Shown: in pieces, positions 1 to 64,000 of the stretch | Numbering within the stretch: the first letter of the stretch is position 1 | How the letters are laid out: every line of letters begins with the position of its first letter | IMG/VR virus record: IMGVR_UViG_3300035157_001159 | Location: 1 to 64,000 of that record | Strand: one strand, 5' to 3' | Length of the DNA: 64,000 bases | From: a virus | Translations under genes and position numbers: made by a program | The notes under the pieces: model-generated | What the model was told of the DNA's origin: nothing | The model's database searches: none | What the model saw: only the letters and a program-made list of their open reading frames with translations

Positions 1-2
1 AG

Positions 3-1267
<1,265 letters not shown>

Positions 1268-1287
<20 letters not shown>

Positions 1288-1864
1288 TGCTCAATTAGAT
1301 CATCTTAATGAGATGAGAACAAAGGAATATGAACAGACTATTGAATGGGCAAAGGTAAAGGATAAGGAGGGATATAATGTTGTTTGGTTGGAGACTATTT
1401 CTAATACAGAACCATCATATTTAAAAGGTCAATTTCCATGCTATTGTACAGATAATCATAATCCAAATTATCAAAATAAAGGATCTAATCTTGGAATGGC
1501 GATGAGAAAGTTCTTTGATGATTGTGAAGTTGATGATGACTATGCGATATATCTAACAGGAAGATATCATTTTACAAAGAATACATTTTTTGATATAATG
1601 GAAGCTAATCCTGATTGTGATTTTTACGGTATGAATGATGGTAATGATCAATATTTTACTGGATGTTTTGCTATGAAAAAGAAGTATATGATTGATTGGT
1701 TAAATAAAACTAATTGGCATAATGTGAATACTAATATGATAAACTTTGAACAAACATTGTGGGATTACGTTAAAGAAAACTCACTATATACATGTGAAGT
1801 AGAGGACATGTATATGGATTGTAATGTATTTGGGGCAGGAACTCCTGTTAGATTAACACGATGA
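1268..1864 (+). CDS. Unrecognised protein, possibly glycosyltransferase-like
   Basis: I do not recognise a family with confidence. The 198-residue product starts with a hydrophobic strand LLLVTSA as in GT-A folds. It carries a central DDDYAIYLTGRYHF segment that resembles the acidic metal-binding region of sugar transferases, and NDGNDQYFTGCFAMKKKYM further on, as often seen after the nucleotide-sugar site. The start overlaps fcl by 20 bases and the stop overlaps the GT11 start by four (ATGA), so it is an integral member of the fucose operon. A role in sugar transfer or modification is inferred mainly from this position. Confidence 0.6.
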
Positions 1865-2670
1865 TATCATTTAATAGTTTAGGTAATTTAGGTAGATTGG
1901 GTAATCAGATGTTTCAGTATGCCTCTTTAAAGGGCATAGCAAGAAATCGTGGTTTTGAATTTACTATACCAGAAAGGGAAAAATTTGGTCAGAGGGATAT
2001 CAATGTTAGAGAAGATCCCTTTAATATATACGAAGTCTTTTGTGAGCTTAAACCAGATAAAATAGAAGAATCTTCAAACGAAGTTCTTATGGAAAAGGTT
2101 CATGGATTTGACGAAGATCTATTTAATAATTGCCCTGATAATGTAGATCTGTTTGGGTATTATCAATCACCTAAGTATTTTGAGAACATTGAAGATGAGA
2201 TCAAAAGAGAGTTTACTTTTGATGCTAAGACTGTTCATCCAGCAAAAAAATTATTAGATGATCTTGAAATTGGTGATGAAGCAATTTCTCTTCATGTTAG
2301 AAGGGGTGATTACATATATAATCCTAACCATCCAGTTCAATCTATAGAATATTATGAAGAAGCAATTAATATGTTATCACCTTCAAGTGATATTCCTGTA
2401 ATTGTTTTTTCTGATGATTGGATGTGGTGTAATGAACAGAAGTTCTTTGAAGATGATAGGTTTTTAATATCATCTAATAATGAACCAGATTTTGATATGT
2501 GTTTAATGACTATGTGTAATTATCATGTGATAGCAAATTCATCATTTTCTTGGTGGGGTGCTTGGTTAGGAAATAGTCAAAAAATAATCGCACCAAAAAA
2601 TTGGTTTGGTGCTGAATGTGTATACAAAGAGGTTGATGACATGGTGTTTGGAAATTGGAGTTGGTTATGA
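1861..2670 (+). CDS. Alpha-1,2-fucosyltransferase, GT11 family
   Basis: A 269-residue GT11 transferase that would move L-fucose from GDP-fucose to the O-2 of a galactose or similar sugar. Family hallmarks: GRLGNQMFQYA at residues 11-21, HVRRGDY at 145-151 (the GDP-fucose-binding HxRRxD motif) and SSFSWWGAWLG at roughly 227-237. The length matches bacterial GT11 enzymes such as FucT2/WbsJ. It starts within the stop of the previous gene (ATGA). Donor synthesis by gmd and fcl is encoded immediately upstream. The acceptor cannot be read from sequence, but the GT6 gene two positions downstream uses precisely Fuc-alpha1,2-Gal acceptors in its known homologues. Confidence 0.93.
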   Translation: MISFNSLGNLGRLGNQMFQYASLKGIARNRGFEFTIPEREKFGQRDINVREDPFNIYEVFCELKPDKIEESSNEVLMEKVHGFDEDLFNNCPDNVDLFGYYQSPKYFENIEDEIKREFTFDAKTVHPAKKLLDDLEIGDEAISLHVRRGDYIYNPNHPVQSIEYYEEAINMLSPSSDIPVIVFSDDWMWCNEQKFFEDDRFLISSNNEPDFDMCLMTMCNYHVIANSSFSWWGAWLGNSQKIIAPKNWFGAECVYKEVDDMVFGNWSWL

Positions 2671-3611
2671 TTAATTTGTGGTATGATGAGAGGTATTGGA
2701 ACGCAACAAAATATGAGCGTTCTATTACGAAACATGATGTGGATACGGATGTTGATGGTAATCCTATACCACGACTTGTACCTAATCCAAGACTTACTGG
2801 TCCTGAAAAGGTTGTTATTAATACGATTAAATTATTAGAACTTGCTGGAGTTACCTATACTGTTAATGAGAATAAGTATAGAAATAATCTTATGCTACAG
2901 TATGATAATCGTCAGGCACAGAATCATGCTAAACTGGAAGCAGAAACTTGTGTAATTGGTCCTCAAGTATGGGTCTTTGATCATAATGGAAGATACTTGG
3001 CTAGAAATCCTGATTGTTATCATAAGTTAATTGCTCCATCTAAATGGGTAAGTGATTTCTTTATTAAAAAATGGTATCTACCTCCCAGTGTTATAGGTAC
3101 TTGGGCTGTAGGTATAGATGAATATGATAATAAAAGAGATATTCAATATGATTGTCTTTTATACACAAAACGTAGATCTGCTGAAGAGGTACAAGCAGCT
3201 AAAGATTTCTTAAAGAAGAAAAAGTTAACTTATAAGACTATTGAATATGGTCTTTATAACGAAGAAGAATTTTTAGAGTTGGCTAATCAAGCTAAATTTT
3301 GTTTTCTTGTTAACGGTACTGAGAGTCAAGGAATAGCAGTACAGGAAATTATGTCTTTAGGTGTTCCTTTATTTGTATGGGATCTATCTGAATGGCATGA
3401 TATGGGAGAACAGTGGGTGGTTCCTGCTACTTCTGTTCCTTATTGGGATGATAGATGTGGAGAAAAATTCTATACTCAAAAGAGTATGTCTAGAACATTC
3501 ACTAAGTTTAATAAGAAATTAAAGGCTGGTGAGTATGATCCTAAGTCTTATGTGAAAGAAAATTTATCACATGAAGTTTCTGCTAAAAATCTTTTGAGTC
3601 TTTGGGATTAA
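2667..3611 (+). CDS. Glycosyltransferase, GT4/GT1-like
   Basis: The 314-residue product resembles the C-terminal half of GT-B retaining transferases: LIAPSKWVSDFF (acceptor-side helix), a run of strands after CLLYTKRRS, and ESQGIAVQEIMSLGVPLFVWDLSEW, the E-x7-E-type donor-binding signature with the usual GxP follow-on. The start at 2667 is preferred over 2655 because it overlaps the GT11 stop in an ATGA junction. It ends directly against the next gene (0 bases). Donor and linkage cannot be predicted. Confidence 0.75.
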   Translation: MINLWYDERYWNATKYERSITKHDVDTDVDGNPIPRLVPNPRLTGPEKVVINTIKLLELAGVTYTVNENKYRNNLMLQYDNRQAQNHAKLEAETCVIGPQVWVFDHNGRYLARNPDCYHKLIAPSKWVSDFFIKKWYLPPSVIGTWAVGIDEYDNKRDIQYDCLLYTKRRSAEEVQAAKDFLKKKKLTYKTIEYGLYNEEEFLELANQAKFCFLVNGTESQGIAVQEIMSLGVPLFVWDLSEWHDMGEQWVVPATSVPYWDDRCGEKFYTQKSMSRTFTKFNKKLKAGEYDPKSYVKENLSHEVSAKNLLSLWD

Positions 3612-4307
3612 ATGAAAATATGTATATTAACAATTGCCACTAACAAATACATTCAATTTGTTGAGGAGTTGTATAATAATATTGAGGAACACTTTCTCAA
3701 TGGTCATGATATAGAAGGTATTATTTTTACAGAACATGAGGTAGAGGTATCTGATAATATTAAGGTATCTCAGATTGAACATGAACCTTGGCCTATGCCT
3801 ACCTTGAAAAGGTATAATTATTTTATGAAAGAAGCAGAGCATATTTCTAAGTATGACTACTGCTTCTATTTTGATGTTGATATGGGATTGGTTGCTAAGG
3901 TCGGTGATGAAGTCCTAAGTGATCTTGTTGCTACCATGCATCCCTATCAATCATTTTCTCCTAAAGAACAGAGAACATATGATCGTAATCCAAAATCATT
4001 AGCTTATGTTTCACCTGGTGATGAAGGTGAGCATTATTATGCTGGAGGTTTCAATGGTGGATCTACTAAAGAGTTTCTTAAAATGTCAGAGGTTATTGCT
4101 AATAGGGTGACAAAAGAGTTGGAACATGATATCATAGCATTATGGCATGATGAATCTCATATGAATAGGTATCTAATAGATAACCCACCTAGTCTTACAT
4201 TGACTCCATCTTATTGTTTTGCTGAAGAGCAGATGGGAAATCCAAATTATCCTTTTGAACCAAAGATCATTGCTCTTAAGAAAAATCATAATGAATTAAG
4301 AAATTGA
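3612..4307 (+). CDS. GT6-family glycosyltransferase (ABO blood-group transferase homologue)
   Basis: The 231-residue product aligns by eye over most of its length with the catalytic domain of mammalian ABO / alpha-1,3-galactosyltransferases. Shared blocks are YDYCFYFDVDM (FDVDM at residues 87-91, with the metal-binding DxD), YDRNPKSLAYVSPGDEGEHY, YYAGGFNGGS, the long WHDESHMNRYL catalytic segment, and KNHNELRN at the C-terminus. GT6 enzymes transfer Gal or GalNAc in alpha-1,3 linkage, classically to Fuc-alpha1,2-Gal. It has no membrane anchor or stem, so it would be a soluble cytosolic enzyme, like bacterial GT6 proteins. Many bacterial GT6 members have NxN instead of DxD (recalled, not checked), so the DxD here is notable. 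Confidence 0.9.
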   Translation: MKICILTIATNKYIQFVEELYNNIEEHFLNGHDIEGIIFTEHEVEVSDNIKVSQIEHEPWPMPTLKRYNYFMKEAEHISKYDYCFYFDVDMGLVAKVGDEVLSDLVATMHPYQSFSPKEQRTYDRNPKSLAYVSPGDEGEHYYAGGFNGGSTKEFLKMSEVIANRVTKELEHDIIALWHDESHMNRYLIDNPPSLTLTPSYCFAEEQMGNPNYPFEPKIIALKKNHNELRN

Positions 4308-4308
4308 T

Positions 4309-4965
4309 ATGTATAGTTATAGAGCATGTTTAGGACAAATAGAATTTCCTTCATATTATAAACCAGTTGTATTTGATGTTGGGTGTAATATTAATGAGAT
4401 ACCATCTCACTGTGGAACTCTTGATGATTTTACTGAGTTATTTTTATCTCAATATTCAAAGTCTAAGGCATATGGAATAGATCCTTTATATTGGCAAGCA
4501 TATGAGGATAAGTGGAAAGATGATGAAAGAGTTACGGTAGTTAAGAAAGCACTTACTGATACTATAGGAACATGTACTTTATATACTCCTGGATCAGATA
4601 ATCCAATAGAAGCACATGCTATCTCTTCATTATATAATAGGGAATGTTTTTGTGAAGGTATAGCAGAACATAAAGTTGAATGTACTACACTTGAAACTTT
4701 ATTTGATGAATTGGATTTAGAGATAATAGATTATCTTAAGATAGATGCTGAAGGTGCTGAATTAAGTATTCTAAAGGGATCTGAGTCTTTACTTAAAAAG
4801 GAAAAGATTAGTTGTATTCAGTTGGAATATGGTGGTGCTTATGAGGATGCTGGTTATACTATTAAAGATGTGGTAGAATATTTGGGTAGTAGTGGATATA
4901 AGGAGTTCTTTAGAACTAATGATGAATTATTATTTGCACACGAATCTGATATTCCACCAGATTAA
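4309..4965 (+). CDS. FkbM-family SAM-dependent methyltransferase
   Basis: The 218-residue product carries VFDVGCNI (SAM-binding motif I) near residue 22, AYGIDPLYW (motif II), VKKALTDTIGTCTLY, and the FkbM signature EIIDYLKIDAEGAELSILKG at about 142-160. FkbM enzymes O-methylate sugars or natural products, and in polysaccharide clusters they typically methylate a glycan hydroxyl. It starts one base after the GT6 stop. Placement among transferases supports glycan O-methylation; the exact position is unknown. Confidence 0.87.
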   Translation: MYSYRACLGQIEFPSYYKPVVFDVGCNINEIPSHCGTLDDFTELFLSQYSKSKAYGIDPLYWQAYEDKWKDDERVTVVKKALTDTIGTCTLYTPGSDNPIEAHAISSLYNRECFCEGIAEHKVECTTLETLFDELDLEIIDYLKIDAEGAELSILKGSESLLKKEKISCIQLEYGGAYEDAGYTIKDVVEYLGSSGYKEFFRTNDELLFAHESDIPPD

Positions 4966-4982
4966 ATTATTGGAGATTAAAA

Positions 4983-5630
4983 ATGAGAAAGATTGATCTG
5001 AGAGATATACCAGTCATCTATATGAATCTTGAGCAGCATACTGAAAAGGATGCTAATATGAAAAAGATTTTATTTCAATGTGGGTTTAAAACTATACTTC
5101 GTTTAGAGGGTGTTGCTAGACCAGATAATCCTGTTGCTGGATGTTCTTCTGCTCACCATAAAGCATTGATAGAAATAGATCCTCCATTTATAATTTTTGA
5201 AGATGATTGTCAAATTAAAAATTTTAGACCTGAAGTTGAGATACCTGAAGATGCTGATGCTGTATATCTAGGAATATCTTCTTGGGGTAGAATGAATGGG
5301 CATTCTGGTCCTTATGTTCAGTATGATCAAGTGAAGGATGATCTCTATAGGGTTTATAATATGTTAGGTGGTCATGCCGTGTTATATCTAACAGAAGACT
5401 ATATTAAGATGTGTCAGAAGGTTACTTATCATGCTGGATATGTAATTGAAGATTATCAAGACATTGGATTTGCTGAGATACAAAGATGGTTTAATGTATA
5501 CGCATTTGATGATCCTTTCTTCTATCAGACTAGTGGGTATCATGGAACTGTGGAAGCATTAACAAGTTATCCTACAGAAGAGTGCTTTGCATTTAATAAA
5601 AATTATTTCTTACCTGAAAAAATATCATGA
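4983..5630 (+). CDS. GT25-like LPS glycosyltransferase
   Basis: The 215-residue product follows the GT25 (LPS biosynthesis / procollagen galactosyltransferase-like) layout: IPVIYMNLEQHTEKDANM at the start, GCSSAHHKALIEI, then the acidic IIFEDDCQI motif (EDD at about 61-64), and AVYLGISSW and GGHAVLYLTEDYIKM further on. It ends four bases into the next gene (ATGA). A weak ribosome site (GGAGAT) lies about 6 bases ahead of the start. A second, more typical GT25 gene lies at 7959. The sugar transferred is not predictable. Confidence 0.78.
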   Translation: MRKIDLRDIPVIYMNLEQHTEKDANMKKILFQCGFKTILRLEGVARPDNPVAGCSSAHHKALIEIDPPFIIFEDDCQIKNFRPEVEIPEDADAVYLGISSWGRMNGHSGPYVQYDQVKDDLYRVYNMLGGHAVLYLTEDYIKMCQKVTYHAGYVIEDYQDIGFAEIQRWFNVYAFDDPFFYQTSGYHGTVEALTSYPTEECFAFNKNYFLPEKIS

Positions 5631-6535
5631 AGACTAAATCTTTAGTTACTGGTGGTGCTGGATTTATTGGATCTAATTTAGTAGATAAACTCTTAACTAT
5701 GGGTCATGAAGTCATAGTTATAGATAATCAATTCTCTGAGGCTCATGATGAATTCTATTGGAATTTTCATGGACAAAACTATCGTATGGATATTAGAGAT
5801 TATTCTCTTACACGTAAATTATATGATGGGGTGGACTATGTATTTCATCTTGCTGCAGAAGCAAGGATACAACCTGCTATAGAGAATCCTATAGAAGCAG
5901 TTAGTATTAACTCTGTAGGAACCTGTACAGTTCTTCAGTGTGCTAGAGAGGCAGGTGTAAAGAGAGTAATGTATTCTTCAACATCTTCTGGTTACGGTAT
6001 GAATGAACCTCCTAATGTGGAGACACAAGATGATGATTGTTTAAATCCTTACTCAGTATCTAAAGTTAATGGTGAGAAGTTATGTAAAATGTATACCAGT
6101 TTGTATGGATTGGAGACGGTATGTTTTAGATACTTTAATGTATATGGTAATAGGCAACCTCTGAAGGGGCAGTATGCTCCTGTGATAGGTATATTTCTAA
6201 GACAACTGGCTGCTGGTGAACCATTGACTATTGTTGGTGATGGAGAGCAGAGAAGAGATTTTACTCATGTAGATGATGTTGTTAATGCTAATATAAAAGC
6301 AGCACTAGCAAACATAGATGATAAATGTTTTGGGCAAGTTTATAATGTAGGAACTGGTTTGAATCATTCTATTAATGAGATTGCTGCTATGATATCAGAT
6401 AATGTAATTCATATTCCACCACGACCTGGTGAAGCTAAGATCAGTCTTGCTAACAATACTAAACTTAGAGAAACTTTTGATTGGGAACCAACAGTTAAAC
6501 TTGAAACCTATCTTGTTGGTATGTTAAATGGCTAA
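5627..6535 (+). CDS. NAD-dependent sugar epimerase/dehydratase (GalE/WbpP-like)
   Basis: Extended short-chain dehydrogenase of 302 residues: VTGGAGFIGSNLV (NAD-binding, about 8-20), HLAAEARIQPAIENP, SSTSSGYG, and the catalytic YSVSK, followed by RYFNVYGNRQ and RRDFTHVDDVV. This combination is usual for UDP-glucose/UDP-GlcNAc 4-epimerases, which would supply UDP-Gal or UDP-GalNAc, the donors GT6 enzymes use. It overlaps the previous gene by four bases and the halogenase by eight. Other nucleotide-sugar activities (for example 4,6-dehydratase) cannot be excluded without a tree. Confidence 0.87.
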   Translation: MKTKSLVTGGAGFIGSNLVDKLLTMGHEVIVIDNQFSEAHDEFYWNFHGQNYRMDIRDYSLTRKLYDGVDYVFHLAAEARIQPAIENPIEAVSINSVGTCTVLQCAREAGVKRVMYSSTSSGYGMNEPPNVETQDDDCLNPYSVSKVNGEKLCKMYTSLYGLETVCFRYFNVYGNRQPLKGQYAPVIGIFLRQLAAGEPLTIVGDGEQRRDFTHVDDVVNANIKAALANIDDKCFGQVYNVGTGLNHSINEIAAMISDNVIHIPPRPGEAKISLANNTKLRETFDWEPTVKLETYLVGMLNG

Positions 6536-7958
6536 GTATGTAAATGAAATTGTTATAGTAGGTGGAGGAACTTCTGGGTGGCTTGCCGCTAAAACTTTGT
6601 CTAGTAAAATTTCATTTACTAAAGTTACTTTGATTGATAAAGAAATTTCTGAACCAGTAGGTGTAGGAGAGGCAACTCTTGTAGGGTTCAAACCATTTTT
6701 AAAAGAAGTTTGCTTTTTTTCGGATTATGAAATAAATGAATGTTTACATTATTGTGAATCTGTAAGAAAGAATGGTATTTTATTTCCTGATTGGGGGATA
6801 GATGGAAATGATATATGGCATCCTTTTTATTTTGCAAATATGTTTTCTAATTGTATCGATAAACCATTATTGATTGATGCTTGGTCATTACAAGATGTTA
6901 TTGATATTAAAGAAATAATGCCTGATAAGATGAAAGAGAGTGATACATTTGCTGAACATATTAATGCTTTAAAACTTGTTGAGTATTTAAAAAATAATTT
7001 ACTTAATAATGATAGTCATACTAAGATTAATTATATACAATCTGCAGTTAAGGATATTGCTAGAGATGATAATGGAATATCTTCTTTAACATTGGAAGAT
7101 GGTAGTATTGTTGGTGGGGATTTGTTTATAGATTGTACTGGTTTTAAAAGTATTCTTAAAGATAATAGAGATAGAGTAGATCTATCAGATCGTTTATATG
7201 TTGATACTGCTATTGCTGGACATATTGACTATCTTGACAAAAAAGAAATTGTTCCATATGTTTCTTGTCCAGCAGTTGATCATGGATGGATATGGAAAAT
7301 TCCTTTAAATACTAGAATGGGATCTGGTTTAGTTTTCAATAGGAATATAACTGATATTGAGGAGGCAAAGAAATATTTTTGTCAGCATTGGGATAATAGA
7401 ATATCTCTAGATGATCTAACTGTTATTGATTGGACTCCATACTATGATAATAATCAATGGGATAAGAATGTTATTTCTATTGGATTATCTGCTGGATTTA
7501 TAGAACCACTTGAAAGTACTGGAATTGAAATGATATTGAGAGGGTTGAGACAATTATCTGATATTATTGGATCTAGATGGTATAATGATATGGCTATTAG
7601 ATATTTTAACAATTATATGATAGATCAATTTGATACTGCTGTTGATTTTGTTAATATGCATTATTCAATATCAACAAAGAATACACCTTTTTGGAGTTAT
7701 GTGAGAGATAAGTATCTATCTTCTGAAACCTTAAAAATATTCTCTGATAATTTAAGTAGTCAAGAACCTTCAATATACGAATTTCCAAGTAATCACTTTA
7801 TAGGTGCTGGTAGTTGGATACATTGGATGGTACAATTAGGATATCCTATATCTAAGAAAGAATATCTTATAGGTAAAAAAAAGATACGGGATCAAGAAAT
7901 TAAAATAGATACTAATATAATGGATATATTAAAGAATGTAATTGGATGGATACATTGA
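6528..7958 (+). CDS. Flavin-dependent tryptophan-halogenase-type enzyme
   Basis: The 476-residue product has the full halogenase motif set: FAD-binding VGGGTSGWLAAK at residues 11-22, GVGEAT at 45-50, Lys81 in RKNGILFPDW at the place of the chloramine-forming lysine (Lys79 in PrnA), GWIWKIP at 253-259 (the GWxWxIP signature that blocks mono-oxygenation), and Glu329 in FIEPLESTGI matching PrnA Glu346. It therefore looks catalytically intact. It would need FADH2 from a reductase, none of which is visible here. It sits inside a glycan operon with 8-base overlap upstream and 0-base spacing downstream, so its substrate may be something other than free tryptophan. Confidence 0.93.
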   Translation: MAKYVNEIVIVGGGTSGWLAAKTLSSKISFTKVTLIDKEISEPVGVGEATLVGFKPFLKEVCFFSDYEINECLHYCESVRKNGILFPDWGIDGNDIWHPFYFANMFSNCIDKPLLIDAWSLQDVIDIKEIMPDKMKESDTFAEHINALKLVEYLKNNLLNNDSHTKINYIQSAVKDIARDDNGISSLTLEDGSIVGGDLFIDCTGFKSILKDNRDRVDLSDRLYVDTAIAGHIDYLDKKEIVPYVSCPAVDHGWIWKIPLNTRMGSGLVFNRNITDIEEAKKYFCQHWDNRISLDDLTVIDWTPYYDNNQWDKNVISIGLSAGFIEPLESTGIEMILRGLRQLSDIIGSRWYNDMAIRYFNNYMIDQFDTAVDFVNMHYSISTKNTPFWSYVRDKYLSSETLKIFSDNLSSQEPSIYEFPSNHFIGAGSWIHWMVQLGYPISKKEYLIGKKKIRDQEIKIDTNIMDILKNVIGWIH

Positions 7959-8747
7959 ATGGATAAGAATAAAGCACTACACAAACTTAAAGGTCTTCCT
8001 CACGTATATTGTATTAATCTTGATGGTGAACCAAATAGATGGGAATCTATGGAGACAATGCTTAAGTATTGGGAAGTAGAAAACTATACTCGTATCTCTG
8101 CTTATGATGGTAGAGAAGATGATCTGGGTGATATTCTTAAGGGTAGGTATCCTGATCAAATGTCTGGTGGTGAGGTTGGATGTACTACTTCACATCTTAA
8201 AGCAATGAAGGAGTTTCTTAAAACTGATGCTCCTTGTGCTATCATTATGGAAGATGATTGTGATCTTGGACCAGTAGCACATTGGGGATTTACTTGGAAA
8301 GATTTTTACGCAAAGGTTCCATATGATTATGATGTAATTCAACTTGCTATTATTAATCCAGCACAGATGTATGTTCAATTACATCGTAGGTTTGTAAATG
8401 ATTTCTCTACAGCATGTTATATGATTACAAGACATCATGCGGAAAAACTTGTTAGGTTACATTGTAGAGGTGATAAGTATAAGTTGGATCAAGGTGTCTT
8501 GCCTAGAGCAGTGGCAGATGATTTAATATACAATTCAGGAAATACTTTTTCCATACCACTATTTCTTTATAAGATTGAGTTAGGATCTTCGATACATGAC
8601 ATACATGTAAATGTATTTCATAAATCAAGTTATGAAGGTCTATGGCAGTTTTGGAGATCAGATGCTCAGAATATAGATGATTGGAATCCAATGTTTTCGT
8701 ATGATCCGTACTTTAATCGTATCCCACCTGGTTTTGAAGGTAAGTAA
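7959..8747 (+). CDS. GT25-family glycosyltransferase
   Basis: The 262-residue product has the classic GT25 start VYCINLDGEPNRWESMETML, RISAYDGR, the GEVGCTTSHLKAMKEF motif and CAIIMEDDCDL near residues 93-103 (metal-binding EDD), followed by VIQLAIINPAQMY. These enzymes add galactose or glucose to LPS in bacteria. It is the last gene of the leftward glycan operon: it begins the base after the halogenase stop and is followed 16 bases later by a hairpin terminator. A more divergent paralogue is at 4983. Confidence 0.88.
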   Translation: MDKNKALHKLKGLPHVYCINLDGEPNRWESMETMLKYWEVENYTRISAYDGREDDLGDILKGRYPDQMSGGEVGCTTSHLKAMKEFLKTDAPCAIIMEDDCDLGPVAHWGFTWKDFYAKVPYDYDVIQLAIINPAQMYVQLHRRFVNDFSTACYMITRHHAEKLVRLHCRGDKYKLDQGVLPRAVADDLIYNSGNTFSIPLFLYKIELGSSIHDIHVNVFHKSSYEGLWQFWRSDAQNIDDWNPMFSYDPYFNRIPPGFEGK

Positions 8748-8763
8748 TATAAGGTAACTTTAT

Positions 8764-8787
8764 GGAGGTCATTAGACCTCCTTTTTA
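8764..8787 (+). terminator. Rho-independent terminator of the glycan operon
   Basis: Seven-base stem GGAGGTC (8764-8770) and GACCTCC (8775-8781) with loop ATTA, followed by TTTTTAT. It separates the sugar operon from the hli promoter. Confidence 0.88.
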
Positions 8788-8804
8788 TTGTTCGGGTTCC
8801 CCTA

Positions 8805-8833
8805 TTGTAAAGTTTTATGTATAACTTTATAAT
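8805..8833 (+). promoter_or_regulatory. Sigma-70-type promoter upstream of the hli cluster
   Basis: TTGTAA (8805-8810), 17-base spacer, then a perfect TATAAT (8828-8833). It lies 36 bases ahead of the first hli start and just behind the terminator, so it is the likely host-polymerase promoter for the hli genes. Confidence 0.7.
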
Positions 8834-8869
8834 TACTAAATAATTTTGTTACTATTCTTAACACAATAA

Positions 8870-9079
8870 ATGACTTCTACGACTTCCAAGAAGTATACCA
8901 CAACTGAGTATGGTAAGCAGAACATGTTTGCTGCTCAACCTCCTATGGAGTATGTGGAGAACTATCAAGGATATTGGAAGAATGCTGAGTTACTCAATGG
9001 TCGCCTAGCGATGATTGGTTTATTCGCAGCAATCCACAACTACGCCATCTTCGGATGGGTAATTCCAGGCATTGCCTGA
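8870..9079 (+). CDS. hli: High-light-inducible protein (Hli), 69 aa
   Basis: Single-helix chlorophyll-binding stress protein of the Hli/CAB superfamily that protects photosystems in the thylakoid membrane. The CAB signature ELLNGRLAMIGL (ExxNGRxAMxG) lies at residues 40-51, and the helix ends in the usual VIPGIA tail. The first 35 residues are polar, including GYWKNAE just before the helix. This is the longest and most host-like of four hli genes in the cluster. It follows a TTGTAA/TATAAT promoter, and a weak hairpin sits between it and the next hli gene. Confidence 0.95.
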   Translation: MTSTTSKKYTTTEYGKQNMFAAQPPMEYVENYQGYWKNAELLNGRLAMIGLFAAIHNYAIFGWVIPGIA

Positions 9080-9159
9080 ATCTTATAGGTCTTTTACACC
9101 GCCAGTGTTGACCTCTGGCTACTTTTTAACCCTCAATCTAATAAAAGGAGAAAACAACA

Positions 9160-9267
9160 ATGACACCAGAAGCAGAAAAGTTTAATGGTTGGATGGCAAT
9201 GATTGGATTCGTTGCAGCAATGGGAGCATATCTCACAACAGGACAAATCATTCCAGGTATATTCTAA
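9160..9267 (+). CDS. hli: High-light-inducible protein (Hli), minimal 35 aa form
   Basis: A 35-codon gene preceded by a good ribosome site AAAAGGAG (9143-9150). The product has KFNGWMAMIGFVAAMGAY, a CAB helix with the E/N/G/A/M pattern, and ends GQIIPGIF, the Hli C-terminal signature. It is almost nothing but the transmembrane helix. Its stop codon shares a base with the next start (TAATG), coupling it to the following hli gene. Confidence 0.88.
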   Translation: MTPEAEKFNGWMAMIGFVAAMGAYLTTGQIIPGIF

Positions 9268-9380
9268 TGAAAAACGAAAATATATTTTTAAGAGCACAAG
9301 GTCGTGCAGCAATGATGGGATTCCTAGTTATCTGTGGAACCTATGCATTTACAGGACACATCATTCCAGGTATCTACTAA
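9267..9380 (+). CDS. hli: High-light-inducible protein (Hli), 37 aa
   Basis: Starts at the TAATG junction with the previous hli gene. The product has RAQGRAAMMGFLVICGTYAF and ends GHIIPGIY. The asparagine of the canonical NGR motif is replaced by Gln (AQGR), while the rest of the CAB helix is kept. An upstream in-frame ATG at 9189 would lie entirely inside the preceding hli gene, so 9267 is chosen. It ends in another TAATG junction. Confidence 0.87.
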   Translation: MKNENIFLRAQGRAAMMGFLVICGTYAFTGHIIPGIY

Positions 9381-9526
9381 TGTCAAAAACTACAAAGAAC
9401 AATGAAACAAATCAAGTTGACTTCTCCATCGCTGAGAAGTGGAATGGTATTGCTGCTATCGTTGGTTGCGTTGCTGCCTTCGCTAGTTACAGCTTCACTG
9501 GGCAACTCATACCTGGTTTAGTATAA
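9380..9526 (+). CDS. hli: High-light-inducible protein (Hli), 48 aa
   Basis: Third tiny hli in the coupled run, starting at the TAATG junction. After a polar 17-residue lead the product has EKWNGIAAIVGCVAAFASYSF and ends GQLIPGLV. The CAB motif is diverged (ExWNGxAAxxG), keeping Glu, Asn and Gly but with Ile in place of the conserved Arg. It could bind chlorophyll less well or pair with the other Hli helices. A late promoter box follows at 9532. Confidence 0.86.
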   Translation: MSKTTKNNETNQVDFSIAEKWNGIAAIVGCVAAFASYSFTGQLIPGLV

Positions 9527-9531
9527 ATACC

Positions 9532-9539
9532 TACTCGTA
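9532..9539 (+). promoter_or_regulatory. T4-type late promoter box TATAAATA
   Basis: Exact TATAAATA 21 bases ahead of the start of the 62-residue membrane protein at 9561. Confidence 0.7.
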
Positions 9540-9560
9540 GCAATTTACAGAAAGAAATCA

Positions 9561-9749
9561 ATGGGCGACTTATCAGCCGCAACAGATACAATTTCACCTC
9601 TAACAGCAGTCCTATGGTGTTTCTACCCTATGGCTGCTTTAGTTTTAGTGGAACTTATTTTAAGAGCATTTAATAATGATGATGACGATGATGATGGAGG
9701 TAAGGGTATTAGAATAACACAACCACTTCCAGTACCTTCTGGTGTTTGA
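9561..9749 (+). CDS. Small single-pass membrane protein with acidic tail
   Basis: Unrecognised 62-residue protein. Residues about 13-35 (TAVLWCFYPMAALVLVELIL) form one hydrophobic helix, followed by a run of six aspartates and GGKG, then a proline-rich end. It has its own late promoter box and lies between hli and petF, so an accessory role at the thylakoid or in electron transfer is possible but is inferred from position only. Confidence 0.7.
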   Translation: MGDLSAATDTISPLTAVLWCFYPMAALVLVELILRAFNNDDDDDDGGKGIRITQPLPVPSGV

Positions 9750-9791
9750 AGGTACAATTACCTATATAATATAAGTTAAGTATTTTTACTC

Positions 9792-9872
9792 ATGCCACAA
9801 GCAATTTTTATTGGACTGTTAGGTGTATATCTATATTTTGGTGATTCCCTTACACAATTCTTATTTGCGTAA
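9792..9872 (+). CDS. Predicted 26-residue membrane peptide
   Basis: A short open frame from ATG 9792 to TAA 9870-9872 encodes 26 residues that are nearly all hydrophobic (FIGLLGVYLYFGDSL in the middle). Its size and composition resemble the small single-helix subunits of photosystem or cytochrome b6f complexes, but I cannot match a named one. It fills the gap between the 9561 gene and petF. No strong ribosome site is seen, so its expression is uncertain. Confidence 0.45.
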   Translation: MPQAIFIGLLGVYLYFGDSLTQFLFA

Positions 9873-9879
9873 TAAGTAA

Positions 9880-9887
9880 AATAAATA
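9880..9887 (+). promoter_or_regulatory. T4-type late promoter box AATAAATA
   Basis: Consensus NATAAATA box 21 bases ahead of the ferredoxin start at 9909. Confidence 0.65.
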
Positions 9888-9908
9888 ACATCGACTTGTT
9901 AAATTTAA

Positions 9909-10202
9909 ATGGCTTATTCCATTACACTCCGTTCACCTGATGGAGAAGAGAATGTTATTCAGTGTGAAGAAGATCAATATATTCTAGAAGCAGCAGAGGA
10001 TGCTGGTATAGATTTACCATCATCTTGTAGAGCAGGAGCATGTTCCTCTTGTTTAGCAAAAGTATTAGAAGGAAGTGTTAATAATGATGAGCAATCATTC
10101 TTGGATGATGAACAGTTAGAAGAAGGATGGTCTCTTATATGCGTAGCGACACCAGAATCAGATTGTGTTATTCTAACAGAACAAGAGGATAATCTAGACT
10201 AA
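9909..10202 (+). CDS. petF: Plant-type [2Fe-2S] ferredoxin
   Basis: A 97-residue ferredoxin, the usual length for cyanobacterial PetF. Cys40, Cys45 and Cys48 ([10 protein letters not shown]) and Cys78 (LICVATP) form the C-x4-C-x2-C-x29-C cluster site. The protein is acidic, as expected for docking to photosystem I and to reductases. In infected cells it could draw electrons from photosystem I to phage or host enzymes, for example bilin reductases, which related phages encode elsewhere. It is read from its own late box. Confidence 0.96.
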
Positions 10203-10218
10203 TAAAATAAATATTGCT

Positions 10219-10443
10219 ATGTTATTTCCAAAGCGATATGCAAGTTGCCCTTGGCCTGATTCGAGGTATAGAGAGTATATGAACGGACGACTTAAAAAGA
10301 TCGATATGAAAGCCCGTCTTATGCAAATTAAGAAGGGGATCGATGATGAGACTTGGTATCCTAATTGGGATGGTAAGGAAAGATGGGCAGCTCAACAAGC
10401 ACTTAACAATGCTTTAGATGTTCTTGATGAATACGACTACTAA
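10219..10443 (+). CDS. Conserved-looking 74-residue protein of unknown function
   Basis: Not recognised. The product is mixed charged and aromatic (KRYASCPWPDSRYREYM near the start, WYPNWDGKERWAAQQALNNALDVLDEYDY at the end) with no membrane segment. A late-box-like AATAAATA at 10206-10213 is only five bases upstream, which would give an almost leaderless message. Read-through from petF may be the real source. It sits between ferredoxin and a large unknown protein. Confidence 0.6.
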   Translation: MLFPKRYASCPWPDSRYREYMNGRLKKIDMKARLMQIKKGIDDETWYPNWDGKERWAAQQALNNALDVLDEYDY

Positions 10444-10467
10444 ATATCTAAAAAGTATACTTTTTTG

Positions 10468-12690
10468 ATGTCGTATTTTAAGAGAGCAAGAAATTTTAAA
10501 AAGGGTTCTTCAAAAATTCTTGATGAGAAGATTGCGAAAGCAAATCAAGAATTTAAGAAAACTGGTGTTTTAGAATATGAACTTTATGAAGATGATCTTC
10601 ATGAAGTTAGAGGAATGGGTACGAGTGGAATGTATTATGCTGATAAAGAGATACCAGCAATTCCTGCTGAGTATACTCCTGTACCAGATCCTAATGGTGT
10701 TACGCAGCCTGGATATACTCCACCTAATGGTGGTTATGATGCTAATGATCCTAGTACATGGGATAACGCATTTACAGATACTAGTTGGTTACGTAATCCA
10801 AATGAGGTTGCTGGAGAAACTAACAGGCAAGCAGTATTGGGACTACCAGATAGTATGAGAACTGCTGCTCAACAGTCAAGAGGTGGTGCTGAACAGTCTG
10901 CTAGGTATCCAGATGCAGCAGGAGAAGGAGGTGGTTTTGTTATTGCTGGTCCATATTGGGGAACTGCTCTTGGGTATCTTGGATCAGGTGGGGAATGGAG
11001 ACAAGTATGTAGTGGTGGATTAATAGGTGGTACTAATGTTCCTCATGAAGGATCTAGAGGATATGGTGGATATTATAATGGACTAACTGATGAAGAGTTT
11101 GCTAATGCTGTGTGGTTTTGGGAGACGTATCAAGATTTAATTGCGGAGCATGGTATTAATAATATTCCTACCGTAGCAAGTTCTATGTGGATACCTTGGA
11201 GTTATTTTTGGCATGGTAGTGCTGCTCCAACCTATGAGGAATATCCTTACACAAAAAGAGATGGAATGGTTCTTACTGGATGTAGTATAGTTACTCAGGG
11301 GAATAAGTATGAATCTTCACCATATGTTCCTCCTTGGAATCAAGTAGTATTTCAGGATGATCTTGGCAATCCTAATAACTTACCAATCAAACCAGTTGAT
11401 GAAATATTAGAAGATTTATATGAAATTATTTCAGGACCTCTAGGTGATATAGCAGGACCAGGATATGGACCTGGTGATGATCCATTAGACTGGGCTGATG
11501 AGGATATTCCTGATGAAAATGATCCTGAAGTAAATCCTAATGATTGGGATTGGACTGCTGATACTGGTGGAGAAGGTGATGTTGCTTGGGGTAAACCTAA
11601 AGGACCACCACCAACAGATAGTAAATTGCCTCGTGGGGCAGATATGAATGTTATTAATTACTATAATAGTAGTGGAACTATGGGTGCGAAACCTGAAGGT
11701 TGGACAGATCAAGATGTTAGGGATTATCTAAACAATAGAGATCAAGGATTCCCTCAACAATCATCTACTGGAAATTCGGATTTAGGAAATATTGCTTCTA
11801 ATGATCCTCGTGGTGATGCTGTTCCTATAGATCCAACGACTGGTCAACCTTATCCTTACGGACCAAGTCAATTCCCTGGAGGTAATCCTCAAGCAAGTAC
11901 TGGTGGTGTAAATCAGACTAGTTCTGATGGAAATAGTTGGGCTACAGCAGCTCAAGACTCACTAGGTGGTGGTTATAATGTTGCTAATTCTTATGCTGGT
12001 GGAAGTGGATTGGATGGTGCTTTTATTGATTGGAGTGGAAGAGGTGATTTTGTCTCACCTTCACAACTTGATAAGATGTTGAAAGATCCATCTAGATTTA
12101 ATTTGACTCCATCAGAAATAAGAATACTCCGTGCTCTGAATAGTGATTACATACCTCAAGGTCAAGTATTAACTGAGAAGAATCATCTAAGAGAATTGAG
12201 GCAGAAGAAAAGAGGAATGGTAAATATGAAACAAAAGACAGCTAGTAACAAAGCTGGTGGTAAAGTAGGAAAGATTAAGATAGAAGGACCAAAAGATCAT
12301 CTCACAATAAAAGCAATTGATATGTTGAGGAATCATTATTTAACTCCTAAAGAAAAGAATGAATATGCCTTCAGAGTTGGTGAGATTAATCGTTGGATAA
12401 GAGAGAAACCAAAAGAGTATGCGATATGGAAGGTAAGATATCCTAAAAAAGATCCTAGACTTGCTGAGTTAAATTGGCAATTGGATCAGAAGTTAAGATC
12501 GTCTGCTATGTATTTGGAAACTAGATTCCCAGAGAATCAAAAACTTTATGGAAAACTTAAGAAGAAGATAAAGATTAATATTGATCTTACAAACCCTGAT
12601 AGATTTAAAAAAGAAAAAGCAGAAATTGTATACCCAAAACTATTAAATGTTTCAAGAGCAATAAAGACGCAAAACTTAGGACCTTTATAG
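10468..12690 (+). CDS. Large low-complexity protein, possibly structural
   Basis: The 740-residue product has no recognised domain. ATG 10468 is preferred over a TTG one codon upstream. The basic N-terminus (YFKRARNFKKGSSKILDEKI) is followed by a long middle region rich in Pro, Gly, Asn and Asp (for example PGYGPGDDPLDWADEDIPDENDP). The C-terminal ~180 residues are basic and helical (RELRQKKRGMVNMKQK, and PKKDPRLAELNWQLDQKL). Such a layout suggests a virion or scaffolding-type protein. Its place between petF and psbA is odd for a structural gene. Function unknown. Confidence 0.7.
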   Translation: MSYFKRARNFKKGSSKILDEKIAKANQEFKKTGVLEYELYEDDLHEVRGMGTSGMYYADKEIPAIPAEYTPVPDPNGVTQPGYTPPNGGYDANDPSTWDNAFTDTSWLRNPNEVAGETNRQAVLGLPDSMRTAAQQSRGGAEQSARYPDAAGEGGGFVIAGPYWGTALGYLGSGGEWRQVCSGGLIGGTNVPHEGSRGYGGYYNGLTDEEFANAVWFWETYQDLIAEHGINNIPTVASSMWIPWSYFWHGSAAPTYEEYPYTKRDGMVLTGCSIVTQGNKYESSPYVPPWNQVVFQDDLGNPNNLPIKPVDEILEDLYEIISGPLGDIAGPGYGPGDDPLDWADEDIPDENDPEVNPNDWDWTADTGGEGDVAWGKPKGPPPTDSKLPRGADMNVINYYNSSGTMGAKPEGWTDQDVRDYLNNRDQGFPQQSSTGNSDLGNIASNDPRGDAVPIDPTTGQPYPYGPSQFPGGNPQASTGGVNQTSSDGNSWATAAQDSLGGGYNVANSYAGGSGLDGAFIDWSGRGDFVSPSQLDKMLKDPSRFNLTPSEIRILRALNSDYIPQGQVLTEKNHLRELRQKKRGMVNMKQKTASNKAGGKVGKIKIEGPKDHLTIKAIDMLRNHYLTPKEKNEYAFRVGEINRWIREKPKEYAIWKVRYPKKDPRLAELNWQLDQKLRSSAMYLETRFPENQKLYGKLKKKIKINIDLTNPDRFKKEKAEIVYPKLLNVSRAIKTQNLGPL

Positions 12691-12692
12691 GG

Positions 12693-12726
12693 TTGACAAA
12701 CGCTTAACATTTCGTTATAATAAATA
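12693..12726 (+). promoter_or_regulatory. psbA promoter: perfect sigma-70 core overlapped by a late box
   Basis: TTGACA (12693-12698), exactly 17 bases, then TATAAT (12716-12721): a consensus host-type promoter. The last bases run straight into AATAAATA (12719-12726), the T4 late consensus. psbA could therefore be read both by host-type sigma factor early in infection and by the phage late sigma factor. Confidence 0.85.
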
Positions 12727-12727
12727 C

Positions 12728-12868
12728 ATCGAGGTGAGCAATTCCTCACCTATCAATACCCTCTAACCGAGATCATGGGGGTTACATCTCTCATATCCAC
12801 TAGTGAAGGGATTAGTGGAAATACCGTATCGCTCTACCCTTTGAGCCCTACTAAACTTTATTGTCCTC
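12728..12868 (+). promoter_or_regulatory. psbA 5' leader with two stem-loops
   Basis: About 140 untranslated bases. Right at the predicted RNA 5' end is a seven-base stem AGGTGAG (12732-12738)/CTCACCT (12745-12751). A second stem CCACTA (12797-12802)/TAGTGG (12813-12818) follows. Structured psbA leaders (the PhotoRC motifs) have been described in marine cyanobacteria and their phages. Whether this one belongs to that class needs a covariance search. Confidence 0.55.
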
Positions 12869-13951
12869 ATGACAACTCTTCAAAAAAGAGAACAGGGTCT
12901 TCTACAAGGATGGCCTCAGTTCTGCGAGTGGGTTACAAGCACAAACAACCGTATCTATGTTGGTTGGTTCGGTGTCTTGATGATCCCTTGCCTATTAGCG
13001 GCTACAACCTGCTTCATCGTAGCATTCATTGCTGCTCCTCCTGTCGATATTGACGGAATCCGTGAGCCAGTTGCTGGTTCATTCATGTATGGTAACAACA
13101 TCATTTCTGGTGCTGTTGTACCTTCTTCCAACGCAATTGGATTACACTTCTACCCTATATGGGAAGCTGCTACTCTAGATGAGTGGCTCTACAACGGTGG
13201 TCCTTACCAGTTGGTAATCTTCCACTTCCTCATCGGAATCTCTGCTTACATGGGCAGACAGTGGGAACTATCATACCGTTTAGGTATGCGTCCTTGGATC
13301 TGTGTTGCTTACTCAGCACCTGTATCTGCTGCTTTCGCAGTATTCCTTGTATACCCATTCGGTCAGGGTTCATTCTCAGACGGAATGCCTTTAGGTATCT
13401 CTGGAACATTCAACTTCATGTTCGTATTCCAAGCAGAACATAACATCCTTATGCACCCATTCCATATGGCTGGTGTTGCTGGTATGTTCGGTGGAGCATT
13501 ATTCTCTGCTATGCATGGTTCTCTTGTTACATCTTCACTTATCCGTGAAACCACTGGGTTAGATTCTCAGAACTATGGTTACAAGTTCGGACAAGAAGAA
13601 GAGACATACAACATCGTTGCTGCTCATGGATACTTTGGTAGACTTATTTTCCAATATGCTTCATTCAACAACAGCAGAAGTCTTCACTTCTTCCTAGCAT
13701 CATGGCCTGTTATCTGTGTATGGTTAACCTCTATGGGTATCTGTACAATGGCATTCAACCTTAACGGTTTCAACTTCAACCAGTCAGTCGTAGACTCATC
13801 AGGTAAGGTTGTTCCTACTTGGGGTGATGTTCTTAACAGAGCAAACCTTGGTATGGAAGTTATGCACGAGCGTAATGCTCACAACTTCCCACTTGACTTA
13901 GCATCTGCTGAGACAAGCGAAGTAGCACTTGTTGCTCCTTCAGTTGGTTAA
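12869..13951 (+). CDS. psbA: Photosystem II reaction-centre protein D1
   Basis: Complete, uninterrupted 360-residue D1, which binds the PSII primary chlorophylls, QB and the Mn cluster. Diagnostic stretches include [14 protein letters not shown] (first helix), [51 protein letters not shown], and the Mn-ligand tail [15 protein letters not shown]. The last 15 residues after DLA are the usual CtpA-cleaved extension. Expression during infection replaces photodamaged host D1. Codon use is visibly richer in C-ending codons (AAC, TTC, TAC) than in neighbouring genes, as expected for a host-derived, highly expressed gene. No intron is present. Confidence 0.99.
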
Positions 13952-14025
13952 TGGAACTCATCGTAATCGCAGTTGCTATAGCAGCAACTGCATTCGGTGC
14001 GTATCAGATGACACCTAAGAATTAA
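13951..14025 (+). CDS. 24-residue membrane peptide coupled to psbA
   Basis: An ATG overlapping the psbA stop (TAATG) opens a 24-codon frame ending at 14025. Residues 3-18 (LIVIAVAIAATAFGAY) are one continuous hydrophobic helix, followed by a short polar end. The tight overlap with psbA, and the terminator directly after it, argue that it is translated as part of the psbA message. It resembles in size the low-molecular-weight PSII subunits but matches none that I can name. Confidence 0.6.
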   Translation: MELIVIAVAIAATAFGAYQMTPKN

Positions 14026-14037
14026 TATGATATAATA

Positions 14038-14061
14038 GGAGGGTTAATACCCTCCTTTTTT
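14038..14061 (+). terminator. Terminator after psbA
   Basis: GGAGGG (14038-14043)/CCCTCC (14050-14055), loop TTAATA, then six T. It ends the psbA transcript and overlaps the immediate upstream region of the oxygenase at 14063. Confidence 0.9.
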
Positions 14062-14062
14062 A

Positions 14063-14641
14063 ATGTCAATAAGAAAGAAAGAATTAAGTTTATTCCCTAC
14101 ACCAGTATCTTTATTTGATCTTTCTAATTTGGAGTTAGAATTAATTTCTGAATATATTGAGAGTGTGGGTAAACAAGAATTTCATTTATTGGATAATGGT
14201 AAGAGTGATTATAGATTAAATCCTAATTTTTTAAATGCTTCTGAGCTATCTGATTTGAAGGAATCTATAGAGTATTGTGTTGAGGATTATTGTCAAAGAA
14301 TGGGATTTACTCGTCTTAAAATCTCTGGTAGTTGGTCTAATATAACTGAGATTGGTGGTAGATTAGAGTTACATCGTCATGAGCGTTCTATAGTTAGTGG
14401 TGTATTTTATCCTGAACTCAATACTTCAGTAACTCCTTTACTTTTTAAGAATCCTATTTGGCATTATAAAATGGCTGAGGACTATGATTTTAATATTCAA
14501 TCACAGTATCCATCTTTCTTTGATTTAATACATATTAGTTCTGGAATGTTAATACTATTTCCTAGTTGGTTAGAACATAAGACTGATAAAGAAATTGGTA
14601 GAAGATTATGTATTAGTTTTAATACTGATATTGATAAATAA
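14063..14641 (+). CDS. 2OG-Fe(II) oxygenase (TIGR02466-like)
   Basis: The 192-residue product opens with LSLFPTPVSLFDL, the short motif typical of this phage and marine oxygenase group. It has LELHRHERSIVSGVFYP (first iron ligand region), then GMLILFPSWLEHKTD (distal His) and RRLCISFN (Arg that binds 2-oxoglutarate). The acidic residue of the HxD/E motif is Glu here (HRHE). It lies directly behind the psbA terminator, and the late stretch of T serves as its leader. Two closer paralogues of each other are at 59101 and 59688. The substrate is unknown. Confidence 0.8.
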   Translation: MSIRKKELSLFPTPVSLFDLSNLELELISEYIESVGKQEFHLLDNGKSDYRLNPNFLNASELSDLKESIEYCVEDYCQRMGFTRLKISGSWSNITEIGGRLELHRHERSIVSGVFYPELNTSVTPLLFKNPIWHYKMAEDYDFNIQSQYPSFFDLIHISSGMLILFPSWLEHKTDKEIGRRLCISFNTDIDK

Positions 14642-14660
14642 TTTTAACTCGCAATAGTTC

Positions 14661-15032
14661 ATGACTATTCCTCATACTCCGAAGGCTTATGTGTTTAACT
14701 TACAAACTACAAGTTCATCAGAAGCAAAGCGGTTATGGAGGCGAGATATAAAAGAAAATTGGGATTATGAGTGTGCATACTGTGGTGATGATAATCATCT
14801 TACTATAGATCACATAGTTCCAAGAGCAAAAGGTGGACCAGACTTTACTAAGAATGTTGTCTGCTGTTGTCATTCATGTAACCAAGATAAGGGGCATGAG
14901 GACTGGGAAGAATGGTTCTTCAGTCAGAAATTTTTCTCACTAGAAAGATACCATAAAATTAGAAAGTGGATGCAACCTGATCCTCCACAGGATCTTTTTC
15001 AGTATCGTCCCAGAAGGAATAATTTAACTTGA
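14661..15032 (+). CDS. HNH endonuclease
   Basis: The 123-residue product has a compact HNH domain with structural zinc pairs: CAYCGDDNHLTIDHIVPRAKGG (first Cys pair and the DH catalytic core) and NVVCCCHSCNQDKG (second pair and the N/K of the motif). It is free-standing, not inside an intron. HNH and other homing nucleases are known beside or inside psbA in cyanophages, where they spread the neighbouring gene, so its position about 700 bases after psbA is suggestive. Confidence 0.9.
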   Translation: MTIPHTPKAYVFNLQTTSSSEAKRLWRRDIKENWDYECAYCGDDNHLTIDHIVPRAKGGPDFTKNVVCCCHSCNQDKGHEDWEEWFFSQKFFSLERYHKIRKWMQPDPPQDLFQYRPRRNNLT

Positions 15033-15039
15033 ATAAATA
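15032..15039 (+). promoter_or_regulatory. T4-type late promoter box AATAAATA
   Basis: Consensus box 49 bases ahead of the first structural gene of the fibre array (15089). It is followed by a 16-base perfect palindrome. Confidence 0.65.
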
Positions 15040-15043
15040 AATT

Positions 15044-15064
15044 AGCAGTATATACTGCTTTTTA
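15044..15064 (+). terminator. Palindrome AGCAGTATATACTGCT with T-run
   Basis: Perfect 16-base inverted repeat (15044-15059) followed by TTTTTA. It could terminate the HNH transcript. Because it lies just after the late box at 15032, it could equally cap the 5' end of the late fibre transcript. Confidence 0.5.
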
Positions 15065-15088
15065 TAGGTACATACCGAATGAATATAA

Positions 15089-17566
15089 ATGGGAACTCCA
15101 TTAAGGATTAAAAGGTCGGCTGTCCCTGGAAAGGTTCCAGCAGTTACCGACTTACAATTAGGTGAATTAGCTCTTAATACTTATGATGCTGAGCTATACA
15201 CACTACGCTATCGTCCAGGTATCGGGACAGAAGTTGTTAAGATAGGTGGTGCATCCGTACAAAATATTTTATATGTTAATAAAAATGGAGACGACAGCAA
15301 TACAGGACTCACACTCGCAGACGCAAAAGCAACAATCAAGGGAGCAGTCGGAATTGCTTCAGAAGGAACTACTATTAAAGTTGCTTCTGGAACTTACATA
15401 GAAGATAATCCAGTTAAAGTTCCACCTCAGATTAGTATAGTTGGTGGAAGTTTAAGAGAAGTAAGTATAATACCTCAAAACGCAGATCAAGATTTATTTC
15501 ATGTATCACCAGGTGTCTTGATTAGTGATTGTTCTTTCACAGGAACAATGGATGTTGGAAAAGCAATAGTTGCTTTTGATCCAGATAAGATTCAATATAG
15601 TGATCAGTCACCATATATTCTTAATTGTACTAACTTTGTTACCAATAGTATTGGTATGAAGATTGATGGTAGTCATCAGATTGGACCATTTAAAGCAATG
15701 GTTACTGACTCCTTCACTCAATATAACCAGAACGGTATAGGTGTTTCTATTACCAATGAGGGATATGCTCAGATAGTTTCCATGTTTACTATCAATACAG
15801 ATGCTGCTGTTTTTACTGGATCTGGTGGGCAATGTGATCTTACAAACTCTAACTCTTCATTTGGTAATTATGGATTAATTGCTGAAGGTATAGGACCTCA
15901 TCAATACACAGGAACCATTGCTTCAACAGCAGCACCTAATGCTGATAGATTTGAAATTAATATGACTGCTCCTGATTATAGTATTCGGGATGCTATCTAT
16001 GATAATGTAACTGGACTTACTACTATTTCAACATACACTAATCATGGATTTAATGTTGGAATGGGTGTTACTTTAAATAGATTGGGTTTTGGTTGTACTG
16101 AGGGTGATTACGCACATATATTCCAATATGGATCTTCATCAAGCAATTCAATTAATATTACAGGTGGTAATCAGGTAACACCAACTGCTGCTGCTTATAA
16201 TCCAACATCTGGTTATCTAGCATTGACAATTGCTGGTCATGGATTGTCTGGATCAACAAATCATACAATTTCTACTGCTACATATACACCTACTACTGGA
16301 CTTTTATCCGTAACCATTAATGGTCATGGATTTAATAATGGTGATTATATTAGATTTGATCAAGAATCAATAACTTTTACTTGTGCTAAAGATAGTCATG
16401 CTACAGAACATTCTTATCCTAGAATAACTGATCCTGTTTATAATAAGTGGTTACAAATATCAAATAAAACTTTAAATACTTTTGATGTTAATGTTGGAAT
16501 CTCTGAAGATACTACAGAACATTGGTTTAAATCAGCTTCTAATAATGGTATTACGAAAGCTAATGATACTCTTACTATTGATGCTAACTCTTTAGTATTT
16601 ACTTGTGCTAAAGATAATCATGCTACAGAGCATTCTTATCCGAGGACAACTGATCCTTCATACAATCAAATTTTGGGTGTAGAGACTGTTAGTACTGATG
16701 TACTAACTATTAATGTTGGTGTAGCAACTCATGAACAATTCCCAGATAAGTATGGTAATGTATTTACTGTAGAGGAGATTATTGATGATAAGAATTTTAC
16801 CACTTATGTTGGACCTAATAGATTCTCTCATGACTATTTGGGTGGTGGTAAAGCATCGATGAATTTGATAAGACCTTTTGATGGAAAGGTAATTTATTTT
16901 GACGATTTATATAATACTATTGGTAGAATAAAGATTACAAATCCAGGTAGTGGATATAATAATCCACCAACGATTACTATAGATCCACCTAGTACTGCTA
17001 ATACTTGGGGTGTTAAAGCAACTGCGTCTGCTACTATAATAGGAGATCATCTTGATGAAGTTACAATTATCTCTAGTGGTAGAGGATATACTTCTCTTCC
17101 TGAGATTGTATTTTCAACTCCAGATGTAGGAATAAATACAGCAACAGCTACAATAGAATTATTACCTTCTTATTATTCAGTTAAAACATCTACTCCAATA
17201 TCATCTGGAATTTGTACTGTTACCATTAATGAGAATGTACCATACGCTGTTGGTGTTGGATCAACGACACCATTCTATAGACAAAGTAGAATATTAGCAT
17301 CCAGTCATTCATTTGAGTATATTGGTAGTGGGACTGATCCTATTAAATCACTTCCTTCTCGTGGTGGTGTTCCTATACAGGAGAATGAAGTTGATAATCG
17401 TGATGGTGGATTGGTAATTTACACTAGTACTGATCAAGGTGGAAACTTTAGGATAGGTGAGGGTGTAAAGATAGATCAAATCTCTGGAACAATTACAGGT
17501 AATTTTTATTCTAAGAGTTTATTCGCAAATGTTACACCATTAATTCTAGCACTAGGAGGAGAATAA
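15089..17566 (+). CDS. Beta-helix tail fibre/spike-type virion protein
   Basis: The 825-residue product begins GTPLRIKRSAVPGKVPAVTDLQLGELALNTYDAELY, resembling the N-terminal anchor (Mtd-like) of many marine phage fibres. Residues about 60-270 follow a pectin-lyase-like right-handed beta-helix pattern (YVNKNGDDSNTG, TIKVASGTYIEDNPVKVP, MVTDSFTQYNQNGIGVSI). A roughly 70-residue segment with FTCAKDSHATEHSYPR is duplicated with FTCAKDNHATEHSYPR. The C-terminus (VIYTSTDQGGNFRIGEGVKI) matches that of the 41338 protein. It is probably a receptor-binding or accessory fibre protein. No catalytic motif seen. Confidence 0.8.
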   Translation: MGTPLRIKRSAVPGKVPAVTDLQLGELALNTYDAELYTLRYRPGIGTEVVKIGGASVQNILYVNKNGDDSNTGLTLADAKATIKGAVGIASEGTTIKVASGTYIEDNPVKVPPQISIVGGSLREVSIIPQNADQDLFHVSPGVLISDCSFTGTMDVGKAIVAFDPDKIQYSDQSPYILNCTNFVTNSIGMKIDGSHQIGPFKAMVTDSFTQYNQNGIGVSITNEGYAQIVSMFTINTDAAVFTGSGGQCDLTNSNSSFGNYGLIAEGIGPHQYTGTIASTAAPNADRFEINMTAPDYSIRDAIYDNVTGLTTISTYTNHGFNVGMGVTLNRLGFGCTEGDYAHIFQYGSSSSNSINITGGNQVTPTAAAYNPTSGYLALTIAGHGLSGSTNHTISTATYTPTTGLLSVTINGHGFNNGDYIRFDQESITFTCAKDSHATEHSYPRITDPVYNKWLQISNKTLNTFDVNVGISEDTTEHWFKSASNNGITKANDTLTIDANSLVFTCAKDNHATEHSYPRTTDPSYNQILGVETVSTDVLTINVGVATHEQFPDKYGNVFTVEEIIDDKNFTTYVGPNRFSHDYLGGGKASMNLIRPFDGKVIYFDDLYNTIGRIKITNPGSGYNNPPTITIDPPSTANTWGVKATASATIIGDHLDEVTIISSGRGYTSLPEIVFSTPDVGINTATATIELLPSYYSVKTSTPISSGICTVTINENVPYAVGVGSTTPFYRQSRILASSHSFEYIGSGTDPIKSLPSRGGVPIQENEVDNRDGGLVIYTSTDQGGNFRIGEGVKIDQISGTITGNFYSKSLFANVTPLILALGGE
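16375..16616 (+). repeat. Internal direct repeat inside the beta-helix gene
   Basis: A 19-base string TTTACTTGTGCTAAAGATA starts at 16376 and again at 16598. The surrounding coding stretch (CAKD.HATEHSYPR.TDP.YN) is repeated, and a diverged third copy of the same fold segment occurs in the 41338 gene. Confidence 0.8.
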
Positions 17567-17570
17567 TAAA

Positions 17571-17900
17571 ATGGCTTTACCATTAAATGTATTTCAAACA
17601 ATAACATACGTAGCACCAGCAGCTAAGGTTGGAATTTACACTGCCCCAGTTGGATATAGTGGTGTTATTTTAAGTTGTCAAGCAACGAATGTAGATTCTA
17701 CTACTCATACAGTTTCATTAGATCATGTGAGAGGTGCTACTCATACAGAAATTGTGAAGGAAATGCCTATTCAGGGGCACGATAGTATGGGATTGACTCA
17801 AGGTAAATTGGTTCTTGAGCCTGGTGATTCACTTAAATTATCTGCTAGTAATGCAAATCATGTGAAATTTATTGCAAGTATCCTAGAAACCCTTAATTAA
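17571..17900 (+). CDS. Small beta-rich virion-type protein
   Basis: The 109-residue product has alternating hydrophobic strands: VAPAAKVGIYTAPVGYSGVILSCQATNVD, VSLDHVRGATHTEIV, and GKLVLEPGDSLKLSASNANHVKFIASILETLN. The layout (adhesin-like sandwich with a 'vLepGDsLkl' strand) parallels the 45360 protein and the double domain in the 56047 protein. It starts four bases after the beta-helix gene, so it is in the same late transcript. A fibre-tip or accessory virion role is inferred. Confidence 0.65.
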   Translation: MALPLNVFQTITYVAPAAKVGIYTAPVGYSGVILSCQATNVDSTTHTVSLDHVRGATHTEIVKEMPIQGHDSMGLTQGKLVLEPGDSLKLSASNANHVKFIASILETLN

Positions 17901-17909
17901 TATCAAGTA

Positions 17910-20900
17910 ATGGCAAGGTTCAGAAGCGGAAGAGTCCCACATCAACATATCGGTATAACATCGTTTACCGATAATAAACTTGTCCTTGATGTTATAGGAA
18001 ATGCTAATATTAGTAATGATTTAGATGTTGGTGGTGATTTAAGAGCTCCTAGTATTATTGTTTCTGGTACTGCTCCTGCAGAGTTTGATGATGTCAGAGC
18101 AAGAAATTTAAGAATAAGTGGAATTGCTACCTTCCTTGGTAATGTTTCTATAGGTGGTACTTTAACTTATGAAGATGTAACTAATATAGATTCTCTTGGT
18201 ATTGTTACTGCTAGGACTGGTATTGATATACTTTCTGGTCCATTAGGTGCTGGTGGTACAGATGGAAAAGAAGGACAATATTTAAAGAGTGTTGGATATG
18301 GTGTAACTTGGTCTGATTTTCCTCAGTTAAGGGCAAGCACTACTTTTGTAATGAGTGCTGGTCAGGTATTAATTAATCATTCATATAATTCTGTTTTTGT
18401 TGATGTTTTCTATAATGGAGTTAAGTTATTAAGGAACACTGAATTTACAGCAAATAATGGTACTCAGATAGTTTTATTATCACCTGCTTTTGATGGTGAT
18501 ATTGTAGAAGTTATTTCATATAATACTATTAACACCACGGGAGGTGGTGGTGGCGGTGGCGGTGGTGCTCAAGTAAGTGTAGGTGACACCGCACCAAATG
18601 ATGCTGCTAGTGGTGATCTTTGGTGGAAATCTAATGAAGGTCAGTTAAAGATATACTATAGTGATGAAGATAGTTCACAGTGGGTTGATGCTGCTGCTGG
18701 CGGTGGAGGTGGCGGTGCTGTTTCATATACATTAACACCTGCAACTGATTCTGTATTGGGTGGTATTAAAGTAGGAACTGGATTAACAATTACTGCTACT
18801 GGAATTTTAAGTACTACTGGTAATAATAGTGGTGGTGGAGGATCTGGTACTTTAGAAGGTTTAAGTGATACAACTATATCATCTCCACAAACAGGACAGG
18901 TTTTAAAATATGAAGCTGGGCAGGGATGGATTAATGATTCTGCTTCTGGTGGTTTATCTGATATAATTTCTGACACTACTCCTCAGTTAGGTGGTGATCT
19001 TGATATAAATGGTAAGAAAATTGTAACAACTTCTAATTCCCATATACTATTCCAACCAAATGGAACTGGTAAGGTGGGTATTGGTAATATTACTGTTCCA
19101 TATTCACTATTTCATATTAAGGGATCTACTCCTGGTATTACATTACAGAGATCTGCTGATAGTGAAAGTTCGTTTATAGCTTTTCGTACTGTTTCTGGTA
19201 CTGTTGGTGGAAATATAGTACATGAGTCTAATGGAAATGATATAACATTTGGGTCTCTTGATAATTCTAATATTTTACAAGAACGCATAAGGTTATCTTC
19301 TACTGGAGTTAGACTAGCAGGTATTACTACTGTTAATGGTAATGTTGATATTAATGGTAATTTAGATGTTAGTGGTTCTTTAAATGGTGTTAGTTATATT
19401 ACTTCTGGTTCTTATGGATCTACCAAAACAATTGATGTAAAGGTTGTAACTAAGACATCAGCACATAGATATTTTGGAACTGGTAGTGCTAAAGGATATA
19501 CTTTAGATGGATTGGAATCTCCTTTCTTAACTTTAATTCCTGGTATAACATATAGATTTGATCAAGGTGATACTTCTAATGAGACTCATCAATTAAGATT
19601 TTATTTAGATTCTGGTAGACTTACTGAGTATACAACTGGTGTTACTTTTAATGGTAATGCTGGAACTGCTGGTGCTTATACTGAAATAGAAGTTAGTGAT
19701 TCTACTCCAATAGGTCTTCATTATCAATGTGTGAATCACCCACTGATGGGTAATTCAACTCAATCAAATGCAAATGGAATTAATAGCCCATATGATGCTG
19801 TTCTTGGTGGTAAGCTACAAGTAGCAGATCTTGCTACATTTGAGGGTATTGTTGATGTTAATAACATCATGAAAGCAACGACTGTTGTTTCTGAGAACAT
19901 TATTCAAAACTCTGTTGTTTATGCTGGTCTTGGTGGACAGCTTAGAGGAGATAATCATCTTCTTTATGATGAGAATTCCTTTAAGGTATCTGGTAAGAAT
20001 TTTCAAGTAACTGGTGCTCATTCATCATTTGATACTGTAGTTGTTTCTGGAATTGCTACATTTGCTGGTATTACTACATTTACTAGTGAGAATGTTTATA
20101 TTGACGAATCATTATACATTAAGAAAGAACTTTGGGTTACTGGTGTTAAGATTACTGGTGGTGACGAGGGTGCTGATCCACCTTCATATGGTGCAGATAT
20201 TGTAACTAGAAATTTAAAAACAACTGGTATTGTAACTACTGTTGGTCCTGTTAATTTTGAAAGTAATGTAACATTTGATAGTACTTATGACGCAATCTGG
20301 GATAAGAATGCAAGTAAGTTAATGTTTATGGATGGTGCTAGAGCAACCTTCGGTGATTCTGATGATCTAGAAATTATTCATACAGCAAATAAAAATATTA
20401 TTCATAGTGTTGGTGCTGGCACTACTATTGAATCTCAAATTAACACCAGTACTATTCATGAGATTAATCAATCTGGTATAGTTGTTAGTGGTGTAGCAAC
20501 AGCAACTAAGTTCTCTGGTGATGGATCTGGATTAACTCTCCTTCCAACTTTAAATACTTTAAGTGATGTTACTGCTCCTACTCCATCTGATGGAAATGTT
20601 TTAAAATGGAATGATAGTGTTGGTAAATGGCAGGCTCAAGCTGATGCTACTGGTGGTGGCGGTGGCGGTGGCAGTGAAACTGTAATTGTTCCTGTAGCAT
20701 ATGCTAAAGTTAATCAGGATACTGCTGGCACAGGCACTAATATGACATGGGGTGCTTATAATAGTTCTAATGGTGAAATGATATTCACCTTTGTAGGTGC
20801 TCAATCAGATGCAAACTATTATGTATTAGCAGAAAGGGAACAGTACGATACTCATACTGTTAGTATAACCAATAAGACAACAACAGGATTCAAGGCAACA

Positions 20901-23000
20901 TGGTTAGGTAATTCTGGTACAAACCCATTAGCACCTAGTATCTTTGGTGGTGTTCTTATAGTTTATGCTTCAACACCTACTAAGAATGTTGGTGCTGCTT
21001 TAGAGGATGTTACTGTTACTGTTGCCTCACCAGGAACAAATAATCTTCAGTATAATAATACAACTGGTTCTTTTACATTCACACCATATCTTCTACCTAC
21101 AGCAACCGCAAGTGATTTAGGTGGTGTTAAGGTTGATGGTACTACTATTACTATTAGTAATGGAGTCATTACAGCATCTGCTGCTGCTCCAAGTGTTTCT
21201 GCTCTTACTGATACAACAATATCTTCTGTAAATGATGGAGATATCCTTAAGTGGAATGGTGCTAAATGGGTTAATGATCCACTATCAAATAGTACAGGTG
21301 TTCCTAGATATACTGCTGTATCTAATTTCCCTGCGGCTGCTGCGAATCAGGGTCAATTAGCATTCTCTGATAATAATAAGTCATTATATCTTTCTGATGG
21401 AACTGATTGGACAGGACAGAGGGTAGTAACTACTGATTTCCAATCATCTGATTTCGCATCTATATTAGATAATTTTGAAAAGACTTATACAATTTCTGCT
21501 ACTAGTTATTCTGGTGGAAGTGGTTCATATAATAATGCTAGAAAGAGGATAAAGTTATCTGATAGTGAAACAACTCCTAATGTATCTCAGTTCGTTCTTC
21601 ATGCTGGTACTGGATTATCAATATCAGCTACAACAAATGCTCAGAGTGAAACTGAGATTGGATTATCTGTAAATTCTGGAAGCTTTAGCATGACTGCTGA
21701 AGACTCAAGTGGAGAATCAAATTCTATTCTAAGACTGACTGATAATCTAGCAAGTTCAAATGCTAATACTGATATTACATTTGCTGGTGGTAATGGATTA
21801 GTTATTTCCAGAACTGACGCTAATACTTTATTATTCACACAAGCTGATGCTAGTGGTACTGATTATACTGATACTGAAGCAAAGGCTGCTGCAGGTGCTG
21901 CTCTAGCACAAGGAACTCACGCAAGTATTAATGGTGGAACAGTAGGGTTCCAATATAATTCTGTTAATAAAACAATTGGAATGACACTTACTGGTGCTAC
22001 TTCCAATGAGAATACAACTTATGATCTTCTAGGTAGAAACACTACAACTAATGAAGCCTATATTGATTTAAAGGATAGTGATAATAATACAGATAGCATT
22101 CATTTCCAAGGTTCTAACGGAACTACAATTTCTTGGGATGCTACTTACAAGAGAATTACAATTGATAGTGCCACAGTTACTACTCCAGATTGGAATGTAA
22201 ATGGTGGTACATCTGCAAATCCTACAGGAACTGCTGGTGGCATTTTAAACAAGCCAACACTAAAGGATATAGCAACAACTGGAAAAATTAAGGATGCTAG
22301 TGACTTTGATGGAACTGCTTCTGATGATAATAATTCATTAAGATGGAACAATACACAACAGAAATGGATAGCATCAACAAATAATCTTGCTGATCTTTCC
22401 GATGTTTCTAATGCTACACCAGCAGACGGTCAAGTATTGAAATGGGATGATACAAATTCAGTATGGAAACCAGATACTGATGAGTCTGGTGCTAGTGGAT
22501 CAACAGCATTTAAGGGATTAAGTGATACACCTAATGATTATACTAGTTACGCTGGTAAATTCTTAAAGGTTAATTCTGCTGAGAATGGATTAGAGTTTAC
22601 TGATGCTGCTGGTGCTTCTACTATAAATGATGTTAATGCTACAACAGCTACTACTGTTGCTAATAATGCTTATGCTGAATTGGATATTACAGGTGAAACT
22701 GTATATACATTATTTAAAATTAAGCCAAGTGTTGCTTCATGGGTTAGATTATATGTTGATGATGCTTCAAGACAACTTGATGCTACAAGAAGTGAGGGTA
22801 GCGACCCAGTACCAGGAAGTGGAGTTCTTGCTGAAGTAAGAACTACGGGAGCAAATCAAGAGGTGTTAATAACACCTGGTGTTATGGGATTTAATAATGA
22901 TTCTCCAACAAGAACTAAGAAAATTTATGTAGCAATAAATAATAGGAGTGGTAGTGCCACAACCGTAACCGTGACGTTAACCATACTAAAATTAGGATAG
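17910..23000 (+). CDS. Giant tail-fibre protein with cupredoxin-like domain
   Basis: The 1696-residue fibre has beta repeats such as VSIGGTLTYEDVTNIDSLGIVTARTG, TTISSPQTGQVLKYE, and ATPADGQVLKWDDTNSVWKPD, separated by short poly-glycine hinges (GGGGGGGG). Around residues 500-620 it holds a cupredoxin-like domain. Ligand-type residues are His560 (ETHQLRF) and Cys607, His610 and Met613 (YQCVNHPLMG), a type-1 copper site pattern. The C-terminal ~150 residues end in a beta-sandwich (VRTTGANQEVLITPGVMGF). It would extend from the virion and contact host or environment. The copper site is a prediction from motif spacing only. Confidence 0.8.
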   Translation: MARFRSGRVPHQHIGITSFTDNKLVLDVIGNANISNDLDVGGDLRAPSIIVSGTAPAEFDDVRARNLRISGIATFLGNVSIGGTLTYEDVTNIDSLGIVTARTGIDILSGPLGAGGTDGKEGQYLKSVGYGVTWSDFPQLRASTTFVMSAGQVLINHSYNSVFVDVFYNGVKLLRNTEFTANNGTQIVLLSPAFDGDIVEVISYNTINTTGGGGGGGGGAQVSVGDTAPNDAASGDLWWKSNEGQLKIYYSDEDSSQWVDAAAGGGGGGAVSYTLTPATDSVLGGIKVGTGLTITATGILSTTGNNSGGGGSGTLEGLSDTTISSPQTGQVLKYEAGQGWINDSASGGLSDIISDTTPQLGGDLDINGKKIVTTSNSHILFQPNGTGKVGIGNITVPYSLFHIKGSTPGITLQRSADSESSFIAFRTVSGTVGGNIVHESNGNDITFGSLDNSNILQERIRLSSTGVRLAGITTVNGNVDINGNLDVSGSLNGVSYITSGSYGSTKTIDVKVVTKTSAHRYFGTGSAKGYTLDGLESPFLTLIPGITYRFDQGDTSNETHQLRFYLDSGRLTEYTTGVTFNGNAGTAGAYTEIEVSDSTPIGLHYQCVNHPLMGNSTQSNANGINSPYDAVLGGKLQVADLATFEGIVDVNNIMKATTVVSENIIQNSVVYAGLGGQLRGDNHLLYDENSFKVSGKNFQVTGAHSSFDTVVVSGIATFAGITTFTSENVYIDESLYIKKELWVTGVKITGGDEGADPPSYGADIVTRNLKTTGIVTTVGPVNFESNVTFDSTYDAIWDKNASKLMFMDGARATFGDSDDLEIIHTANKNIIHSVGAGTTIESQINTSTIHEINQSGIVVSGVATATKFSGDGSGLTLLPTLNTLSDVTAPTPSDGNVLKWNDSVGKWQAQADATGGGGGGGSETVIVPVAYAKVNQDTAGTGTNMTWGAYNSSNGEMIFTFVGAQSDANYYVLAEREQYDTHTVSITNKTTTGFKATWLGNSGTNPLAPSIFGGVLIVYASTPTKNVGAALEDVTVTVASPGTNNLQYNNTTGSFTFTPYLLPTATASDLGGVKVDGTTITISNGVITASAAAPSVSALTDTTISSVNDGDILKWNGAKWVNDPLSNSTGVPRYTAVSNFPAAAANQGQLAFSDNNKSLYLSDGTDWTGQRVVTTDFQSSDFASILDNFEKTYTISATSYSGGSGSYNNARKRIKLSDSETTPNVSQFVLHAGTGLSISATTNAQSETEIGLSVNSGSFSMTAEDSSGESNSILRLTDNLASSNANTDITFAGGNGLVISRTDANTLLFTQADASGTDYTDTEAKAAAGAALAQGTHASINGGTVGFQYNSVNKTIGMTLTGATSNENTTYDLLGRNTTTNEAYIDLKDSDNNTDSIHFQGSNGTTISWDATYKRITIDSATVTTPDWNVNGGTSANPTGTAGGILNKPTLKDIATTGKIKDASDFDGTASDDNNSLRWNNTQQKWIASTNNLADLSDVSNATPADGQVLKWDDTNSVWKPDTDESGASGSTAFKGLSDTPNDYTSYAGKFLKVNSAENGLEFTDAAGASTINDVNATTATTVANNAYAELDITGETVYTLFKIKPSVASWVRLYVDDASRQLDATRSEGSDPVPGSGVLAEVRTTGANQEVLITPGVMGFNNDSPTRTKKIYVAINNRSGSATTVTVTLTILKLG

Positions 23001-23007
23001 AAAAAAC

Positions 23008-25791
23008 ATGGCAGTAACTACCAATACAGTATCTGTAGGAACTGGAGACAATTGGACTAATTCACAATTATTAGACGCTATGGAATCAGCGTTCCAAGCA
23101 TGTGGACTTCATGGTGGTACTGCTAGATATGGAGTTCCTACTGCCTGTCTTGCTCCTGGTTTATCGTCAACTTCAGACAATCCTTCTGATTCTTCTACTA
23201 CTGGTGGTGTAGGTTCTGAAGCGTGGAAGACAGCAGCTCCTGCATTATCATATAGGACTAATCATGCTAGAAATTATGACGTAACACAAAAGACTGGGAA
23301 TACTGCTTGGATTATAAAAGAATATTGGCAACCAACTGGTGCGTCAAATGCTAATGATACATTAACTGTTCCTGCTAATTCCGCATTAACGACAGGAAAG
23401 GAAGTTGTTTGGTGTCCAGGACAATCAGATCAATCTTATAATATTTCTTTACTTACTTTAGGGCAAACCTATTGGGTTATACGTGTAGATGCTACAACAA
23501 TTAAATTAGCAACGTCTTCTACTAATGCTTTAAATGGAACTGCACAAAATATAGGTGGTGATGCTCCTACTGGTGGATGGACTGTAAATACAAGATTATA
23601 TGAACCAGCAGGTGCTACTTCAGAGAATAAAAAGATATCTGTTATAATGGGGGATACTATAAATTTACATTTTCCAAACAATGATGGAAGAAGTTTTAAA
23701 ACATATCAACAAGATTTACCAGGTGGTGATACTTTAGATAGTGATAAAGAATGGACGTATGATAATAGATCTAACCTACATTCACCAGGTATAGCATGGG
23801 GTAGTGATTGGTCTTATTTTCCTAATGAACAGAATACTAGTGGTACTGAGTGGTATGTGGGTAATCCATCTTCAACTGGTGATATAAAACGTTGGAGAGT
23901 TAGTACTAATAATGGGTTAAATCAAACTGATAAGGTAAAAACTACTGATTCAAATGGAGTAACACTATCGTTTAGTGTTGATAAACCTGCTCATATGAAT
24001 CAAGGAGGTATTATTGAGGCCGCATGGGGGACTAATACATATGACCTGGAACAAAGAAATTATAATATTGACAGAGGATGGTACACATCTAGTCCAAAAG
24101 TATATTCATACATTCATCCAACTCATTCTGCTATGAAGGGTGAGATTGAGATACTTCCTGGATATAATAATGGGTATAATTATATTAATCCTTTCTGGGA
24201 TGTTGAAATACCTAATACTAATGGTGGTGGAAGTGATGCTGGTGCTACAAATTTATTCTTAAGAGTTCGTAGATGGCATGGTTATAATAATTCTACACAT
24301 GGTGGTCGTATCAAAGATGTACAGGTTATAAATGTAGCATCAACTGCTACTAATCCATATAATTCTGGAACTGGATTAGGTGGTGGATGGAAGAGTTCGA
24401 CAAATCATTCTTTTACTATACTTGGTTCAAAGATTGGTGGTGTTGATGGTACAGATGATCTTGTTTTTGGTGAAAACACTGCAGAAACTTCTACTGGTGC
24501 TAGTGATGGAAAACCTTCTTTGATTTGTACAGATTTTGGTGGAGCGAATGATGGTAAGTTTTTCTTAAAATCAAAGCATGGTAGGTTCGCAGTTCTGAGA
24601 GTAGTTAATGATGCTACTAAGAAGTATGGAACCACCTTCTATTCATTCTCATTAGCTGATGGTCCTGGTGATGCTTATCAGAATACTATGTTCATTAATT
24701 CTGGTACTTATGTTGAAGTAATGAATTGTATGGGGATACATCATAATAAGAATGAGGGTGGTTTTGGTGATGATGATATCTTTGAGTATGGTTATTTTTG
24801 TGGTGTAATGGGTGAAGAGAGACAATATGCTCCTTATTGTGCTGTACATAATGGATATGTTAATATGGATGATTATCTAGAAACATCCAATCAAATTAGC
24901 TATGGATCTTTTTATCGATTCTGTAAGCCAACTAATTCAAATGACGCTGCATTAAAAATACATTGGTATAAAGGAAACAATGCCCAAGATCCTAATTTTT
25001 CTATATTGTCTTTTGTACAAACAGTTAATACAGAAGCTATTACTTGGTTTACTTTTAGTATTCCAAAAGGACCTCAATTTATGAATCCAAATCCTGGAAT
25101 TGATTATGATGAACTCTATAATGGATCAATTACTCGATTTGGTCATGATAGAGAAACTAATTATTATTCAAGTGAAGTTAAGAATGGATGGGATGATTCT
25201 GTTTTTGTTACTGCTACTCGTATCCCAGGATGGACAGCTGATTCAAAAAGTACAGTAAGTGATCCTCCTACACTATACACAAAATGTAGAGACGCAATGT
25301 GGGGTTATTTAAGAACTTATAGAGGACTTACTAATAGTGGTTGGACTAGTGCTGGTGGTAAGGCAGAAGTAGTATCTCGTTGGCAACCTTCTATAGCAAC
25401 TTATAAAAGAGGTAATGATTATGATTGGAATAGTCATGGTACATTTTATTATAGGAATTCTGATATTGATAAGATTAGTAGTGCTACGTCTTCCGCAAAC
25501 CAAACAACTGGTGTTTCTGCCACCTCAGATTATTATAGACCAGTAAAAGGTATTCCTCTTCAGTCAAATCTTGTTCCTTGTCCATATTATCTACCAGATG
25601 ATTTTGTATTAATTCATATAGGTGCTTCACCAGGAGATACTGAATATAGGCAGGGTGATACTATAACAGTTATATCTGGTGTTGAAGTTTACCAAATAAT
25701 ATATGCTTGTTATAATCAAGCTGAGTATGATTATGATGAAGCTGCTTCAAATTTAGTTAATGGTGTTCTTCTCTGTGCGAGGATTACTTAA
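23008..25791 (+). CDS. Large virion-type protein of unknown fold
   Basis: The 927-residue product starts VTTNTVSVGTGDNWTNSQLLDAMESAFQACGLHGG, has a short LTVPANSALTTGKEVVWCPG-type beta module near residue 115, and continues with many aromatic and Asn/Gly-rich stretches (RWHGYNNSTHGGRIKDVQVINVAS, PCPYYLPDDFVLIHIG). It is coupled to the next gene by a TAATG junction. Its place inside the fibre array and its composition suggest a structural or adhesin role. No family recognised and no catalytic motif seen. Confidence 0.7.
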   Translation: MAVTTNTVSVGTGDNWTNSQLLDAMESAFQACGLHGGTARYGVPTACLAPGLSSTSDNPSDSSTTGGVGSEAWKTAAPALSYRTNHARNYDVTQKTGNTAWIIKEYWQPTGASNANDTLTVPANSALTTGKEVVWCPGQSDQSYNISLLTLGQTYWVIRVDATTIKLATSSTNALNGTAQNIGGDAPTGGWTVNTRLYEPAGATSENKKISVIMGDTINLHFPNNDGRSFKTYQQDLPGGDTLDSDKEWTYDNRSNLHSPGIAWGSDWSYFPNEQNTSGTEWYVGNPSSTGDIKRWRVSTNNGLNQTDKVKTTDSNGVTLSFSVDKPAHMNQGGIIEAAWGTNTYDLEQRNYNIDRGWYTSSPKVYSYIHPTHSAMKGEIEILPGYNNGYNYINPFWDVEIPNTNGGGSDAGATNLFLRVRRWHGYNNSTHGGRIKDVQVINVASTATNPYNSGTGLGGGWKSSTNHSFTILGSKIGGVDGTDDLVFGENTAETSTGASDGKPSLICTDFGGANDGKFFLKSKHGRFAVLRVVNDATKKYGTTFYSFSLADGPGDAYQNTMFINSGTYVEVMNCMGIHHNKNEGGFGDDDIFEYGYFCGVMGEERQYAPYCAVHNGYVNMDDYLETSNQISYGSFYRFCKPTNSNDAALKIHWYKGNNAQDPNFSILSFVQTVNTEAITWFTFSIPKGPQFMNPNPGIDYDELYNGSITRFGHDRETNYYSSEVKNGWDDSVFVTATRIPGWTADSKSTVSDPPTLYTKCRDAMWGYLRTYRGLTNSGWTSAGGKAEVVSRWQPSIATYKRGNDYDWNSHGTFYYRNSDIDKISSATSSANQTTGVSATSDYYRPVKGIPLQSNLVPCPYYLPDDFVLIHIGASPGDTEYRQGDTITVISGVEVYQIIYACYNQAEYDYDEAASNLVNGVLLCARIT

Positions 25792-26102
25792 TGACTGCTC
25801 ATGATTTAACTAATTCTATGTCATCTGGTGCTGCTTTATATGGCAATTTTCGAGATACTAATAATAGAAATATTAATGTTTCTAGAGAAGGTGGTGGTGT
25901 TAATATTGCGTATGAAGAGATGAGTCCTATAGATGAGGACAATGTTAGGACTAATTTTAGTTCTATTGTTAGGAGGATAAGTCCTACAGCTGTCCTTGAG
26001 GCATTTACTATGAATAAGTTATCAAGTTCTATTCGTGGATGGATAACTGGTCGAAGACCTGCTACGGGGCAACAATATCCTAGAGGATATTACAATAAAT
26101 AA
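25791..26102 (+). CDS. Small protein coupled to the 23008 gene
   Basis: The 103-residue product is polar, with GAALYGNFRDTNNRNINVSREGGGVNIAYEEMSPIDEDNVRTN followed by an amphipathic basic C-terminus ending in RPATGQQYPRGYYNK. It starts at the TAATG junction, so its synthesis is likely tied to the large protein before it, perhaps as partner or assembly factor. Not recognised. Confidence 0.65.
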   Translation: MTAHDLTNSMSSGAALYGNFRDTNNRNINVSREGGGVNIAYEEMSPIDEDNVRTNFSSIVRRISPTAVLEAFTMNKLSSSIRGWITGRRPATGQQYPRGYYNK

Positions 26103-26124
26103 CATCTGGAGGATGATGTAAAGT

Positions 26125-26619
26125 ATGGCCATACAATTTCCACAAGGTCCTGTTATTGGACAGGTTCATAATGAATCTGGTAAGAGTTGGGTTTTTGATG
26201 GGTTTACTTGGGTTGTTCAATTACAACTTCCTATTGGTTCGGCAACTACTCTTGGTGCTTTCAGAGTAGGAAGTGGTTTAGGGGTTGATCCTCAGACTGG
26301 AATTTTAACTGTTACTGATGCTCCAGCACTTGCTGGAATATCTACTAGTGGATCTACTGCTTTTAATGATTTAACTGTTACTAATTTAAATGTAACTGGT
26401 ACTCGTTTTGGTGAACTTGCTGGTGGAGAAAGCACAGTTGGGAGTAGTGGATTTTTATATAATGTAATATCATTTCCAAGAACAATTAGTGTTACTGAAC
26501 ATACATCAGTCACTCCAAATATGCTTGATGATATAGCATATGTTAAACATGAGGAAGTGTTAATTAATGAAGATGTAGATTTAACTATATCTGATGGAGA
26601 CTTTATAATATTTCATTGA
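26125..26619 (+). CDS. Short fibre-type protein
   Basis: The 164-residue product has IQFPQGPVIGQVHNESGKSWVFDGFTWVVQ, a 'W-x-FDG-x-W' strand pair common at the start of marine phage fibres, then beta repeats LGAFRVGSGLGVDPQTGILTVTD and LTVTNLNVTGT, and a C-terminal NEDVDLTISDGDFIIFH. It looks like a small homologue of the longer fibres on either side. A GGAGGATG ribosome site lies about 10 bases ahead of the start. Confidence 0.7.
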   Translation: MAIQFPQGPVIGQVHNESGKSWVFDGFTWVVQLQLPIGSATTLGAFRVGSGLGVDPQTGILTVTDAPALAGISTSGSTAFNDLTVTNLNVTGTRFGELAGGESTVGSSGFLYNVISFPRTISVTEHTSVTPNMLDDIAYVKHEEVLINEDVDLTISDGDFIIFH

Positions 26620-26630
26620 TCTATGATCAG

Positions 26631-26638
26631 TATAAATA
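26631..26638 (+). promoter_or_regulatory. T4-type late promoter box TATAAATA
   Basis: Exact consensus 22 bases ahead of the fibre gene at 26661. Confidence 0.72.
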
Positions 26639-26660
26639 CAATTAACATTGGTAATAAGTA

Positions 26661-28196
26661 ATGTCTAGGCTTAGAGCAGATAAATTTGTTAATAAGGCCG
26701 CTGCTGGTGCACCAGAATTAACTTATGGAGCAAACATACCAGTTAGTGGTACTCTTACTGGTGATGGGGGAGTTAATATAAGTGGAGTTTGTACTGCTGG
26801 TAAATTTGTAGGAGATGGATCGGGACTATCAGGTGTTACCGCATCTGGTACAGGTATTGTTTGTTTAGAGGATGAATCTCTAGTTGGTACAGCAGGTACT
26901 TTTAATTTTGGAACAAATATTTCAGTAAGTCCAGTTTCTGCTGGTGTTGCAACAATAACTTCAGTTAATACAGATACAAATACTACTTATGGTATGCTAC
27001 CTGTATTGGATGGTAGTAATGTTAAATTAAGATTAGCTGGATCAGATGGATCTGAAGATGATACTCTATTAACAGCAGGTACAGGTATTTCTTTTGCTGG
27101 ACTTACTGCTAATGGATTCACAATAGAAAGTTCAATAGTTGGTTTATCAAATGTTGTAGAAGATACTACTCCTCAACTTGGTGGTAATTTAGATCTTAAT
27201 AGTAAAATTATTGAAGGTACGGGTACTATTAATATTACGGGTGGTGTATCAGCGACTATATTTACTGGTGCTTTTAATGGTGCTGCTAATGGATTAAGTG
27301 GTACTCCAGATATTGCTGTAAGAAATATTGTTGCTGCTGCTGCGACCTTCACTGGTGACGTAAGCATTGGTGGAACTCTAACTTATGAAGACGTAACTAA
27401 TGTTGACGTATTGGGTATATCCACATTTGCTAATGATGTTTATTTTGAATCAAATTACAGTGGCCTTGATGCTGATGCCATGTATTGGGATACGAGTAAT
27501 GGAGCACTTCAGTTCCAAGACTCTGTTAAGATATACATGGGTCCAACTTCCACATCAGTTGCTTCGACTCAACCAGGTCCTGGTGCTGGATTAGAAATAG
27601 AAGGAAATTCTAGTTATGGACTTATAAAAGGAACAAATAATATATTAATTAGAGCTGCTCAGTATGGTGGTAATGGTGAAGTTGAAATTCAAGGTGCTAC
27701 TAGTAACAAGGGTATAAAAGTTACAGGTGGTGCTGGAGTACAGATATACTATAATGATAATGAAAAAATAGTTACTACTAACACAGGAGCGATAGTTACT
27801 GGAGTATTAACTGCTACTACATTTAGTGGTCCTGTTGTTACTGATGATTTAACTATAGGTTCAACGGTTGGAATCGCAACCTCAGGTGGAGTGTTTACAG
27901 CAGTTCCTGGAGCACCTGAAGATTTAAATATTTTCCCTGTTGCTACTGAAGATTATAAGTCTATTGAGTATACGGTTCATTTCACTAATGGAAATAATAT
28001 ACAAGCACAGAAGATCCTAGTGATGCAGAATGGATCATCCGCATATTATACTGAGTATGCGATTATGTCTAATCCAAATAAGATAGCATCTCTTGGAGCA
28101 ATAGTTAGTGGTGGTAACTGTAAATTACAAGCAACACCTGAATCTGGTATAAGTGGTGTAACCACCTTTAGATTAGTTAGACAAACTATACTATAG
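26661..28196 (+). CDS. Tail-fibre-like protein with GGTLTYEDVTN repeat
   Basis: The 511-residue fibre has VSGTLTGDGGVNISGVCTAGKFVGDGSGL, VEDTTPQLGGNLDLNSKIIEG, and DVSIGGTLTYEDVTNVDVLGISTF. The last is nearly identical to a segment in the 17910 fibre, indicating domain sharing. The C-terminus (APEDLNIFPVATEDYKSIEYTVHFTNGNNIQAQKILVMQNG, then SGVTTFRLVRQTIL) is a beta-sandwich cap widespread in marine phage fibres. It has its own late promoter. Confidence 0.78.
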   Translation: MSRLRADKFVNKAAAGAPELTYGANIPVSGTLTGDGGVNISGVCTAGKFVGDGSGLSGVTASGTGIVCLEDESLVGTAGTFNFGTNISVSPVSAGVATITSVNTDTNTTYGMLPVLDGSNVKLRLAGSDGSEDDTLLTAGTGISFAGLTANGFTIESSIVGLSNVVEDTTPQLGGNLDLNSKIIEGTGTINITGGVSATIFTGAFNGAANGLSGTPDIAVRNIVAAAATFTGDVSIGGTLTYEDVTNVDVLGISTFANDVYFESNYSGLDADAMYWDTSNGALQFQDSVKIYMGPTSTSVASTQPGPGAGLEIEGNSSYGLIKGTNNILIRAAQYGGNGEVEIQGATSNKGIKVTGGAGVQIYYNDNEKIVTTNTGAIVTGVLTATTFSGPVVTDDLTIGSTVGIATSGGVFTAVPGAPEDLNIFPVATEDYKSIEYTVHFTNGNNIQAQKILVMQNGSSAYYTEYAIMSNPNKIASLGAIVSGGNCKLQATPESGISGVTTFRLVRQTIL

Positions 28197-28204
28197 TGTG
28201 AAAC

Positions 28205-30649
28205 ATGGTAGGTATTGGAACGACAACAATAACTCCTAAATTTCAGGAGTGGTTAAAAACACAACCTAAAGAACCTGTAGGTGATGTAAAAAAGAAATAT
28301 GTTGTTACTTGTAATGAACCAAAAGATTGGACAAGTATACATCAAGTATTACTTAAGGATGGTACTTTAGAAGACAATATCCCAAACCAATCTGTACAAT
28401 GTTCTGATGTTAAGCAACATAGTTCCACTAGAGGAACTTATATATTAAATGAAACTGAGGTTGCTGATTTACGTAAGCATCCAAAAGTAAAGGATGTTAA
28501 TATTGACACTGCTTCTTATCCTGGTACTTATATGCCAGATCCAGCAGCGATTTCAGATGCTGTAGTACAAACTTCAAGATACGCAAATACTGTTAAAAAT
28601 TATAGGGGTGATCCTGCCACCTTCCTTCCTGCTAGTCCAGGAGCATCAGAGAAAGATCGTACTAGTTATCAATTGATGAGGTGTCAGCAGAAGAGTAATC
28701 CTTGGGGAAACAATGTTAACCAAGTATTAGATGATAAACCTGCTCTTTATGGATCTGGTAAGGATGTTGATGTTATAGTTGCTGATCAGGCTGCTTGGTT
28801 AGGTCATATAGAATTTCAAAATAATTTAGGAGGACCAACTCTTTATGAGGGTGGAAATACTTTAACAAGGAAAAATATATCTACTACTTCAGGATCATGT
28901 GATGTATTAGATCTTGTATTGGATGCTCCATATTATATTGATCCTGATTATTTTAATGCTAATCCTGCAGGAAGATTAACTACTCGTTGGGATGGTACAA
29001 CTGTTCCTCTTGAGTCTGTTGCTTTAGGATGGTGGACTGATGGTTCTAAGAGATCGGCAATATTTGCTAATATAGGAACTGTTGATCTTGCTAGTAGTGG
29101 ATATACTAGAGATAGATGTAATGGTAGTAATGTTACGATGCCAACTCATGGTAGTAATGATTATCATGGAACACCATGTGCTTCTTTAGCTTACGGTAGA
29201 AATTATGGTTGGGCATTCAATGCTAACAAATGGTATATTAATGCTTATGGTACATATTCAACAGGAGTAGAAAAATATTTTGACATTGCAAAAATATTCC
29301 ATCAGAATAAACCAATTAATAATACTTATGGTACAAGGGATGCTACAATAAGTAGTAATAGTTTTGGATATAGAAAGGATCTTCCAAACCAAGCATATCA
29401 TTTTTACCGTAAAGGACTTTCTGGACTACTAACTCAAAGTTATTCTATAGATGTAACTGCTGCTGGATCTGGTGCTTATACACTTTCGGGAACTGATAAG
29501 GCTGGAAATGTTAGTGGTAATAATCCAACAATTACATGTAACGCAGGAGATACTCTTAACTTTGTTGTTGATGCTACAGGACATCCATTTTGGATAAAGA
29601 CTACTGCTGGAACAGGAACAGGAAATCAAGCAACTGGTGTTACTAATGGTGGTACAGTATCAGGAACAGTTACTTGGACACCAAGTGCTGCTGGAACATA
29701 TTATTATCAGTGTGAATATCATGGTGGTATGGTTGGGCAGATTGATGTTGGTAATTCACAGGCTGCTGGTACTCAATATACTGCATTGAGTCAAGTACCT
29801 TTTATGGATAATTTTTGGCAGGGTGCTATAAGATTTGAGTATGTTGGAAATAGTTTGGTTACTGCTGGTGATGAAATGATTGCTGCTGGTGTTATTTTTG
29901 TTTGTTCTTCGGGTAATACAAATCAGAAATTGGTTAAGGCAGATCACCCAGATTATAATAATTATTGGTCAACTGCTGGTGACGGTTCTTATGCCAATTC
30001 TCAGACATTTGCTTGGGGTTTTCAAACATATAATAGTATTAATAGACAGGGATTTCCTGGAATGATAGGTAAGACAAGCGAAAATGTATATAGAACTATA
30101 CCTGTTGGTGCTATGGATACTGATTTAGAATCAACTTCAGGGACTGGGCAAGAGAGAAAAATTGTTTATAGTAATATGGGAAACTTAGTTCCATTTTATG
30201 CTCCTGCTTATGATGTTCTTTCTGGATGTGATAGTAATACTAACACAAGATATAATAGATATGATGCGTATTATACTATAAATGGTAATCAGTCTGTTGA
30301 ATCTGAGGATTGTAGATTTGGTGGTACTAGTGCTGCTTGTCCTATAGCATGTGGATTGATTGCTACTAAACTTCAATATAATAGGGAATGGTCTGTTGAG
30401 GATGTTTTAGATTGGGTTACTAATCAGGTTGGCACTTTGGATGCTGCTGATTTTTTTACTGGAACAGAATCTCAAACCTTTAATGATTCAGAATGGACTG
30501 ATCAGAATAATACTCAAGGTGGAGAACCTATTATAATCTGGGATGCTGCTACAGGAAATGAGACAGAATCTGGTGATGAGAAAATACAATTAAGATTTAG
30601 GAATGCTGGTGGTATCCAAATAAGTGGAGTCAACTTTATAAATACCTAA
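28205..30649 (+). CDS. Subtilisin-like (S8) protein with inserted cupredoxin-like domain
   Basis: The 814-residue protein shows an S8 triad: Asp194 in VDVIVADQAAW, His315 or His321 in HGSNDYHGTPCAS, and Ser709 in GGTSAACPIACGL (GTSxAxP). Between His and Ser, about residues 413-515, lies a cupredoxin-like domain with ligand-type residues His460 (GHPFWI), Cys503, His506 and Met509 (YQCEYHGGMVGQI). There is no signal peptide. It sits in the virion gene array, so it could mature fibres, cut host surface proteins, or be an autoproteolytic chaperone. Asn of the oxyanion hole is plausibly in ISSNSFGYR. Both activity and copper binding are predictions. Confidence 0.82.
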   Translation: MVGIGTTTITPKFQEWLKTQPKEPVGDVKKKYVVTCNEPKDWTSIHQVLLKDGTLEDNIPNQSVQCSDVKQHSSTRGTYILNETEVADLRKHPKVKDVNIDTASYPGTYMPDPAAISDAVVQTSRYANTVKNYRGDPATFLPASPGASEKDRTSYQLMRCQQKSNPWGNNVNQVLDDKPALYGSGKDVDVIVADQAAWLGHIEFQNNLGGPTLYEGGNTLTRKNISTTSGSCDVLDLVLDAPYYIDPDYFNANPAGRLTTRWDGTTVPLESVALGWWTDGSKRSAIFANIGTVDLASSGYTRDRCNGSNVTMPTHGSNDYHGTPCASLAYGRNYGWAFNANKWYINAYGTYSTGVEKYFDIAKIFHQNKPINNTYGTRDATISSNSFGYRKDLPNQAYHFYRKGLSGLLTQSYSIDVTAAGSGAYTLSGTDKAGNVSGNNPTITCNAGDTLNFVVDATGHPFWIKTTAGTGTGNQATGVTNGGTVSGTVTWTPSAAGTYYYQCEYHGGMVGQIDVGNSQAAGTQYTALSQVPFMDNFWQGAIRFEYVGNSLVTAGDEMIAAGVIFVCSSGNTNQKLVKADHPDYNNYWSTAGDGSYANSQTFAWGFQTYNSINRQGFPGMIGKTSENVYRTIPVGAMDTDLESTSGTGQERKIVYSNMGNLVPFYAPAYDVLSGCDSNTNTRYNRYDAYYTINGNQSVESEDCRFGGTSAACPIACGLIATKLQYNREWSVEDVLDWVTNQVGTLDAADFFTGTESQTFNDSEWTDQNNTQGGEPIIIWDAATGNETESGDEKIQLRFRNAGGIQISGVNFINT
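30637..30644 (+). promoter_or_regulatory. T4-type late promoter box TATAAATA
   Basis: Exact consensus lying inside the last codons of the S8 gene, 16 bases before the start at 30661. Confidence 0.68.
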
Positions 30650-30660
30650 AAAACTTAACT

Positions 30661-31170
30661 ATGGCACAAAAAGGTTTTGGTGTAAAGGAGTTAAATATAG
30701 CAGCGGCTGCTTCTGGTAATCCTGCCATAGAAGCTGTTACTGATGAGTTAGATTTAAAAGCTGCTAAGATTGGTATAAGCACCGATATTCAAGTTGGTAG
30801 AAATGTAAATGCTGTTGGTATATTAACTGCCTCTTCTGTCAATGATGATGCAGGTAATGTTAGACAGATAGTTAGTAATTCTAAGTCATCTACCTATCAG
30901 ATAGTAAAGGGTGATGTTGGTGAATTAATTAATACTACTGCTGGTGTTACGATTCCAGCAAACCTTACTCCAGCATTTACTGCTGGAGATGCGATTACAA
31001 TTTATAATAATAGTGCTAGTGATATTACAATAACTCAAGGTTCATCAGTTACAATGTATCAAGCAGGTACTTCAAATACTGGTAACAGGGTTCTGGCACA
31101 GAGAGGAGTTGCTACTGTATTATGTGTAGGAACTAATACGTTTACAATTATTGGCGGTGGTCTGAGTTAG
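30661..31170 (+). CDS. Small fibre-type protein
   Basis: The 169-residue product opens with AQKGFGVKELNIAAAASGNPAIEAV and continues LDLKAAKIGISTDIQVGRNVNAVGILTASSV, a strand pattern seen in the larger fibres. The C-terminal half (GDAITIYNNSASDITITQGSSVTMYQAG, then RVLAQRGVATVLCVGTNTFTIIGGG) is a recurrent marine phage fibre cap. It has its own late box and starts the glycine-rich section of the array. Confidence 0.72.
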   Translation: MAQKGFGVKELNIAAAASGNPAIEAVTDELDLKAAKIGISTDIQVGRNVNAVGILTASSVNDDAGNVRQIVSNSKSSTYQIVKGDVGELINTTAGVTIPANLTPAFTAGDAITIYNNSASDITITQGSSVTMYQAGTSNTGNRVLAQRGVATVLCVGTNTFTIIGGGLS

Positions 31171-31181
31171 GGGGATTTAAA

Positions 31182-34142
31182 ATGCCCATACAACAGGCAC
31201 TACTTCACGAACCACCAGCAGCAACAACTGTTGTTGGACAGCAAGAATATACATCACCAGGATCCTATAGTTGGACTTGTCCATCTGAGGTGAATGAAGT
31301 TCATGTTGTATGTATAGGTGGTGGCGGTGGTGGTCAAACACAAGACTTCGCAGCAGGTGGAGGTGGTGGACTTGGATGGAAAAATAATATTCCAGTAAAT
31401 CCAGGTCAAGTTTATTCTGTTGTAGTTGGTAATGGAGGAACTCAAAATACTTCTGGTGGAACTGATGGTGGAGATTCATATTTTATAAACCCAACTACTG
31501 TTAAAGGTGGTGGTGGAAAAGGTAATAATCAAGGTGGTGGAGATTTTGTTGGTGATGGTGGTGGTACTGGTGGTGATCATCAAGTATATGGTGGAGGCGG
31601 TGGAGCTGGTGGATATTCTGGAAATGGTAATTCACAATCTGGTGGTGCTGGTGGATATGGTTCTGCTAATGGTTTAACTGGTGGTGGTGCTGGTGGTGGG
31701 GGAGTAGGAATATATGGTGAAGGTACTAGTGGTTCTAATTCTCCAGTTAATAACACCAGTGGTCAATCCATGCCTGGTGGTGGTGGAGGATCGGGTGGAA
31801 ATAGTGGTACAAGTGGAACTGTACCAAGTTTTAGTGGTGGATATTATGGTCTAGTTGCTGGTGGTCCTGGTGGTAATTATGGTGGAGGTGCTGGTGGAGG
31901 TTCTGGTTCCCAATACGGTACAATTCTTGCTGGTAATGGTGGACAAGGTGCTGTAAGAATTATATGGGGTGTTGTTAATGGTGTCAGTAGAGCATTTCCA
32001 AATACATTAACTTCTAATCAAAACTCTTCATCAACCTATGCTCTTAATGCCCCTAATAATGTAGATGAGGGTAGTAGTTTTACAACAAATGTCACTACTG
32101 GAAATGTTTCTGATGGAACAACTTTATATTGGAGATTGACTGGTATAGATTCTTCTGATTTAACTTCTGGATCTTTAACTGGTTCAGGAACTGTTTCATC
32201 TGGTGGATTTAGTTTTTCTCATACTGTTGCTGCTGATATTTCAACTGAAGGTGAAGAAGTTATTTACATTGCATTATATACTGATGCTGGATATACTACA
32301 TTAGTGGCAGCAGCAAACGTAGTTATAAATGATACTTCATTTGATCCTGTTGGTGAATCAATATACACTGAAGAAGGATCCTATAGTTGGGTTTGTCCTG
32401 CGAATGTGACAAGTGTATCTGTTGTTTGTGTTGGTTCTGGTTCTACTTCAGTTACAAGTAATAATGGTAATGAGGGATGTTCTGGTGGTGGACTTGGATA
32501 TATTAATAATTATTCTGTAACACCAGGACAAACTTATGCTGTTCAAGTAGGAGGACCAAATGGACAAAATAATGCTCCTTGGGTAAGTGGAACAGGAAGT
32601 ACATATTATGAAGGTCCAGCTGATTCATTCTTTGTCAATAGAACTACTGTAAAAGGTGGTGGTGGTTGGACTAATTCAAATGGTTATGGTGGGTTTAGTG
32701 TTAATCGTGGAGATTTTGTTGGTGATGGTGGTGGTAATGGTGGCGGTGGTGGTAGTAGATATGGTGGTAGTCAATACGCTTCTGGAGATGGTGGAGGCGG
32801 TGGAGCTGGTGGATATTCTGGAGACGGTGGATCTGGTGGAAGAGCAGGATGGTCATATTATCAATATGCTGGACTAGCAGGATCACCTGGTACTGGTGGT
32901 GCTGGTGGTGGCGGTGGCGGTGGCGGTAGTGCTGGAGGTGGTGCTCCTGGTGGTGGTGTAGGAATATATGGTGAAGGTGGAAATGGTGAAGGTGGAGTAA
33001 GATATGGTGGTGGACCTGGTGGATATGGTCCTGGTAAAGGAGGTGGTGGATCAAAAGATCCTTATGGTGATGGTGGACATGGAAGTAGTATAGGTGGTCA
33101 AGCAATACAAAATGGTGGTGATATTTTTAGTTATCCTGGTGATTCTCAACGAAGAGTAGCTGGTAATTATGGTGCTGGTGGAACACCGTGGACAATTTCT
33201 GCTAAAGGTGCTGTAAGAATTATGTGGGGAAGTGGAAGATCATTCCCAAATAATGCTCTTGCTGAAGCTACTAATAGGGCTGAGACTCAAGTTACTGGTG
33301 GACAACAATTTACTACAGCAGGAACATTTACTTGGACATGTCCTGTAGGTGTAACTTCTATATCTGCAGTTGCTATTGGTGGTGGTGGCGGTGGTCAATC
33401 ATCAGGTAATTATCAGGGACAACCTGGATATGATGGACAAGGTGGAGGTGGTGGTGCTTTGGTATATAGAAATTATATTCCAGTAGTAGCAGGACAGGAT
33501 TATAAAGTTGTTGTTGGTGCTGGAGGTGCTGCTGCTCAAGGTGTTGGTAATTTAAATGCTGGACAGACTGAAGCTCAGAGAGGTGGTGATACTACTTTTG
33601 GTATAGATGGTGTAAATATTTTACTTCATGCTGAAGGTGGAGCTGGTGGAGTTAAAAGAACAAATCTTAGTTTAAGGATGGGTGGAAGACCAATGACTGG
33701 AATTGGTTATAGTGGTGGTGATGGTGGTCAAGCAACTGGATGTTCTGCTGGTGGAGGTGCTGGTGGATATAGTGGTGAAGGTGGTGAAGGTGGATATGCA
33801 AATACTGCTGGAACTAATGGTGCTGGTGGTGGAGCTGGTGGTGGCGGTGCAAGTTATTATGGAGGTAGTGGTGGCGGTGGAGGTACTGGTTTAAACGGTG
33901 AAGGTACTAGTGGTGCTGCTGGATCAGGTATAAATGGTGGTGGCGGTGGATCAGGTGGTAATACTGGTTCTAATGGTCAAACCTATGGTGGTAATAATGG
34001 TGCTGGCGGTGCTGGTGCATCTCCTGGTGGAGGAGGTGGTGGTGGATATTCCAATCCAGGTGGTTCAAATGGTGCTGGTGCTGTAGGTGGATTAAGAATT
34101 ATCTGGGGATCTGGTCGAACATTCCCATCAAACGCAACTTAA
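31182..34142 (+). CDS. Giant glycine-rich modular protein, three modules
   Basis: The 986-residue protein starts with the short PIQQAL motif shared with the next two large genes. It has three ~260-residue modules, beginning at about residues 27, 400 and 715. Each runs SYSWTCPxxVxxVxVVCVGGGG, GGLGWKNNIPVxPGQxYxVVVG, GGDSYFINxTTVKGGGG, GDFVGDGGGxGG, GGGGGAGGYSGNGG, GGGVGIYGEG and GAVRIIWGxGRSFPN. Between modules 1 and 2 (about 287-390) is a Calx-beta-like domain (VDEGSSFTTNVTTGNVSDGTTLYW, TEGEEVIYIALYTD). It is probably a surface adhesin or fibre. Confidence 0.75.
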   Translation: MPIQQALLHEPPAATTVVGQQEYTSPGSYSWTCPSEVNEVHVVCIGGGGGGQTQDFAAGGGGGLGWKNNIPVNPGQVYSVVVGNGGTQNTSGGTDGGDSYFINPTTVKGGGGKGNNQGGGDFVGDGGGTGGDHQVYGGGGGAGGYSGNGNSQSGGAGGYGSANGLTGGGAGGGGVGIYGEGTSGSNSPVNNTSGQSMPGGGGGSGGNSGTSGTVPSFSGGYYGLVAGGPGGNYGGGAGGGSGSQYGTILAGNGGQGAVRIIWGVVNGVSRAFPNTLTSNQNSSSTYALNAPNNVDEGSSFTTNVTTGNVSDGTTLYWRLTGIDSSDLTSGSLTGSGTVSSGGFSFSHTVAADISTEGEEVIYIALYTDAGYTTLVAAANVVINDTSFDPVGESIYTEEGSYSWVCPANVTSVSVVCVGSGSTSVTSNNGNEGCSGGGLGYINNYSVTPGQTYAVQVGGPNGQNNAPWVSGTGSTYYEGPADSFFVNRTTVKGGGGWTNSNGYGGFSVNRGDFVGDGGGNGGGGGSRYGGSQYASGDGGGGGAGGYSGDGGSGGRAGWSYYQYAGLAGSPGTGGAGGGGGGGGSAGGGAPGGGVGIYGEGGNGEGGVRYGGGPGGYGPGKGGGGSKDPYGDGGHGSSIGGQAIQNGGDIFSYPGDSQRRVAGNYGAGGTPWTISAKGAVRIMWGSGRSFPNNALAEATNRAETQVTGGQQFTTAGTFTWTCPVGVTSISAVAIGGGGGGQSSGNYQGQPGYDGQGGGGGALVYRNYIPVVAGQDYKVVVGAGGAAAQGVGNLNAGQTEAQRGGDTTFGIDGVNILLHAEGGAGGVKRTNLSLRMGGRPMTGIGYSGGDGGQATGCSAGGGAGGYSGEGGEGGYANTAGTNGAGGGAGGGGASYYGGSGGGGGTGLNGEGTSGAAGSGINGGGGGSGGNTGSNGQTYGGNNGAGGAGASPGGGGGGGYSNPGGSNGAGAVGGLRIIWGSGRTFPSNAT

Positions 34143-34154
34143 GGAGAGAGAGAT

Positions 34155-37100
34155 ATGTCAATACAACAAATGTTAATTAGTGGTGATACTGGAACATCAG
34201 CTGAAAGTTATTGGACGAATACTATTACAAATGGTACGTCTTCAGATGTGACTGTTTATGGACATGCTTTTGATAGTGAAGGTAATTTTTATGTTTGTGG
34301 TAGATCTGTTATTAGTGGTGGCATGACTGATGGATTCATTTATAAACTTGATAAGAATGGAACATTAATGAAATCAGTACATCTAGATGACCCTAATAAA
34401 GGTATTACATTTAGTGCTATAGCTATTGATTCTTCCAATGATGTTTATGTCTATGCTGGATATGGAACAATTGCTAAGTATAATTCAGATTTAGATTTAC
34501 AATATTATAAAAAGAATAACTGGGGCAATGGATATCAATTCGATGAGGGTGATTCCATTTCTAATGGTAATTGTATGACCCTTAGTGGTACTACATTAAC
34601 AGTTGCTGGTAGACAACAGGGAGGAACTCTTGGTCTCTATGCTACCTTTGAAACTAGTACAGGAATAATTCAGACCAAGTATTACGCCTATCTCAATTCA
34701 GGTACTGTTAATTATCAAGGTGGTGGAATAGCTAATGGTCAGATATATCTTTGTGGTTATGATATAAATCCATCTTACACAAATGGCAATGCTTATTGGA
34801 TAGTGTCTATTAATGGTGTATCAAATACTTATAGATTTTATCAGAGTGGTACTAGTGGTGCTGCTAGATGTATAGTTAGAGATTCTGGTGGTAGTTATTA
34901 TATTGGTGGTAATATGGGTGGTTATCCTATGATCACCAAAGTGGTAAGTTATAATGAAACCAATACAAATCAAGGTACTGCATGGTGGAGAAGAGGTAAT
35001 AATCCTGGTCCTGCTTATACTGATCTTGCACTTGATTCTGAAGGTAATGTTTATGGTGTTACTCAAACTTATAATGGTGCTAGTGGATGGTTGATTAAGA
35101 TAGATCCTAATGGAAATGTTATATGGTCACGACAATTTAATAATGGTGATAATATTAATAAAATAACTATTGATTCTGATGATAATATATGGTTGACTAT
35201 TAATAGAAATCAGAGTAATAATCCTGGTGTTTCTATTATCGCTAGATTAACATCTGATGGGCATGGTGCTGGATATTGTAATTATAGTATAGGATCTTAT
35301 GCTCACAGTTCTTTTTCATATCAACTTCAAGATTTTGGAAATATTCAATATAACTGGTGGAATAACACACAAAATGGTGCTTCTATCTGGGGTGGATTAG
35401 TAAGTAGTGATCCTAGTAAGACTGCTTCAACGATTACTCCTTCTTCTAATGAATGTGAAATAGTAGATGTTGTTGGTCAAGCAACTTTTATAGAAACAGG
35501 AACACATAATTGGATCTGTCCTCCTGGTGTCTATCAAGTTTCTGCTGTTTGTGTTGGTGGTGGAGGTGCTGGTAATGGTGATAATCAATCTGGATCAGGT
35601 GGTGCTGCTGGTGGTGGAGGTCTTGGATGGAAAAATAATATTCCAGTAATACCTGGACAATCTTATACATTAGAAGTCGGTAGTGCTGCTACTGGTGGAT
35701 CAGGTAATGATGGTGGAGATTCATATTTTATAAATGCGACTACTGTACAAGGTCGTGGTGGACAAGGATCAACAAATACTAATGGTCAACCTGGTGGAGG
35801 ATATGTAGGAGATGGTGGTGGATATGGTGGAGCTGGTGGAGCTGGTGGTTCAACATATGAAGGTGGTGGCGGTGGAGCTGGTGGATACACAGGTAATGGT
35901 GGAAATGGTGGATTTGGAAATGGATCGACACATCCTGGTAGTACTTCTCTGTCTGATAGACAAGGTCAAGATGGATCTGGTGGCGGTGGCGGTGGAGGAG
36001 GATATGGTGGTGGATATACTGGAGGTGGTGTAGGAATTTTAGGTACTGGAGCTTCTGGTTTAGGTGGTGCATATTCTCCACCATCAGGTGTTCCATTTGG
36101 AAGTGGAACTGCTGGATCTGGTGGATCTGGAACTTCATATGGTGGTGGTGGATCTGGTGCTGGTGCTCAAGGTGGTAGTGGTGCTGTAAGAATTGTGTGG
36201 GGTAGGGGTAGATCTTATCCAAATACTAATACTGGTAATGTAAATGACAGAGTAGGGCAACAAGATTATACATCAGCAGGAACATATAGTTGGACTTGTC
36301 CTGTTGGTGTACATCATGTTTCAGTAGTTGCTGTTGGTGCTGGTGGAGCAAGTTCTGGATATAATGCTTTCTCTGGATCTTATGAAGAAGGAAATGGTGG
36401 AGGTGGTGGAGGTCTTGGATATAATAATTATATTTCTGTAACAGAAGGACAATCTTATAGTGTTGTTGTTGGTGCTGCTGGACAAGTACAAACTTTACCT
36501 TCAAGTGCTGGTGGAAGTAAAACTAATTCTTCTGGTGATTCATATTTTATAAACACATCTACCGTTAAAGGTGGTGCTGGAGAAAATGCTCTACCTGGTT
36601 CTAATGGTAATGGTAATGGTGGAAATTTTGTAGGAGACGGTGGTGGTTCTGGTGGTGCTGGTGGATCTGGAGATGCTACTTATGGTCCTGGTGGAGGTGG
36701 CGGTGCTGCTGGATATACTGGTAATGGTGGATCTGGTGGTGGTGGATCAACGACCAGTAATGCTGTTGGTGGATCTGGTGGTGGTGCTGGTGGTGGAGCT
36801 CATGGATATATTAATTCAACTAATTTTACAAATGCTGCTGGAGGAGGTGGTGTAGGTCTTGAAGCAAAAGGAAGTAATGGTGCTGGTGGATCAATTGATA
36901 ATGGTGCTTTGCAACAGGAATGGACATCGTCAGGAACATATAGTTGGACTTGTCCTGATGGTATAACATCTGTTTGTGCGGTGTGTGTTGGTGCTGGTGG
37001 TGATGGTGGAGGTAATAAACATGGAGATGGTGGAGGTGGATTGGGATGGAAGAATGATATACCAGTGACACCAGGTCAATCTTATACTGTAGTTGTTGGT

Positions 37101-38684
37101 AATAAAAATTCAGGTGGTGGAGATTCATATTTTATAAACTCAAGCACTGTAAAAGGCGGTGGCGGTGGTACTGGTAGTGCTAGTGCTGGTGGTTCTGCAG
37201 GAACTGGTGGAACTTTTGTAGGAGACGGTGGTGGTAATGGTGGTAATGGTGGATCACAGAATCAAAGTACTGGTGGATCTGGTGGTGGCGGTGGAGCTGG
37301 TGGATACTCAGGCAATGGTGGAAATGGTGGAACGGGAACAAGTTTTGGAGCAAGTTTTGGTAATCAAGGTAATGGTGGTGCTGGTGGTGGAGGTGCTGGT
37401 GCTTCTTGGGAAGGTGGTGCTGGTGGTGGTGTAGGACTACAAGGCGAAGGTACTGATGGTGCTGGTGCTGGTACATATGATGGACAAGGTTCTCAATCTT
37501 ATGGACATTGTGGAAAGGGTGGATCTGGTGGTGCTCCACAAACTTTTGCAGCATTCCCTGGTTTAGGACCTGGTTCTGGTGGCGGTGGTGGTAATGGTAT
37601 TGCTGGATCTAATGGGGCAGTAAGACTTATATGGGGAACTGGAAGAGCATTTCCAGCAACAAACACAACAGATCAATTTGAGACAGCTACTATAGGACAT
37701 GGTGGTGGTGGATCTGGTGGTGCTTCATTTGGTACTGGTGTTGGAATATCTAGTATTATGGGAGGAGGTCTTCATGGTGGTGGATCTGGTGGTGCTAGTA
37801 ATCAAACTGTTAATGGAGGAGTATCTGATGGAGTATCTGGATCTGATGGTGGTGTAAGAATTATATGGGGATATAATAGATCATATCCACAGAATAATAC
37901 TGGTACTGGTGAAAATGGTCAACCAGAAACTGGTTCTGCTGAATGGACAACACAAGGAACACATAGTTGGACTTGTCCTGATAATGTAACATCAGTATGT
38001 GCTGTTTGTATTGGTGGCGGTGGAAGCGGATCTGTTCATGAAAATTCTACCTCTGGTGGTGGAGGAGGTGGAGGTGGTCTTGGATATAAAAATCATATTT
38101 CTGTAACACCAGGACAATCTTATACTGTTGTAGTTGGTGGAGATTCATATTTCATAGACGCAACTACTGTTAAGGGTGAGCGTGGATTAAATGCTGATCA
38201 AGCAGGAAGTGCATTTACAGGTGGAACTGGTGGTGGATATGTAGGAGACGGTGGTGGTAACGGTGGTACTGGTGGAAACAGTGACGGAACAGATGGTGGC
38301 GGTGGCGGTGGAGCTGGTGGATATTCTGGTAATGGTGGTAATGGTGCTGCTGGATATGTTCAAGGAGCAAATTCTGGATTTGATGGACAAGGTGGAGGAG
38401 GTGGTGGAGGATCAAATGGATATGATGGAGGAACTCCTCATGGTGGAGGAGAAGGTGGTGGAACTGGTATTCTAGGTCAGGGTAATAATGGGACTGGTGG
38501 AGTAAATTATGGAACTAATTTTGGTAATGGTACTGCAGGATCTGGTGGTTCAGGTAAATCATATGGCGGTGGAGGACGTGGTGCTGCTACTGGTTCTGGT
38601 CCAAGTAGTGGTGGAACTGGTGCTGTAAGAATTATATGGGGACCAGGAAGATCATTCCCAAGTAATAACGCTGGAGATATATAA
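34155..38684 (+). CDS. Giant glycine-rich protein with beta-propeller-like N-terminus
   Basis: The 1509-residue protein has the SIQQ start. Residues ~20-430 consist of repeats such as DSEGNFYVCGRS, GFIYKLDKNGTLMKSV, LALDSEGNVYGVTQTYNGASGWLIKIDPNGNVIWSRQF, typical of SBBP-like beta-propellers. Glycine-rich modules of the 31182 type begin near 448, 709, 928 and 1268. The second lacks its AVRIIWG end. An isolated module end (about 1181-1245) follows the third, as if module three had been inserted into module two. GGAGAGAGAG ribosome site directly upstream. It is likely an adhesin or fibre. Confidence 0.75.
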   Translation: MSIQQMLISGDTGTSAESYWTNTITNGTSSDVTVYGHAFDSEGNFYVCGRSVISGGMTDGFIYKLDKNGTLMKSVHLDDPNKGITFSAIAIDSSNDVYVYAGYGTIAKYNSDLDLQYYKKNNWGNGYQFDEGDSISNGNCMTLSGTTLTVAGRQQGGTLGLYATFETSTGIIQTKYYAYLNSGTVNYQGGGIANGQIYLCGYDINPSYTNGNAYWIVSINGVSNTYRFYQSGTSGAARCIVRDSGGSYYIGGNMGGYPMITKVVSYNETNTNQGTAWWRRGNNPGPAYTDLALDSEGNVYGVTQTYNGASGWLIKIDPNGNVIWSRQFNNGDNINKITIDSDDNIWLTINRNQSNNPGVSIIARLTSDGHGAGYCNYSIGSYAHSSFSYQLQDFGNIQYNWWNNTQNGASIWGGLVSSDPSKTASTITPSSNECEIVDVVGQATFIETGTHNWICPPGVYQVSAVCVGGGGAGNGDNQSGSGGAAGGGGLGWKNNIPVIPGQSYTLEVGSAATGGSGNDGGDSYFINATTVQGRGGQGSTNTNGQPGGGYVGDGGGYGGAGGAGGSTYEGGGGGAGGYTGNGGNGGFGNGSTHPGSTSLSDRQGQDGSGGGGGGGGYGGGYTGGGVGILGTGASGLGGAYSPPSGVPFGSGTAGSGGSGTSYGGGGSGAGAQGGSGAVRIVWGRGRSYPNTNTGNVNDRVGQQDYTSAGTYSWTCPVGVHHVSVVAVGAGGASSGYNAFSGSYEEGNGGGGGGLGYNNYISVTEGQSYSVVVGAAGQVQTLPSSAGGSKTNSSGDSYFINTSTVKGGAGENALPGSNGNGNGGNFVGDGGGSGGAGGSGDATYGPGGGGGAAGYTGNGGSGGGGSTTSNAVGGSGGGAGGGAHGYINSTNFTNAAGGGGVGLEAKGSNGAGGSIDNGALQQEWTSSGTYSWTCPDGITSVCAVCVGAGGDGGGNKHGDGGGGLGWKNDIPVTPGQSYTVVVGNKNSGGGDSYFINSSTVKGGGGGTGSASAGGSAGTGGTFVGDGGGNGGNGGSQNQSTGGSGGGGGAGGYSGNGGNGGTGTSFGASFGNQGNGGAGGGGAGASWEGGAGGGVGLQGEGTDGAGAGTYDGQGSQSYGHCGKGGSGGAPQTFAAFPGLGPGSGGGGGNGIAGSNGAVRLIWGTGRAFPATNTTDQFETATIGHGGGGSGGASFGTGVGISSIMGGGLHGGGSGGASNQTVNGGVSDGVSGSDGGVRIIWGYNRSYPQNNTGTGENGQPETGSAEWTTQGTHSWTCPDNVTSVCAVCIGGGGSGSVHENSTSGGGGGGGGLGYKNHISVTPGQSYTVVVGGDSYFIDATTVKGERGLNADQAGSAFTGGTGGGYVGDGGGNGGTGGNSDGTDGGGGGGAGGYSGNGGNGAAGYVQGANSGFDGQGGGGGGGSNGYDGGTPHGGGEGGGTGILGQGNNGTGGVNYGTNFGNGTAGSGGSGKSYGGGGRGAATGSGPSSGGTGAVRIIWGPGRSFPSNNAGDI

Positions 38685-38687
38685 AAC

Positions 38688-40199
38688 ATGGCAATACAAC
38701 AAGCATTTATGGTACTCGGAGTAGTACCACCTGGATACGAAACATATACTAATGTAGGATCATATTCTTTTATTGTTCCTCCTGGATTTACTGAGGTTTC
38801 TATAGTCTCAGTTGGTGGAGGTGCTGGTGGTGGAGGTGGATATGGATCTGCTGGTGGTGGATTAGTTTGGTCTGATAATGTTTCTGTAACTCCTGGTGAG
38901 GTTTTAGATATAAATGTTGGTGCTGGTGGAACAGGATATAGTCCAAGCATTAGTGGTACTCCTAATCAAGGACAAACAAGTTATGTTAAGAGACGAAGTA
39001 ATGGTGAATACCTTGTAAAATCTTATGGCGGTGGTTCAATAAGCCAAAGTAGTTTAGGTGGAGGTGGAGAATTTTTCTCTGGTAATGGAAGAGTTTTAGA
39101 TGGTGGTGATGGTGAATATACTCTACCTGGAGAACCTACAGTTCCTCCACAACACAATTCAACAGGAGCAGCATTTAAATCTGCAACTTGGGCTGGTTCA
39201 TCTACTCCTTCTGGTAGAGGTGGTGGTGGAACTGCATTAATATCAGGAACAACTGGTAATGATGGTGGATTTTATACTGGCAATACTGGTGCGGCTGGTG
39301 GTAGATATGGTGGAGGTGGTGCTGAAGGACCTGCAGGTGTTGGTAATTTTGGTGGTACTGGTGGAGATGGTGGAGTTAGTATTGCTTGGGGTGCTCCATA
39401 TTTAATAGGAGATGGTTTTCCTAGAATAGATGGTAACTATAGTACTTACTTTAGGGGTAATCAATATGATGATTATTTTGATTACACTCCAGGAACTTCT
39501 GGTGTTTTTCAACTTGGATCAGGAAACTTTACTATAGAATTTTGGCACAGGACTGGTGTTGTTGATCCAAATGGTAATACGTCAGGTAGTAATACTGGTA
39601 GGCAAAGATCATTTGCTGTTTTCATTGAAGGTTATAAAGCAAGTCCTTTAATTTCTCAAACGTGGGCAATTCAAGCAAACAGTCTTGGTCAGAAGATGGT
39701 ATGGATTGAGGGTGGTAATCTTGCATTTGAAACTACTACAGATACTATGACTAATGCTGCTTTGAATCAAACTGTTAAATGGAGACACTATGCTTTCGTT
39801 AGGAATGGTAATAACTTAGATTTTTATCTTGATGGTGTGAAAGATACTAGTATCAATAGTGGTAATGGTTATACTACATCATTGAACGATACTCAAACTG
39901 ATGCTATAAGGATTGGAAATTGGACTGCTAATACAGATTATAATATTCATGGATGGATGTCTAATGTTCGAGTAACAAAAGGTGTTGCTGTTTATACTTC
40001 AAACTTTGATGTTTGGGATAATTGGAATAACCCTAATCAAGTTGCTTTGTTACCACCTTTAACTGAGATAACTGGAACATCATTACTTGATTTTAATAGT
40101 ACATCTCTTAACACTGCCTACTGGGGTCCTGGTAACTCAACAGGTACAGTGTCGCAAAATGGAGGACCTACCTCTTCAACTAATAGCCCTTATAGTTAA
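38688..40199 (+). CDS. Glycine-rich plus LamG-like (concanavalin-fold) protein
   Basis: The 503-residue protein starts AIQQAFM like its two neighbours. One divergent glycine-rich module (YSFIVPPGFTEVSIVSVGGGAGGG, NVSVTPGEVLDINVGAGG, GGVSIAWG) fills the first ~235 residues. Residues ~260-440 form a LamG/concanavalin-like domain: FQLGSGNFTIEFWHRTG, KWRHYAFVRNGNNLDFYLDGVKDTS, and IHGWMSNVRVTKGVAVYTSNF. Such domains bind sugars, consistent with a receptor-binding adhesin. It begins four bases after the 34155 gene. Confidence 0.78.
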   Translation: MAIQQAFMVLGVVPPGYETYTNVGSYSFIVPPGFTEVSIVSVGGGAGGGGGYGSAGGGLVWSDNVSVTPGEVLDINVGAGGTGYSPSISGTPNQGQTSYVKRRSNGEYLVKSYGGGSISQSSLGGGGEFFSGNGRVLDGGDGEYTLPGEPTVPPQHNSTGAAFKSATWAGSSTPSGRGGGGTALISGTTGNDGGFYTGNTGAAGGRYGGGGAEGPAGVGNFGGTGGDGGVSIAWGAPYLIGDGFPRIDGNYSTYFRGNQYDDYFDYTPGTSGVFQLGSGNFTIEFWHRTGVVDPNGNTSGSNTGRQRSFAVFIEGYKASPLISQTWAIQANSLGQKMVWIEGGNLAFETTTDTMTNAALNQTVKWRHYAFVRNGNNLDFYLDGVKDTSINSGNGYTTSLNDTQTDAIRIGNWTANTDYNIHGWMSNVRVTKGVAVYTSNFDVWDNWNNPNQVALLPPLTEITGTSLLDFNSTSLNTAYWGPGNSTGTVSQNGGPTSSTNSPYS

Positions 40200-40202
40200 T
40201 GT

Positions 40203-40210
40203 GATAAATA
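40203..40210 (+). promoter_or_regulatory. T4-type late promoter box GATAAATA
   Basis: Consensus box 19 bases ahead of the fibre gene at 40230, directly after the LamG gene stop. Confidence 0.66.
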
Positions 40211-40229
40211 AGTAAAAATAGTCATATAG

Positions 40230-40955
40230 ATGGCAAGAAACAGAGAATTTTCTCAACTTGGATCCTTTGTAGTTGTTGATGACAACAACGGTAATATTGC
40301 TATTACCAGTACATCAACACCTTACGTTGGTATTGGGACCACAAATCCGATTCATAAACTTGACGTAGCTGGAATTGCTACATTCAGAGAAGATGTTTAT
40401 ATTGGTGGTGGATTAACTGTTGCCCAAAATATTGATTTTCTTGGTGGTCTTTTTCAGAATGGTGTCCAATTTAATCCTAGTGCTGGAGTTGGTATTGGAT
40501 CAACAACAGTTAATCCAAATTCAGGTATAATCAATCCAAGAATTGGTGTAGGATTTACTGATTTAAGTTTTGTTGGTGAAGGTCTTAGTGTTACTGGATA
40601 TGGTAGTACCATTGTTATTGATTTTACAGACCTTGTTTCTAAATCAGAAGCTACAGTACCAGGTCTTACACTTATAAACACTAGTACTAATTTAAGTGCT
40701 AATGTAAGTTATTCTGCTGATACAACAGCAGCAGTTTTTACAGCAACTCTTCCTGCAAATAAGCAGGCTGGCGATTTTGTTGAACTCCATGATACCGAAT
40801 CTAATTGGGACATAAATAATCTTATGGTTGCAACTCAAAATAATGAGCAGTTTAAAAATTATGAAGGCGTGATTGATTCTCCTTTAGCATGTGATGTCGC
40901 TGGTGCTGCTGTAAAATTAGTTTGGACTAATACTTACTGGAGGGTATTTGCATGA
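40230..40955 (+). CDS. Fibre-type protein
   Basis: The 241-residue product has the recurrent fibre opening ARNREFSQLGSFVVVDDNNGNIAITSTSTPYVGIGTTNPIHKLDVAGIATF and then VYIGGGLTVAQNIDFLGGLF. The C-terminal half (STNLSANVSYSADTTAAVFTATLPANKQAGDFVELHDTESNWDINNLMV) is a common fibre cap. The stop overlaps the next start by four bases (ATGA). Confidence 0.75.
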   Translation: MARNREFSQLGSFVVVDDNNGNIAITSTSTPYVGIGTTNPIHKLDVAGIATFREDVYIGGGLTVAQNIDFLGGLFQNGVQFNPSAGVGIGSTTVNPNSGIINPRIGVGFTDLSFVGEGLSVTGYGSTIVIDFTDLVSKSEATVPGLTLINTSTNLSANVSYSADTTAAVFTATLPANKQAGDFVELHDTESNWDINNLMVATQNNEQFKNYEGVIDSPLACDVAGAAVKLVWTNTYWRVFA

Positions 40956-41323
40956 CAATGTTTTTAAGTGAGAGTATAGACTCTTCCAATGGTGGAGGAG
41001 GTCTTTTAATATCACAACAAAATAGTTTTTATGTTCATGCTCTGAGAAGAGATGCTGATGGTATGTTGCAATATACCAAAGTTAAGAGTACTGAAGCTGG
41101 AGTACAGGATTTTCATCGTTTAGATGGAACTGCTTACCCAGATTTTTTAGATGGTGGTGATTATGTTGAAGAAACCACTGAGGTAAAGACACATTTAAAT
41201 CACCCACAAGATAAATACCAACAGTTCCGATTTGATTTTAGACGCACGTCTTATTACATCGATAGTGATGGATATTTAGTAGCAAAATTTGGTGATTATG
41301 ATTATTCTGTAGGACCAAAATAG
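40952..41323 (+). CDS. Small conserved-looking fibre-associated protein
   Basis: The 123-residue product contains FYVHALRRDADGMLQYTKVKSTEAGVQDFHRLDGTAYPDFLDGGDYVEET, and later KYQQFRFDFRRTSYYIDSDGYLVAKFGDYDYSVGPK. It starts at the ATGA junction with the fibre before it, suggesting a partner or assembly function. Not assigned to a family. Confidence 0.65.
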   Translation: MTMFLSESIDSSNGGGGLLISQQNSFYVHALRRDADGMLQYTKVKSTEAGVQDFHRLDGTAYPDFLDGGDYVEETTEVKTHLNHPQDKYQQFRFDFRRTSYYIDSDGYLVAKFGDYDYSVGPK

Positions 41324-41337
41324 GAGTTTAACAAACA

Positions 41338-44300
41338 ATGGCTGAATTTAGACTTGGGAGGCTAAAATTTTCTTGGAAAGGCAACTGGGCTACCAGTACT
41401 GCTTATGTAATTGATGATATAGTAAAGTTTGGTGCGAATACATATGTTTGTACTCAGAACCATACTTCCACAAATAGCGAGAATCTTTTTTATAATGATG
41501 ATTCTGCTAAATGGTCCTTACATACGGAGAGTATAGCAAGTAAAGGTGAATGGGTATCTGGTGCTTATTATAAGATTAATGATATTATTAAGTATGGTAA
41601 TAGTCAATATAGAGTAAAGGTAGGTTTCTCTACAACCACACTTGATACTACTAATACAACTCAATTAGAAGAATATATTTCATCATTTAATTATGAAGAT
41701 AGTTGGGATTCGGCAACAGCATATCAAGTTGGTGACGTTGTAGCATACGGTGGTTATACTTATGTTGCTACTAGTGATCATACAAACAAACCACCAGCTT
41801 ATAATCTAGCTAATGATTGGGACATTCTAACAACAGGATTTAATGTTGTAGGTACTTGGGATACTGGTACTGATTACACTCAAGGTAATGTTGTAATCTA
41901 TGGTGGATTTACATACGTTGCGATTTCAACTAGTACTAACGTTGCTCCAAGTTCTAGCACTGCTAAGTGGAGCTTAGTATCTAAAGGTTTTGAGTGGAAA
42001 GGTAACTGGGATGCTAACACTACCTATCTACCAGGTGAAGTTGTCAAACGATTAAGTAATAGTTATGTTGGTATTGTTACTACTAACGTTAACTTAAATC
42101 AAGACCCTTCAACTGATGGTCCAGGTAATTACTGGAACGTTTTGATTGAAGGTGCTGACACCAATGTGATGACAACATCTGGTGACTTGGTTTACTATAC
42201 TACTGGTGCTACTAGACTACCAACTGGAACAGATGGTAAAGTATTAACAGTAAACAGTAGTGGATTACCTAATTGGGAAACCAGTAATGTTACACATCCA
42301 GTTTATTATGTAACTGAGGAAGGATCTGATAGTAATGATGGTTCAAATATTAGTAGATCATTTGCTAGTCTTAAACATGCTTGTGGTATTGCTACTGGAC
42401 CAGCAACAATCTATGTAAAGGCTGGTACATATGAAGAGTCATTACCTATTGTAGTTCCAACTGAAGTATCAATTGTTGGTGATAACCTAAGAACATCTAG
42501 AATTAAACCTCAAGCTGGTGATGCACATTATCAAGTAGTTACTTTAGCAAGTGTACCACAACCAACATTTACAATAACTAATGCTAACTATAATACTGCT
42601 AATGGTAATTTATTATTAACTATAGGTACTCATACACTTAATGTAAATGATAAAGTTAAACTTGCTGAAGAGTCGATAGTATTCAGTTGTAATTTCAATG
42701 GTGCTACTGGTTCTGCTGCTCAGAAAGCATATCCAAGAGCAACTGGAGCAAATACTCCTAGTGGTGCTGACTATGCTTATGATAAAGCTCTTACTGTTAT
42801 AGCAGTAACATCTAACACTATTACTATAAACGTTAATAAGGAACCTGGTCAAGCAATTAGTATTAGTAATACTCACCAATTTGTTTCTGCTACTGGTAGT
42901 GGTCTCAGTAAGGCAGCACCTTATATTTCTTATGGTACTACCATTTCTAATGGTGCTGGAACAAAGACTGCTAGTATTTTAGAAGCAAGTTATGATGAGA
43001 AGACTGTTCATATAAGACCAATGACTGGTGGATTATGGACAACATCAGATACATGGGAGAACCTTGGTAATGATATTGCTATAACAAATGTAGAACAGAG
43101 ATCAAATGCTGAATCTGTAATGTTCTTCATGAGTGACAAAACTATGTTGAAAGACCTTTTAATGGAAGGTATGACTGGTTTTGTTAAAGCAGGACAGGTA
43201 CTACAAAATACAGCTCAAATCGCAGATACTATTGTAACTGGTACTGGATTCTTCCCTGATTTGGTTGGAACTACTGTAACTGGTACTGGTGTTGCTGAAG
43301 GAACTAAAGTTATTAACTTTATTAGTGCTACACAATTAGAAGTTGATAAGAATCAAACAGTTTCTTCTACAACATTAACATTCACTGCATCTCCAGAAGA
43401 CCTTAATAACGCAACTATTAAAGGTGTCTTTGTTCAGATGAACCCTGAGACTCCGATTACTAAATCTCCATATATCTCTAACTGTTCTTGTCAATCAGTT
43501 GGTGGTGTTGGAGCAATTGTAGATGGTAATGTTCATAGACAATTTGCTGATGATGGTAATACTCCATCTAACAAATCAATTGTTATGGACTCCTTCACAC
43601 AGATACATGATGATGGTGTAGGATTCTGGATTACTAATAACGCTGCTGCTGAATTAGTTTCATCATTCACTTATTATTGTCACGTTTCTTATTGTGCTAC
43701 TCGTGGTGGTAGGATAAGATCTCTTGCTGGAAACAGTTCTTGGGGTAACTATGCGATTGTAAGTTCTGGATTTAACCAACAAGAGAAGCATAGAGCAGGT
43801 CAAATTGAAGGACTGATGTTAGAGTTTGAAAAAGACTCTAAAGTAATAGGTGGTGATGGTTCTGCTGTGAATGATTTCCAAGTTGGTGAAAGAATTAGAG
43901 GTAATACTTCAGAGTCAATAGGATATATTAACTCTATTCAGGGTGGTGATAAAACTCTTATTTACTATTCTTTGATTACTGCTGGACCTGCTGGTGTTGG
44001 TACTGGATTTGTTCAGAATGAAACTATAACAGGTTTGACAAATGGTACAACTGCTACTCTACATCCAACTGGTTCAACTGCTAACAGAGGTCAATCAGGA
44101 TTTACGATTGTTGCTTCTGGATTAAGTACTTCACCAACTCTTACTGCTAATGGTAGTATAGAATTTGTTACTGGATCTGGTAACGGTGGATTTAATAATT
44201 CTACAATTACTGGTGCTGATCCGTTTACATTTGTGATTGATGGTGTAAGTCAGACTGGTGCTGATGGACGTGGTTCATTAACTGTTGATAGAGCACAGTG

Positions 44301-45315
44301 GTCAACATCTGGTGCTGCTCATACTGGAGGAACTAAAGCTTTAGTTCATTATCCAGTTGGATCTGGGCAAGCTACATTCTTGACTCCTGCTGCTTCTGGT
44401 GATACTACTATTAACGTTAATACAATTTCTGGATTTAACCCTGGAGAGTATGTATTGAGTCCATCGAAAGAGTTGATGAAGATTGTAAGTCTCAACTCAG
44501 CAACTCAGATGACTGTAACAAGAGCACAAGATGGTGCTGCTGCTGCTTCAGCATATAATATTGGAGAACAATTAGTTTCTATTGGTGCTACTAGTTTGTT
44601 GACTAATAGTGTTGAGCTTTGGAAGGATTGTACTTCTACTGATACTGATATCAGAGTTGTAACTCCTACTCCATTCACTAAGAATGATTTCTATAAGATT
44701 GATAATGAGTTTGTTAAAGTAGTTGGACTATCAACAGATGCTACTGGTATTACTGTGTTAACTCTTGTTGAAGAGAAAGCTGCTAAATGTTTTGATGAAC
44801 AGAACATTAAGATTCGTTATCTCTATAGTCAAGCAAGACTAACAGGACATGACTTCTTACAAGTCGGTACAGGTGGAACAGTTACAACTAACTGGCCTGA
44901 TGTACCTACGGTAGACCCAATTCAGTCACAAGAAATTACTGAAGGGTTCCCTGGACGTGTATTCTATGTTTCAACTGACCAAGATGGTAACTTCCGTGTT
45001 GGTAAGTACTTCCGTGTTAACCAGGCAACTGGTTCCGCAACATTGAATGCTAGTGCGTTCGATCTATCTGGTCTAACTTCACTACAATTGGGTTCAATTG
45101 GTGCTCAGTTAGGTGCTCAAATTAATGAGTTCTCAACTGATGGCACAATGTCACAGAACAGTCCTAATAAGTGTCCTACACAATCAGCAGTTAGAACTTA
45201 TGTTGGTATACAGACTGTTGGTACATTACAGGACGCAGTAAGTCGTGCTGATGCTGGAATCAAAACATCATTTGAATCCGTTAGTGCACCTGCTTTCTTT
45301 ACTGCAACTAGTTAA
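41338..45315 (+). CDS. Large spike/fibre with CBM-like repeats and beta-helix
   Basis: The 1325-residue protein starts with five tandem ~50-residue repeats resembling CBM5/12 chitin-binding-type modules (SWDSATAYQVGDVVAYGGYTYVATSDHTNKPP; GTWDTGTDYTQGNVVIYGGFTYVAISTSTN), spanning residues ~10-275. From ~320 it becomes a pectin-lyase-like beta-helix (YVTEEGSDSNDGSN, PATIYVKAGTYEESLPIVVPTEVSIVGDNLRTS). The C-terminus, VFYVSTDQDGNFRVGKYFRVNQATGSATLNASAF, matches the end of the 15089 protein. A carbohydrate-binding receptor-recognition role is likely. Confidence 0.82.
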   Translation: MAEFRLGRLKFSWKGNWATSTAYVIDDIVKFGANTYVCTQNHTSTNSENLFYNDDSAKWSLHTESIASKGEWVSGAYYKINDIIKYGNSQYRVKVGFSTTTLDTTNTTQLEEYISSFNYEDSWDSATAYQVGDVVAYGGYTYVATSDHTNKPPAYNLANDWDILTTGFNVVGTWDTGTDYTQGNVVIYGGFTYVAISTSTNVAPSSSTAKWSLVSKGFEWKGNWDANTTYLPGEVVKRLSNSYVGIVTTNVNLNQDPSTDGPGNYWNVLIEGADTNVMTTSGDLVYYTTGATRLPTGTDGKVLTVNSSGLPNWETSNVTHPVYYVTEEGSDSNDGSNISRSFASLKHACGIATGPATIYVKAGTYEESLPIVVPTEVSIVGDNLRTSRIKPQAGDAHYQVVTLASVPQPTFTITNANYNTANGNLLLTIGTHTLNVNDKVKLAEESIVFSCNFNGATGSAAQKAYPRATGANTPSGADYAYDKALTVIAVTSNTITINVNKEPGQAISISNTHQFVSATGSGLSKAAPYISYGTTISNGAGTKTASILEASYDEKTVHIRPMTGGLWTTSDTWENLGNDIAITNVEQRSNAESVMFFMSDKTMLKDLLMEGMTGFVKAGQVLQNTAQIADTIVTGTGFFPDLVGTTVTGTGVAEGTKVINFISATQLEVDKNQTVSSTTLTFTASPEDLNNATIKGVFVQMNPETPITKSPYISNCSCQSVGGVGAIVDGNVHRQFADDGNTPSNKSIVMDSFTQIHDDGVGFWITNNAAAELVSSFTYYCHVSYCATRGGRIRSLAGNSSWGNYAIVSSGFNQQEKHRAGQIEGLMLEFEKDSKVIGGDGSAVNDFQVGERIRGNTSESIGYINSIQGGDKTLIYYSLITAGPAGVGTGFVQNETITGLTNGTTATLHPTGSTANRGQSGFTIVASGLSTSPTLTANGSIEFVTGSGNGGFNNSTITGADPFTFVIDGVSQTGADGRGSLTVDRAQWSTSGAAHTGGTKALVHYPVGSGQATFLTPAASGDTTINVNTISGFNPGEYVLSPSKELMKIVSLNSATQMTVTRAQDGAAAASAYNIGEQLVSIGATSLLTNSVELWKDCTSTDTDIRVVTPTPFTKNDFYKIDNEFVKVVGLSTDATGITVLTLVEEKAAKCFDEQNIKIRYLYSQARLTGHDFLQVGTGGTVTTNWPDVPTVDPIQSQEITEGFPGRVFYVSTDQDGNFRVGKYFRVNQATGSATLNASAFDLSGLTSLQLGSIGAQLGAQINEFSTDGTMSQNSPNKCPTQSAVRTYVGIQTVGTLQDAVSRADAGIKTSFESVSAPAFFTATS

Positions 45316-45327
45316 TGATAACTTCTT

Positions 45328-45335
45328 TATAAATA
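45328..45335 (+). promoter_or_regulatory. T4-type late promoter box TATAAATA
   Basis: Exact consensus 24 bases ahead of the gene at 45360. Confidence 0.72.
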
Positions 45336-45359
45336 CAAGAAAAGGAACATCTTTTAAAA

Positions 45360-45680
45360 ATGGCATCTGGAATTTTGGGGCAAGCTGCTCCTTCTGCTAG
45401 TACTAATACTTCTGTTTACACAGTTCCTGCGTCAACTCTTTCTGTTGTTAATATAAACGTTCTTAATCGTTCAACATCTAATCCTGTTGATGTAAGAATT
45501 GCTCTAGCGACAGGTAATACTCCAGCAAACTCGGAGTATATTGAGTATGATGTTACGGTTCCTGCGAAAGGAGTTGTTGAAAGAACAGGTATAGCATTAA
45601 ATGCTGGTAAGATAGTTGTAGTATATTGCTCAACTGGCGACACTAGTGTCAGTGTTTATGGTTTAGAACAAGCTGCTTAG
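45360..45680 (+). CDS. Small beta-sandwich virion-type protein
   Basis: The 106-residue product has ASGILGQAAPSASTNTSVYTVPASTLSVVNINVLNRSTSNPVDVRIALATG, then SEYIEYDVTVPAKGVVERTGIALNAGKIVVVYCSTGDTSVSVYGLE. The same strand order and 'EYIEYdvtv..g..yeRTgi.L..Gq.lvv.s' motif occurs twice in the 56047 protein, showing one domain used singly here and in tandem there. It has its own late promoter. Confidence 0.72.
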   Translation: MASGILGQAAPSASTNTSVYTVPASTLSVVNINVLNRSTSNPVDVRIALATGNTPANSEYIEYDVTVPAKGVVERTGIALNAGKIVVVYCSTGDTSVSVYGLEQAA

Positions 45681-45689
45681 AGGAATAAC

Positions 45690-45980
45690 ATGGGTAGATA
45701 CATTGGTTTAATTATCAATAAAGGAAAGGGTGGAGGAGGACTAGGTCCTACTGAACCTTTTACTAGATCATCAGGTATTACTACAGATAGTAATAATAAT
45801 GTTACTGCTGTAACCTTAGGTGATGTAGCTTATTCTGATATAAAGTATGATGCTAATGCGTCTACGGTTGGTTTAATCACTGGATTCACTGAAAATATTG
45901 GAGGTGTATCCAAAAAGTGGAGGCTTACATATGAAGCTGGCACTAATTTGGTAACTGTTGTTGAGGAGGATCCAAACTAA
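45690..45980 (+). CDS. Small fibre-associated protein
   Basis: The 96-residue product contains GRYIGLIINKGKGGGGLGPTEPFTRSSGITTDSNNNVTAVTLGDVAYSDIKYDANASTVGLITGFTENIGGVSKKW. This beta-type protein has a glycine hinge near residue 15. It is nine bases after the previous gene and coupled to the next by a TAATG junction. Function not recognised. Confidence 0.65.
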   Translation: MGRYIGLIINKGKGGGGLGPTEPFTRSSGITTDSNNNVTAVTLGDVAYSDIKYDANASTVGLITGFTENIGGVSKKWRLTYEAGTNLVTVVEEDPN

Positions 45981-47083
45981 TGGCAATTGATGTTTTAACC
46001 TATAATGCTTTACAAGAAGTAAATCAAGAACTTAGAAAAGAACTTGCTGATCTAACCCAACAAGTCACCGATGCTGGTGGCGGTGGTGGCGGTGGTGCTG
46101 GTGTACCACTTCAAACACAGTGTGATGTAGTAAGAAAGGTTGCTGAAGCAGGATACATGCTTAACGCCAACCAGTGGTGCTTGATACCTACTACTATGGG
46201 TGCATGTCCATTATGTCCTGATGGTGGTACAGCATTTACTAATGGATTTGCTGTTTGTGATACTACAGGATATTATCGTTGTGGTGCTAGCTGTACTTGG
46301 ACTGTTCCATCTGGTGTGACTTGTGCTCGTTTCCAAATCTGGGGTGCTGGTGGAGGTAGTAATGAGTCTAGGTGTTGTGGATTCGCCCCTTCAGGATCTT
46401 CAGGTGCTTATGCTTCTGTTATTATTCCAGTTTCTGCTGGTAGTCAATATACATTATGTGCTGGTTGTGCTTATTGTTGCTATGCTTATGGGGATGGATA
46501 TAACCAAGCAAGAGGGGATACATCTTATGTTCAGGGAACTAACTTAAATAACTTCTGTGCTCTAGGTGGTTGGTCTGGATGTATGTTTAAAGAGATTGAG
46601 GATAGAGCAGATCAGTATGGAGTTAAGATAGGACAGTTCTGTTATTGTAGATATCTTGGTGGATGTATTTGTAGAAGTGGTGCTTGGGTATGTGCTGAGT
46701 ATGAAACACAAGGACAAGGATATCCAGAAGGACATTGCTCAGGAGCTCATCCAGCTTGGGTTTCTCGTTGTGTATGTTTCTATGGAACTTCTACTGGTGG
46801 TAGTGGTGTATATGGACACAGAGGAATGTGGTCATATATAAGTGTTGATAATTACATGCCAGCGTTGGGATGGATTTCTACAATGTATGGTTATCCACAA
46901 TACTGCTGTGGTAGAGGTGGATGTTGGGTATGTAATAACTGTGGTGGATTCTGCCAGAGTGCTTGGCAAACTGGTGTTAGACCGATGCCTGGTGCTGGTG
47001 GGTGGATGACATCTTCCTGTGGTGGTAACTGTACTTGTGGTGACGCAGGTAGAATGGGCATGGTTTGTGTTTGTTATAATTAA
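45980..47083 (+). CDS. Extremely cysteine-rich surface-type protein (copy 1)
   Basis: The 367-residue product has 35 cysteines. A short N-terminal coiled-coil-like segment (LQEVNQELRKELADLTQQV) and a glycine hinge lead into CTWTVPSGVTCARFQIWGAGGGSN, then YASVIIPVSAGSQYTLCAGCAYCC, the same core as the glycine-rich modules. Many CC, CxC and CxxC pairs follow (FCYCRYLGGCICRSG, YCCGRGGCWVCNNCGGFC), and the end is GAGGWMTSSCGGNCTCGDAGRMGMVC. Since there is no signal peptide, cysteines could bind metal or form disulfides after lysis. A paralogue is at 47844. Confidence 0.75.
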   Translation: MAIDVLTYNALQEVNQELRKELADLTQQVTDAGGGGGGGAGVPLQTQCDVVRKVAEAGYMLNANQWCLIPTTMGACPLCPDGGTAFTNGFAVCDTTGYYRCGASCTWTVPSGVTCARFQIWGAGGGSNESRCCGFAPSGSSGAYASVIIPVSAGSQYTLCAGCAYCCYAYGDGYNQARGDTSYVQGTNLNNFCALGGWSGCMFKEIEDRADQYGVKIGQFCYCRYLGGCICRSGAWVCAEYETQGQGYPEGHCSGAHPAWVSRCVCFYGTSTGGSGVYGHRGMWSYISVDNYMPALGWISTMYGYPQYCCGRGGCWVCNNCGGFCQSAWQTGVRPMPGAGGWMTSSCGGNCTCGDAGRMGMVCVCYN

Positions 47084-47094
47084 TTTGTACACCT

Positions 47095-47102
47095 TATAAA
47101 TA
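47095..47102 (+). promoter_or_regulatory. T4-type late promoter box TATAAATA
   Basis: Exact consensus 21 bases ahead of the gene at 47124. Confidence 0.72.
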
Positions 47103-47123
47103 AGTAAAAGTAGACTGATAGCA

Positions 47124-47837
47124 ATGGCAAAAATTACACAATCATTTACTTACGCTCTGCCAGAGGAAAATTATGTCGCTGGTATTTCGACTACTAAGAC
47201 TGGAACCTATACTTACATAGGACCAGATGAGTTTGATGTGGAGATAGATGGTGAAGGTTATATCATTAATTTTGATTTGTTGGAGTATCCTGATCCCGAA
47301 AGAAGGAAAACTATCAAGGCTACTGAAGCTTCTCAGTTACCTATAGCATATCTTGCTAGACATCATTATGATGAAGAAGGTTTTGTTTGGACAGAAAATT
47401 ATGTTCAAGAAACTATGGATAATGGTGATATATACAATAGGTTGGATAATCCAGACTTAGAAGATGTATATATGACCCCAAGATGGGATGAATCACAAGG
47501 TAAGTGGATTGTAGAACAGATATTGAAAGAACAACGTAATAATGCACAGGCAGAGGCGAAGAGAAGAAAGTCTTATGTAGAGACTTATTATTCACAATAT
47601 GATTTTGGAACCGATGTTAATGCTAAGATAGATGCTTATCTTGTAGGAATTACATCCTTTATAGCTGCTAATCCACCATATAAGACTTGGAAGTATACTA
47701 CTCAACCAACTCCTCCAGATATTCCAAAGATAGATGCTGATATTATGAAGGCATTCAGTGGATTACCATTACCACATAGTTATGCTTTAGGTGGTGGACC
47801 TGTTTTGACATTTCCTGGCGAAACTGCGGAGGGTTAA
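47124..47837 (+). CDS. Protein between the cysteine-rich pair, perhaps an assembly factor
   Basis: The 237-residue product has few cysteines, unlike its neighbours. The N-terminal half is beta-rich (GTYTYIGPDEFDVEIDGEGYIINFDLLEYPDPERRKTIKATEA). The C-terminal half is helical and basic (EQILKEQRNNAQAEAKRRKSYVETYYSQYDFGTDVNAKIDAYLVGITSFIAANPPYKTWKY) and ends with a proline stretch. The helical part faintly recalls tail-fibre assembly chaperones, but I cannot confirm that. Its late box and position suggest co-production with the cysteine-rich proteins. Confidence 0.6.
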   Translation: MAKITQSFTYALPEENYVAGISTTKTGTYTYIGPDEFDVEIDGEGYIINFDLLEYPDPERRKTIKATEASQLPIAYLARHHYDEEGFVWTENYVQETMDNGDIYNRLDNPDLEDVYMTPRWDESQGKWIVEQILKEQRNNAQAEAKRRKSYVETYYSQYDFGTDVNAKIDAYLVGITSFIAANPPYKTWKYTTQPTPPDIPKIDADIMKAFSGLPLPHSYALGGGPVLTFPGETAEG

Positions 47838-47843
47838 TTACAC

Positions 47844-48980
47844 ATGGATGTATTAGTTTATAGTGCTCTTAATGAGCAGTCATCTCTTAAGAAGCAGATT
47901 GCTGCCAAGCAAAAAGAATTATTTGATTTGAAGGCAGATGCTGGTGGTGGTGGTGCTGGTACTTATGAAGAAGCACCTGTTGAAGCATGGACTGCTGCTT
48001 GTAAGTGGTTATGTATGGATGGTTCTGGATGTAACTTAGAACGTTATCTGAACTGTTGCCCAGCTGATACCACCAAGTGGACTTGTATCTATGAAGGTGC
48101 AGATTGGACTGGTAATACGAAGGTTTGTAACACTACTGAGAGTGGTAATTGTGGTAAAAACTGTACTTGGGTTGTTCCTTCTGGTGTAACTAGAGCTAGA
48201 TTTCAATTGTGGGGTTCTGGTGGTGGAGCAAACCATGCATCTAGATGTTGTGGATGGACACACTTTGGATCTACTGGTGCTTATCTTTCAGTTATTATTC
48301 CAGTAACTGCTGGACATTCTTATACAGTTTGTGCTGGTTGTGCTTATTGTTGTTGGGGTGGTTCTCAATCTGGTTCTAATAGAATACCAGGATGTCCAAC
48401 ATATGTTACTGGATGTGGATTATGTTATGTTTGTGCTCAAGGTGGTGATGGATCACAGGGTGAGTATTGGGGAACTAGATTAGGTGGAGAGAATCCTTGC
48501 TATCAACCATGTCATAATGGTAGTTACAGAGAAGTTCGTGTTTGTCAGTATGGTGCATCAATATGTAAAAATAGTGGTGGATATAGTGGAAACTTCCCTG
48601 CAATGGCTGGTTCAATCTATGCTGGTACGTTAAATATAGATCCAGCAGCAGCAGATTTGGATGGATCGGGTACTCCTACACACACAAAACTAACTCCAGA
48701 GAACTTAATTTATGGTATCCGTGGAATATGGGGTGGTTGGTGTCACCATACAAATAATTATGGTTGTAACTGCCATGCTCCAATATATGGATTTGAGAAT
48801 ACTTCACAATGTGTACAGGGATGGTCATCAAACTCATGTTGTGGTGGTGGATGGAGATATACTAGTGGATATCTACAAGTTCCTGGTGCTGGTGGATGGA
48901 CTTCAAGTTCTTCTAGTGGTTGTCAGAACCATTGTGGAGACATGGGTAGATTTGGAATGGTTTGTATTCAGTGGAAGTAA
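47844..48980 (+). CDS. Extremely cysteine-rich surface-type protein (copy 2)
   Basis: The 378-residue product has 32 cysteines and is paralogous to the 45980 protein. Shared features are an N-terminal coil (SSLKKQIAAKQKELFDLKADAGGGG), CTWVVPSGVTRARFQLWGSGGGAN, YLSVIIPVTAGHSYTVCAGCAYCCWGG, SNSCCGGGWRYT and the terminal VPGAGGWTSSSSSGCQNHCGDMGRFGMVC. The middle parts differ, so the pair has diverged by domain swapping or insertion. It is the last gene before the strong terminator at 49006. Confidence 0.75.
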   Translation: MDVLVYSALNEQSSLKKQIAAKQKELFDLKADAGGGGAGTYEEAPVEAWTAACKWLCMDGSGCNLERYLNCCPADTTKWTCIYEGADWTGNTKVCNTTESGNCGKNCTWVVPSGVTRARFQLWGSGGGANHASRCCGWTHFGSTGAYLSVIIPVTAGHSYTVCAGCAYCCWGGSQSGSNRIPGCPTYVTGCGLCYVCAQGGDGSQGEYWGTRLGGENPCYQPCHNGSYREVRVCQYGASICKNSGGYSGNFPAMAGSIYAGTLNIDPAAADLDGSGTPTHTKLTPENLIYGIRGIWGGWCHHTNNYGCNCHAPIYGFENTSQCVQGWSSNSCCGGGWRYTSGYLQVPGAGGWTSSSSSGCQNHCGDMGRFGMVCIQWK

Positions 48981-49005
48981 ACCAAAATCAACTTTTAATT
49001 TCAAA

Positions 49006-49038
49006 AATGGCGGAAAAAAAACTCCGCCATTTTTTTTG
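49006..49038 (+). terminator. Strong terminator ending the virion gene array
   Basis: Nine-base stem AATGGCGGA (49006-49014)/TCCGCCATT (49023-49031) with an A-rich loop, followed by a run of T to 49037. Confidence 0.95.
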
Positions 49039-49039
49039 T

Positions 49040-49052
49040 CTGTAGGGTCGAT
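49040..49052 (+). repeat. 13-base repeat CTGTAGGGTCGAT, copy 1
   Basis: Identical to 60346-60358. Both copies lie directly behind a strong terminator and ahead of a TTGACT-17-TANNAT promoter. Confidence 0.85.
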
Positions 49053-49088
49053 AGGTAGTAATATCATTACATAACATTCTTTTCTTTG

Positions 49089-49117
49089 TTGACTATATAT
49101 TAAAACAATGCTACAAT
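49089..49117 (+). promoter_or_regulatory. Sigma-70-type promoter of the heptose cluster
   Basis: TTGACT (49089-49094), 17-base spacer, TACAAT (49112-49117). The first gene starts 24 bases downstream of the -10. It is probably used by host polymerase, hence early. Confidence 0.8.
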
Positions 49118-49141
49118 ATTAAACATTGAGGTTTGAGTTGA

Positions 49142-50410
49142 ATGAAAAAAGCTTTCTTTATTAATGGTGGTAGTGGACGTGTACTTTGTTCCATGCCAGC
49201 ATTAGAAAAATACGCTGAGAAAGATGACGATTTTATAATCGTTGCTGAATCTTGGGGTGAACTATACTTTTTAAATGAGAAATTAAGAGATAAGGTATAT
49301 CAAATGGTTCATAAAGGACTATTTGAAACTATGTTGACTGATCGAAAGATAATATCACCAGAACCATATAGAGTTAATCAATACTTTAATCAAAAATGTA
49401 ATCTCATTCAAGCATTTGATATTGAAATCAATGATCTTGATGATGTTAGAGATCCTGGTCCTATTAACCTATCTCTTAGTAAAGAAGAGCAGATAACTGG
49501 ACATAATGTAGTAGCAGAAGTTAAGCAAACTTTAGGTAAAGATAAAACAGTAGTTTTTCAACCATTTGGTCAGGGAAGTAAGAAGGAAGGAAACTTCATT
49601 TTTGATCCTACTGGCAGAAGTTTTGAAGTTTCAAATGTTATTCAAGTAATAGAAGAGTTAAGAAAAAATTATTCTGTTATTTTAATGACTGAGATAGAAA
49701 TTCCAGGATGGGAAGGACTTGGTGTTGCTTGTCCTACTGGAATGGATCTTAATAAATGGGCAGGAGTAATTAATGCTGCTGATTATTTTGTAGGTTGTGA
49801 TAGTGTGGGACAACATTTTGCTCATGCTATGGGTAAACCTGCTACTGTTGTGGTAGGGTCAACTTATCCTGAAAACATTTCATATCCAGAAAGTAAGAAA
49901 TTTACTATTATTGATAATGCTGAAGGGAAGAGAAGATATAGTCCTATAAGATTGACATATGATTTATTTACTGAAAGGAATAATGAAGCTTTAATGTGTT
50001 TTGATAGTAGTGTTGTTAAAAAGATTGCAAAATCAATCAAAGATAAGATAGGTGTAAGCACTACAAATAATAAAACAATGGGACTAACTTCTCCCCCAAG
50101 AAATACTTTAAATCAAAGTAAAGCATATGCTACACCTAAACCAGGAGCAGGAGGAGGATTTAAATCTAATATTAAAGAACTTAAACCTAGTACTAAAGAA
50201 CCAGTAAAATTTAAATCAAAATCAAAATTAACATCATCTAAGACAGAAGTATTAGAACCTTCTAAAACTACTCCTTTAGCAATGAAACCGTTATCTTCTG
50301 GTAGTAGTAAGGGTGTTAAATATAATGGCTTCCAACAACCATTAAAGCCATCTTCAAAGAAGAAACCAATTGATCAATTGTTGGAACTTGAAGTTAATTC
50401 TAAATCGTAG
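49142..50410 (+). CDS. GT9-type (heptosyltransferase-like) protein with disordered tail
   Basis: The 422-residue product: residues 1-310 follow the ADP-heptose:LPS heptosyltransferase (GT9) plan, with FFINGGSGRVLCSMPALE, VVFQPFGQGS, and the donor-site stretch WAGVINAADYFVGCDSVGQHFAHAMGKPATVVVGSTYPENI. The last ~110 residues are a low-complexity Lys/Ser/Pro/Thr tail (KSNIKELKPSTKEPVKFKSKSKLTSS and so on) not found in ordinary GT9 enzymes. The tail could tether the enzyme to the virion or a partner. ADP-heptose synthesis genes follow in the same operon. Confidence 0.78.
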   Translation: MKKAFFINGGSGRVLCSMPALEKYAEKDDDFIIVAESWGELYFLNEKLRDKVYQMVHKGLFETMLTDRKIISPEPYRVNQYFNQKCNLIQAFDIEINDLDDVRDPGPINLSLSKEEQITGHNVVAEVKQTLGKDKTVVFQPFGQGSKKEGNFIFDPTGRSFEVSNVIQVIEELRKNYSVILMTEIEIPGWEGLGVACPTGMDLNKWAGVINAADYFVGCDSVGQHFAHAMGKPATVVVGSTYPENISYPESKKFTIIDNAEGKRRYSPIRLTYDLFTERNNEALMCFDSSVVKKIAKSIKDKIGVSTTNNKTMGLTSPPRNTLNQSKAYATPKPGAGGGFKSNIKELKPSTKEPVKFKSKSKLTSSKTEVLEPSKTTPLAMKPLSSGSSKGVKYNGFQQPLKPSSKKKPIDQLLELEVNSKS

Positions 50411-50416
50411 GGTATT

Positions 50417-52234
50417 ATGAGTATTATTCTTGGATGTTCTCGTGGTCATAATTCTAGTACCACATTGATGGTTGATGGTGAGATTGTATTTTATCTAGAA
50501 GAAGAACGTTTATCTAGATTTAAAAGAGATGGAACACCATTATTGGGTTTATTAAAAGCCTTTGAATATGTAGATCATATAGATCATTTAGTCGTAACTC
50601 ATACACATAGGCATGGTCCTAAGTGTGATTGGACTGGTGAGGATTTATATCAGGGTTGGATAAGGAAGCTTACAAAGCAGACTAAGATGGATGCTGGACC
50701 TAGAATTACTTTTATTGATACGATACATCATGAGGTTCATGCTAGTTGTGCTTTTTTAAACTCTGGATTTAAATCTGCTGCTTGTTTAAGTGTTGATGGT
50801 GCAGGAAGTTTCTTGGGATGTGAGTTGACTGATGATACTATCTTTGAATTTGAAACTATTTTTAAAGCAGCGTATGATCCTCATTTAAAATTTGATGTTG
50901 TTTATAAGCATCTTGGTACTTCTGATGCTATTGGTGTTAAGAATGTTGGTGAAAATAAGGAATTATTCATTACAGAATATCCAGGTCTTACAAAAGCATA
51001 TGAAGCGATAACTGAATATTGTGGATTTGATGCTATTGATGCTGGAAAAACTATGGGTCTATCTCCATATGGAAAGGAGAATCCTGATCTTCCAGAATTG
51101 TTTAGAGATGGTTGGGTCAATAGAGAATTTTTTGTTCCAAATTATCCCAATAATTCTCATATTAATATTCAAAGATATCCTATCTTAAGTAAGGATGCTG
51201 AAGATATTATTGCATTACATGAAAAAGATAAAACAAAACCACCAGTAAAAAGAGAAAAATATGGATTGAGTTCACCATATACTAATGATAAGACTTCTAG
51301 ATTTTTTAGAGGTGGGTGTAAGGAATATACACAAGTACAAAAAGATTTAGCATATAAGATTCAGAAAGAAACTGAAAATGCTATGATAAAGTTAATTCAA
51401 AAGGCTCATGATTTAACTGGTGAAAAGAATATAGTTATTTCTGGTGGTTATGGATTGAATTGTGTATCTAATTATCAGTATTTAAAACATTTTCCAGATT
51501 TAAATATCTATGTTGAACCAATATCACATGATGGTGGAACTTCTATAGGTGCTGTTAGAAAAGTTTGGGCACAAGAAGAAAAAATAACTAGTCCACCACC
51601 AAGAGTAACTTCAATTTATTATGGTCCACAATATGATCCAGATACTTATTTGGATGAATATGATCACTTGGATGTTGTTGATACTTCTTATGATGATGTT
51701 GCTAAACTAATTCGTGATGGTAGCATTGTTACAATCTTCCAAGGAAGGTCTGAAGGTGGACCTAGAGCACTTGGTAATAGATCTATTTTATTTGATCCTA
51801 CTATTAAGAATGGTAAGGATCTTGTTAATGAGGTAAAACATAGAGAGTTCTTTAGACCTTTTGCTTGTTCTATTAAGAAGGAAAAAGTTAATGAATGGTT
51901 TGATCTTCAGGGTAGAGAAGATTCACCTCATATGATGTATGCTGTTGAATGTTTACCTGGTGTTCAAGAAAAGATTCCATCAGTCATTCATGTTGATGGT
52001 ACATGTAGGATTCAAACTCTCACTAAAGATGAGAACAAACATTATTACAATCTTATAGATTCTTTTGAAAAGTTAAGTGGTGTTCCAATACTTTTTAATA
52101 CTTCTTTTAATCTTGGTGGAGAACCATTAGTAGAAACAATTCATGATGCTATTAATACTTTATATAAGAGTAAGATTGAATATATGTATCTTCCTGAGAT
52201 ACAAAAGTTAGTAAAGATTCCTAATGCAGAATGA
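50417..52234 (+). CDS. NodU/CmcH-type carbamoyltransferase
   Basis: The 605-residue product has both family domains. The N-terminal ASKHA-like domain carries IILGCSRGHNSSTTLMVDGEIVFYLEEERLSR, HHEVHASCAFLNSGF, and SVDGAGSF, then GLSPYGKENPDLPEL and VISGGYGLNCVSNYQYL. The C-terminal Sua5-like part carries IFQGRSEGGPRALGNRSILFDP and REFFRPFACSI. Family members use carbamoyl phosphate and ATP to O-carbamoylate sugars or antibiotics. Placed after a sugar transferase and before heptose genes, the most likely target is a phage-made or host glycan. It overlaps the next gene by 11 bases. Confidence 0.93.
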   Translation: MSIILGCSRGHNSSTTLMVDGEIVFYLEEERLSRFKRDGTPLLGLLKAFEYVDHIDHLVVTHTHRHGPKCDWTGEDLYQGWIRKLTKQTKMDAGPRITFIDTIHHEVHASCAFLNSGFKSAACLSVDGAGSFLGCELTDDTIFEFETIFKAAYDPHLKFDVVYKHLGTSDAIGVKNVGENKELFITEYPGLTKAYEAITEYCGFDAIDAGKTMGLSPYGKENPDLPELFRDGWVNREFFVPNYPNNSHINIQRYPILSKDAEDIIALHEKDKTKPPVKREKYGLSSPYTNDKTSRFFRGGCKEYTQVQKDLAYKIQKETENAMIKLIQKAHDLTGEKNIVISGGYGLNCVSNYQYLKHFPDLNIYVEPISHDGGTSIGAVRKVWAQEEKITSPPPRVTSIYYGPQYDPDTYLDEYDHLDVVDTSYDDVAKLIRDGSIVTIFQGRSEGGPRALGNRSILFDPTIKNGKDLVNEVKHREFFRPFACSIKKEKVNEWFDLQGREDSPHMMYAVECLPGVQEKIPSVIHVDGTCRIQTLTKDENKHYYNLIDSFEKLSGVPILFNTSFNLGGEPLVETIHDAINTLYKSKIEYMYLPEIQKLVKIPNAE

Positions 52235-52640
52235 TATTGTTTGGTGTAATGGCACATTCGATATTCTTCATCCAGGACACCTAGAATTATTCAAGGTTGC
52301 TAGATCTTTAGGAGACAAAGTAATAGTTGCTACAGATACAGATGAAAAGATTCGTGCTGACAAAGGAGAGCATCGCCCTATAAATGATCTTCATTATAGG
52401 GTTGCTATGCTTGAGGCAATCAAGTATATTGATGTTGTTCACACATTTGGTAGTAGGAAAGAATTAGAAGATTTAATTGAACTATATCAACCCGATATAT
52501 TATTACTTGGTGATGATTGGAGGGATGGTGATGTAGTTGGTTGGGAAAATGCTGGTGAGGTAAGACATCTTCCTAGAGTTGGTGGATATGCCAGCAGTAA
52601 TGTCATCAAAAAGATTAATGAAAGTATTGTTACTGGGTGA
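52224..52640 (+). CDS. Heptose-phosphate adenylyltransferase (HldE C-domain homologue)
   Basis: The 138-residue cytidylyltransferase-fold protein: VWCNGTFDILHPGHLELFKVAR with the HxGH catalytic motif at about residues 18-21, ATDTDEKIRADKG, and the downstream motif GGYASSNVIKKI (usually G-x-STT/SSxxI). It corresponds to the separate C-terminal domain of bifunctional HldE (RfaE), which charges heptose-1-phosphate with AMP. It overlaps the sugar-kinase gene that corresponds to the HldE N-domain by 23 bases, so the two halves are encoded in reverse order to the host fusion. Confidence 0.85.
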   Translation: MQNDIVWCNGTFDILHPGHLELFKVARSLGDKVIVATDTDEKIRADKGEHRPINDLHYRVAMLEAIKYIDVVHTFGSRKELEDLIELYQPDILLLGDDWRDGDVVGWENAGEVRHLPRVGGYASSNVIKKINESIVTG

Positions 52641-53361
52641 TAGTTGTGAGGATGAGTATATCTATGGTAGATGTACTAGGTTAAGTCCAGAAGCTCCTGT
52701 ACCTGTCTTAGACTATGCTAAGATACAAACTAAACCTGGTATGGCAGCTAATGTATGCTTAAATCTTCAGTCATTTAATATGGAGATTACATTCTTAACT
52801 AATCCTGAGAAGATTGTAAAGACTAGATTTATTGATGAGAAATCAAATCAACATATTCTTAGAGTTGATAATGAAGAGAGAGTAAAACCTTTATTAGTTC
52901 CTGTAGCAACAAATAGTTTTGATGCTATTGTGATATCAGATTATAATAAAGGGTATCTATCTACAGAAAAGATATTTGAGATTGTGGAGAGTGCATCTTG
53001 TCCCGTGTTTATTGATAGTAAGAAGTCTATACTTCCTAACAAACCCAATTGCTTTATTAAGATAAATGATGTAGAATATGAGAAATTAGATGACTATAAG
53101 ATAGACAATCTAATAGTAACAAAGGGATCTCAAGGATGTATTTACAATAATACATTATATCCAGCAGAGAAAGTCAATGTTTATGATGTTGTCGGTGCTG
53201 GAGATACTTTTCTTGCTGGTTTAGTATATGGTTATCTAACATATAATGATATAGAACAGGCATTAATGTTAGGTAATAGAGCAGCAGCAGTTGCTGTTCA
53301 GCAATTAGGAACTTACGTTTTACAACAGGAGGACATTCATGAGATACTGTATAGATATTGA
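52618..53361 (+). CDS. Heptose-7-phosphate kinase (HldE N-domain homologue, shortened)
   Basis: PfkB-family kinase of 247 residues. LLGDSCEDEYIYGRCTRLSPEAPVPVLDY and KPGMAANVCLNLQSFN match the RfaE domain I start (GDxMLDxYxxGxxxRxSPEAPVPV, GGAANVAxNL). VTKGSQGCIY and YDVVGAGDTFLAGLVYGYL carry the nucleotide-binding site and the catalytic Asp (GAGD). It is some 70 residues shorter than the usual domain. I start at 52618; the earlier ATG at 52579 reads through the overlap with the transferase. It overlaps the HAD gene by 23 bases. Confidence 0.85.
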   Translation: MKVLLLGDSCEDEYIYGRCTRLSPEAPVPVLDYAKIQTKPGMAANVCLNLQSFNMEITFLTNPEKIVKTRFIDEKSNQHILRVDNEERVKPLLVPVATNSFDAIVISDYNKGYLSTEKIFEIVESASCPVFIDSKKSILPNKPNCFIKINDVEYEKLDDYKIDNLIVTKGSQGCIYNNTLYPAEKVNVYDVVGAGDTFLAGLVYGYLTYNDIEQALMLGNRAAAVAVQQLGTYVLQQEDIHEILYRY

Positions 53362-53686
53362 TGGTACTATTTGTACACCAACTGTTGGTAGGGATTACCA
53401 TAAAGCAGAACCGTGGAAAGATAGAATCGAGGTACTAAATAAACTTTACGATGAAGGTCATTATATAATTTACTTTACTGCTAGAGCGATGGGTAGGTTC
53501 TCGGAAGAACCACACTCTATTGCTTCTGTAAAAGCAGAAGGAGTTTTATTTGATCTTACAAGAGATCAATTAGATGAGTGGGGAGTTAAATATCACGAAT
53601 TAATTATGGGTAAACCACATGCTGATTACTTTATAGATGATAAAGGATGGCAATGTGATTCATTCTTTGAGAGTCATGGAGTATAA
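53339..53686 (+). CDS. HAD-family phosphatase of the sugar cluster
   Basis: The 115-residue HAD hydrolase has CIDIDGTICTP (DxDGT, nucleophile Asp near residue 5), then IIYFTARAMG (motif II Thr), and KPHADYFIDDKG (motif IV DD, Lys). The small capless form is common in capsule and LPS operons. Next to split HldE it could stand in for GmhB (heptose 1,7-bisphosphate phosphatase), but this is inferred from position. A GGAGG ribosome site lies inside the kinase gene end. It ends one base into the next gene. Confidence 0.8.
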   Translation: MRYCIDIDGTICTPTVGRDYHKAEPWKDRIEVLNKLYDEGHYIIYFTARAMGRFSEEPHSIASVKAEGVLFDLTRDQLDEWGVKYHELIMGKPHADYFIDDKGWQCDSFFESHGV

Positions 53687-54297
53687 TGCCTGATTATTTT
53701 TATAAAGATATTAATAATATATCTGTACCAGAGTTTCATACAACTTGGTTTAATAATATTCCAAAATTGATTGGAGATGATATATTAGAACGTGTTGAGG
53801 AGTATGTTAGTAGAAAAGATTTAGAACAGGCTGCTACAGTTGGTGGTGAAGGTAGTGATATTAGACGTTCAGAAATATGTTGGTTAGTAGATACGGATTA
53901 TAGAGATTTAATTACTCCAGTTTATGATGAGATTTCAAGAATTGTTAGAGATGTTAATGATGATCTTTGGGGATATAATATTCGTGGATGGGAAGGACTT
54001 CAATACAGTAAATATGATTCAGAATATAAAGGACATTATGATTGGCATATGGATATTTCTCCTAGACAATTAGAAGGATTGCAGAGAAAGGTTTCATTTT
54101 CAATAGGTCTTTCTAAAGATTATTATGAGGGTGGTGAATTTGAATTTATGATAAGTAGAGACACTCAACATAGTTTTAAACTTAGTAGGGGAGATATGTT
54201 AGTTTTTCCTTCTTTTTTACTACATAGAGTAACACCAGTTACTAGTGGTATTAGAAATGCATTAGTTGGTTGGGGATTAGGTACTAATTTTGTATGA
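53686..54297 (+). CDS. 2OG-Fe(II) oxygenase (PKHD/prolyl-hydroxylase type)
   Basis: The 203-residue product: HYDWHMDI (HxD iron motif), KVSFSIGLSKDYYEGGEFEFMI (YEGGE strand), then GDMLVFPSFLLHRVTPVTSGIRNALVGWGLG with the distal His and the Arg that anchors 2-oxoglutarate. This matches the PiuC/PKHD-type hydroxylase pattern. It starts at the TAATG junction with the HAD gene. The substrate is unknown; as it sits in a sugar cluster it may modify a glycan or glycoprotein. Confidence 0.87.
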   Translation: MPDYFYKDINNISVPEFHTTWFNNIPKLIGDDILERVEEYVSRKDLEQAATVGGEGSDIRRSEICWLVDTDYRDLITPVYDEISRIVRDVNDDLWGYNIRGWEGLQYSKYDSEYKGHYDWHMDISPRQLEGLQRKVSFSIGLSKDYYEGGEFEFMISRDTQHSFKLSRGDMLVFPSFLLHRVTPVTSGIRNALVGWGLGTNFV

Positions 54298-54650
54298 ATG
54301 ATGAAGATATAAAATTTGTTCCCAAGGGTTGGGGTTATGAGAAGTGGATATGTAATACTTCTGAATATTGTGGCAAGCTTTTATTCTTTGCCAAAGGTAT
54401 GAGATGTTCTTGGCATTATCATTTATTAAAAGATGAAACCTTTTACCTACAGTCAGGTAAGATACATCTCTTCTATGGTTTTGATAATGACATTTCATTA
54501 TCTGATAGTATAGTTTTAGAACCAGGTGATAAATTTCATATTGAAAGGAAGATGAGACATCAGATGGTTGCTCTTGAAGACTCTGAATTATTTGAGTTTT
54601 CTACACAACATTTTGATTTGGATTCACATAGAGTCTTCAGGGGAGATTGA
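54294..54650 (+). CDS. Cupin-fold protein
   Basis: The 118-residue single cupin has KGWGYEKWICNTSEYCGKLLFFAKGMRCSWHYHLLKDETFYLQSGKIHL (cupin motif 1 with HxH and E) and DSIVLEPGDKFHIERKMRHQMVALEDSELFEFST (motif 2). The WGYEKW start is common in mannose-6-phosphate isomerase/WbuC-like cupins of sugar clusters. It could be a sugar isomerase, epimerase or binding protein. It overlaps the flanking genes by four bases and one base. Confidence 0.82.
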   Translation: MNDEDIKFVPKGWGYEKWICNTSEYCGKLLFFAKGMRCSWHYHLLKDETFYLQSGKIHLFYGFDNDISLSDSIVLEPGDKFHIERKMRHQMVALEDSELFEFSTQHFDLDSHRVFRGD

Positions 54651-55210
54651 TGTTAGATACTTTAACACATAAATGTTATTCATTAATAGATCCTCCAAAT
54701 ATAGAAGAGATATTAATGAGTATAGAAAATTCAGAATTAACTGAAGATCAGGAATTTGAATGGACTGATTATTGTTCTGTTAAAACTGAGAGATTGGACT
54801 TAATGGATACATTCTTTCCGTTATTTGGACCTTCATTGGAGATATTTTTTAGTGAATTGGAATTGGATATGAGTAATCTCCGTGTGTATTGTCCTGAAAT
54901 TTGGAGGAATACTTATAGTAGAAATTATTTTCAAGAGATTCATGATCATATTCCTTCACATTTATCTGGAGTTCTTTTTTTAACTGATGAACAAGAAGGT
55001 GATGGTAGATTTTTCTTTTATAATGAAGGTTGTACAGAAGTTTCTAGGGAATGGAGAGAGATTGGTTTTGGTTGGGATAGAAAATTTATAAAAGCTGAAA
55101 GAGGTAAACTTTTATTATTTCCATCGTATATGCTACATGGAGTAGCGGCTCATAAATCAGATAATATTAGAAAGACTGTAGCATTTAATCTAGTATTCAA
55201 AACAGATTAA
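54650..55210 (+). CDS. 2OG-Fe(II) oxygenase-like protein
   Basis: The 186-residue product: FQEIHDHIPSHLSGVLFLTDEQEGDGRFFFYNEG gives an HxH/D-type iron region, and GKLLLFPSYMLHGVAAHKSDNIRKTVAFNLVFK gives the distal His and the co-substrate Arg/Lys. I start at ATG 54650, sharing a base with the cupin stop (TGATG). The 3' end overlaps the convergent hldD gene by 14 bases. It is distinct in sequence from the 53686 oxygenase, so two different oxygenase types lie in one operon. Confidence 0.75.
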   Translation: MLDTLTHKCYSLIDPPNIEEILMSIENSELTEDQEFEWTDYCSVKTERLDLMDTFFPLFGPSLEIFFSELELDMSNLRVYCPEIWRNTYSRNYFQEIHDHIPSHLSGVLFLTDEQEGDGRFFFYNEGCTEVSREWREIGFGWDRKFIKAERGKLLLFPSYMLHGVAAHKSDNIRKTVAFNLVFKTD

Positions 55211-56015
55211 GATACTGTGCTATGTTTATAAATTGATAGTCCCATACCTTCTCTGCTATAGTTAGGTATTGATACTTTCCTTTTAGGTGTTCTGGGAATG
55301 GAATGTATTCTATTTCTCCATTATATTTTAATGCTATAAGTTCACCAACAGTTTTGAAACTAACTGGACTACTGGTTCCAAGATCATAGATACCAGATGG
55401 TTTATCATTATTAAGAACGACTTCTACTATATCTCCAACCCAGATAAAATCTCTTAGGTACTTACCTGATCCTTCAAACAGTTTTAGTTTACCAGTATCT
55501 TTTATTTGTTGTGTGAATTTATGAACAGGACTTGCTTGATCTCCTTTTTTATCTTCTCCTTCTCCATACACATTAAAGTATCTGAAACTCTGGATAGATG
55601 AGAATTTATCTAAGTTGTCTTGTATGTAATAATCAATCTGTAACTTAGTAATTGCGTAGTAATTTAATGGAGATATTTTATTAGGAGTAGTTGCGAATAA
55701 ACTCTTTCTAGTATTACCATATACTGATGCTGATGAGGCAAACTTAACGTCTATTTGATGCTCTATTGCCCTCTCAAACAGTTCTATAGTGAACCAAACG
55801 TTCATCCTATGGAGTTTATCTATATCTCTTTCTGTCGTGTCTGAGATCGCTCCTTGGTGTAGTATAAGGGATACTTTATCCCAGTCCTTAAAGTATGCTA
55901 TCCAATCCCAACAATCATGTTCATCAACTGTAACGATTTCTTCATCAGAATGTTCTATCAGATACTTAAGAAAGTTCTGACCAATGAAACCTTTTGAACC
56001 TGTTAATATAATCAT
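55197..56015 (-). CDS. hldD: ADP-L-glycero-D-manno-heptose 6-epimerase
   Basis: The 272-residue product matches HldD/RfaD. MIILTGSKGFIGQNF is the NADP-binding start, ILHQGAISDTTERD corresponds to the family's HEGACSSTTE block, SSASVYG and YYAITK carry the Ser-Tyr-Lys site, and RYFNVYGEGEDKKGDQASPVHKF and IEYIPFPEHLKGKYQYLTIAE are near-exact HldD signatures. It converts ADP-D,D-heptose to the L,D form used in LPS core. This is the only minus-strand gene in the window, facing the rest of its pathway tail to tail. Its promoter is not evident. Confidence 0.94.
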   Translation of the reverse strand: MIILTGSKGFIGQNFLKYLIEHSDEEIVTVDEHDCWDWIAYFKDWDKVSLILHQGAISDTTERDIDKLHRMNVWFTIELFERAIEHQIDVKFASSASVYGNTRKSLFATTPNKISPLNYYAITKLQIDYYIQDNLDKFSSIQSFRYFNVYGEGEDKKGDQASPVHKFTQQIKDTGKLKLFEGSGKYLRDFIWVGDIVEVVLNNDKPSGIYDLGTSSPVSFKTVGELIALKYNGEIEYIPFPEHLKGKYQYLTIAEKVWDYQFINIAQYLNLF

Positions 56016-56016
56016 A

Positions 56017-56024
56017 GATAAATA
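56017..56024 (+). promoter_or_regulatory. T4-type late promoter box GATAAATA
   Basis: Consensus box 22 bases ahead of the fibre gene at 56047, in the divergent gap behind hldD. Confidence 0.68.
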
Positions 56025-56046
56025 CTTAAAATTATTGTGTGTTTAA

Positions 56047-57504
56047 ATGGCCTTTGGACTCTTAGGTACTATTATACCACCAACTAAACAAAATACTACT
56101 TGGTACACTGGAACTGCTGATAAATTGACAGTTGGTAAGATATCTGTAACCAGTAAAAATCCTGATAAAGCATTGATTCGTCTTGGATATTTAGATGGTG
56201 GTGAGATAAGATACTTTGAGTATAATAAACTTATTAGGTATCAAGAAACTTATGAAACTCAGGACATACATTTGGGTTCTGGTCAAAGTCTAGTAGTAAG
56301 ATCTGATAGAACTAATATTAATTTTTTATATTATGGGCAAACAGTTAGTGATTATTTAAATCCAATAAAGTCTGGTGTTTTAAATAATATAATTTCAACT
56401 AACACAACACCAAAAACTATATTCGTTGCTCCTTCTGGGTCTAGAGTGAGTGCTACACTTTCAATGTGTAATTTAGGTTCTGATATTAGTAGAGTTAAGA
56501 TTGGTATATCTGATGGTGATCTAGGTTCTTTTGATAGTAGAGAATATATTGAATATAATATAACAATTAAACCAGGACAGACTTATACAAGAACAGATCT
56601 TAAATTACAAGAAGGACAAACTTTAGTAGGATCATCTGATGATGGATCTAATATAAGTTTTCTCTGTCATGGTAGATTATATTATGCCATAACTGGATTG
56701 CCAGATAGTGATGATCTAATCGTTTTAGGTAATGCTAGAATTAGTGGCAATGTTGGTATTGGTATAACAGCTTCTGAGAATACAAAGTTTCATGTTGATG
56801 GAAGTAGTATACTGACTGGTGATGTTAATATTACTGGTGGTAATTTAGATGTTGCTAAGTCACTAACTGTAAAGGGTGATGATACAAATCTAAATTCTAA
56901 TAAGGTTAGGATTAAGGATTCTAATATAGAACTAGGATATGTTCTTCCTGGTGCTTTTACTGGTGATATAGTAGCTGGCACTAATGTAATCACAAATGTT
57001 GGTGATACTTCTGGTATTGCCATAGGAATGATTATAACAATACCTAATCCAAATCAAGTTACTATTCCTGCTGATACTAAAGTTACAAATGTTTCTGGTA
57101 CAACTGTTGAAGTTGATAATAATTTCCAAGGAACTGGAAGTGATTCAGTAACTTTTGATACTGCTGGTGCTAGTAATCAAACAGCAAATGATGGTGGAAT
57201 TACACTTAAGGCTGGTTCTGATATTGATAAGACTATAAAATGGCAGATAGATAATTCACAATTTAATTTTAGTGAAGGTATAAACATTCCTGCAGGTAAA
57301 CAGTATACTCTTGATAATGTGGCTGTGTTAACTCATGATCAGGTATTAGGGATGGGTATTACTATGCATTATCCAACAACATATAATCCTACTAATATCA
57401 GTACCGAACATTTACCAACACAAAAGAGTACTGATGATTTAATACATGCTAGACAAAGAGACGTTAGCTTATCAGCATTTTTTGCTGCTGGTATAGATTT
57501 TTAA
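56047..57504 (+). CDS. Fibre-type protein with two tandem beta-sandwich domains
   Basis: The 485-residue protein. Residues ~10-105 and ~115-215 are two copies of the domain found singly in the 45360 protein (REYIEYNITIKPGQTYTRTDLKLQEGQTLVGSS in copy two). Then comes a fibre stalk, VLGNARISGNVGIGITASENTKFHVDGSSILTGDVNITGGNLDVAKSLTV, and an end KSTDDLIHARQRDVSLSAFFAAGIDF. It is a likely virion fibre. It sits away from the main array, between heptose genes and glutaredoxin, and is driven by its own late box. Confidence 0.78.
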   Translation: MAFGLLGTIIPPTKQNTTWYTGTADKLTVGKISVTSKNPDKALIRLGYLDGGEIRYFEYNKLIRYQETYETQDIHLGSGQSLVVRSDRTNINFLYYGQTVSDYLNPIKSGVLNNIISTNTTPKTIFVAPSGSRVSATLSMCNLGSDISRVKIGISDGDLGSFDSREYIEYNITIKPGQTYTRTDLKLQEGQTLVGSSDDGSNISFLCHGRLYYAITGLPDSDDLIVLGNARISGNVGIGITASENTKFHVDGSSILTGDVNITGGNLDVAKSLTVKGDDTNLNSNKVRIKDSNIELGYVLPGAFTGDIVAGTNVITNVGDTSGIAIGMIITIPNPNQVTIPADTKVTNVSGTTVEVDNNFQGTGSDSVTFDTAGASNQTANDGGITLKAGSDIDKTIKWQIDNSQFNFSEGINIPAGKQYTLDNVAVLTHDQVLGMGITMHYPTTYNPTNISTEHLPTQKSTDDLIHARQRDVSLSAFFAAGIDF

Positions 57505-57546
57505 GTTATAATTGCTACCTAAATAATTTTTTAAAAACTATAAGAA

Positions 57547-57795
57547 ATGAATTTTACGATTTATTCTAAGAGTGGTTGTCCATACTGTGAAAAAGTAAAA
57601 CAAGTAATGTCGTTGACAAAACTAAGTCATGTGGTGTATAATTTAGAGGATGATTTTACACGAGAGGATTTTTATGCTGAGTTCGGTCAGGGATCAACCT
57701 TTCCACAGGTAGTTTGTGATGACACGGGACAAAGACATAAAATCGGAGGATGTACTGAAACAGTTCAATTTCTTAAGGAAAAGAAAATCGTCTAA
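57547..57795 (+). CDS. nrdC: Glutaredoxin
   Basis: The 82-residue glutaredoxin has Cys11-Pro-Tyr-Cys14 (SGCPYCEK), TFPQVVCDD (cis-proline and glutathione site) and IGGCTETVQFL (GG motif). It would reduce phage or host ribonucleotide reductase or other disulfides. The symbol follows the T4 analogue and is by function. It ends six bases before a late box. Confidence 0.92.
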   Translation: MNFTIYSKSGCPYCEKVKQVMSLTKLSHVVYNLEDDFTREDFYAEFGQGSTFPQVVCDDTGQRHKIGGCTETVQFLKEKKIV

Positions 57796-57801
57796 GGTAA
57801 G

Positions 57802-57809
57802 TATAAATA
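57802..57809 (+). promoter_or_regulatory. T4-type late promoter box TATAAATA
   Basis: Exact consensus just after the glutaredoxin stop, about 100 bases ahead of the membrane protein start at 57914. Confidence 0.68.
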
Positions 57810-57913
57810 AACCAGATTATGATATTAATCGTGGGTTTGAATTCATCTTAACAGGAGGTAAACAGAAAACCAAACCATTACATATTACCACACTCAAAAT
57901 AGGAGGACGAGAC

Positions 57914-58138
57914 ATGTTAGCAATAAGTTTAGTATTTGGATCTTTTCTAACGGTATTGTTTCTCATAGTGGGAGCCATTGGTGGTTGGGTTGCTAGAGAA
58001 TATATGATGAACTATCAGGAGGTTCCTAGAATACATCCTGAGATGTTTGATGGTAATGGAAACCTAGTTCCAGATGAAATTGTAGCATTCAGATTTGAAA
58101 ATTATGACAACGACCAAGAAGAAGACAACGACGACTAG
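57914..58138 (+). CDS. Single-pass membrane protein with acidic tail
   Basis: The 74-residue product: LAISLVFGSFLTVLFLIVGAIGGWVAREYMMNYQ is one transmembrane helix with a positive inside end, then PRIHPEMFDGNGNLVPDEIVAFRFEN and a strongly acidic tail (DNDQEEDNDD). The start at 57914 is set by a perfect AGGAGG (57901-57906). A longer frame from 57716 overlaps glutaredoxin and lacks a ribosome site. It overlaps the next gene by 35 bases. A holin-like or membrane-anchor role is possible but unproven. Confidence 0.75.
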   Translation: MLAISLVFGSFLTVLFLIVGAIGGWVAREYMMNYQEVPRIHPEMFDGNGNLVPDEIVAFRFENYDNDQEEDNDD

Positions 58139-58718
58139 AAAGAAGTCAACAACAGCAACTAAGAAACCAGCAACACCACAAAAGGTTCCTGATTTACCAG
58201 TAAATCCTTTTGTATTTGAGGTTTTAAATGCTGCTTCTAAGATGAGAAGTAAAGCATTAAAAGTAGAAGTTCTTCAAAAATATTCTCATCCATCATTAAA
58301 AGCAGTTTTTATATGGAACTTTGATGAGTCTGTTATTTCTCTCTTACCTGAAGGTGAGGTTCCTTATGCCAATAATTTAGAAGATGAAACAGCTACAGGA
58401 ACTCTATCTGAAAAGATTGAGGATGCTGTTAGTAAGATGGGTGAATTGAGAACTACCTCTTTAGGGTCTCAGGATCAAGGTAAGGCAAGTATTAGAAAAG
58501 AATTTCAGAAGTTTTATAACTTTATAAAGGGTGGTAATGATGGATTAAGTGGTATTCGTAGAGAGACCATGTTTATTAATATTCTTACTGGATTACACCC
58601 ATTGGAAGCAGAGATTTTAATTTTGATAAAAGATAAAAAATTGACTGATAAGTACAAGATTACAAAGGAAATAGTTTCAGAAGCATATCCAGATATTACT
58701 TGGGGTGGTAGATCATGA
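58104..58718 (+). CDS. Conserved T4-like phage protein (DUF6433-like)
   Basis: The 204-residue product has a Lys/Thr-rich, probably disordered N-terminus (TTTKKKTTTTRKKSTTATKK). It continues NPFVFEVLNAASKMRSKALKVEVLQKYSHPSLKAVFIWNFD and ends with INILTGLHPLEAEILILIKDKKLTDKYKITKEIVSEAYPDI. This last block matches, from memory, the DUF6433-type proteins of T4-like marine phages, whose function is unknown. ATG 58104 is chosen over 58095. It overlaps the next gene by four bases. Confidence 0.7.
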   Translation: MTTTKKKTTTTRKKSTTATKKPATPQKVPDLPVNPFVFEVLNAASKMRSKALKVEVLQKYSHPSLKAVFIWNFDESVISLLPEGEVPYANNLEDETATGTLSEKIEDAVSKMGELRTTSLGSQDQGKASIRKEFQKFYNFIKGGNDGLSGIRRETMFINILTGLHPLEAEILILIKDKKLTDKYKITKEIVSEAYPDITWGGRS

Positions 58719-59098
58719 CAAAACAAGTGGGTGAAGCACAAGCACCAACAAAAGAAGATAAGAAATTGGATCCTAAACCAGAACCTAAGTTTGATCCTTG
58801 GTCTAAAGAAGAAAGAGAATCTTCCAAACAAAAATATTGTTGTGAGATTTTAGTTTCTAATGGTAGTTTAGAAGATGTTAGCATCACTCAAGCACCTAAC
58901 GATGCTCTTATAGTAACATATACAATTAATCAAAAGACTCATTTGGATTTGACAAGAGGAGCAAGGACAAAAGTTTTTGATATGTATTGGGATAAGTTTA
59001 AGAGTGGGTTGAAGAAGATAGATTATGGTAATGGTACTATAAGTCCTAAGTTGTGGGGATATCAGTCTACACCTGCTAGAAAGAAAAAAAGAAAGTAA
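58715..59098 (+). CDS. Unrecognised 127-residue protein
   Basis: N-terminal ~45 residues are Lys/Pro/Glu-rich (APTKEDKKLDPKPEPKFDPWSKEERESSKQ). A compact domain follows: CCEILVSNGSLEDVSITQAPNDALIVTYTINQKTHLDLTRGARTKVFDMYWDKF. The end is very basic (PARKKKRK), which would suit nucleic-acid contact. It is coupled to the preceding gene by ATGA. I considered the late transcription coactivator gp33 but saw no clamp-binding C-terminus. Confidence 0.65.
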   Translation: MTKQVGEAQAPTKEDKKLDPKPEPKFDPWSKEERESSKQKYCCEILVSNGSLEDVSITQAPNDALIVTYTINQKTHLDLTRGARTKVFDMYWDKFKSGLKKIDYGNGTISPKLWGYQSTPARKKKRK

Positions 59099-59100
59099 TT

Positions 59101-59691
59101 ATGCATTCATTTGATTTATTCCCAACTAAGTTGTGGATGGATAAGTTAGATATTGATGAGACAATCATTTTAGACAAATTGACAAAGTGGATTGATAATG
59201 GAGGAGCAGTTCTTCATGATAATAGATCAATGAGTGCTAAAGGTGATGGTTTTAATTGTGATGAATTATCTGAAGCAATAAAGGAGAACATACCTAGACC
59301 TGAAGGGATGGATGTGCCTGAAACTTATATACATTATTGGGCTAATTTTAATCCACCAGGTGCTTTTAATCATAGGCATCATCATACTGATACTGTTATA
59401 CTTTTATCGGGTGTATATTATCTTAAGGTTCCACCAAATTCTGGACGTATTACATTCTTTGATCCTAGAGGACTTACAATAAATTCAATGGGAGATTCTA
59501 GATTCTATAAATTTGAACCAGAAGTTTCTATAGATCCACAACCAGGCATGATAGTTTACTTTCCTTCATGGTTAGAGCATGAGGTTGAAACTAATCAAGG
59601 TGAAAGTGAAAGAATTTCAATAGCATTTAATATTGTTAGTAAGTATGAATTGGATAGATATAAGGCAATGGAAGATAGTTTAACGACATGA
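59101..59691 (+). CDS. 2OG-Fe(II) oxygenase (TIGR02466-like), tandem copy 1
   Basis: The 196-residue product: HSFDLFPTKLWMDKLDID, then FNHRHHHTDTVILLSGVYYLKVPPNSGRITFFDPRG (iron-binding H-x-D region), then PGMIVYFPSWLEHEVETNQGESERISIAFNIV (distal His, co-substrate Arg). It is followed, with four-base overlap, by a close paralogue. A more distant relative is at 14063. The substrate is not known for the family, although tandem copies are common in cyanophages. Confidence 0.85.
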   Translation: MHSFDLFPTKLWMDKLDIDETIILDKLTKWIDNGGAVLHDNRSMSAKGDGFNCDELSEAIKENIPRPEGMDVPETYIHYWANFNPPGAFNHRHHHTDTVILLSGVYYLKVPPNSGRITFFDPRGLTINSMGDSRFYKFEPEVSIDPQPGMIVYFPSWLEHEVETNQGESERISIAFNIVSKYELDRYKAMEDSLTT

Positions 59692-60287
59692 CTTGTTTTG
59701 AATTGTTTCCAACTAAAATATGGGTGGAAGAATTAGACCTTGATACTTCAGTAATATTGGATAAGATTATTGATAATGGACAGCAAAGAAAAGATTTGGT
59801 TGGTATTGATGGTTTATGTCAAGCATTAAAGGATAAAATATCTAAATGTGAAGATTTAGAATTGCCTGAGATGTATCTTCATTATTGGGTTAATTATAAT
59901 AAACCAGGTGATTATAATTATAGGCATCATCATACTGATAATGCTGTATTTCTTTCTGGTGTTTATTATCTTAAGGTTCCTGAAGATTCTGGTCGTATTA
60001 TATTTTATGATCCTAGAGTACGTTCATTGGGTGCGATGTCGGATAATAAGTATTATGTGTATGAACCAGAAGTTAGTGTACAAGCACAGGCAGGTACGGT
60101 AGTTTATTTTCCTTCATGGTTGGAACATGGGGTTGAGACTAATGAAAGTAATGAGGATAGGGTATCTATAGCGTTTAATCTTATTAATAAGGATGAGTTA
60201 GATAGGTATAAAGATATGGAGAACTTTTGTTATAAGAATGCGATTGCTACTAGACCTGATGGTAGAGTGGAATATTTTGCCACCTGA
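59688..60287 (+). CDS. 2OG-Fe(II) oxygenase (TIGR02466-like), tandem copy 2
   Basis: The 199-residue product is paralogous to the gene before it: CFELFPTKIWVEELDLD, YNYRHHHTDNAVFLSGVYYLKVPEDSGRIIFYDPRV, and AGTVVYFPSWLEHGVETNESNEDRVSIAFNLINKDELDRYKDME. It lacks about 17 residues after the first strand and has a unique C-terminal extension (NFCYKNAIATRPDGRVEYFAT). The iron and 2-oxoglutarate ligands are kept in both copies, so both should be active. A terminator follows 25 bases later. Confidence 0.85.
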   Translation: MTCFELFPTKIWVEELDLDTSVILDKIIDNGQQRKDLVGIDGLCQALKDKISKCEDLELPEMYLHYWVNYNKPGDYNYRHHHTDNAVFLSGVYYLKVPEDSGRIIFYDPRVRSLGAMSDNKYYVYEPEVSVQAQAGTVVYFPSWLEHGVETNESNEDRVSIAFNLINKDELDRYKDMENFCYKNAIATRPDGRVEYFAT

Positions 60288-60312
60288 CCAAAATCGAACT
60301 TTTTTTCCCATA

Positions 60313-60342
60313 TATCCCGATAAAAAATCGGGGTATTTTTTT
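60313..60342 (+). terminator. Terminator after the oxygenase pair
   Basis: Nine-base stem TATCCCGAT (60313-60321) with ATCGGGGTA (60327-60335, one G-U), then seven T. Confidence 0.9.
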
Positions 60343-60345
60343 GCT

Positions 60346-60358
60346 CTGTAGGGTCGAT
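60346..60358 (+). repeat. 13-base repeat CTGTAGGGTCGAT, copy 2
   Basis: Identical to 49040-49052, with the same context (behind a terminator, ahead of a TTGACT promoter). Confidence 0.85.
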
Positions 60359-60379
60359 GTAACAAAATTACATATTAAT

Positions 60380-60408
60380 TTGACTAAATAGTTGAAATGT
60401 GTTAGTAT
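60380..60408 (+). promoter_or_regulatory. Sigma-70-type promoter of the small-gene/thyX region
   Basis: TTGACT (60380-60385), 17-base spacer, TAGTAT (60403-60408). RNA would start near 60415, at the head of a structured leader. Confidence 0.78.
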
Positions 60409-60416
60409 TAACACAA

Positions 60417-60480
60417 CGTTCATCTCCCGTATAGGAGACGCAAGTAAGCCGACTCGGAACGGATCGTTCATCTCATGAAC
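60417..60480 (+). promoter_or_regulatory. Structured leader that can sequester the start codon
   Basis: CGTTCATCTC occurs at 60417-60426 and again at 60465-60474. The second copy's GTTCAT (60466-60471) pairs with ATGAAC (60475-60480), which contains the start codon of the next gene, with loop CTC. The first copy offers the same GTTCAT as an alternative partner. A TCTCC/GGAGA stem (60423-60427 with 60434-60438) lies between. The possible ribosome site is GGAACGGA at about 60456-60463. Confidence 0.55.
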
Positions 60481-60658
60481 ATTTTATTCGCTGCTGTTAC
60501 ATCAACCGCATTTACAGGTCTTTTGACTTGTGAACAAGCGAATGGTATTATCGAAAAGATAAAACCATCTTTTAGCCATAGATCTGAGATTGTGCAAATG
60601 ATCAAGGATTCTAGTGAAGAATGTGATTGGGACGCAAAAGCCGACTAAAGGAACGGAT
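60437..60658 (+). repeat. Imperfect 28-base direct repeat flanking the 60475 gene
   Basis: Copy 1 at 60437-60464 is in the leader; copy 2 at 60631-60658 overlaps the last codons and the stop. They share blocks GACGCAA, AAGCCGACT and GGAACGGAT, with small indels between. Confidence 0.8.
60475..60648 (+). CDS. Small, possibly exported 57-residue protein
   Basis: The 57-residue product starts NILFAAVTSTAFTGLLTCEQA, a short hydrophobic stretch resembling a signal peptide but with no basic n-region. It continues GIIEKIKPSFSHRSEIVQMIKDSSEECDWDAKAD with two further cysteines. The start codon lies in a hairpin of the leader, and the 3' end overlaps the second copy of the 28-base repeat. First gene behind a strong promoter, so presumably made early. 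Not recognised. Confidence 0.7.
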   Translation: MNILFAAVTSTAFTGLLTCEQANGIIEKIKPSFSHRSEIVQMIKDSSEECDWDAKAD

Positions 60659-60688
60659 TAAAAACCCTACTACTTTGGAGTAAAGCCA

Positions 60689-60829
60689 ATGGCAAAAGTC
60701 ACTTACCGTGGAAATTCTTACGATACCGAAGAGTATCGTGAAATGCTCATAGCAGAGCATAACAAGAACAGAAACTACGATTTAATGTATCGTGGTCTTA
60801 AAGTTTCTAAGAAACTTCATGCTGTTTAG
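60689..60829 (+). CDS. DUF4278-like small protein, 46 aa
   Basis: The 46-residue product begins AKVTYRGNSYDTEEY and contains LMYRGLKVSKKL. The YRGxxY and YRGxxV pattern recalls the short cyanobacterial DUF4278 proteins of unknown function, which suggests host origin. TTTGGAG at 60675-60681 is a workable ribosome site. It shares the early promoter with the previous gene and ends just before a terminator. Confidence 0.72.
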   Translation: MAKVTYRGNSYDTEEYREMLIAEHNKNRNYDLMYRGLKVSKKLHAV

Positions 60830-60852
60830 TTCCACAGAACAAAAAGAAAGAG

Positions 60853-60878
60853 GAAGGGGTTGAACCCCTTCTTTTTTT
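60853..60878 (+). terminator. Terminator after the DUF4278-like gene
   Basis: GAAGGGG (60853-60859)/CCCCTTC (60865-60871) with a 5-base loop and seven T. Confidence 0.92.
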
Positions 60879-60908
60879 ATGTTATAATATATTCAAATTA
60901 ATTTAATT

Positions 60909-61070
60909 ATGGCAAGTAGAGGAAAACGATTAATTAAGTTGTTGGAGGGATTAGTTGCTCAGGAACATCTTTATACAGATGAAGAATTGAAGTCTATGAA
61001 AAGTCAAATAAGGGTACTTAAAGAAGAACTTGCTATTATTGACAATAAGTTATCAAAGGGATTTAAATGA
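60909..61070 (+). CDS. Small coiled-coil-like protein ahead of thyX
   Basis: The 53-residue product is basic at the start (ASRGKRLIKLLEGLVAQEHLY) and continues as an amphipathic helix (DEELKSMKSQIRVLKEELAIIDNKLSK) with heptad spacing of Leu and Ile. Its stop overlaps the thyX start by four bases (ATGA). Function unknown; perhaps a dimeric adaptor. Confidence 0.7.
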   Translation: MASRGKRLIKLLEGLVAQEHLYTDEELKSMKSQIRVLKEELAIIDNKLSKGFK

Positions 61071-61702
61071 ACGTTAAATTTGTAAGTATCACTCCCGATG
61101 CTGAGAAGATGATGGCGTATATCGCTAGGGTATCAAATCCATCAAATCAGCAAAATGAGAATTATTCGGGGTTATTAAAGTATTGTATTAAACATAACCA
61201 TTGGAGTGTATTTGAACAATCCTCAATGACTTTGGAGATCGAGACGACGAGGGGACTAGCGGCCCAAATTTTAAGACATAGGAGTTTCACATTTCAGGAG
61301 TTTTCTCAGAGATATGCTGATACAAAACTCTTAGATACTCAAATACCTGTACCAGATCTTCGTAGTCAGGACTTAAAGAATCGTCAGAATAGTAATGATG
61401 ATATTCCACAGGAGAAAAAAGAGGAGTATCAGGCACTAATTGCAAGACACTTTGAGGATTCAATGAATCTTTATAATGCTCTGTTAGAAAACGGAGTCGC
61501 AAAGGAATGTGCTAGATTTGTGCTTCCACTTGCCACTCCAACCCGTCTGTATATGACTGGTTCGTGCCGTTCTTGGATTCACTACATTAATTTGAGATCT
61601 GCACACGGTACACAGAAAGAGCATATGGATGTTGTGGAGAAGGCAAGATCCATATTTGTAGAACAATTTCCTTCCGTTTCCGAAGCACTTGAGTGGGTTT
61701 AA
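61067..61702 (+). CDS. thyX: Flavin-dependent thymidylate synthase
   Basis: The 211-residue ThyX has the defining motif RHRSFTFQEFSQRY at residues 70-83 (RHRxxSxxxxSxRY with Thr for the first Ser). HNHWSVFEQSSMTLEI sits before it and a C-terminal GSCRSWIHYINLRSAHGTQKEHMDV follows. It methylates dUMP to dTMP using FADH2 and methylene-tetrahydrofolate, supplying thymidine for AT-rich phage DNA. Host-like ThyX is standard in marine picocyanobacteria and their phages. Coupled to the small gene upstream. Confidence 0.97.
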   Translation: MNVKFVSITPDAEKMMAYIARVSNPSNQQNENYSGLLKYCIKHNHWSVFEQSSMTLEIETTRGLAAQILRHRSFTFQEFSQRYADTKLLDTQIPVPDLRSQDLKNRQNSNDDIPQEKKEEYQALIARHFEDSMNLYNALLENGVAKECARFVLPLATPTRLYMTGSCRSWIHYINLRSAHGTQKEHMDVVEKARSIFVEQFPSVSEALEWV

Positions 61703-61704
61703 TT

Positions 61705-62073
61705 ATGGCAATTAATGATGACATCAAAATCACTATCAACCTCAATGAGTTGGTAGAAGTAAGAGCAAAACTCTTGACTCAGTATGAAGATTACGCAAAT
61801 GCGGTAGCAACTGGTGAGTATCTTGATGAAAATGATATAGATAGAATAGCAGTTAAATTAAGAGATACACTTACTTGGGATTCACTCTGGTTCATGGTAG
61901 ATGGTGCTATCTTAGATTATATGGGATTAAAAGATCCGAATAAAGCTCACTATGGTGAAACTGCTGGTGATGAACCTGCTAAAACGTATGAGAAGAATAG
62001 ACAACAATTTAAGATGGTTAAATTGGAATCACCCTCATGGACAATTGAAGTACCTGTGAGGAAGAATAAATGA
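61705..62073 (+). CDS. Unrecognised 122-residue protein
   Basis: The product reads AINDDIKITINLNELVEVRAKLLTQYEDYANAVATGEYLDENDIDRIAVKLRDTLTWDSLWFMVDGAILDYM and ends in a positive tail. It is mainly helical and acidic. ATG 61705 lies three bases after thyX; an ATG at 61693 would overlap it. Four-base overlap with the next gene. No family recognised. Confidence 0.68.
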   Translation: MAINDDIKITINLNELVEVRAKLLTQYEDYANAVATGEYLDENDIDRIAVKLRDTLTWDSLWFMVDGAILDYMGLKDPNKAHYGETAGDEPAKTYEKNRQQFKMVKLESPSWTIEVPVRKNK

Positions 62074-62261
62074 TTGCTAAGAAAAAACCAAATCTTGAAT
62101 ATATAAAGGACGTTCCTCAATGGGAAAAATTGTATCTCAAAGAAATGAGAGGTAGTTTATCTGAACAGCAGATAGAACTTCTTGAAGGGCGAGATATCAA
62201 AGCTCATGAAGGAATGATCTACGGTCAAATGTATGGTGATTGGAAACGGAGGAGAGAGTAA
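62070..62261 (+). CDS. Unrecognised 63-residue protein
   Basis: Charged, probably helical (KKKPNLEYIKDVPQWEKLYLKEMRGSLSEQQIELLEGRDIKAHEGMIYGQMYGDWKRRRE). It starts at an ATGA junction and ends at a TAATG junction, so it is a tightly coupled member of the thyX-phoH operon. No recognised domain. Confidence 0.65.
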   Translation: MIAKKKPNLEYIKDVPQWEKLYLKEMRGSLSEQQIELLEGRDIKAHEGMIYGQMYGDWKRRRE

Positions 62262-62623
62262 TGCCTTTATATCCAGTAGTAAACAAAAAAACAGGTGAAG
62301 AAAAGGAACTTGTGATGAAAGTTGCTGAATATGAAAAATGGAGAGAAGAAAATCCTGATTGGGATCGGGATTGGGTGAAAGGAGTAGCTAGTACAAGAAA
62401 CTTTGCTCGTAATCCTGAGGATTATAGTTCAGATGCTATCTGTGATGATTTCGCATATGATGATAAAAACGATAGTCTTTCATCTTCACGTTTCTTGACA
62501 AAAGATGGTCAAATACATGGAAAAAGATTTACTCCACCACCACCTCCAAAATCAGGGGGTCATGATCCTTGGGTAAGACCAAATAGAACACCAACAAGAC
62601 AACAAGGAGATTCAGTAAAGTAA
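62261..62623 (+). CDS. PVVNKKTGE-family protein, copy 1
   Basis: The 120-residue product opens PLYPVVNKKTGEEKELVMKVAEYEKWREENPDWDRDW, a start shared with the next gene and, from memory, common in cyanophages in proteins sometimes labelled FmdB-like. No zinc-binding cysteines are present. The C-terminus is proline-rich and flexible (FTPPPPPKSGGHDPWVRP). ATG 62261 is used (TAATG junction); the 62240 start overlaps the previous gene. Confidence 0.72.
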   Translation: MPLYPVVNKKTGEEKELVMKVAEYEKWREENPDWDRDWVKGVASTRNFARNPEDYSSDAICDDFAYDDKNDSLSSSRFLTKDGQIHGKRFTPPPPPKSGGHDPWVRPNRTPTRQQGDSVK

Positions 62624-62624
62624 C

Positions 62625-62879
62625 ATGGCAACGTATCCAGTAGTAAACAAAAAAACAGGCGAACAGAAACAAGTCGCAATGAGCATCCATGATTGGTCTA
62701 AGTGGTGTGAAGATAATCCAGATTGGACTAGAGATTGGTCTGATCCATCAACATTGCCTGGTACTGGTGAAGTTGGTGAATGGAAGGATAAATTGAGAAA
62801 GAAAGCACCTGGTTGGAATACTATTTTGAAGAGAGCACAAAACGCAGCTCCAAGAAATCCTACTATAAAGCAGGTTTAA
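62625..62879 (+). CDS. PVVNKKTGE-family protein, copy 2
   Basis: The 84-residue product reads ATYPVVNKKTGEQKQVAMSIHDWSKWCEDNPDWTRDWSD, closely matching copy 1 for the first ~40 residues, then a different basic C-terminus (GEWKDKLRKKAPGWNTILKRAQNAAPRNP). At DNA level the first ~30 coding bases are nearly identical to copy 1, indicating a tandem duplication. It ends one base before phoH. Confidence 0.74.
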   Translation: MATYPVVNKKTGEQKQVAMSIHDWSKWCEDNPDWTRDWSDPSTLPGTGEVGEWKDKLRKKAPGWNTILKRAQNAAPRNPTIKQV

Positions 62880-62880
62880 T

Positions 62881-63633
62881 ATGCCCAGAAAAAAGAAGGT
62901 TGAACAACCTATCGGGGTTGGATTGACGACCAAACAAATAAAAAGAAAGAAACCAATTAATACTGATTATCTTGTTGATATTAATCCATTAACAGATAAT
63001 CAGCAAAGATTGTTTGATTCTTATAAAGAGGGAAAGCATCTCATTGCTTATGGTATTGCTGGTACAGGTAAAACTTTTATTACCTTATATAATGCAATAA
63101 AAGATGTTCTTTCTACAGATACTCCATATGAGAGAATCTACTTGGTTCGTTCATTAGTATCTACTCGTGAAATTGGGTTTTTACCTGGTGATCATGAAGA
63201 TAAAGCAGATATTTACCAGATTCCATATAAGAATATGGTGAAGTATATGTTCCAGATGCCTTCTGATGCTGACTTTGAGATGCTTTATGGTAACTTAAAG
63301 GCACAGGAAAGTATTAAGTTTTGGAGTACCTCGTTTATTCGTGGAACTACCTTAGATAATGCAATCGTGATTGTTGATGAGTTTCAAAACCTTAATTTCC
63401 ACGAATTAGATTCTATCATCACTCGTGTGGGTGAAAACTCAAAAATTATGTTCTGTGGTGATGCTAGTCAAACTGATTTGACTAAAACAAATGATCGTAA
63501 TGGTATTGTGGACTTTATGACTATCTTGCGTAAAATGCCTTCTTTTGATATAATAGAGTTTGGTGTTGAGGACATTGTTCGTTCTGGACTTGTCAAAGAA
63601 TATATTATTGCCAAACTTGAGAACGGAATGTAA
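62881..63633 (+). CDS. phoH: PhoH-like ATPase
   Basis: The 250-residue P-loop ATPase has Walker A YGIAGTGKTFI at about residues 57-67, RIYLVRSLVSTREIGFLPGDHEDK, Walker B NAIVIVDEFQNLNFHE, and the GDASQTDLTK motif. PhoH is found in nearly all cyanomyoviruses; its role in infection is not settled (phosphate stress, RNA metabolism). Its stop shares a base with the next start (TAATG). Confidence 0.96.
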   Translation: MPRKKKVEQPIGVGLTTKQIKRKKPINTDYLVDINPLTDNQQRLFDSYKEGKHLIAYGIAGTGKTFITLYNAIKDVLSTDTPYERIYLVRSLVSTREIGFLPGDHEDKADIYQIPYKNMVKYMFQMPSDADFEMLYGNLKAQESIKFWSTSFIRGTTLDNAIVIVDEFQNLNFHELDSIITRVGENSKIMFCGDASQTDLTKTNDRNGIVDFMTILRKMPSFDIIEFGVEDIVRSGLVKEYIIAKLENGM

Positions 63634-64000
63634 TGTTTAATCATGTTGATTTAGATCTCCAACCTCTTGAAAGAGAGCATATTGATGGAGTTCGTTATTA
63701 TAAGATTCCTGATGAGGATGAACTCGTCAAAATGGTTTCTATTACCTCAGTAACTAGTCATTTTAATAAAGAGATTTTTGTTAAGTGGAGAAAGAGAGTT
63801 GGTAATGAAGAAGCAGATAAGATCACGAAAGCAGCAACAGGTCGTGGAACCGACATGCATACGCTTACAGAGCATTATCTAAAGAATGAAGATTTGCCTG
63901 AAGTGCGTCCCATTTCAGACTTTTTATTTAAGATTGCCAAGGGTAAATTAAATAAAATAGATAATATATACGCTCTGGAAGGACCGCTATATAGTAAAGA
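63633..64000 (+). CDS. PD-(D/E)XK exonuclease (MGME1/RecB-like), partial
   Basis: The first 122 codons of a gene cut by the window edge. The product opens FNHVDLDLQPLEREHIDGVRYYKIP, continues MVSITSVTSHFNKEIFVKWRKRVG (typical of the family start), then GRGTDMHTLTEHYL, the GT-x-MH motif of MGME1-type exonucleases, and IYALEGPLYSK, which leads into the catalytic core. Such nucleases are annotated next to phoH in cyanomyoviruses. They probably degrade or process DNA ends. The catalytic D and E-x-K lie outside the window. Confidence 0.8.
   Translation, partial: MFNHVDLDLQPLEREHIDGVRYYKIPDEDELVKMVSITSVTSHFNKEIFVKWRKRVGNEEADKITKAATGRGTDMHTLTEHYLKNEDLPEVRPISDFLFKIAKGKLNKIDNIYALEGPLYSK

Follow-up and report, generated by a model that had tools for sequence, protein, structure and literature searches.

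A flavin-dependent halogenase gene inserted into a glycan operon of a marine cyanophage

The DNA analysed here (the window) comprises 64,000 nucleotides of an 88.6 kb linear IMG/VR contig, and the phage is a Salacisavirus-like (P-SSM2-like) marine cyanophage. The record encodes a single flavin-dependent halogenase (FDH), the gene for which lies within a glycan operon. Two features of this gene are new: it is an exact insertion of one open reading frame (ORF), and it places a member of its FDH clade in a glycan operon unlike that of the S-SSM6a type. The original prediction of an apparently intact FDH within a phage glycan operon was borne out, and the tie to the operon is strengthened by the exact insertion and by the sugar-gene neighbourhoods of the clade. 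The best explanation, to which we give an even chance, is that the protein is a working FDH serving as an exchangeable tailoring enzyme, which halogenates an electron-rich aromatic group on, or together with, the product of the operon. The genes of the operon and two landmarks downstream are as follows.

39-356, + strand: GDP-mannose 4,6-dehydratase, 3′ part, cut by the contig start
328-1287, + strand: GDP-L-fucose synthase (1e-101 to a solved GDP-fucose synthetase)
1268-1864, + strand: operon gene without a Pfam match
1861-2670, + strand: glycosyltransferase family 11 (GT11, fucosyltransferase type)
2655-3611, + strand: operon gene without a Pfam match (homologues in the same place in P-SSM2 and AG-345-F15)
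3612-4307, + strand: glycosyltransferase family 6 (GT6, blood-group ABO transferase type)
4309-4965, + strand: FkbM-type methyltransferase
4983-5630, + strand: operon gene without a Pfam match (P-SSM2 57%, AG-345-F15 90%)
5627-6535, + strand: nucleotide-sugar epimerase/dehydratase (closest solved: UDP-glucose 4-epimerase, WbgU)
6528-7958, + strand: FDH (PF04820, residues, fold; 476 aa, ATG to TGA)
7959-8747, + strand: glycosyltransferase family 25 (GT25)
9909-10202: ferredoxin (by translation inspection and synteny with P-SSM2)
12869-13951: psbA (by translation inspection and synteny with P-SSM2)

The occurrence at 39-4307, in a single phage operon, of the end of the GDP-fucose pathway, a GT11 and an ABO-type GT6 suggests a fucosylated glycan of blood-group-like type. 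The window GT6 and its P-SSM2 counterpart share 83% identity, and the former matches solved enzymes at 8e-41 (B. ovatus) and about 1e-35 (ABO transferases). No gene for placing an aromatic group on a sugar was seen in the operon. Sugar genes had been predicted to overlap the halogenase on both sides; this is true upstream, where the 3′ end of the epimerase gene overlaps the FDH start by 8 nt (6528-6535), but downstream the GT25 gene abuts it, starting directly after the halogenase stop codon (TGA followed by ATG, 7958/7959).

The FDH frame is uninterrupted over 476 codons. Its product matches PF04820 (Trp_halogenase) with an E-value of 6e-78 (score 263 bits, cut-off 21) over residues 7-440 of 476 and profile positions 1-445 of 458, and phrog_2928 (tryptophan halogenase) with an E-value of 3e-101. 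Solved FDHs are matched down to 1e-47, the best being BorH, LooH, Thal, RebH, PrnA and VirX1, and none of the NCBIfam profiles scored above its cut-off. These matches are far beyond chance, and the ORF encodes a true member of the FDH family. The flavin-binding GxGxxG motif is present as GGGTSG (12-17), followed by GWIWKIP (253-259) and FIEPLESTG (324-332). The last of these contains E329 which, with K81, forms the catalytic pair; this Lys and Glu are invariant across 106 aligned FDHs from phages, viral contigs and cells. The two residues and the GWxWxIP motif are therefore where they had been predicted to be.

An AlphaFold2 model, built from an alignment of 38 rows (the window protein and viral contigs), has a mean pLDDT of 86.5 and a pTM of 0.86. 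The structure prediction suggested as a check on the identity of the protein gave an FDH fold: the best 50 PDB matches are all FDHs, among them Thal, RebH and PrnA, with TM scores (query) of 0.75-0.84. Confidence is lowest at the C-terminus and at residues 101-140, the weakest part of the core. The latter falls in the segment between HPF (98-100) and HxD/N (144-146), which has 45 residues (100-144), whereas the clade median is 53 and VirX1 has 71. The shortened segment is the one qualification to the description of the protein as intact, since an enzyme without these lid residues could be changed in activity or inactive. At positions conserved in the other 31 members of its clade the protein deviates at 5/87, the fifth highest of 32 members (median about 3); the changes include G62C, W72C and D146N, none is a gap and none affects K81 or E329. 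An Asn at position 146 occurs in 10/106 aligned FDHs. Judged from the sequence, nothing points to decay of the gene, which was considered and is not supported.

The Trp4 substrate motif (HYHGFE-type, PrnA 443-461) is absent from the translation, and the alignments to PrnA, RebH and Thal stop at chain residues 419-447, short of this motif. Trp4 is found in the tryptophan-specific FDHs of groups A and B and not in group C, which includes BrvH, MibH and VirX1 (PMC8269204), so the window FDH lacks the signature of the tryptophan-specific groups. Since this C-terminal motif clamps tryptophan in PrnA-type enzymes, free tryptophan is an unlikely substrate. The free signalling indole proposed earlier is weakly disfavoured by the same lack of the motif of PrnA, RebH and PyrH.

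Megablast searches located the operon in the single-cell virus AG-345-F15 and parts of it in P-SSM2, P-SSM5 and AG-345-E02. The order GT11...GT6...epimerase-GT25 is common to AG-345-F15, AG-345-E02 and P-SSM2, all of which have no halogenase in the operon. In AG-345-F15, the epimerase and GT25 (93.7% and 94.7% amino acid identity to those of the window, respectively) overlap by 8 nt with nothing between them, and the two genes are likewise directly coupled in AG-345-E02 and P-SSM2. Between the aligned blocks, the window and AG-345-F15 differ by 1431 bp, which is exactly the FDH ORF. As three relatives are without the gene, its gain in the lineage of the window is the simpler reading of the comparison; loss is formally possible. 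At 29.1%, the GC content of the FDH gene is below that of every other gene measured in the operon, in keeping with recent acquisition. The FkbM gene (31.4%) has also been exchanged: AG-345-F15 has an unrelated gene in its place, as well as a 2OG-Fe(II) oxygenase gene just before the epimerase. As the window is a metagenomic contig, the epimerase-FDH-GT25 junction depends on the assembly.

Other viral contigs contain 50 distinct epimerase-GT25 pairs among the matches listed; 17 are directly coupled, the rest have inserts, and an FDH was found in 0/50. Ten insert proteins were tested and the Pfam matches comprise GT6, GT4/GT1-like and GT7-like glycosyltransferases, a UDP-galactopyranose mutase, FkbM and other methyltransferases, a Polysacc_synt_2 epimerase and a DUF3431 protein. 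The epimerase-GT25 junction is a slot for glycan genes, which in the window is filled by the halogenase.

Homologues of the window FDH were found in 66 phage records. Searches of viral contigs with the window protein alone gave no match and alignments of its relatives were required; the alignment-based scan revealed at least 584 FDH-encoding stretches. In a quick maximum-likelihood tree of 106 rows, the window FDH is sister to those of two viral contigs, L014 and L015 (SH-aLRT 99), within a 32-row clade (SH-aLRT 100) that also includes the FDH of S-SSM7 and is of the type found in the S-SSM7/L014/L015 glycan cassettes. VirX1 (row L005_7508) falls in another group. The clade is viral with the exception of L094, an Alcaligenaceae MAG, whose gene (5998-7491) is the only clearly cellular member among the matches listed, so the near absence of the clade from cells may be an undercount. 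It adjoins a GT2 gene and is near an epimerase and a 2OG oxygenase. In L014, L015, S-SSM7 and others, the clade member lies between genes for a carbamoyltransferase and an HldE-like nucleotidyltransferase/kinase, with tail fibres upstream and gp13 downstream.

Neighbouring genes were grouped into families by BLAST clustering, with representatives checked against Pfam, and six of these families are sugar families. Within four genes of the FDH, sugar families account for 59/207 at clade loci versus 12/261 at other phage FDH loci (Fisher 5e-13, ignoring kinship); at least eight genes away from the clade FDHs they account for 5/96. Across the tree, the label for sugar context switches 10 times versus 15-21 times in 200 shuffles, with the window and L094 labelled by hand because none of the six families includes their glycosyltransferases. 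When non-redundant neighbours are tallied by Pfam, it is seen that 2OG oxygenases are the commonest in both clade and other FDH loci, and that PfkB, CTP_transf_like, carbamoyltransferase and DUF6445 are more frequent near the clade FDHs. The clade members of L016, L031 and L053 have few or no sugar families nearby.

The idea that a halogenase in a marine phage is novel per se does not hold. Published lists of prnA genes in phages go back to 2010 or earlier (PMC3037559, PMC2984593), FDHs have been counted in 20/153 cyanophage genomes (PMC10452541), and the Syn10 protein VirX1 is a characterised halogenase, an iodinase with the preference I > Br > Cl (PMC8407142); the Syn10 protein sequence is identical to PDB 6qgm, which confirms its identity as VirX1. 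S-SSM6a has an FDH, verified here as AGH07741.1, in a 10-gene sugar/carbamoyltransferase cluster, for which capsule decoration or a halogenated secondary metabolite was proposed (Iyer 2021, PMC7824862).

The FDHs of S-SSM6a and S-SSM7 are about 40% identical to that of the window, belong to the same strongly supported clade and are likewise found among cyanomyovirus sugar genes. They differ in location, between carbamoyltransferase/2OG and HldE-like genes by tail fibres, whereas the window FDH is in a P-SSM2-type GT11/GT6/GT25 operon and not inside a carbamoyltransferase/HldE/cupin cassette. Like the window FDH, VirX1 is a phage protein with the conserved Lys and Glu and no Trp4 motif (PMC8269204), but the two share only about 27% identity and the VirX1 gene is beside tail fibre and 2OG genes with 0 sugar families within four genes. 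PrnA, RebH, Thal, BorH and PyrH share the fold, flavin motif, catalytic Lys/Glu and WxWxIP of the window protein and, unlike it, have the Trp4 motif. The glycan operon of P-SSM2 (PSSM2_265-271) has the same order of GT11, GT6, epimerase and GT25 without the halogenase; the P-SSM2 FDH is of another clade and is encoded elsewhere in its genome.

In FDHs, reduced flavin, O2 and a halide react to form hypohalous acid. The acid moves some 10 Å to reach the lysine of the active site, and an electron-rich aromatic carbon is attacked with the assistance of the glutamate (PMC8407142). We infer the halogenating activity, reductase source, aromatic target and purpose of the window FDH as follows. The halogenase would have entered the glycan operon of a P-SSM2-like cyanophage as a single translationally coupled gene and become an interchangeable tailoring enzyme within it, an association suggested by gene neighbourhood. 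FADH2 would be supplied by a flavin reductase of the host, which is assumed because no Flavin_Reduct or FMN_red family protein was found in the record, which may be incomplete. With O2 and seawater halide the enzyme would form hypohalous acid and this, by way of Lys81 with Glu329 supporting, would halogenate an electron-rich aromatic group. The substrate would be made or used by the same operon, as an aromatic substituent or an aromatic residue of a glycoconjugate, and would be neither a bare sugar nor, probably, free tryptophan. Given that FDHs do not act on sugars, the target is most plausibly an aromatic group borne by a glycoconjugate or the aromatic residues in a protein that is glycosylated. 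The purpose would be to alter the surface of the host or the virion.

Other explanations are each considered improbable, though to different degrees. The FDH might make a halogenated amino-acid or indole metabolite (an antimicrobial or a signal), alone or with the sugar genes, and VirX1 accepts diverse free aromatics (PMC8407142). Such a role is nevertheless unlikely, given that the protein is without Trp4, that no NRPS, PKS or export genes were seen adjoining the halogenase and that glycosyltransferases dominate the operon. Still more doubtful is that the protein no longer halogenates, being a PF04820 relative with monooxygenase activity or one that is drifting. The short 100-144 segment with its low model confidence and the substitutions at residues 62, 72 and 146 are what such a protein might display, but the catalytic residues and GWxWxIP are kept, the number of deviations is within the range of the clade, Asn146 recurs in other FDHs and the long frame has been kept open.

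The tail fibres offer another target. Phage FDHs, acting with 2OG-Fe(II) oxygenases and in some cases with sugar genes as well, could modify the Gly-, Cys- and Trp-rich tail fibres of the phage itself by aromatic halogenation, hydroxylation and glycosylation, a proposal which we regard as rather unlikely for the window FDH. The FDH of many cyanophages comes after the tail-fibre genes, among 2OG oxygenases before gp13. A 2OG-type family is within four genes of 21/31 clade members and 37/55 other phage FDHs, counts which agree with the Pfam tallies and are approximate because one member of family 21 (counted as 2OG) matches a PHROG for endonuclease V. Cys makes up about 10%, and Trp 3-4%, of the fibres upstream of FDH cassettes, and their Trp and Tyr would provide the aromatic substrate that sugars lack. 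In the window, however, ferredoxin, psbA and other genes separate the FDH from the fibre genes, the FDHs of P-SSM2, HTVC008M and S-MbCM6 do not adjoin fibres, and the tail-to-gp13 interval may be a mere hot spot for cargo. No direct precedent for hydroxylation or halogenation of phage fibres was found in the literature searched.

The presence of the gene in the window operon and its exact absence from those of AG-345-F15 and P-SSM2 link a particular halogenase with a particular glycan operon and yield a short, testable list of partner enzymes, which bears on the natural substrate of phage halogenases. A halogenated glycoconjugate, or a halogenated fibre protein, as the product would be a phage surface chemistry unrecorded within the literature searched. 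A broader and speculative proposition, which we think is probably not correct as it stands, is that marine phages draw on swappable halogenases, 2OG-Fe(II) oxygenases, methyltransferases and glycosyltransferases to modify the proteins of their own surface or glycans connected with these. On this view aromatic halogenation would be a means of varying the surface of phages or infected cells, and the FDH gene of the window would be a clean single-gene insertion of such an enzyme.

The window has a second glycan cassette at 49142-56015, which encodes a GT9-like protein, a carbamoyltransferase, a cytidylyltransferase, a PfkB kinase, a cupin and an epimerase; it matches the S-SSM7 cassette but is without the halogenase of the latter. 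Two tail-fibre-like proteins are encoded at 45980-47083 and 47844-48980 (8.5-9.5% Cys, 3-4% Trp and 16-17% Gly), relatives of which are found in tandem before the carbamoyltransferase cassettes in S-SSM7, L014 and others. The S-SSM7 gene directly before the halogenase (L002 8447-9001) is annotated as denV (DNA endonuclease V), which looks doubtful because it clusters with a family matching 2OG-FeII_Oxy_3. In each of four viral contigs (L018, L020, L080 and L064), between three and five halogenase genes are interspersed with several for 2OG-Fe(II) oxygenases, and the arrays of L018 and L020 adjoin tail fibres. A 6 kb phage contig from human faeces (L012) has two adjacent halogenase-like ORFs.

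A 13-nt likeness between the two junctions of the FDH gene (TTAAATGGCTAAG at 6523-6535 and TTGAATGGATAAG at 7955-7967) was considered as a mark of recombination and dropped, because such repeats are common in an AT-rich stretch and the reading frames and start codons explain it. Late-promoter-like sites (TATAAATA) are not enriched in the window (6 found versus 10.6 expected) and none precedes the halogenase. The six sites, at 9522, 26631, 30637, 45328, 47095 and 57802, are all on the + strand, and four of them are within about 35 bp upstream of the starts of structural genes, like T4-type late promoters.
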